The translations under genes and the position numbers were made by a program. The notes beneath the pieces are model-generated. The model did not search any database, was not told where the DNA came from, and worked only from the letters and a program-made list of their open reading frames with translations. Source: a virus. Taken from it: a stretch of 24,202 nt of DNA. Of this stretch, positions 1 to 24,202 are shown in pieces. The stretch lies in the IMG/VR virus record IMGVR_UViG_3300031758_005209, positions 1-24,202 of that record, one strand, 5' to 3'. Each line of letters starts with the position of its first letter. The first letter of the stretch is position 1.

Positions 1-332
1 GCTTCGTATAATTTGTATTTTAATATGCCTGTATTTTCTGCAATATGAAATATTCTACCAGTGGCATTGTATGCATACCCCTCTAAGGCGACCATATCAG
101 AACCAACACACACTCGCATTACCCAATCAGATATGGAATCATATCGCTCACACTCTTCGTCATATGGTCGAAACAATTCTCCATAAATATTATTTAAGAA
201 TAGAGTTGCATATTTTTTGGTATCTGTGAGAAAGTAAAAGTTGCAATTTTTGAAAGAAAAGTCACCTTTTTCTGTATCAAATACACAGATGGCGGGTCCA
301 TTTAAAGAATAATCAATCCCAGAAATTATCAT
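1..332 (-). CDS. RuvC-like Holliday-junction resolvase, partial (3' end outside window)
   Basis: About 110 N-terminal residues are visible, read from an ATG at 332. The protein opens with MIISGIDYSLNGPA, a beta strand ending in the first catalytic Asp of the RNase H/RuvC fold. About 85 residues in comes VALEGYAYNATGRIFHIAEN, which matches the second acidic position and following helix of phage RuvC-like resolvases. Such enzymes cut branched DNA during recombination and packaging. The gene runs off the left edge, so the last catalytic Asp residues cannot be checked. It diverges from the gene at 368. There is no Shine-Dalgarno sequence before the ATG, and a weak promoter (TTGTCT at 361-366, TATTTA at 338-343) would put the transcript start at the ATG. 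The fold is fairly secure; the exact substrate is inferred. Confidence 0.7.
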   Translation of the reverse strand, partial: MIISGIDYSLNGPAICVFDTEKGDFSFKNCNFYFLTDTKKYATLFLNNIYGELFRPYDEECERYDSISDWVMRVCVGSDMVALEGYAYNATGRIFHIAENTGILKYKLYE

Positions 333-335
333 TGA

Positions 336-343
336 TATAAATA
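336..343 (+). promoter_or_regulatory. T4-type late promoter (TATAAATA)
   Basis: This is an exact TATAAATA box, the sequence read by the T4 gp55 late sigma factor. It lies 24 nt before the ATG at 368, leaving room for a short leader with the ribosome site AGGGAGA. It fits late expression of the first plus-strand gene. Confidence 0.6.
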
Positions 344-367
344 TATATACCAAATCAGGGAGACAAT

Positions 368-1201
368 ATGAACGGATACAAACCAAACTATTTCAATAAA
401 AATTTATTAGAATCAATGAAAGATTCATTGAAAAATGTTGTTCTAGGAGAAGGTTACGGGGAACCCAATTTAGGAATAATGGGTGCGCCAGGAGATTTTA
501 GTAAAGTTTCTGATCTTCAACTTCAAAATAGAATGAGACAATATAAAAGAGGGGGTCTTTTTGCTCCAAAAGACATAAAACAACCAAAGGAATACGAAGA
601 GGCAAGAGCAGAATTAGAAAGAAGACAGGCTGCTAAAGCAGCACCAAGTGATGTTGCAGTTCCTGGATTACGGGGTGGATTGCCACAAATGGCAGATGCT
701 GATATTCCAGGAATGGTTGATCAAAAAACTGGTGCTGGTTTTAATGTTCGTATGGACCAATTACCATCAGAAAATCAAGCAGAAATAATGCAACAAACGA
801 CTACAGGTCCACAAGCAAAAAGAACTGGAGCTGCATTTAGTGTAAGACCAGAAAGACTTCCATATCAAGCAAAAGAAGAGGTGCTTTCTGCTTCTAGAAC
901 TCCAGCTGCTCTTCGCCAAGCAGATGCATCAATTGCTAGAGCAATCGAATCTGGTATTAATCCAAATACACCAGGAGTTATACCAGTCAGATCGGCAGGA
1001 AGTGCTCCTGCTCCAATGCCAGGAACTCAGGGAAATAATCCAAAACCAACTCCAATTCCAGTAAATCCAGCTGCATTGCCTTCGGATACCAGAGCAGAGT
1101 TACTAAGACAAACAGACACTCCTGCTGCAAGAAGAAGAGGAACAAATCTTCCTCCAAGACAAACAATGAATCCTGGATTTAGTCCAATTGGTGAGTTTTA
1201 A
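368..1201 (+). CDS. Hypothetical Pro/Ala/Gln-rich repeat protein, possibly virion-associated
   Basis: The 277-residue protein has a good ribosome site (AGGGAGA, 4 nt before ATG) and no family I recognise. It has no membrane segment or signal peptide. An imperfect module occurs twice in the middle, with TGAGFNVRMDQLPSENQAEI near residue 120 and TGAAFSVRPERLPYQAKEEV about 35 residues later. A shorter third copy near the C terminus reads LPSDTRAELLRQTDTPAARR. The N-terminal 90 residues are more charged and helical; the rest is proline-rich and probably extended. It sits alone between a late promoter and a strong terminator, which suggests a structural or packaged late protein. Function is unknown. 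Confidence 0.75.
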   Translation: MNGYKPNYFNKNLLESMKDSLKNVVLGEGYGEPNLGIMGAPGDFSKVSDLQLQNRMRQYKRGGLFAPKDIKQPKEYEEARAELERRQAAKAAPSDVAVPGLRGGLPQMADADIPGMVDQKTGAGFNVRMDQLPSENQAEIMQQTTTGPQAKRTGAAFSVRPERLPYQAKEEVLSASRTPAALRQADASIARAIESGINPNTPGVIPVRSAGSAPAPMPGTQGNNPKPTPIPVNPAALPSDTRAELLRQTDTPAARRRGTNLPPRQTMNPGFSPIGEF

Positions 1202-1220
1202 GTTATTATAATAAACAAAA

Positions 1221-1250
1221 AAGACCCCCCGAAAGGGGGGTTTTCTTTTT
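1221..1250 (+). terminator. Rho-independent terminator
   Basis: Six C, a GAAA tetraloop and six G (1225-1240) form a hairpin followed by a T-rich run TTTTCTTTTT. It lies 20 nt after the stop of the 368-1201 gene and directly before the next late promoter, so the two plus-strand genes are separate transcription units. Confidence 0.9.
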
Positions 1251-1258
1251 TATAAATA
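1251..1258 (+). promoter_or_regulatory. T4-type late promoter (TATAAATA)
   Basis: This exact TATAAATA box abuts the preceding terminator and lies 16 nt before the ATG at 1275. The ribosome site TTGGAG sits between box and start. Confidence 0.6.
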
Positions 1259-1274
1259 AAATTGGAGATCTGAT

Positions 1275-2261
1275 ATGCCAAATAAATTAATTCCTGAATA
1301 TGTAGAACAATATAAGAGACAATTAGTTGAAGATAGAACATTATCTTCATGGGCAAGAAAAAATTATCCTGCATTTGGAGCAGCTGCAGGTACACTAGTG
1401 GGTGGACCCATGGGTGGTGCTGCTGGATATGGACTTGGAAAAGTTATGCAATCTGACGCAGCAAAAACCGCTATTGGTGGAGGACTAGGCGGGATAGGTG
1501 GAACTGACGCAGCAAAAACCGCTATTGGTGGAGCAGTGGGTGGAGCTCCCACATCAAAAGCAGCAGGAACTGCGGTAGGAACTGCGGTAGGAACTGCCGT
1601 TGGTGGACCTGTAGGTGGAGTTGTTGGTGGTCTTGCAGGAGGATCCTTATCAGATTTCTCAATAGAAGATATAAAAAGAGGAATTTCAAAAGTTTTTGGT
1701 GGTACAAAGAAACCATCAGGAAGAATGGGATCTGTTGCAAGATTTGTTGAACGAACTCCAAGTGCTGCTACTCAATATGGAAGAAGAATGCAATATGGCA
1801 TAGGAATGGAAGAACCAAGATCACAATACGATCTGGACAGAATAGCAATGGCAGATAAAGACATTGCCGCTGCGGAAGCAGAAGCAGGAGGCAATCTTGG
1901 ATATCAGTCAAGAGCACAACAATTAGCAGGAAGAGTTCAAAGAGGATATAGCGGAACTCTTGGTGCTAATCTACAAAGAGATGAAAAGCATGGAGAATTT
2001 GCAGGAAAACTTTTCACTCCAGTTGGTGCATTTGAAAGAGAACTTGCAAAATCAAAGGCAAATACAGCACAAATGAGAAGAGAGATGGAAACTGGAGTTT
2101 CAGATAAATTATCAGATTTAGAAATTGTTAGAGGCAGTGGACAATTTGGAAGTCCAGAAGAAACTAGACAAGCAAGACTAAATGCCTCTAGTAGATTGAT
2201 GGACAAGATCAAGCGAGAAGCAGAAGAGAAAAAGAAAAAAGAAATTCAAGCAGGAATGTAA
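1275..2261 (+). CDS. Glycine-zipper protein of unknown function
   Basis: The 328-residue protein starts 8 nt after a GGAG ribosome site. Residues about 33-125 are a long Gly/Ala-rich stretch with many GxxxG and GGxxGG steps, typical of glycine zippers that pack helices in or against membranes. The DNA here has internal direct repeats. The rest (about 130-328) is charged, helical and rich in Arg, Glu and Lys, ending in a run of Glu/Lys. There is no signal peptide. With its own late promoter and next to another late gene, an internal virion or DNA-ejection protein is one possibility and a membrane-active protein another; neither is shown. Confidence 0.75.
   Translation: MPNKLIPEYVEQYKRQLVEDRTLSSWARKNYPAFGAAAGTLVGGPMGGAAGYGLGKVMQSDAAKTAIGGGLGGIGGTDAAKTAIGGAVGGAPTSKAAGTAVGTAVGTAVGGPVGGVVGGLAGGSLSDFSIEDIKRGISKVFGGTKKPSGRMGSVARFVERTPSAATQYGRRMQYGIGMEEPRSQYDLDRIAMADKDIAAAEAEAGGNLGYQSRAQQLAGRVQRGYSGTLGANLQRDEKHGEFAGKLFTPVGAFERELAKSKANTAQMRREMETGVSDKLSDLEIVRGSGQFGSPEETRQARLNASSRLMDKIKREAEEKKKKEIQAGM
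1453..1532 (+). repeat. 29-bp perfect direct repeat, 51-bp spacing
   Basis: The same 29 bp (starting CTGACGCAGC) occurs at 1453-1481 and 1504-1532. The 51-bp period equals 17 codons and duplicates the unit DAAKTAIGG in the glycine zipper. The copies are identical, so the duplication looks recent. Confidence 0.9.
1566..1601 (+). repeat. Tandem 12-bp repeat, three copies
   Basis: GGAACTGCGGTA occurs twice in tandem (1566-1589), followed by a diverged third copy (1590-1601). It encodes GTAV repeats, so copy number can change without breaking the frame. Confidence 0.85.
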
Positions 2262-2264
2262 AGA

Positions 2265-2290
2265 AAACAACCCCCGAAAGGGGGTTGTTT
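2265..2290. terminator. Bidirectional terminator between convergent genes
   Basis: An 11-bp perfect stem with a GAAA loop has an A-rich flank on one side and a T-rich flank on the other, so it can work on both strands. It lies between the plus-strand gene ending at 2261 and the minus-strand gene ending at 2300. Confidence 0.85.
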
Positions 2291-2299
2291 CTTATTAAC

Positions 2300-3379
2300 T
2301 TATTTTTGCAATATTTGTTTACAGAAATCCAACAAGAAATTACTGTAAATAGTTTTTACCTTTTCTTTCATTTCAGGTGAAGTCCAATATTTATCGGATT
2401 CTGCTGGTTCACCCTTTCCATTCAAAAATTGTTTATTGAAATGATTTCTGCACAATATTTGTTCTTCTCTTCTAGCCAGATTTGATCTATCTGCCAGTGG
2501 ACTTGTAACAATGTAAACTCTCCAGCTTCCACCAAACCAAATTATAAACCCATCACCACCATTAACTAAAAATGGATATATTGTATCTTTAAGCAATTCA
2601 TCAAAAGGGATTGTTTCAAATCCTTTTACTTTAGAATTTGCTCCATTTATATCTGCTACAAATTCTTTAAATAAGATTGGGCTTATCCAAGCTAATTTTT
2701 CTTTTTCATTTGCTGAATCAAATCTATTAAGTAGTTCAATTGATATCTTTGTTTTAGTTGGATCTATTTTATCAAGATTTGATGCATCTTTATCAGCAAC
2801 ATCATGTTGATACAATACAGCAGAAACCATATCAGAAGCCTCTGCTACATCTTTATAACTTTCGTATAAAGCTTCTTTGAATTCTTGTAATTGTTTTTCA
2901 CTTGCATCATATACTCTTATTTGTTTTGTGCAAGTTTCGTGGCTGATAATATCTCCACCGTCTACACACATCCATATAGGAAGATTTGGTGTTCCATAAT
3001 ATCCCCATCTTTTATCTGGATATTGTTTCTTTAAATGATTTATTGCATCTACCATGTTTTTAGAAACATTTTCATGATTTACTACAGTTCCATTTGGATG
3101 TTTCTTATTGTATTCATTACCAGTCATTAAAACCCAAGTATGGGGTTCTTCAAAATCTAAAAATACAGTTTTAGCAGTAGCAAATGGTGCTCCACCGTCA
3201 ACATATCCTGGTTGATCTACAAAATTCATAATTTGTTTAACATCAACAGTTCCATCTGTTGATTCGCGATCATTTACATCAAATTGGTAAAGAATAGAAT
3301 ATTGTTCAACTCCCAACTCTTCAAATTTTGGAAGAAAACTTGGATCTGGAATATCGTCTATGTATAGTTTTATTTTCAT
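2300..3379 (-). CDS. Putative TIM-barrel glycoside-hydrolase-like protein
   Basis: The 359-residue protein begins with a beta strand (MKIKLYIDDI) and shows alternating strands and helices. TVFLDFEEPHTW near residue 90 carries acidic residues at a strand end, the usual place for catalytic acids in TIM-barrel hydrolases. It is followed by RWGYYGTPNLP and, near residue 280, GGDGFIIWFGGSW, an aromatic-rich closing strand like those of sugar-cleaving barrels. There is no signal peptide. The gene lies 9 nt downstream of the beta-helix gene; its ribosome site AAGGA overlaps that gene's TAA. Being last in a late unit with a spike-like gene suggests a polysaccharide- or wall-acting partner. I cannot name the family, and the catalytic assignment is inference. 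Confidence 0.5.
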   Translation of the reverse strand: MKIKLYIDDIPDPSFLPKFEELGVEQYSILYQFDVNDRESTDGTVDVKQIMNFVDQPGYVDGGAPFATAKTVFLDFEEPHTWVLMTGNEYNKKHPNGTVVNHENVSKNMVDAINHLKKQYPDKRWGYYGTPNLPIWMCVDGGDIISHETCTKQIRVYDASEKQLQEFKEALYESYKDVAEASDMVSAVLYQHDVADKDASNLDKIDPTKTKISIELLNRFDSANEKEKLAWISPILFKEFVADINGANSKVKGFETIPFDELLKDTIYPFLVNGGDGFIIWFGGSWRVYIVTSPLADRSNLARREEQILCRNHFNKQFLNGKGEPAESDKYWTSPEMKEKVKTIYSNFLLDFCKQILQK

Positions 3380-3388
3380 ATTTTTTCC

Positions 3389-5110
3389 TTATGAGCATCC
3401 TGATGTTGTTACATTTAATTGCCTTACATTAGGTTCAATTAAATATGGCTGATTTCTCTCTGAATTTCCATAGTCTACCATTCCAGCAACACACACATTT
3501 TTTATAAACACATTTTTTATATTTAAAGATTTATCAGCATCAGTTGCATGTCTTTTCCATCTAATTGGCTGATCTTTAAATTTTATATTTTCCATAAGTA
3601 AATGATTTGCATCAATCATCCACCACGATCCAGCAACAGAATTTCTATCTTGTGATACATCCCAATTAACAAAAGCTGTATTATCATATTGCTGTGTTCC
3701 AGTTGTGGCACTACAATTCATCTGGAAACCTTGCATCCAGAAATTTCTTGCAGTTATATTAAAAAAGATGTTATTTTCTCTTCTAATAGGACTTCCAGCA
3801 TTAGCGAAGAAATGTACCAAATCTGCATGGTCATCACCTATTCTAACATATTCATCTATAAATGCATTTATATGTAATCCAGTGTTAGCAAGAGGGGTAT
3901 CTCCAGGTCTTATTAATTTAGAGTTTATAGAAATATTAGCACTTCTCATTGTGCCTCTTGTATTATACATTTCACAATTTATATAATAAGCTCCAGCGAA
4001 ACCAGAACTGAATTCGCTCCCATATACAGGGTCTTTTAAATTTCCGTTATCATCATATGCTTCATAAGTGGCATAACAATTTTGTACCGATATTATTGAA
4101 TCTAAATTTCCACTTCTTATTTGTGTTGATGTAGTTATATCATTATTATAAAAAGTTATATTTTTTACTTCTACTAATTTAGTTCCATAATTACCAACTC
4201 CAATCAATTTTACTTGCTCTCTAGTTAAGTTTGGTGCTGGTTGTATTGTTATAAAACGACTAATAGTTGTTGGATTTGGATAAGAATACGATCCAACCCC
4301 ATTTTGATGATTGCCTTCCATTAAATATATTTTAGCACCATCACATATTCCATTTTGTAGTGTTCTAACTTGTCTTAGTGCTTTACCTATGGATTGATAT
4401 GGTGATGTTTCTGATCCATTTCCTGTAGAATCATTACCATTTGGTGAAACATACATTACAATATTTGGAAGAGTTCCTTTAGAATTTAAATTTAAAAATA
4501 AAGAATGATTTCCATCTTTATATTTTAGATAATTCACTCCACCAACTCTAATATCAGATAATGATCCTTGAAGAACTCTTGGCATACCTATGTTTGGATA
4601 TACAATCGCTCTTACTTCAATTAAACCATCTTGAGTGTCAAATGGATTTACAGAAATAAAATATTCCTCCACATTATTTGAGGAATTTAATTTTGGTTGA
4701 TAAACGGATTTCCATGCTCCACCATTTACAGAAAAATCAACCTTTTGTATACCACAGATATGAAAAGCAACTACACCTATTGTAAAATCAGTATTATATT
4801 CTGTAAATGGAACATTTGTCCATCTTGCAATAGCTTGGGCATCATATCCCCATTCACCTGGAGAACCGTTATTATTTGGTTGTGGCGTATTTTCTAAAAA
4901 ACCATTGCCTATATCAGTTCTTTCTTCTTGCCCTAGAAATATAGCTAAATCAGCAGCATTGACTGTACCGTCTCCATTTAAATCATATTGTGGATTATTA
5001 GAATCCCATGAATTTAAAAGTTCAGCCAATTTTTCAGCATCAGATTGTTCATTATTTGGTAAATTTGCCATTCCAATCAACATCGCAAAGAGAAGTATAA
5101 ACTTCTTCAA
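3389..5110 (-). CDS. Secreted or tailspike-like beta-helix protein with dockerin-like motif
   Basis: This 573-residue protein starts at TTG (5110), chosen because GGAG lies 6 nt upstream and the signal-like segment MKKFILLFAMLIGMANL follows directly. Residues about 24-60 hold a dockerin/EF-hand-type loop, YDLNGDGTVNAADLAIFLGQ, preceded by a degenerate half-repeat. Residues about 85-180 form a beta-sandwich-like region with VDFSVNGGAWKSV. From about 215, YVSPNGNDSTGNGSETSPYQ opens a right-handed beta-helix of the DUF1565/pectate-lyase type that runs to the end. Beta-helices like this bind or cut polysaccharide in tailspikes. A signal peptide and a dockerin-like module are unusual for a spike and suggest export or anchoring. 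It has a late promoter and lies upstream of a possible hydrolase. Enzyme activity is unproven. Confidence 0.7.
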   Translation of the reverse strand: MKKFILLFAMLIGMANLPNNEQSDAEKLAELLNSWDSNNPQYDLNGDGTVNAADLAIFLGQEERTDIGNGFLENTPQPNNNGSPGEWGYDAQAIARWTNVPFTEYNTDFTIGVVAFHICGIQKVDFSVNGGAWKSVYQPKLNSSNNVEEYFISVNPFDTQDGLIEVRAIVYPNIGMPRVLQGSLSDIRVGGVNYLKYKDGNHSLFLNLNSKGTLPNIVMYVSPNGNDSTGNGSETSPYQSIGKALRQVRTLQNGICDGAKIYLMEGNHQNGVGSYSYPNPTTISRFITIQPAPNLTREQVKLIGVGNYGTKLVEVKNITFYNNDITTSTQIRSGNLDSIISVQNCYATYEAYDDNGNLKDPVYGSEFSSGFAGAYYINCEMYNTRGTMRSANISINSKLIRPGDTPLANTGLHINAFIDEYVRIGDDHADLVHFFANAGSPIRRENNIFFNITARNFWMQGFQMNCSATTGTQQYDNTAFVNWDVSQDRNSVAGSWWMIDANHLLMENIKFKDQPIRWKRHATDADKSLNIKNVFIKNVCVAGMVDYGNSERNQPYLIEPNVRQLNVTTSGCS

Positions 5111-5127
5111 TGAGATCTCCTTTTCAA

Positions 5128-5135
5128 TATTTATA
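5128..5135 (-). promoter_or_regulatory. T4-type late promoter (TATAAATA)
   Basis: This exact TATAAATA on the minus strand lies 17 nt before the TTG start at 5110, with GGAGATCT between. It overlaps the tail of the RNR terminator, so early and late units switch at this point. Confidence 0.6.
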
Positions 5136-5164
5136 AAGAAACAACCCCCGCTTCCAGGGGTTGT
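5133..5164 (-). terminator. Terminator after the ribonucleotide reductase gene
   Basis: On the minus strand ACAACCCC pairs with GGGGTTGT across an 8-nt loop (5141-5164), followed by TTCTTT. It lies 34 nt after the RNR stop and ends the replication unit that begins at the polymerase C-terminal half. Confidence 0.75.
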
Positions 5165-5197
5165 CGGACCTGAGATGCTATCTCAAGTGGGGTTATA

Positions 5198-7114
5198 TTA
5201 TGTAGTCAGATCTACAAGTTCGCATTTGTCGCCACTACATGCGAATGTCTGAGTTCCAACAGTCTTGTCTTCTTTCTCATAATTTCTTAGCAAAGTCCAA
5301 TCAACATTTTTTGGCATTTGTTGAAGTGCCTTTTCATATTCTTCCTTAGAACAATCTTGATATGGTGCTTGACGATATGAGTGATCAGAATGAGGTAGGA
5401 ATGAAATGCCTGAGATTTCATCAAAGTGTTTGTATACAAATGCTCCGACTTCCATCCATTCATGTTCCTTTACAGTGACAGTAATTGATGGTTTATGTTC
5501 GCACCAATAACGCTGATAAGTCAACCACAATTCTAGATGTTCGATTGCTGTAAGATCATTTCGTGTTACTGAACCTTCTGCCTTCATTGGGAAAGAAAAA
5601 ACCATGGTGTGGTCTGGTTTCATAACACAAGGTTCCGCAGGGAATCCCATATCAATCATCATTTGACAAAGAGGATCTTTACGATCTGCACGAACTGTGC
5701 GAATGTAGTATTCATTGTGACGAGCATGAATACCAGATGCAGCATCTGTCAATTGAGATACGGTGCCACTTGGTTTAATACAGGTGATTGCTGCTGCTGG
5801 ATTGATTCCAATGATACTCGCCCACTCTTTATTAACTTCAACTGACAATTCTTTTAGATTTGTAAGAGTATTTGGAATATCCTGTGTGCTTCTCATCATC
5901 TTGTTATCAAGAATTCCAGTTAACGAAACACCCAATAGTGCTTCTTCAGTGCAATTCTTCTTCCACTCGGATGAGAGATATGGAAAATGAGTCAATGATG
6001 CTTGCCATGTTCCTAGAATTGTAGCAAGTCTTACCTTACGACGAAGAGATTCTAAAGTATCATCCGGTCGAACTACAACTTCTGTAAGATTGCAAAATTG
6101 ACGGTCGCGTAGAATAATTTCACTACAAGGATTTGTACCAAACTCATAAGATGCATCACGACGATCACCAAGTTTAGATACAGTTCTTCTACAAGCATCG
6201 CGGTTGAAAATACCACGCTCTCCACTCTTTGACTTGTAGAGTGAAACCCATTCGTCCATGAATACGCCTATTTCTGGTTTTTCCTTGTACGCGACCGAGT
6301 TGTTCGCGAGCGCGCGCTGTGGGTTTTCGTTCCACCATGCTCCAGACTTGGCATCTCGCATTCTTTCATCTGTGAGATTGGATAGGCTAATAAGAGCAGA
6401 TCTACGGACTCCTCCCACCACGACAATTTCTGCAATCTTACAGACAATATCGTGGCACTCAATTGATGTAAGCTTTCTCCCTGCCGCTCTCTTAAAAGTA
6501 TCAATGGTGAATTTGAAAAGATCTTCGAGAGGTCTTGGTCCGCTTGCTCTCCCACCGAAAGTCTTGAGGCGAGCCCCAGCAGGACGAACTTTTGACAAAT
6601 CCCACTTTGGAACCTGACCTCCAATAAGTAGGGACACAAGTTCTTTGTAAGCCTTAGCCCAACCAGCTTTGCTATCTTCAACAATGATCGTGGTGTCGCT
6701 AGGACTAAAGTTTTCAGCGATTGTAGGAAGTTTTTCAACATATTGTCTCTCCACAGAGAATCCTACACCCGTTCCACACATGAGAATGTATAGGATTTCA
6801 TCAAATGCTCTTACGCGGTTAATTGCAACATAAGAGCAATTATATCCTGCTGTATTATCTCTCTTCAATGCATCCCCGGCCGTCATGAGTGATCGCATGG
6901 AAGGCATAATCTCTAGATTCAAAACTGCATCTTTCAATTCCTGACGCAATTCTGGTTGCAAACTATAATTCAATTGTGTTAGATGTTCATCGAAGAATTT
7001 AAAATAACGCTCCACGGTTTCTTCCCATGTCTCACGACGCTTTTCTTTCTCAATCCAGCGAGCGTATCTGGATGTGTGTATAAATTTTTGATAATCAGAT
7101 GGTAAATCTTTCAT
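5198..7114 (-). CDS. nrdJ: Adenosylcobalamin-dependent (class II) ribonucleotide reductase
   Basis: The enzyme reduces ribonucleotides to deoxyribonucleotides for phage DNA synthesis in the cytoplasm. The 638-residue protein has the family landmarks. AGYNCSYVAI carries Cys93, the first redox cysteine. MCGTGVGFS follows near residue 112. EFGTNPCSEIIL carries the radical Cys330 flanked by Asn328 and Glu332. RQFCNLTE has Cys341, partner of Cys93. KPSGTVSQLT is the phosphate-binding loop, and the tail has Cys626 and Cys631 in FACSGDKC for thioredoxin-type re-reduction. It lacks class I subunit features, and no small subunit lies nearby, which fits the monomeric B12 type common in phages. It is shorter than the roughly 740-residue Lactobacillus enzyme. 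The start has AAAGGAG 5 nt upstream. It is last in the unit, after thyX. A copy of its active-site segment occurs at 16128-16183. Confidence 0.93.
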   Translation of the reverse strand: MKDLPSDYQKFIHTSRYARWIEKEKRRETWEETVERYFKFFDEHLTQLNYSLQPELRQELKDAVLNLEIMPSMRSLMTAGDALKRDNTAGYNCSYVAINRVRAFDEILYILMCGTGVGFSVERQYVEKLPTIAENFSPSDTTIIVEDSKAGWAKAYKELVSLLIGGQVPKWDLSKVRPAGARLKTFGGRASGPRPLEDLFKFTIDTFKRAAGRKLTSIECHDIVCKIAEIVVVGGVRRSALISLSNLTDERMRDAKSGAWWNENPQRALANNSVAYKEKPEIGVFMDEWVSLYKSKSGERGIFNRDACRRTVSKLGDRRDASYEFGTNPCSEIILRDRQFCNLTEVVVRPDDTLESLRRKVRLATILGTWQASLTHFPYLSSEWKKNCTEEALLGVSLTGILDNKMMRSTQDIPNTLTNLKELSVEVNKEWASIIGINPAAAITCIKPSGTVSQLTDAASGIHARHNEYYIRTVRADRKDPLCQMMIDMGFPAEPCVMKPDHTMVFSFPMKAEGSVTRNDLTAIEHLELWLTYQRYWCEHKPSITVTVKEHEWMEVGAFVYKHFDEISGISFLPHSDHSYRQAPYQDCSKEEYEKALQQMPKNVDWTLLRNYEKEDKTVGTQTFACSGDKCELVDLTT

Positions 7115-7135
7115 ATAACTCCTTTGGTCGGTATC

Positions 7136-7834
7136 TTATGTATTCGCTGTCAGTAGACTCCAAGATTCATAAAACAAAGGTTCAATTATTTCTCCAATTG
7201 CCTTTGCATATTCTTGAACTTCCCATTGTGCATGAGGATCTGTTCTTTGTTTGTATACTCTTGCATAGGCAGAAAGAGAACCAGTCCACCACCACTCGGT
7301 ATATACACCTTGTGGTAAAATAAATCTTGCTTGCTCTGGTGCAACTCCTGCTTCTAGAAGTTGGTCATAAACTTCAATCGCTTGTTTTGCATTTTCACGA
7401 TAGATTCTGTCAACATGTTCCTTTGCTCTAGGATCTGTGATGAAATCTTCAGATCCTTGCTTTGCACCATTTGTTGGTTTGCTACGAAAAAATGGATAAT
7501 AAAGATCTGGTTCATATGAAACATATCTTCGTGAAATTTCATTTTCAACGAACCCAACCTTGTGTTTAAAAAGTTGCGTTCGAATCGAAATTGGTGCTTT
7601 AATTCTCAAAGTTATTGAGGTATGTGCAAATGGAGTCCAGTGTTGGTGTTTTGCAAGATACTGAATTAACTTTGAATCTTTTGCTGAGAGATGACCGACA
7701 CCATCATCAACTTCTTCCCAACTGCTTTCTTTATTAAACGAAACTCTTGCTGCGTTTACAATTGATAAGTCTGATCCCATATGATCAACATATTCAACAA
7801 ACCCCGCATCAAGAACATTCTTTCTGTTGTTCAT
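7136..7834 (-). CDS. thyX: FAD-dependent thymidylate synthase ThyX
   Basis: ThyX makes dTMP from dUMP using methylene-tetrahydrofolate, FAD and NADPH. The 232-residue length is typical of the family. HQHWTPFAHTSITLRIKAPI is the usual core block. The signature region reads FKHKVGFVENEISRRYVSY. The classic motif is RHR, seven residues, then Ser; here it is KHK with eight residues before Ser, a variant to note. The C-terminal RFILPQGVYTEWWWTGSLSA matches the family's late block. The start codon overlaps the upstream stop as ATGA, so translation is coupled. The adjacent RNR, and the dUTPase further along, place it in phage dNTP supply. Confidence 0.92.
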   Translation of the reverse strand: MNNRKNVLDAGFVEYVDHMGSDLSIVNAARVSFNKESSWEEVDDGVGHLSAKDSKLIQYLAKHQHWTPFAHTSITLRIKAPISIRTQLFKHKVGFVENEISRRYVSYEPDLYYPFFRSKPTNGAKQGSEDFITDPRAKEHVDRIYRENAKQAIEVYDQLLEAGVAPEQARFILPQGVYTEWWWTGSLSAYARVYKQRTDPHAQWEVQEYAKAIGEIIEPLFYESWSLLTANT

Positions 7835-8346
7835 TTAAACTCCTTCAAAAAATCACTAGTATCACCAAGATTCTTCTTTATTTGTTCAATTGCAAATTCA
7901 ATAAACTTTGGATCATCTTTGATGTGCTTGCAAATATTTACAAAGTTGCTCCAATCCGTTGTATCAAAATTTTCATATGACAAACTGCGGGCATGATGAA
8001 TAAAATTTGCAAGATAATTCTTCATTCCAAGAAGATCATCCTTTTGAGTCTTCTTCTTTTTCATCCAAATTTCTTTTGCTTCATCCTCATTTCCAACCTT
8101 GTTAACTAGACGATTAAAACTAGACTCAGTCTTAACAAGAGTCCTGAGAAGTTCATCTAAGAACTTTTTATTATCTTCATGCCAATAGTCGAAAACAATT
8201 CCATTGTCATTCTTTGCATATGTCTTGGCATAATCAACTGCTCTGTAAAACAGATCACGATCTGTTTCGCGAATATATTCACTAAACTTAAAATGAAATT
8301 CTACCATGCTGGTAAGAAGTAAAAAATCTTTTTCTGAAATCTTCAT
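7831..8346 (-). CDS. Hypothetical helical protein in replication operon
   Basis: I do not recognise this 171-residue protein. The start at 8346 (MKISEKDFLLL) is chosen because its ATG overlaps the primase stop as ATGA and GGAG lies 9 nt upstream; a longer frame begins five codons earlier. The sequence is mostly charged alpha helix, with Lys-rich KKKKTQKDD in the middle, one conserved-looking aromatic stretch (FDYWHED) and no membrane segment, zinc site or nucleotide-binding loop. It is coupled to primase upstream and ThyX downstream, which suggests a small accessory protein of replication or nucleotide metabolism. That is inference from context only. Confidence 0.75.
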   Translation of the reverse strand: MKISEKDFLLLTSMVEFHFKFSEYIRETDRDLFYRAVDYAKTYAKNDNGIVFDYWHEDNKKFLDELLRTLVKTESSFNRLVNKVGNEDEAKEIWMKKKKTQKDDLLGMKNYLANFIHHARSLSYENFDTTDWSNFVNICKHIKDDPKFIEFAIEQIKKNLGDTSDFLKEFK

Positions 8347-9338
8347 TGGCATTTTCTCCATGAATTAAATGCTAAAAGTGCAGAAGCATTTTGATGTGTG
8401 TTATTACCTATTATAACAAGTGGATCCAGATCATTCAATACCATATCATTTATATCCTTTTCTTTTATATGATCTGGATAAATGCATATTTTTTCGCCGC
8501 GGTCGATGAGTTCTCTATAAATTTTCACTATCTCTTTATTTCTTGGTTCATTGTCCAATACGAAAATCAAATCTTGAGTTGGAAATGTCTTTCTAATTTC
8601 TAAAAAATTTCCTGAACCAAGACAAGCAATTGTATTGGGTAGGAAGAGACTGTCGATTGGACCCTCCACAACAAAGATACGCTTGCTCAAATTAATAGTG
8701 TTCAGTCCATATATCAGTCTTGTTTTTTCATTTCTTTTCAGAGTTATATACTTTGGTTTTATATTTTCCAAAGTTCTACCCTGAGCACCTACAAGTTGAT
8801 TATGCTCATCGTAAATTGGAATTATTATTCTTTCGTCTTCAATTAAAGAATAATCTGAATTTATATTTTTTGCATATGTACCAAATGTTTTGGTGTATTT
8901 AAATTTATCCCAGTGCTGCTTTGGTATTTTTCTAGACTGTAGAAAATGAATTGCCTTATGTGTCTCTTCTAGATCAGAAATAAATTCTGACGAATCAACA
9001 ATCATACTAGTGATATTTTGTTTTTCTTCTACCACTATAGATTCATATTTTGGTCTTTCATTTTTCTCCATGAACTTCTCAAGAGAGTATTGTTTGAAAA
9101 GAACAGGAGAAACTATTTCCAAAAATTTGTAGATGTTGTGTGATGCACCACAATTATGACATTTGAAAAAGTAAGTATTTTCTGATTGGAAAAAATAACC
9201 TCTCGCTTTATTTTTGTTTACTTCAGAATCTCCACAAATTGGACATCTACAATTTGCAAGATTAATCTTCTTCCATTTGAATTTTTGAAGCGAAGAAGAA
9301 ACCAGATTAATATACTTTTGATCAAGATAAAGACTCAT
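8343..9338 (-). CDS. DNA primase, DnaG/T4 gp61-like
   Basis: It synthesises RNA primers for the lagging strand together with the helicase encoded just upstream. The 331-residue length fits T4 gp61 (about 340). The N terminus has a zinc ribbon with CPIC (Cys32, Cys35) and CHNC (Cys60, Cys63). The middle has the TOPRIM signs FVVEGPIDSLFL (catalytic Glu) and IFVLDNEPRN (acidic metal site). The start at 9338 is preferred over an in-frame ATG at 9350 because it overlaps the helicase stop as TGATG. The downstream stop overlaps the next ATG. Order uvsX, helicase, primase agrees with a T4-like replisome set. Confidence 0.9.
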   Translation of the reverse strand: MSLYLDQKYINLVSSSLQKFKWKKINLANCRCPICGDSEVNKNKARGYFFQSENTYFFKCHNCGASHNIYKFLEIVSPVLFKQYSLEKFMEKNERPKYESIVVEEKQNITSMIVDSSEFISDLEETHKAIHFLQSRKIPKQHWDKFKYTKTFGTYAKNINSDYSLIEDERIIIPIYDEHNQLVGAQGRTLENIKPKYITLKRNEKTRLIYGLNTINLSKRIFVVEGPIDSLFLPNTIACLGSGNFLEIRKTFPTQDLIFVLDNEPRNKEIVKIYRELIDRGEKICIYPDHIKEKDINDMVLNDLDPLVIIGNNTHQNASALLAFNSWRKCQ

Positions 9339-10708
9339 CAGAAATTCCAATTTTCAAACTTAGAGTTTTTATTTTCCTTTGGTTGTTGCTTTGGTTGCGA
9401 AGCGGGAATCAAAAGCGCATCATCTTTCTTGATATCAAACACTTTCATCTTCGCACGATTAATTCCAAGAATAAACTTTCTATTCACTGCGGTATCGTTA
9501 TATCTATTCTTGAGTTGCTTTACCATGATTTGATTCATCTCTGCTAATTCTTCGGTAGAGATTAATGCAAACATGAAATCAGCAGTAGCAGGAAGACCAA
9601 ACGACTCAGATGTGTCTTCCAATCCCACATCAGAGTTTGAATATCCGGATCTTGTAGTTTGTGTTGCACTGAAAATTGGTACATTATATTCAACCGCTAG
9701 TCCACGAAGTTCTTCAGCAATAGACTTAATGTAAGTATAACTGTTTATGTTATTTCCATTCTTCAAACGAGCAGATGCACAGATATTCAAATAATCGATG
9801 AAGATAACATCTGGTTTAAACTTTCTCTTTAACCAAAGTTCGTCAAGCAGGAATCTAAAGTGATTTACATTTGCTGTTGCAGTAGGATATTCTTTAATGA
9901 TAAGTTTTCCAGTTACACCAGCACTCAGATTTTGCATTCTCTTTTCATAAACTGTCTTTGGAAGTTCCTTCAGGTTATCAAGAGTGATGTCCAATAGATT
10001 TGCATCTATTCTTTCAGCAATTCTTTCTTCTGCCATCTCACAAGTAATATACAAAACATTTGAATTCTGTTTCAGACAATTCGCGGCATGGTGGCAAAGA
10101 AATAGTGACTTACCAACACCAGTTCCTGCCATGACGATATTGAGTGTCTTAGCAGGAGTTCCACCATTTGTGATTTGATTAAAGAAGTCCAAGTCAAATG
10201 GAACTTTCTTTTCAACTGTATGATAAAATTCGTAACGCTGTTCATAATCTTCAATGTAATCATGTCCGATATGTACATCAAAGGAAACAGCAAGTGCTTT
10301 TGATAAAATATCAGGGATTGCTCCTTGACTATTTTGAGATTTTCCATCAATGATGGAAATAGATTCCATAATTGCATTATAAACTGCCTTTTCTTTGCAG
10401 AATGTTTCTGTCTCTGCAAATAACCATTCCATATCACACGATTCCTTATTGTTTGAAATTTCCTCAACAATATTGGAAACGCGCTTTAGTTCATCCTGTG
10501 TGATTGATTTGTTCTTATCAAGAATAATATACAGTGCCTCTTTTGTAGGCAAGTTATTATACTTCAAGATAAAATCATGAATGCTCTCAAAAACAAATCT
10601 TACAGACCTGTCATGAAAATACTCCCTCTTTAGGAAGGGAGTAACTTTTCGTGAGTATGGTTCATTTTTGAGAAGACTGTGTAGTATTAGTTTTTCAATA
10701 TCCGTCAT
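9338..10708 (-). CDS. Replicative DNA helicase, DnaB/T4 gp41-like
   Basis: This is a hexameric 5'-3' helicase that unwinds the fork and recruits primase. Of its 456 residues, about 1-110 are the helical DnaB N-terminal domain. From about residue 175 comes the RecA-like motor, with Walker A AGTGVGKS (194-201), Walker [11 protein letters not shown], a sensor stretch [13 protein letters not shown] and a C-terminal block [15 protein letters not shown]. The protein ends in a flexible Gln/Lys/Asn-rich tail ([12 protein letters not shown]). Length is close to T4 gp41 (475). Its ATG overlaps the uvsX stop as ATGA. No intein or intron is visible. Confidence 0.93.
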
Positions 10709-11748
10709 TCTTCATCCTCAGTTTTGGTTTCTCCACCATAACTGAACTTATTATACACTGCCTTATCAATCTGGTCAAGTATATCTTTTGTGAAATACTT
10801 TTCTGGGTTGTCATAAATTGTTTTTTCAAAAACCTTTGACCCATCCGGTAATTCAATACGAGTAGAATTCTTCTTGAATATTCCTGCCTCTACAGCAATA
10901 TCGACAAGACCATAATATGGATCAATACCCGTATCATAATTCAGACGAATATCGACCATGCTATTTTCTTTTGTAAATCTACCCTTGTAAAGTTTAGCAT
11001 GAATAATATTTCCAACAACTTCACCATCTGAATTCTTATCCTTCTTCTTTGAAAGATAAACAATTGTAGACGCTGCGTATTTAAGACCAGTACCACCACC
11101 CATTTCAGACATTGGAACATATGCACCAACAACTTGATATGTGTGATTGGTCATGATCATTGGAATTTTTGCCACACCAAGTTTAACAGTAAGAACACGG
11201 AATGTTGACTTAACAATCTGTGCGCGAGTCATGTCGCGTGTTTCCTTGCCTTCAGCAGTGTCATTCATCTCCTTTGATGTTGACAACATGCCAAGAGAAT
11301 CAAGAACAATCATTGTTGGTTTGCGACTCTCTTGTGGAAGTTCGAGTACCTTGTCAACGATTGTAATTGCTTGGTGTCTGAATTCCTCAATAGTTGCAAC
11401 AGGAAAAACTGCAACACGCTTTGGATCAATACCTCGACTCTTGAACATTTCAGAAGTAACTGCTTGTTCTGAATCAAAGTAAAGAACTACTGCTTCTGGA
11501 TTATCTCGCAAAAACTTTGAAACAATACCTAGTGTAAAATAGGTCTTACCTGTAGATGATTCTCCTGCAAGTGCTAGAATCTTATTGTTTGGAAGACCTG
11601 AATAAATGCTCGCACTGAGAAGTCCATTGAAAAGATAACAACCAGTGTCAACAAATCCTGCAACATCACTGCCATCTAATCCTTCAGAAACGAGAGAAGC
11701 ATATTTGTTTCCTGAAGATTTAACCATAGAAGATAAAAAATCACTCAT
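10705..11748 (-). CDS. uvsX: UvsX/RecA-like recombinase
   Basis: This ATP-dependent strand-exchange protein drives recombination and recombination-dependent replication in T4-like phages. The 347-residue protein has Walker A GESSTGKT (62-69), Walker B-like [13 protein letters not shown] near residue 160 and the ssDNA-binding/ATP-sensing region with MTNHTYQV and [11 protein letters not shown]. The acidic tail (ETKTEDEE) resembles UvsX/RecA C termini. The start at 11748 (MSDFLSS) is chosen because AAAGGA lies 8 nt upstream; a longer frame would need a TTG inside the polymerase gene. The polymerase stop lies 10 nt upstream of this ATG. It leads into the helicase gene. Confidence 0.93.
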
Positions 11749-11758
11749 AATATTTCCT

Positions 11759-12874
11759 TTACCCAAATAGGGATTCTAATGTATTTTTCTTTTCAGTAGA
11801 CCATCCTATAGTATCTAGGATTGTAGTCAATGGATCTATAAAAGATTTTTCAAATTGCATTTTGTAATCAATAAATTCATGCAATCCAAATTCTTTTGGT
11901 AAAATATTTGGAAAAGAAATAATTTGATCTTCACCACGAATACCACCAAGTGGATTTGGTTTCTTCAAATGAAGATACTTGATCTTATCTCCTTCAATTA
12001 TTTTTTTGTACTTTTTATTAATTTTATATTTTTCGATATAGTGGTTGTAAATCAAAGAACCTTTTACAGCAATTGGTGTCGATTTCTTATAGATTGTAGC
12101 ACGATCAGCATACTTATCCATACCATTTACACTACGAGGAAATGCAATTTCTTCTGGACTTAACGAAAAGAATTGCTTTTTACATTTTTCAACAAAAGTA
12201 ACCATATCACTCTCATTGCCATTCATTGTAATATGAATGGCGTCCTTGAGATATTTTCTAATACATTCTGGTGTTGAACTACGAGTAGTTTCAATTCCCA
12301 TAATCTTAAGTTTTGGTTCTGCATATCGAACACCTTCAGAGTCCCAAACATTAAGCATGTATCTTTTCTTTGCAGTCCAAATTCCCTTGTCTGCAATAAC
12401 TTCTCGACCCATCTGCATCTTATTTTCGTAAGCATTCATAATTGAGGCAAGTTCTTTGAACTTTTTGTCTATGAATGGCAATATTGCATCAATAGAAGAC
12501 TTATCAATAAAATTTACAATCTTGGTTTTATCGCTTGTATTTGGCATTACCTTTTGCACAAGCGGTCCAAGATTCAAATAAACAGAATCTGTATCAGATG
12601 CGATCACATAATCGATATCTTTAGTTCCGACAATCTTGTTTAAATAATTATTTAGTTCCTGACCAATCCACTGAATAGACAACTGACCCGACAGAGTGAT
12701 TGCCTCTGCGAGTTCAGTTGAATAATATCTAAAATATTCGTTTCCAATTGCCCCGTAAGCAGAATTCAATTGAATTTTGCGAACCAATTGAAAGTTGTGG
12801 TATTTGGAAATTTCTAATTCATATTGTTTACGGAGAGATAGCAATTCTTCCGTAGATAATTTTGAATAATTCAT
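11759..12874 (-). CDS. Family B DNA polymerase, C-terminal half (split gene)
   Basis: This 371-residue protein is the second half of a T4 gp43-like polymerase. It starts with a short helix ([16 protein letters not shown]), then motif [14 protein letters not shown] (fingers, dNTP binding) and motif [10 protein letters not shown] (Asp94 and Asp96, catalytic metals). The thumb follows, with [13 protein letters not shown] and [15 protein letters not shown]. The end TLESLFG resembles the clamp-binding tail of gp43. It has no exonuclease domain or motif A; these are encoded at 19205-20686. The ATG lacks a Shine-Dalgarno sequence but lies 7 nt after a good -10 box, suggesting a leaderless mRNA. Together the halves total 864 residues, near the 898 of T4 gp43, so little is lost. 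It heads the unit with uvsX. Confidence 0.92.
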
Positions 12875-12881
12875 AAGTCAC

Positions 12882-12909
12882 ATTGTATCAAAAATCAATG
12901 AAGAGTCAA
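12882..12909 (-). promoter_or_regulatory. Sigma70-type promoter before polymerase C-terminal half
   Basis: TTGACT (12904-12909), a 16-bp spacer and TACAAT (12882-12887, preceded by TGA) read towards the ATG at 12874. Only 7 nt separate -10 and ATG, so the start of transcription should fall on or beside the start codon. The -35 lies inside the last codons of the DUF5856-like gene. Confidence 0.55.
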
Positions 12910-13257
12910 GAGGTACTTTGTTGTATTGATTGTTGCAAGCATCTCATCACGAATATTTAAAAGATCAGAGTCTTTATCTTCAGACAAACTCTGTGGTAAT
13001 TCATTGAGCAAAAAGTTTTCAAAATACTTCAAAACAGGCATTGGATGTGCAGCTTCATATCCAAGTAATTCAATTGTTCTATTTTGTTCAGTATCCTTAC
13101 CATACTTGCCCATGTAAGTTTCAACAAAAGAGTCAATTAGTGGATCTAGTGCTTCGTATGCTTTTCCAAGTGCTTTATGTTCAGCAAAGGAAGGTGTTTG
13201 CCAGTGATGAATTCTTAATTGGTTCTGAAGTGTCAAAAACTTTTCAATATGTGCCAT
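12895..13257 (-). CDS. DUF5856-like small helical (possibly ferritin-like) phage protein
   Basis: The 120-residue all-helical protein contains LRIHHWQTPSFAEHKALGKA and ends with IRDEMLATINTTKYLLTLH. This pattern, a His-rich helix with later acidic helices, recalls the phage DUF5856 family; a Dps/ferritin-like bundle is suggested but not shown. The start is secure (GGAG with good spacing before ATG). It has its own exact late promoter box 18 nt upstream, unlike the replication genes below it, and its end carries the promoter for the polymerase half. It lies immediately upstream of that half, so late read-through could also carry polymerase message. Confidence 0.65.
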   Translation of the reverse strand: MAHIEKFLTLQNQLRIHHWQTPSFAEHKALGKAYEALDPLIDSFVETYMGKYGKDTEQNRTIELLGYEAAHPMPVLKYFENFLLNELPQSLSEDKDSDLLNIRDEMLATINTTKYLLTLH

Positions 13258-13275
13258 AGATCTCTCCTATAGCAT

Positions 13276-13283
13276 TATTTATA
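13276..13283 (-). promoter_or_regulatory. T4-type late promoter (TATAAATA)
   Basis: This exact TATAAATA on the minus strand lies 18 nt before the ATG at 13257, with AGGAGAG between. A near match sits about 20 bp upstream (around 13301). It would drive the DUF5856-like gene late in infection. Confidence 0.55.
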
Positions 13284-13307
13284 ATTTGCATATTGTATGA
13301 ATATTTA

Positions 13308-13868
13308 TTAATTCGAAATATTAAATGTATCAAGTGTTTGTACAGGTGATACTAGATTTTCAACTGCCACATCGAAATTAATAGTACCCAATTCTGGTGT
13401 TTGCATAGAAAATTTTAATTGATCCCCGTTATCAAATGTTCCCGGAATTGACCATGTTGTTGAACCACTATTCATACGAAGATTTCCTATATCAACATCA
13501 TTTTTGTACGCTCGTATAGTGCCACTATCTCTAGTTCCAGAAAAACTGAGTCTCAAACTCAATGGTCCTTCTGTAGTTATTATGGTTCTATTGGTATTGA
13601 AAGTATTAACAATTATATCTACAATCACAATATCATCGAATAGCGCACTAAGAGATGTCGATGGTCCAGCTGGTGTGGATGTTCTCCGACGACCACCACC
13701 ACTCGCATCTGCGCTAAATGAAGCGGAAGAGATCATAATATTTAATGTCTGTTCGTTGATTGCGACTCCAGTATTAATATCTTCCCAAAGATTTTTTTGA
13801 TTCTTTTTAAAAACTCTACCATCTATGAGTTGAACCATGTTACCAATTGGTTTAAAAGTATTATACAT
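13308..13868 (-). CDS. Hypothetical beta-rich protein, possibly structural
   Basis: The 186-residue protein starts at 13868 (MYNTFKPIGN), chosen over an earlier in-frame ATG because GGAG lies 6 nt upstream and the start overlaps the preceding stop. After a short N-terminal domain (MVQLIDGRVFKKNQKNLWED) comes a Gly/Arg/Thr/Pro-rich linker (GGGRRRTSTPAG), then a Ser/Thr/Asn-rich beta-strand region with LSLRLSFSGTRDSGTIRAY, like phage decoration or fibre domains. There is no signal peptide or membrane segment. It is the last gene of the small-gene array and lies 50 nt before the DUF5856-like gene. Function is unknown. Confidence 0.7.
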   Translation of the reverse strand: MYNTFKPIGNMVQLIDGRVFKKNQKNLWEDINTGVAINEQTLNIMISSASFSADASGGGRRRTSTPAGPSTSLSALFDDIVIVDIIVNTFNTNRTIITTEGPLSLRLSFSGTRDSGTIRAYKNDVDIGNLRMNSGSTTWSIPGTFDNGDQLKFSMQTPELGTINFDVAVENLVSPVQTLDTFNISN

Positions 13869-14106
13869 GCGTGCTCCATTTTCCATCAAGTATTATACCA
13901 TGCTCAGTAATATCGTTTTCTGTAAACTTTAAAACGGAATAACACTGACTTAATTTCATCTTTTGTCTAATACTATTTAGTTCATCACATTCTTCTACCG
14001 CCTTTGTTTTCTTCTTAAAAATAAGAATACCCTTACGGGGTTCTCCCGAAGGGTCTTTGATATTATCCATTACAAAATTTTTAGTTCCTGTTACGATTCC
14101 GTACAT
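13861..14106 (-). CDS. Hypothetical small protein
   Basis: The 81-residue protein starts at 14106 (MYGIVTGTKNF), where the ATG overlaps the upstream TAA as TAATG. It looks like a compact beta/alpha domain: GIVTGTKNFVMDN, RKGILIFKKKTKAVEEC, then LSQCYSVLKFTENDI. It has two to three cysteines but no zinc pattern. I do not recognise the family. It lies in the overlapping array and is coupled on both sides. Confidence 0.65.
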   Translation of the reverse strand: MYGIVTGTKNFVMDNIKDPSGEPRKGILIFKKKTKAVEECDELNSIRQKMKLSQCYSVLKFTENDITEHGIILDGKWSTHV

Positions 14107-14369
14107 TAAAACCATCCCTTTTTCTTCTCAGGACAATTGAAGACGATACAAGAAGGTCGAGTCCATTCGTAGCGCATTGCCCCATAGTAGTCTAGAACCA
14201 CTACACGACACACATACATTGGCATGACAATTGTTCCACTCTCCCATTGCTTTTTAAAGAGATCAGACAACTTACTGATTTCTTCCTCGTCATCGCCCGT
14301 GTATTCAGAGTCGATATGGATCAGGAACTTCAGGTTGCTCATTTCTTGTTTCTTTTGTGCTTCAGTCAT
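14106..14369 (-). CDS. Hypothetical small protein
   Basis: The 87-residue protein starts at 14369 (MTEAQKKQEM), chosen for the ATGA overlap with the upstream stop. After a charged N-terminal helix come FLIHIDSEYTGDDEEE, a Lys-rich helix and VCRVVVLDYYGAMRYEW. It ends CPEKKKGWF, a Gly-Trp ending loosely like the tails of nearby proteins. The family is unknown. Base composition begins to rise in GC here relative to the left side. Confidence 0.65.
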   Translation of the reverse strand: MTEAQKKQEMSNLKFLIHIDSEYTGDDEEEISKLSDLFKKQWESGTIVMPMYVCRVVVLDYYGAMRYEWTRPSCIVFNCPEKKKGWF

Positions 14370-14662
14370 ACCACTATCCATCCCTTCTCTTTGGTCAGGT
14401 ACTTGAACAGTTCTCTTCCTACTGGGCGACTCATCGTTCTGAACTCACCTCTCCTCAATGTGATCTGTGGAAACTTCATCACATATTCATCATCTCCGTA
14501 TCCTGGGATGATTGTGACTCCAACCATATCGGTATCAACAGCATCAGACCAACAGAAATGGACTTCGTCAAGGGATGGGAGATGTCTCACAACACACGAC
14601 TTTTCCCAATTCAATTCCAACGGAGATGTATCTGGAATGTATGGATCACCATAGCGTTTCAT
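14366..14662 (-). CDS. Hypothetical small protein
   Basis: The 98-residue protein has GGGAG 7 nt before its ATG and overlaps genes on both sides. It starts MKRYGDPYIPDTSPLELNW and contains VHFCWSDAVDTDMVGVTIIP, a mixed beta-strand region, and a basic stretch (LRRGEFRTMSRPVGRELFK). It ends EKGWIVV. There is no membrane segment. I do not recognise the family. Confidence 0.65.
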   Translation of the reverse strand: MKRYGDPYIPDTSPLELNWEKSCVVRHLPSLDEVHFCWSDAVDTDMVGVTIIPGYGDDEYVMKFPQITLRRGEFRTMSRPVGRELFKYLTKEKGWIVV

Positions 14663-15176
14663 TCTTGTTCTCCCTCAGTTGCCTATTCTCTTCCCGAAGT
14701 CGCTCAATGGTTTTGAGATCTTCCTCTGAACTAGCCTTTAGGAACTCCTTGAAGTCCTTGACCGATTGTGGAAATCCTTCTCCCGAATAATTCTTGTAGC
14801 AATCCCAACCACGGGAGATGGCATAGTCACCCGCAAGGAACCCCGTCAGGTGGTGGAAACCACAGACCTCACGCCGTGCTTCGTCCCGTTCCTTCTCAAG
14901 TTCACGGCACTTCTGCGCTAGCAGATTGTTCTCATACCTTGCATTCTCAAGTTCCTCCGTCAGTCTAAATCTCTCCGACATGGCAGAGTATGGCTCCCTG
15001 CCACGGAGTCGGTCTAGGTTTTCTCCTGCGAGTAGATCGGGGTCTTCTTCAGTCATCGGCGTGTCTCCTGTGTTGGTTGTGGTGATTACTTTGACCTGTG
15101 GTGGGTGGTTGGGAGCCGTATACGGCGGGATGTATTGCCACAGTTCCTCAATGCGCTTATCGGTGGGGTCGGGCAT
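14646..15176 (-). CDS. Coiled-coil protein with internal GWDCYK motif
   Basis: The 176-residue protein starts at 15176 (MPDPTDKRIEELW), fixed by TAATG overlap with the small hydrophobic frame and GGAG 8 nt upstream. The middle is a coiled coil (LTEELENARYENNLLAQKCR, then ELEKERDEARREVC). After HLTGFLAGDYAI comes SRGWDCYKNYS, the motif shared with three neighbours. Unlike them it continues with a second helical part (FKEFLKASSEEDLKTIERLR). A sigma70-type promoter lies about 75 bp upstream. It is one of a set of related small proteins (15276-15512, 16049-16381, 16378-16614). Function is unknown; the coiled coil suggests self-association or partner binding. Confidence 0.75.
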   Translation of the reverse strand: MPDPTDKRIEELWQYIPPYTAPNHPPQVKVITTTNTGDTPMTEEDPDLLAGENLDRLRGREPYSAMSERFRLTEELENARYENNLLAQKCRELEKERDEARREVCGFHHLTGFLAGDYAISRGWDCYKNYSGEGFPQSVKDFKEFLKASSEEDLKTIERLREENRQLRENKNETLW

Positions 15177-15283
15177 TAGATTCTCTCCAAAATGATGATT
15201 CCCCATAAAAGGATGTTTGCTATTAGTAGATACAGAAGTAGAGCCTCTATAGTATACGCAAGATTGTCATCCTTGTCAATCAT
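15176..15283 (-). CDS. Small single-span membrane protein (35 aa)
   Basis: The short frame reads MIDKDDNLAYTIEALLLYLL and continues with a hydrophobic run to ILERI. This gives an acidic N terminus, about 20 hydrophobic residues and a charged end, the plan of a one-pass membrane peptide. AAGGAAAA lies upstream of its ATG, its start overlaps the upstream stop, and its stop overlaps the next ATG as TAATG, all as in real neighbours. Against it, a strong promoter sits inside the frame, so part of the coding signal may be accidental. Confidence 0.5.
   Translation of the reverse strand: MIDKDDNLAYTIEALLLYLLIANILLWGIIILERI
15251..15279 (-). promoter_or_regulatory. Sigma70-type promoter
   Basis: TTGACA (15274-15279), a 17-bp spacer and TATACT (15251-15256) match the bacterial consensus closely. 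Transcription would start near 15244 and carry the coiled-coil gene at 15176 and the genes below it. Confidence 0.7.
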
Positions 15284-15512
15284 TGTTGTTTTCCTTGAAG
15301 CAGTCCCAGCCGCGTCGGGTGGCATGGTCTTGTGCGGTTCCGTTCTTGGGGTCTTCCATTATCTGTAGCATCTTGCGAACAGAAAGCATACGAAGTTGCA
15401 AAACCTCCATCTGATCCTTAATGGCATCCATCTCAGTAGAGAGTTCCCAAACAAAGTCAGAAATCTTAGTGATTGTCTCGGTATCAGTCTTGATGGTTTT
15501 ATTTTTAGTCAT
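15276..15512 (-). CDS. Small coiled-coil protein with C-terminal GWDCFK tail
   Basis: The 78-residue protein starts at 15512 (MTKNKTIKTDTE), with AAGGAG 8 nt upstream and overlap with the previous stop. A Thr/Lys-rich N terminus is followed by a helix with heptad-like spacing (FVWELSTEMDAIKDQMEVLQ). The end, DHATRRGWDCFKENNND, is the tail shared with neighbours. The codons for FKEN also form the ribosome site of the next frame. Function is unknown. Confidence 0.7.
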   Translation of the reverse strand: MTKNKTIKTDTETITKISDFVWELSTEMDAIKDQMEVLQLRMLSVRKMLQIMEDPKNGTAQDHATRRGWDCFKENNND

Positions 15513-16002
15513 TGGTGTTCTCCTTGACAATCGTGGAAGCGGTATTCAGCAACTCCAACTCTGCCGTCACAGCAGCGTTCAACTCGGCAGAAGTGTAGAT
15601 GGCATCAATCCAATCATCTTGCTGCCCGATGTTCATTCCTGCATCGGCATTCATCTTTGCCCAACGAACAGCGTCAACGCTGACATGGTTGCTGAACGAG
15701 ATGTTGGGAACGGACGAATCGTTGCCCTGACCAAAGATGTCGCCATCGTTGGTTCCGATGCTGTTCTGCGTGTGAGAGAAGGTGTTGGTGTTGGGATTGT
15801 ACGCAAAGGTTGCAATCACCTTTGCCGTGATCGTCCAGTTCCAAAACTTGATGCCCGTGACGGTGATGGTCTTGTCAATGCTCATGTTCTTCCTATCGTT
15901 GTTGGTGTTGGTGATGGTGCGAGAGGGGCGGGTAGATGAGGCGGTAATGATCTCATCGGAATGAACGGTGATGTTCTTGGTCTTGGTTGCAGTCTTAGGC
16001 AT
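15505..16002 (-). CDS. Hypothetical protein, DUF2793/phage-structure-like, with its own promoter
   Basis: The 165-residue protein starts at 16002 (MPKTATKTKN), with AAGGAG 7 nt upstream; an upstream extension in the same frame runs into the preceding gene and has no ribosome site. Residues 1-45 are Thr/Ser/Asn-rich and probably disordered. The rest has strands (ITVTGIKFWNWTITAKVIAT) and an Asn/Asp/Gly-rich region, then a C-terminal helix (AELNAAVTAELELL). An inner ATG (MSIDKTITV) is an alternative start. A near-perfect sigma70 promoter lies 22 bp upstream. I cannot name the family with confidence; the DUF label is only a weak resemblance. Confidence 0.65.
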   Translation of the reverse strand: MPKTATKTKNITVHSDEIITASSTRPSRTITNTNNDRKNMSIDKTITVTGIKFWNWTITAKVIATFAYNPNTNTFSHTQNSIGTNDGDIFGQGNDSSVPNISFSNHVSVDAVRWAKMNADAGMNIGQQDDWIDAIYTSAELNAAVTAELELLNTASTIVKENTND

Positions 16003-16023
16003 TGTCAATCTCCTTGTTGTTAT

Positions 16024-16052
16024 AGTATAGTACAGTCTATGGGTGTTGTCAA
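16024..16052 (-). promoter_or_regulatory. Strong sigma70-type promoter
   Basis: Perfect TTGACA (16047-16052), a 17-bp spacer and TATACT (16024-16029). The -35 includes the TGA stop of the upstream gene. The predicted start near 16017 gives a leader of about 15 nt with AAGGAG before the ATG at 16002. It is the most consensus-like promoter in the window. Confidence 0.8.
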
Positions 16053-16381
16053 GCGTTATCTTTGAAGCAGTCCCAGCCCTTTTGCTTTGCGATCTCTTTA
16101 GGCTCTCTTGCAAGAGGATAGTCTGGCAGAATAATCTCTGAACAGGGATTCGTACCAAATTTATTTGATGTATCACGACGATCCTCCTCAAGCACGATGA
16201 TCCGTGCTTCTAGATCGCAAGAATATCTCCTCGCCTCGTCGCGCTCGGCGGTGAGGATTGCGTTCTCCCGCTCCAGTTCACGGGCAAAATCTGCACGAAC
16301 AATGAACGCCGACCGCAGACCGTCCTCACTCCACCAGTTTGATTCTGCTGCGTCTGTGCGTGGTGTTTGGGTTTCGTTCAC
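16049..16381 (-). CDS. Chimeric small protein: coiled coil + RNR active-site segment + GWDCFK tail
   Basis: The 110-residue protein starts at GTG (16381), with AAGGAG 8 nt upstream and GTGA overlap with the upstream stop. Residues about 30-63 are a coiled coil (ARELERENAILTAERDEARR). Residues 67-85 read DRRDTSNKFGTNPCSEIIL, identical at 16 of 19 positions to residues 317-335 of the ribonucleotide reductase in this window, including the radical-site Asn-x-Cys-x-Glu. The end is EIAKQKGWDCFKDNA, the shared tail. The RNR part cannot form an enzyme by itself. It may be a recombination relic, a decoy or a partner-binding piece. Without it the protein would match its neighbours. Confidence 0.75.
   Translation of the reverse strand: MNETQTPRTDAAESNWWSEDGLRSAFIVRADFARELERENAILTAERDEARRYSCDLEARIIVLEEDRRDTSNKFGTNPCSEIILPDYPLAREPKEIAKQKGWDCFKDNA
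16128..16183 (-). repeat. Diverged copy of RNR active-site DNA (matches 6111-6166)
   Basis: By eye, 45 of 56 aligned bases match nrdJ at 6111-6166 with no gap, including a 12-bp perfect block at the 5' coding end. The reading frame is preserved. Both copies are on the minus strand. The level of difference suggests descent from a related but different RNR gene, or an old duplication. Confidence 0.85.
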
Positions 16382-16614
16382 TTGCTTTTCTCCTTGTAGC
16401 AATCCCAAACACCCGTATCAAAGCAGTCCCAGCCGTTTCTCTTTGCTACATCCTGCGGTGGCTCCTTGAAGTGGTTGCCCACCCAATCACAAACCTCGCA
16501 GCGTAACTCATCACGCTCCTTGATTAGCCGCTCAATCACTTCTGCGATCTCATCGGCACAGTTGATGCTGTGAGACAGTCTCTTGATCCTTGCGATGGCA
16601 TCGTGTTCGTTCAC
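16378..16614 (-). CDS. Small coiled-coil protein with doubled GWDCF/VWDCYK tail
   Basis: The 78-residue protein starts at GTG (16614), with GGAGG 7 nt upstream and GTGA overlap with the previous stop. After MNEHDAIARIKRLSHSINCA comes a helix, IAEVIERLIKERDELRCEVC, close to the EKERDEARREVC of the 14646-15176 protein. The tail is duplicated: DVAKRNGWDCFD then TGVWDCYKEKSK. The last codons provide the ribosome site of the chimeric gene. CEVC could be part of a metal site, but no second pair is clear. Function is unknown. Confidence 0.7.
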   Translation of the reverse strand: MNEHDAIARIKRLSHSINCADEIAEVIERLIKERDELRCEVCDWVGNHFKEPPQDVAKRNGWDCFDTGVWDCYKEKSK

Positions 16615-16832
16615 TTGGTTTCCTCCTTGTACATGTCGTGAAGCACATCCATCACGACGAGATCATCAAGGTCAGTCCAAAAACAGGTGTCGGCAAGTTC
16701 GTTGCGGAACTTTCCCACCTTGCTGTTTGGAGAGATTTCAAGCAGCGTCCATTCGCTGCGTTTGATTCTTGTGATCCTGTCAGTCAGCAGTAGCCGCTTG
16801 TCTTTTAGTTCTTTCCATTTGTATTCAATCAT
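16611..16832 (-). CDS. Hypothetical small helical protein
   Basis: The 73-residue protein starts MIEYKWKELKDKRLLLTDRI, a basic N-terminal helix, and continues RSEWTLLEISPNSKVGKFRN with an acidic end (DLDDLVVMDVLHDMYKEETK). GGAGG lies 7 nt before the ATG, which overlaps the upstream stop. It lacks the GWDC tail; its EETK ending coincides with the next gene's ribosome site. I do not recognise the family. Confidence 0.65.
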   Translation of the reverse strand: MIEYKWKELKDKRLLLTDRITRIKRSEWTLLEISPNSKVGKFRNELADTCFWTDLDDLVVMDVLHDMYKEETK

Positions 16833-16996
16833 TTGGTTTCCTCCTCGTCCTGAAAATCATCGGGGTAGCACATCACTAGTGCGTCAGTCCAGTTCTCGCA
16901 CACCATGCATGTAGCGATTTCGGGGCAGTAAATGAAGTCGCACACATGCTTCGGGTGCGTGGCATCGGGAGCCATGTTGTCGCGCCACGATGTCAT
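16829..16996 (-). CDS. Cysteine-rich 55-residue protein, possible zinc-binding
   Basis: The frame runs from an ATG at 16996, 2 nt after the upstream stop (TAATAATG), to a TGA overlapping the next ATG. It contains five cysteines: HVCDFIYCPEIATCMVCENW, then LVMCYPDD. The first four suggest a small zinc ribbon. The C terminus is acidic (DDFQDEEETK). A competing frame in the same DNA begins at 17010 (MDYNND, 41 residues to 16884) with a better-spaced AAGGAG. I prefer the 55-residue frame because it is coupled at both ends. Confidence 0.55.
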   Translation of the reverse strand: MTSWRDNMAPDATHPKHVCDFIYCPEIATCMVCENWTDALVMCYPDDFQDEEETK

Positions 16997-16998
16997 TA

Positions 16999-17178
16999 TT
17001 ATAGTCCATTGGTGTTCTCCTTGGAAAGTGCAGAGTAGAGAACGCTTTCACAGAACTTGCGAAACTCTTCTTGGTGAGAGGAGATGTCCTTGTGCTTGTT
17101 CTGTTCGTGCCACATATCGGTGAGAACATTGGTGAGAGCAAGGGCAACGATGGTTGTGGTTGGTGTTGGTTCACTCAT
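16999..17178 (-). CDS. Hypothetical small helical protein
   Basis: The 59-residue protein starts at 17178 (MSEPTPTTTIVALALTNVL), with GGAGG 8 nt upstream and ATG overlapping the previous stop; an ATG two codons earlier is possible. A helix with mild hydrophobic character is followed by a charged His/Lys/Glu stretch (WHEQNKHKDISSHQEEF) and ALSKENTNGL. Its end shares 17 nt with the junction at 15510-15526. The family is unknown. Confidence 0.6.
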   Translation of the reverse strand: MSEPTPTTTIVALALTNVLTDMWHEQNKHKDISSHQEEFRKFCESVLYSALSKENTNGL

Positions 17179-17668
17179 ATTCATTTCCTCCGTAAATGCG
17201 GTTCACATCAATGATATCCCGCCCGTAGTAATCATTCTCTCCCATCACGGGTTCGCCTTTCCAATCTTCGGCAACCATTGCAATCCCGTATTCCTTGAAG
17301 GTGATGTATTCAATGACTGTTTCGTAGATCGGTTCATATATTTCTCCACCCATCCAATCGTATCCTACTGGAACTTCTCCATATAGGACTCGTCGTTGGT
17401 GTCTATGGCTCCATTGCCGTGCCACCGTCTTTGGAGTGTATCGAACGATCTTCGGCTGAGTCAGCATAGTATCATTCGGAGTGGAATGCCACAGGTTGGA
17501 CATCGGTTCCATGACAAGCATCTCACGCTTCTGCGGATCATACGGTTCTCGCTTTCCATTCCAAGGACCGCCGTGGTAGACCACCGTGTGTGGCTGTTCG
17601 CAGGAGTTCTTGTCGAGAATATCATTGATGACTTTATCATCACGATATGTGTTAGCGTAGATGCTCAT
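17171..17668 (-). CDS. Hypothetical protein immediately after a tRNA
   Basis: The 165-residue protein starts at 17668 (MSIYANTYRDD); a longer frame would run into the tRNA. It has a mixed fold with VVYHGGPWNGKREPYDP, HSTPNDTMLTQPKIVRYTP and a repeated Tyr/Glu-rich stretch (YDWMGGEIYEPIYETVIEYI). The first 50 residues suggest a small beta domain. There is no signal peptide or catalytic motif I can name. Its ATG lies only 2 nt past the tRNA discriminator base and has no clear ribosome site, so 3' processing of the tRNA may make its mRNA nearly leaderless. Confidence 0.65.
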   Translation of the reverse strand: MSIYANTYRDDKVINDILDKNSCEQPHTVVYHGGPWNGKREPYDPQKREMLVMEPMSNLWHSTPNDTMLTQPKIVRYTPKTVARQWSHRHQRRVLYGEVPVGYDWMGGEIYEPIYETVIEYITFKEYGIAMVAEDWKGEPVMGENDYYGRDIIDVNRIYGGNEYE

Positions 17669-17670
17669 AA

Positions 17671-17743
17671 TACCAAAGGTGGGAATCGAACCCACACTGT
17701 ATGATTTTTGAAATCACCGACTCTACCGTTGGTCTACTTTGGC
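17671..17743 (-). tRNA. tRNA with anticodon CAA (Leu codon UUG), short variable loop
   Basis: A full 73-nt cloverleaf: 7-bp acceptor GCCAAAG/CTTTGGT (one G-U), 3-bp D stem, anticodon stem GTGAT/ATCAT with loop TTCAAAA, 5-nt variable loop ACAGT, T arm GTGGG/CCCAC with TTCGATT, and A73. CCA is not encoded. By position the anticodon is CAA, which reads a leucine codon, but tRNA-Leu normally has a long variable arm, absent here. The charging identity is therefore uncertain. Confidence 0.85.
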
Positions 17744-17747
17744 GTAA

Positions 17748-17820
17748 TAGGGATGGTGGGACTCGAACCCACACTGGAGCCATTTTAAGTGGCTTGTCTC
17801 GGCCATTGGACTACATCCCC
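17748..17820 (-). tRNA. tRNA with anticodon TAA (Leu codon UUA), short variable loop
   Basis: A 73-nt cloverleaf: acceptor GGGGATG/CATCCCT (one G-U), D stem GTC/GAC, anticodon stem AGCCA/TGGCT with loop CTTAAAA, 5-nt variable loop CCAGT, T arm GTGGG/CCCAC with TTCGAGT, and A73. CCA is not encoded. It resembles its neighbour 4 nt downstream and likewise lacks the long variable arm of class II tRNA-Leu. It begins 5 nt after the HNH gene. Confidence 0.87.
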
Positions 17821-17825
17821 GAAAA

Positions 17826-18527
17826 TCAAATATCAATTCCAAATTTTATACATCTTTTTCGCACAGCATTATCTGATACACCAAACATTTTACCTACCGC
17901 AACCATTGAATGAGATTGTATCAGACATTCTAACTCTTGTCTAGTAGGATTAAATTTTCTTCTTAATATTGAACTACAGGATACACAAATATCTGATTGT
18001 TTTCCAGTCACTGCATGACAAGTAGAACAATAATATTTTTTACGCTTAGTCGATTTTCCAGCAAATGTTTCAGTTTGAGAATGGCAATTTGGACACAGCA
18101 ATCTCAAATTGGATAAAGTATTATCGTCACTTACACCATTAATATGATCTAATTGCAAAGTTAAGGGATTTCCTTGCCAACTATTTCCAATTCCACAATT
18201 TGAACATTTGTTTTCTAAAATATTTTCAGATATCAATCTTCTCTTTAAACGACCTCTGGAATATTTTGAATTTTTAGTCAAAACATCTAGCAATGGTGTT
18301 TTTTCTAGATTGGAAAAATTTCTACCTAAATTATGATACTTGCCTTCAGCAATATGAGAATAATCAATATTATCCTCATCTAATCTAGTTTTAAGTGTTC
18401 GTGTATTTCCACCCTTTGGTAATAAATTAAAATATTTAAGAACACAAGTAAAACTAGTGCAATTTTTAACTAAATTTTCTAGTTCCAGTTTAGGAAGTTT
18501 CCAAATTATTGATGTTTTTTGCCTCAT
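17826..18527 (-). CDS. Free-standing HNH homing-type endonuclease
   Basis: The 233-residue protein starts at 18527 (MRQKTSIIW); a longer frame would enter tRNA-Gln. The first 90 residues are a basic helical region. Then comes an HNH nuclease domain: CSNCG, LQLDHINGVSDDNTLSNLRL and LCPNCHSQT, with the His-Asn-His metal site held by two Cys pairs. A second Cys set (CSTC, CVSC) forms another zinc ribbon, and the C terminus has a helix-turn-helix-like MVAVGKMFGVSDNAVRKRC. Such nucleases cut cognate alleles lacking them and spread by repair. It sits between tRNA genes, as mobile nucleases do in T4-like phages. Its ribosome site lies in a strong hairpin. It may have taken part in splitting the polymerase gene. 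Confidence 0.88.
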   Translation of the reverse strand: MRQKTSIIWKLPKLELENLVKNCTSFTCVLKYFNLLPKGGNTRTLKTRLDEDNIDYSHIAEGKYHNLGRNFSNLEKTPLLDVLTKNSKYSRGRLKRRLISENILENKCSNCGIGNSWQGNPLTLQLDHINGVSDDNTLSNLRLLCPNCHSQTETFAGKSTKRKKYYCSTCHAVTGKQSDICVSCSSILRRKFNPTRQELECLIQSHSMVAVGKMFGVSDNAVRKRCIKFGIDI

Positions 18528-18565
18528 ATGGTAATACCTTTTGTATATGTATAAGGTATTACCAT
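18528..18565 (-). promoter_or_regulatory. 13-bp hairpin covering the HNH ribosome site
   Basis: ATGGTAATACCTT (18528-18540) and its exact inverse (18553-18565) flank a 12-nt loop, directly before the ATG at 18527. In the RNA, the AAGG at 9-nt spacing lies in the arm next to the start, so folding would hide it. T4 homing-endonuclease genes are known to be silenced in early transcripts by similar hairpins. Confidence 0.7.
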
Positions 18566-18571
18566 GAAAAC

Positions 18572-18641
18572 TGCTTCGTTTGGAGTCGAACCAAAACAAA
18601 TTCCTTCAAAGGGAATCGTGCTGCCAATTACACCACGAAGC
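18572..18641 (-). tRNA. tRNA-Gln (anticodon TTG)
   Basis: A 70-nt cloverleaf with a perfect 7-bp acceptor GCTTCGT/ACGAAGC, anticodon stem ATTCC/GGAAT with loop CTTTGAA (TTG, reads CAA), T arm TTTGG/CCAAA with TTCGACT, and A73. CCA is not encoded. It begins one nt after the stop of the TrmH-like gene, so the two must share a transcript unless the internal promoter at 18727-18755 is used. Confidence 0.92.
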
Positions 18642-18642
18642 A

Positions 18643-19182
18643 TTAAAACACATTACTTGCGAGTGCGTACATTGCGATACCACTCGCGGTTCCTACATTC
18701 AGACTCCTGACAGTTCCATATTGCTTAATATACAATCTGTGGTCGCAGATGTCAAGAATCTCTGCTGGAAGACCGACTTGTTCTTGACCGAACGCTAGAA
18801 CATAATGTGTATTTTTATTCCATTCAAACTCATTAATTGCCGAAGCACCCGGTAGATTATCTATGCCAATGACGGATACATTTCCATAGGAACCTCGTAG
18901 GATCTTGATTTGATCTTCAAGTTCAGAAAAGGTTCTGGTATGTAGAAAGTTCGTATAATGATGTGTACCGACAGTGCCGCGACGATCATATTGTTTAGAT
19001 CCGTAAAGAATTACCTGTTTAGCAAGGAACGCATTCGAATTGCGAATGACTGTAGCAATATTGAAATCGTTATACAGATTGCTGCAAATAACGGTAAAAT
19101 TATTCCGTTTCGCTTCAAGGTCAGCAATGATCGCTTCATGCGACCAGTAATGGTAGTGGTCGATGATGTTCCTCGTTTCCAT
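18643..19182 (-). CDS. TrmH/SpoU-family RNA 2'-O-methyltransferase
   Basis: It probably methylates a ribose in tRNA using S-adenosylmethionine. The 179-residue protein shows the three SPOUT motifs: NIATVIRNSNAFLA (motif 1, RNA-binding Asn/Arg), HYVLAFGQEQVGLPAEIL (motif 2) and KQYGTVRSLNVGTASGIAMY (motif 3, knot and SAM pocket). Length fits the short TrmL/TrmH types. The ATG at 19182 follows a perfect TATAAT by 6 nt with no ribosome site, so a leaderless mRNA is expected. Immediately downstream is tRNA-Gln, with other tRNAs after the HNH gene; modification of phage or host tRNA is likely, but the exact target is unknown. Confidence 0.9.
   Translation of the reverse strand: METRNIIDHYHYWSHEAIIADLEAKRNNFTVICSNLYNDFNIATVIRNSNAFLAKQVILYGSKQYDRRGTVGTHHYTNFLHTRTFSELEDQIKILRGSYGNVSVIGIDNLPGASAINEFEWNKNTHYVLAFGQEQVGLPAEILDICDHRLYIKQYGTVRSLNVGTASGIAMYALASNVF
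18727..18755 (-). promoter_or_regulatory. Possible internal sigma70 promoter before tRNA-Gln
   Basis: TTGACA (18750-18755), a 17-bp spacer and TATATT (18727-18732) lie inside the methyltransferase gene, about 80 bp before tRNA-Gln. The match is good, but it also encodes conserved protein sequence, so it may be chance. Confidence 0.4.
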
Positions 19183-19188
19183 GGTTGT

Positions 19189-19216
19189 ATTATACCAGAA
19201 ATCTTCACTTTGTCAA
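19189..19216 (-). promoter_or_regulatory. Consensus sigma70 promoter for the TrmH/tRNA unit
   Basis: Perfect TTGACA (19211-19216), a 16-bp spacer and perfect TATAAT (19189-19194). The ATG follows 6 nt later, so +1 should be its A. The -35 overlaps the last codons (Leu-Thr) of the polymerase N-terminal half. Confidence 0.75.
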
Positions 19217-20686
19217 CCCCCTACGCTTCAATTCTGCATCAACATCTTCTAAACTTTTCTTTGCTTCGATCATTTTATTCTTAAACTCTTTTCGATCTTT
19301 ATACATCTTTTCCATAAGATCTGGCAAGAATCCACGAACATTCTTTTTATAAGTAGTTCCATTTGCAGCAACGGAAAGATCTTTTCTCTTATGCTGCTCT
19401 ATAAACGAAAGAGAAACATTTCCTCCAGTAAGAATACCATCAGGAGATACTGTTCCTCTTGCACCATCTGTAGTCAAAGTCTCAGGAGAAATATTGTACT
19501 GCATAATGAGATGAGGATACAGAGAATTTAAGTCAAATGAAGCAACCCAGTGATGCATTCCAACCAAAGGTTCCTTTACATATGCACCAGCATACTGCTC
19601 GTCTTTTCTTTCTTTCTTCTTTGGAGGAATTGCAATTCCTCTTGCTTTCAAATCATTGTATATAATAACATCCCATGTTCGTACTTGTGAAAACACATCT
19701 TGATAATTAACACCAGCAGAGTATGCAAGTGCTACTGCGAGTTCAATCAGTCTTAGTTTCTTTTCAAGTTTCTGTACTAATTCAACATCTCGAATATTAT
19801 ATTCAATAAACTTTTGAAAATCCTTTTTATAGAAATCGGTGATGCTCTCATACTCTGAATATGAAAGTTTTCTTTCTCCAAGTTCCACCCACGAAATATG
19901 ATTTAAACTGTAAGACTCTTGATTTACATATGTAAATGTTTTATAGAGTTCGTAATAATCAAGCATTGCTATTCCGATGATATCATATGCTTGTTCTTCT
20001 GAACCTTTCTTCGTAATGAACTTTTCTTTTATGATTCCCCACGGAGAAAGTTTACGGGATATCTTCTTTCCAAGTATTTTATTAATTCGATTAATCAAAT
20101 ATGGAAAGTCGAAGAATCTGATGTTCCATCCGGTTACAATATCCGGATAGGATGTTGAAAAATATTCTACAAACTTGTATAGAAGATTTTCTTCAGAATC
20201 AAATTCATATACATCGATATCTTCTGTTGTCTTGAACTTACCAAGACAAAATGTCTTTTTTCCGGTTCTTGTCGATGTACAAGATATTGCAATGACTTCT
20301 TCTTCTGGATTTTGAATTGATGGGAAACCATTTTCTGATGCTGTCTCAATATCAATATACATGATATCGATTTGTGAGAAGTCGTAGTTTGCATTTGTCC
20401 CATATTTTGAACTTATAAACTGATACTCTATAGAAATATCACCATGAATTTTAAAATTTGGAATTGACGAATACTTCTCTAAAAATTCCTTATATTCGTC
20501 ATAAGAATCAAACTTCATCTCTGTCAAAAAATCACCCGTAAGTGACTTAACGGGTGTTTGTTTATTTGAGGGAAGATATAGAGTGTGTTTAAAATTTTCT
20601 GTTATGTATTTTGTCGAACCATCCTTTTGCTTTTCTGCTAAAAGAATGTTTCGATAGTCATAATAAACACTTGTATAAAACTTCAT
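19205..20686 (-). CDS. Family B DNA polymerase, N-terminal half (exonuclease and motif A)
   Basis: This 493-residue protein is the front half of a T4 gp43-like polymerase. After the N-terminal domain comes the 3'-5' exonuclease: Exo I IDIMYIDIETASENG (Asp112, Glu114), Exo II TGWNIRFFDFPYL and Exo III IEYNIRDVELV. Motif A, SFDLNSLYPHLI (Asp385, a catalytic metal ligand), follows, then the fingers start RGFLPDLMEKMYKDRKEFKN. It ends at ELKRRGLTK, before motif B. The missing motifs B and C are in the separate gene at 11759-12874. The start overlaps the upstream stop as ATGA. The final Leu-Thr-Lys codons overlap the next promoter. No intein-like ends are seen, so the halves probably associate as proteins. 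Confidence 0.93.
   Translation of the reverse strand: MKFYTSVYYDYRNILLAEKQKDGSTKYITENFKHTLYLPSNKQTPVKSLTGDFLTEMKFDSYDEYKEFLEKYSSIPNFKIHGDISIEYQFISSKYGTNANYDFSQIDIMYIDIETASENGFPSIQNPEEEVIAISCTSTRTGKKTFCLGKFKTTEDIDVYEFDSEENLLYKFVEYFSTSYPDIVTGWNIRFFDFPYLINRINKILGKKISRKLSPWGIIKEKFITKKGSEEQAYDIIGIAMLDYYELYKTFTYVNQESYSLNHISWVELGERKLSYSEYESITDFYKKDFQKFIEYNIRDVELVQKLEKKLRLIELAVALAYSAGVNYQDVFSQVRTWDVIIYNDLKARGIAIPPKKKERKDEQYAGAYVKEPLVGMHHWVASFDLNSLYPHLIMQYNISPETLTTDGARGTVSPDGILTGGNVSLSFIEQHKRKDLSVAANGTTYKKNVRGFLPDLMEKMYKDRKEFKNKMIEAKKSLEDVDAELKRRGLTK
20524..20556 (-). terminator. Terminator-like hairpin inside the polymerase N-terminal half
   Basis: CACCCGT pairs with ACGGGTG (20533-20556), with additional pairs inside the loop, followed by ATTTTTTGA on the minus strand. 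It lies about 130 nt into the gene and could attenuate transcription or be a coding coincidence. Confidence 0.3.
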
Positions 20687-21003
20687 GAATTTTCTTTACT
20701 TTTGATATATGCTGCTAGCAAAATTGAATAATTGATCATATCAATCAAAGTATCATATACTGATTCGTCTTCTACACTTAACTTTCCTTTTGCAGAGAAA
20801 GAAGAAAGTCTTGACATCTTGTCAGTCATTCTAACCAAAAACGCTTGTTCTGTAGAACAAATTCCCAGTGCTTCTGCTCTTCTAAAGTTTGCAAAAGGAT
20901 TCACACCGTCACTACCCGAATAGTCTGCATTTTTCTTTTTCATCAATTCTAAAGCATCATATGTCATGCTTTGATGCATCTTAAAAAGTTCTTCTCTCGT
21001 CAT
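20683..21003 (-). CDS. DUF1599/Nmad1-like protein
   Basis: The 106-residue protein contains KKNADYSGSDGVNPFANFRR, then AEALGICSTEQAFLVRMTDK and MSRLSSF. This pattern is the phage family called DUF1599 or nucleotide modification associated domain 1, a helical MazG-like fold suspected to act on nucleotides. The start at 21003 is chosen because GGAG lies 6 nt upstream; the longer frame needs a TTG. The stop overlaps the polymerase start. Its position between a DNA methyltransferase and the polymerase fits a role in nucleotide handling, but the reaction is not known. Confidence 0.8.
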   Translation of the reverse strand: MTREELFKMHQSMTYDALELMKKKNADYSGSDGVNPFANFRRAEALGICSTEQAFLVRMTDKMSRLSSFSAKGKLSVEDESVYDTLIDMINYSILLAAYIKSKENS

Positions 21004-21004
21004 T

Positions 21005-22342
21005 TTAGTCTCCAAAAAGTCCCTCTAGTGTAGCAGATTTATAAGAAATGTCAAATCCATTCTTTGAAAAACACCATATATTTTCAATAAATGTTGTTGA
21101 GAGATGTTTCTTAAGATCCGATGATGCAATATTTTTTGGTCTTTGCTTTATTCTCATTCCTATTTGCCCATCAAATATTCCACCAAGTGATATGATATGA
21201 TCTACCATCTGATCACATGTAGTATATCGTTTTCCGCTTACCCATGGATCCATAATGTTCATCATCATAGAACCACTTTCGCTGAGTGATTCATAACATG
21301 CTGTAATTACTGGTTTGTAAAATTTATTCCACCAATTATCATATTCTGGATATCTGAACCACGATTGTTTCCAATCATCTCCACCTTCATCATATAATTC
21401 AGTAGAAAAATAGGGAGGCGAAGTAAAAATACAATCATATTTGTGTTTCTTTATTTGATCTAATATATCTTCTGCTGGTGCATTGTATGCAAACACTTCT
21501 TTTCCTGATTTGCCAAGACAATGGAAACCATCGTAAATATGATCTCCTTTTTTTATCTGTATCTTAGTTATAATAGGCAACTCACCCGAAAGCATCATCT
21601 CATAATCTTCACATTGTTTTAGATAAACACTAAACACACTTGGATTTGGATCTGTTCCAACATAGATATTTGCTTTTGAAGTATAAAATCCAGCAAGTCT
21701 ATCTCCCCATCCCATGCTTATATCAAGAACAGATTTTGTTTTTGAGTTTATTTTAGAAAAAACAAAGTCATAAATTGTCTTTGCAACATGTGGTTTAAAT
21801 TGAGTTGCTACATATGCACCAAGTCTGAATGATCCTCTGAATGTAACTGGTGTCATTCCATCATTGTCTAGTCTCCAAAAAGTCCAATTCATCTTTTTTA
21901 ATTCATCTGGAGAATACCAATATTCATTTGGAGACAAAAATCCATGAGATCCACAATCGTATCGATTTCGTTGCTGATAATAATTGCTTATGTCATTGAA
22001 ATAATGACCATATGATATTACTGTTTTTCCATACTTTGAAAATGGATATTTGTAATCATTATACTTTTCAACAACATCACCCTGATCTTTCATAATGAAA
22101 GACGAAAAGTTTGTTGTCTTTAACTGATTGAACTTGTCAGCAACATCCTCAAAACTTATTTTTCTAAAAGGAAACAATACAGAATTTTTTGAAATATATT
22201 CTGCAAGACCTTCTTTTATTTCTTCTTTTGTAAATTTAGAATTTAATTCTTGCCAATCAGTTCCAATAATATTTGGAATTCCATCAGCGTCTGCAAATTT
22301 TGAAATAAATTCAACAACATCATCTATTTTTGTATTCATCAT
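21005..22342 (-). CDS. DNA methyltransferase (N4-cytosine or N6-adenine type)
   Basis: The 445-residue protein has SAM-binding motif I at about 207 (VLDISMGWGDRLAGFY) and catalytic motif IV TSPPY at 307-311. TSPPY points to N4-cytosine or beta-group N6-adenine methylation. The N-terminal 190 residues are a separate domain with several Tyr/Trp patches (GFLSPNEYWYSPDELKK). There is no partner restriction nuclease nearby, so self-protection or modification of phage DNA is likely. The last residues, TLEGLFGD, closely match the end of the polymerase C-terminal half (TLESLFG), suggesting clamp binding. Its ATG overlaps the dUTPase stop. Confidence 0.88.
   Translation of the reverse strand: MMNTKIDDVVEFISKFADADGIPNIIGTDWQELNSKFTKEEIKEGLAEYISKNSVLFPFRKISFEDVADKFNQLKTTNFSSFIMKDQGDVVEKYNDYKYPFSKYGKTVISYGHYFNDISNYYQQRNRYDCGSHGFLSPNEYWYSPDELKKMNWTFWRLDNDGMTPVTFRGSFRLGAYVATQFKPHVAKTIYDFVFSKINSKTKSVLDISMGWGDRLAGFYTSKANIYVGTDPNPSVFSVYLKQCEDYEMMLSGELPIITKIQIKKGDHIYDGFHCLGKSGKEVFAYNAPAEDILDQIKKHKYDCIFTSPPYFSTELYDEGGDDWKQSWFRYPEYDNWWNKFYKPVITACYESLSESGSMMMNIMDPWVSGKRYTTCDQMVDHIISLGGIFDGQIGMRIKQRPKNIASSDLKKHLSTTFIENIWCFSKNGFDISYKSATLEGLFGD
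21027..21054 (-). promoter_or_regulatory. Possible sigma70 promoter before the Nmad1-like gene
   Basis: TTGACA (21049-21054), a 16-bp spacer and TACACT (21027-21032), within the end of the methyltransferase gene. Start near 21020 would leave a 17-nt leader with GGAG before the ATG at 21003. The -10 is only a moderate match. Confidence 0.4.
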
Positions 22343-22875
22343 ATTCCTGTGGAACCGAATCCACCATCACGATCAGTTTTAATTTTTGGTTTTTCTGTTG
22401 TATATGCAAATATAGTAGGATTATTTAAAACCATTTCACCCTGTGCTATTCTCTCTCCACAATAAATTCTTATCTTTTCTTGTGAGTTATTGTACAAGGG
22501 AACAAATAACTGTTCAACATAATCAGAATCAATTATACCAACACAATTAATCAAGTTCAATCCTTTTTTAGAAGAAATACCCGATCTTGGATATATTCTC
22601 ACAGAATGACCTTCAGGAATGTCAAGAATAAGACCTGTTGGTATCAATGCTCTCCATTCTGCCGGGAGATCAATAAAATTTTTTCCTTCACCATCTTGAG
22701 TTGCCAAAATTTCTACAAGACTATTATTTTTTGTATATGCTTTAATGCATGTTTGAAATGTTATATACGAAGATATATCAAAACATGCTGCTTGTTCGGA
22801 ACCATATTTAAGATCAGAAACATCTTCATGTAACTTATAAACTGTAAGTAGTTGTGATTTAAAATTTACATTCAT
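22339..22875 (-). CDS. dut: dUTPase (trimeric type)
   Basis: It hydrolyses dUTP to dUMP, keeping uracil out of DNA and supplying ThyX with substrate. The five trimeric dUTPase motifs are visible: AACFDIS (1), YPRSGISSKKGL (2), VGIIDSDYVEQLFVPL (3), GERIAQGEM (4) and the C-terminal RDGGFGSTG (5, closes over the substrate). There is an insertion of about 30 residues between motifs 1 and 2. Of two adjacent ATGs (22878 and 22875), the second is chosen because it lies 6 nt after the -10 box, at the likely transcription start; there is no ribosome site. The stop overlaps the methyltransferase start. Confidence 0.92.
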   Translation of the reverse strand: MNVNFKSQLLTVYKLHEDVSDLKYGSEQAACFDISSYITFQTCIKAYTKNNSLVEILATQDGEGKNFIDLPAEWRALIPTGLILDIPEGHSVRIYPRSGISSKKGLNLINCVGIIDSDYVEQLFVPLYNNSQEKIRIYCGERIAQGEMVLNNPTIFAYTTEKPKIKTDRDGGFGSTGI

Positions 22876-22881
22876 CATAGT

Positions 22882-22909
22882 AGTATATCAATTATAAAAT
22901 TGATGTCAA
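22882..22909 (-). promoter_or_regulatory. Sigma70-type promoter for the dUTPase unit
   Basis: Perfect TTGACA (22904-22909), a 16-bp spacer and TATACT (22882-22887). The two ATGs follow 3 and 6 nt later, so the message should be leaderless. It heads the dUTPase, methyltransferase, Nmad1 and polymerase-N unit. Confidence 0.7.
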
Positions 22910-22915
22910 TTGTCA

Positions 22916-24202
<1,287 letters not shown>

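Follow-up and report, generated by a model that had tools for sequence, protein, structure and literature searches.

We give a probability of roughly 0.5 to the reading that the beta-helix protein described here is a late, exported, polysaccharide-active protein acting at or near the host surface, rather than simply a virion tailspike. The gene is found in a window of 24,202 nucleotides (the whole stretch of viral DNA that was analysed), and its product carries, in order, a signal-peptide-like segment, a single EF-hand module, an Ig-like domain and a right-handed beta-helix. These features, together with the fold class, their conservation, the genomic slot of the gene and the company that it keeps, are direct observations. 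Phage polysaccharide enzymes are usually pictured as virion spikes. An earlier note on this DNA had already argued against a plain tailspike, and that view is strengthened by the signal peptides of divergent relatives and by the fact that related phages encode further exported proteins with dockerins in the corresponding slot.

Results

The beta-helix gene runs on the minus strand from 5110 down to 3389 (573 aa), so that the extent given earlier was correct, and it appears in the ORF list with a TTG start preceded by a Shine-Dalgarno site (AAGGAG, 5117-5122, minus strand, 6 nt before the TTG). Five relatives, L003 to L007, are 94%, 73%, 72%, 49% and 48% identical to the window protein, respectively, and the closest of them retains both the TTG and the AAGGAG. 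The DNA of the window and that of L003 are nearly identical downstream of the TTG and diverge just upstream, and this break in conservation supports the TTG as the start. A longer ORF in L003 was rejected as an artefact of choosing the first possible start, its ATG lying inside a terminator hairpin. The loci of the relatives were gathered by homology, and rates among them are accordingly not rates in phages generally. Twelve duplicate loci of contigs already included were left out of the family, slot and motif counts (the slot survey was also made without the window row), while the window and L002, which are the same phage, and the near-identical L006 and L008 were kept in them.

The signal-peptide-like segment comprises residues 1-15 (5066-5110, minus strand), with a predicted cut after GMA. 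It was assigned with a hand-made test requiring n-, h- and c-regions and small residues at -3 and -1, and by the homologous position of the signal peptides in L006 and L007. The window N terminus, MKKFILLFAMLIGMA with N as the next residue, passes this test, as do 156 of 20,000 whole-protein shuffles. Among the 180 closed ORFs of at least 400 aa in the gathered loci, nine pass, all of them members of the beta-helix family (six distinct proteins once near-identical copies are merged): one each in the window and L002, two each in L006 and L008, two in L007 and one in L058. Counted by phage, a signal-peptide-like N terminus is present in the window, L003, L006, L007 and L008, and L006, L007 and L058 each carry one on their second beta-helix gene as well. 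The signal peptides of L006 (MKIIIFLVAILAMVQNLRA, then D; 49% identity) and L007 (MRNLLALFLSFVMTNTAYA, then Q; 48%) are well formed and sit just ahead of the same EF-hand module, although their letters differ. The export-like N terminus proposed earlier is thereby upheld for the window, but it is not family-wide: in the alignment of six sequences the signal peptide is missing from the orthologues of L004 and L005, and the upstream paralogues in those two phages lack it as well. The L004 and L005 proteins begin with MSNSEELAKLLNAW or MSNSEELSKLLNAW, at about the mature N terminus of the exported forms. As orthologues and paralogues alike do without it there, export is not essential to the role of the family, and the signal peptide appears from the alignment to be a detachable element, present in some members and absent from others. 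No other fact speaks as strongly for export in some phages, and none as strongly against export being essential.

The EF-hand module that follows (residues 24-59; 4934-5041, minus strand) was delimited by profile matches, alignment and an AlphaFold2 model, in which helices at residues 24-33 and 52-58 flank a 12-residue calcium-type loop, DLNGDGTVNAAD (residues 43-54; 4949-4984, minus strand; the earlier note had quoted residues 42-61). Acidic residues or Asn occupy loop positions 1, 3, 5 and 12 in the alignment, and the loop is kept in all six aligned sequences including that of the window, down to 48% identity. The pattern arises in 8 of 20,000 shuffles of the window protein; across the gathered loci it matches 24 times in 804 gene ORFs, as against 0.1 per shuffled set, and once in 1,528 non-gene ORFs. 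Given the shuffle control and its survival in relatives at 48-73% identity, the loop is by all sequence indications not a product of chance. Both dockerin profiles match below their cut-offs: Pfam Dockerin_1 (PF00404) covers residues 36-57 only, or profile positions 30-51 of 57, with 18.9 bits against a gathering threshold of 22.9 (E=0.0018), and NCBIfam dockerin_GC (NF041540) covers residues 20-60 with 20.2 bits against 29 (E=5.9e-4). A type I dockerin is expected to have two loops, each with its helix, whereas the window protein has one. The module is thus a single EF-hand, corresponding to one half of the classical type I dockerin with its two loops. The term dockerin used earlier therefore stands insofar as there is a calcium-type loop here and complete dockerins in related phages, and fails insofar as the window protein itself has a single half-module below cut-off. 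Separately, the Ig-like part of the L005 paralogue at 1828-3534 is interrupted by some 40 additional residues, among them an EF-hand loop, that are missing from the L004 paralogue at 8260-9921; this pair of sequences gives the impression of a mobile loop module.

The Ig-like beta-sandwich (residues 93-172; 4595-4834, minus strand) was recognised from the strands in the model and from weak matches to Big_7, which occur in three of six family members (best E 0.046; 12.4 bits for the window protein against a cut-off of 24.1). Its ARWxxVP module is common to neighbouring paralogues in the relatives. The beta-helix itself (residues 213-573; 3392-4474, minus strand), which the earlier note had also recognised, is borne out by the AlphaFold2 model, whose confidence is modest (nine sequences, mean pLDDT 61), and by structural comparison of these residues with VIA-align, where polysaccharide enzymes and tailspikes are nearest at Z 17-20. 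The best match, over residues 216-569 (Z 20.1, rmsd 3.8, 286 aligned), is the glycoside hydrolase BT_1002, followed by the AlgE4 epimerase (19.6), the RbmB lyase (19.1), the Sf6 tailspike (19.0) and PL6 lyases (18-19), rows within 1 Z being counted as tied. Foldseek gave the Agl-KA catalytic domain as best PDB match (E=1.8e-5) and a Bacillus phage tail fibre protein as best viral match (E=5.3e-7), and PHROG tail protein 4577 matches residues 216-269 (E=1.5e-5). On the strength of this model, the fold alone would not separate an enzyme from a tailspike. Sequence profile searches of the window protein reached no carbohydrate-enzyme family (polysaccharide lyase or glycoside hydrolase), the sole profile match being DUF1565, in two of six family members (best E 3.3e-4), and comparison with cultured phages gave one weak match, to a Staphylococcus phage tail fibre (26.5%, E=0.5). 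The residues H428-x-D430 are invariant in the window protein and four paralogues at 21-24% identity, a degree of conservation that suggests a putative binding or catalytic site.

The gene opens an expression unit. The octamer TATAAATA (5128-5135, minus strand), which we take to be a T4-type late promoter box, lies 17 nt before the start codon, and each of the four copies in the window is followed, 16-24 nt downstream and on the matching strand, by the start of an ORF, even if their number is not rare by itself (1.66 expected; 9 of 100 shuffles reach 4). The late-type promoter suspected earlier is supported. The same box precedes L006:10001 and L039:10782; it takes the form TATACATA in L003 and is absent before the family gene in L004, L005 and L007. 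As terminator-like hairpins lie at 5140-5165 and at 2264-2291, both on the minus strand, the first ahead of the unit and the second closing it, the stretch from 5110 to 2300 reads as a two-gene unit. Its second gene (2300-3379, minus strand, 359 aa) had been put forward as a possible hydrolase and is a tentative candidate at most. The best match was to a GH56 structure, 2atm, with E=0.049 for the single sequence and 0.57 with a two-sequence profile; the AlphaFold2 model (pLDDT 38) was too poor for a fold search. By eye, the motifs DFE, WGYYGxP and NGGDGxIxW appear to be shared with GH56 and to occur in the same order. With a sequence match this weak and a model this poor, the assignment as a GH56 hydrolase was set aside. 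Besides the same phage in L002, the neighbour has a relative in L003 only (81%). Its N terminus has no signal peptide by inspection, and therefore the supposed pair need not act in one compartment.

The two-gene unit sits between a ribonucleotide reductase gene (5198-7114, minus strand; phrog_367, E=8.6e-187) and a gene which we take to be RuvC-like (3-386, minus strand; truncated where the window ends but complete in L002 at 14725-15333). The phage is T4-like, its helicase being closest to that of Methylophilales phage Melnitz (60.9%) and to those of cyanophages (57-59%). The slot between these two genes holds members of the beta-helix family in L004, L005, L006, L007, L008, L017 and L057. 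Chimeric assembly or host DNA was rejected as an explanation, given the recurrence of the same slot order in many contigs and the presence of T4 gp23 in 2 of the 20 contigs searched; the gp23 search gave no match in the other 18, none of which is at least 90% complete by CheckV. Elsewhere in the window, several small ORFs at 14646-16614 (minus strand) contain GWDC[FY], which in three of them (ends 15276, 16049 and 16378) lies at the C terminus or close to it, and one at 16049-16408 (minus strand) carries FGTNPCSEIIL, a sequence that also occurs in the ribonucleotide reductase. A DNA polymerase, by eye, is present in two pieces about 6 kb apart (11759-12874 and 19205-20686, both minus strand), between which lie an HNH-type ORF (17826-18599) and small genes, and a collagen-repeat protein is encoded at 22916-23914 (minus strand; PF01391, E=3.2e-13).

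Other host-style exported proteins occur in the related phages. The slot of L004 and L007 contains a 222-residue signal-peptide protein with the C-terminal tail APxPGAIALLGMAGLxGRRRR, in which a turn with Pro is followed by a hydrophobic stretch and RRRR, and which resembles PEP-CTERM (PF07589) with 11.2 bits in L004 against a cut-off of 20.7. This PEP-CTERM-like protein is found in 44 viral loci (L004:7533-8201, L007:6934-7602, L015:3137-3835 and 41 others among L017-L059), with a signal peptide by the hand-made test in 43, the exception (L057) being broken in two. Its gene directly follows the ribonucleotide reductase gene in 16 of the 44 and directly precedes ThyX in 9; in L027 it lies 10 bp before a terminase large subunit gene of podovirus type (phrog_38, E=2.3e-82). 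A search of cultured phages and PHROGs did not find the protein. Fifteen viral loci encode a small dockerin protein of about 253 aa (L019:9518-10279, L039:10782-11567, L056:11019-11780, L058:12810-13580 and 11 more), with two calcium loops in all 15 and a signal peptide in 14, the remaining one (L073) being cut by the contig end. Dockerin_1 is above cut-off in the four small dockerin proteins tested (L019, L039, L056 and L058), and the family profile matches solved dockerins at about 1e-6; by contig, PF00404 matches in 10 of 20 and exceeds its cut-off in 5 of 20. This protein, too, was not found in cultured phages. By eye, there is a likeness to a cohesin in its N-terminal part, but this candidate was dropped when alignment to one cohesin with hhalign gave a probability of 0.1, equal to that of shuffles, and Pfam gave no match. 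The 102 kb contig L056 further encodes a subtilase (15744-17195, minus strand) with a signal peptide and intact-looking catalytic motifs (PF00082, E=2.2e-41), the end of which is dockerin-like, with both profiles below cut-off (dockerin_GC, E=2.7e-4, 21.2 at best against 29; Dockerin_1, E=0.059), and T4 gp23 lies within 2 kb of it. A survey of open-licence PubMed Central papers found no description of dockerin or PEP-CTERM proteins that are encoded by phages and exported.

Discussion

From these observations we infer the export, calcium binding, glycan target, timing and benefit of the beta-helix protein. Judging by the T4-type late box, it would be expressed late, together with the virion and lysis genes, and the Sec system of the host would export it by way of its N-terminal signal peptide. 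Beyond the inner membrane, the N-terminal calcium EF-hand may hold the protein in the surface matrix of the host, possibly on a host cohesin, where the beta-helix, given its fold and the conserved H-x-D site, would bind or cut surface polysaccharide. The likely benefit would be the opening or stripping of the host coat, such that progeny could leave and avoid sticking to debris or to cells already infected. The protein would then be one of several host-style exported proteins carried in the cargo slot between the ribonucleotide reductase and RuvC-like genes. Counting for this are the signal peptides of divergent relatives, the loop in 6 of 6 sequences, the exported slot company, the late unit bounded by two terminators, the fold and H428-x-D430. 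Counting against it are the L004 and L005 proteins and their upstream paralogues without signal peptides; the paralogues that share their Ig-like N-terminal part and differ in the beta-helix, like virion receptor-binding proteins; the PHROG label of tail protein, the tie between tailspikes and enzymes, and the lack of an enzyme family by sequence; and the changed late box in L003, its absence in L004, L005 and L007, and the want of a bacterial relative.

The main competing explanation, a real if rather unlikely possibility, is a virion tailspike or side fibre. On this view the protein would be attached to the particle through its Ig-like domain and would bind or cleave the receptor glycan with its beta-helix; the EF-hand would serve as a spacer stabilised by calcium, and the hydrophobic character of the N terminus would be incidental. 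Such a protein would be expected to do without a signal peptide, as L004 and L005 do, and the tie of the beta-helix with the Sf6, HK620 and P22 tailspikes, the match to PHROG 4577, the late box and the tandem paralogues with a common N-terminal part before divergent beta-helices all agree with it. An incidental N terminus is nevertheless difficult to reconcile with signal peptides that keep their position in L006 and L007 while their letters change, and that recur, in L006, L007 and L058, on the second beta-helix gene; moreover, the gene keeps company with exported, non-virion-like proteins, with no demonstrated closeness to tail genes. The signal peptide would disappear altogether if the start codon were wrong and an inner ATG, at residue 10 or 14, were used. 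Both ATGs exist, L004 and L005 begin at the EF-hand module, and the TTG is itself a predicted start, yet we hold this to be very improbable indeed, given the correct spacing of the AAGGAG before the TTG and its retention in L003, the break in DNA conservation just ahead of that codon, and the ATG-started signal peptides of L006 and L007 at the same place.

It is also conceivable, if doubtful, that the protein is exported as a host-derived auxiliary, still sorted by host signals, which feeds or re-coats the host during infection through the use of extracellular polysaccharide or through a surface change that blocks superinfection. A late-type promoter and a lytic T4-like genome would leave little time for feeding, and no close bacterial relative was found; the dockerins, PEP-CTERM-like tails and signal peptides on several unrelated proteins are nonetheless what one would expect of such cargo, as is the recurrence of one PEP-CTERM-like protein in three different genomic settings. 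We retain the late, exported, polysaccharide-active protein as our reading.

The style of the sorting signals is the only lead to the host. Dockerins, PEP-CTERM-like tails and the resemblance to the GC-type dockerin are probably signals of planctomycete style, and by this analogy a planctomycete host would fit them. Two scans of genome contigs found no bacterial relative, and a tblastn search against plasmids gave nothing useful for the host. Freshwater Nemodlikiaceae (Phycisphaerae) have cohesin and dockerin modules, for which a cell-surface planctosome of proteases has been proposed, and dockerins of freshwater Phycisphaerae occur outside cellulose degradation, according to the part of that paper considered here (PMC6461901). 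The L056 subtilase with its dockerin-like end would, by analogy, fit this proposal well. It is a tentative and unlikely extension that phages of aquatic planctomycetes carry exported dockerin-tagged proteins (the beta-helix protein, the subtilase and the small dockerin protein) which plug into a cohesin scaffold on the host surface, the proposed planctosome; were it true, the phage would re-equip or sabotage a host surface machine from inside. More broadly, if a conserved cargo slot is indeed filled with proteins bearing signal peptides, dockerins and PEP-CTERM-like tails, some phages would be using host export and surface-sorting routes deliberately. For uncultured phages of T4 and podovirus type the slot also provides a testable host lead, the planctomycetes, and exported phage dockerins would offer a way to probe the role of dockerins in planctomycetes.

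Several known systems share parts of this arrangement. LysGH15, as presented in the part of its description considered here (PMC4022735), is likewise a phage protein with a calcium-binding EF-hand-like site, but it is a lysin, whereas the window encodes a beta-helix protein with a dockerin-like module. The planctosome, to the extent covered by the same portion of its source (PMC6461901), similarly involves exported proteins with signal peptides, dockerins and proteases; there the system is host-side and hypothetical, whereas here the genes belong to phages, with no cohesin recognised in them and a conjectural link to that host. Secreted bacterial dockerin beta-helix enzymes of the cellulosome type, with the fold of AlgE4, PL6 and BT_1002, share the signal peptide, the calcium loop and the Ig-like part, and differ in that the window gene belongs to a T4-type phage, has a half dockerin at the N terminus of its product and falls into no enzyme family by sequence. 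Finally, the tailspike depolymerases of Sf6, HK620 and P22 have in common with the window protein the beta-helix fold (Z 17-19), a phage genome and a late-type promoter; unlike them, the window protein shows no sign of a virion-binding head and instead carries a signal peptide and an EF-hand before its Ig-like domain.
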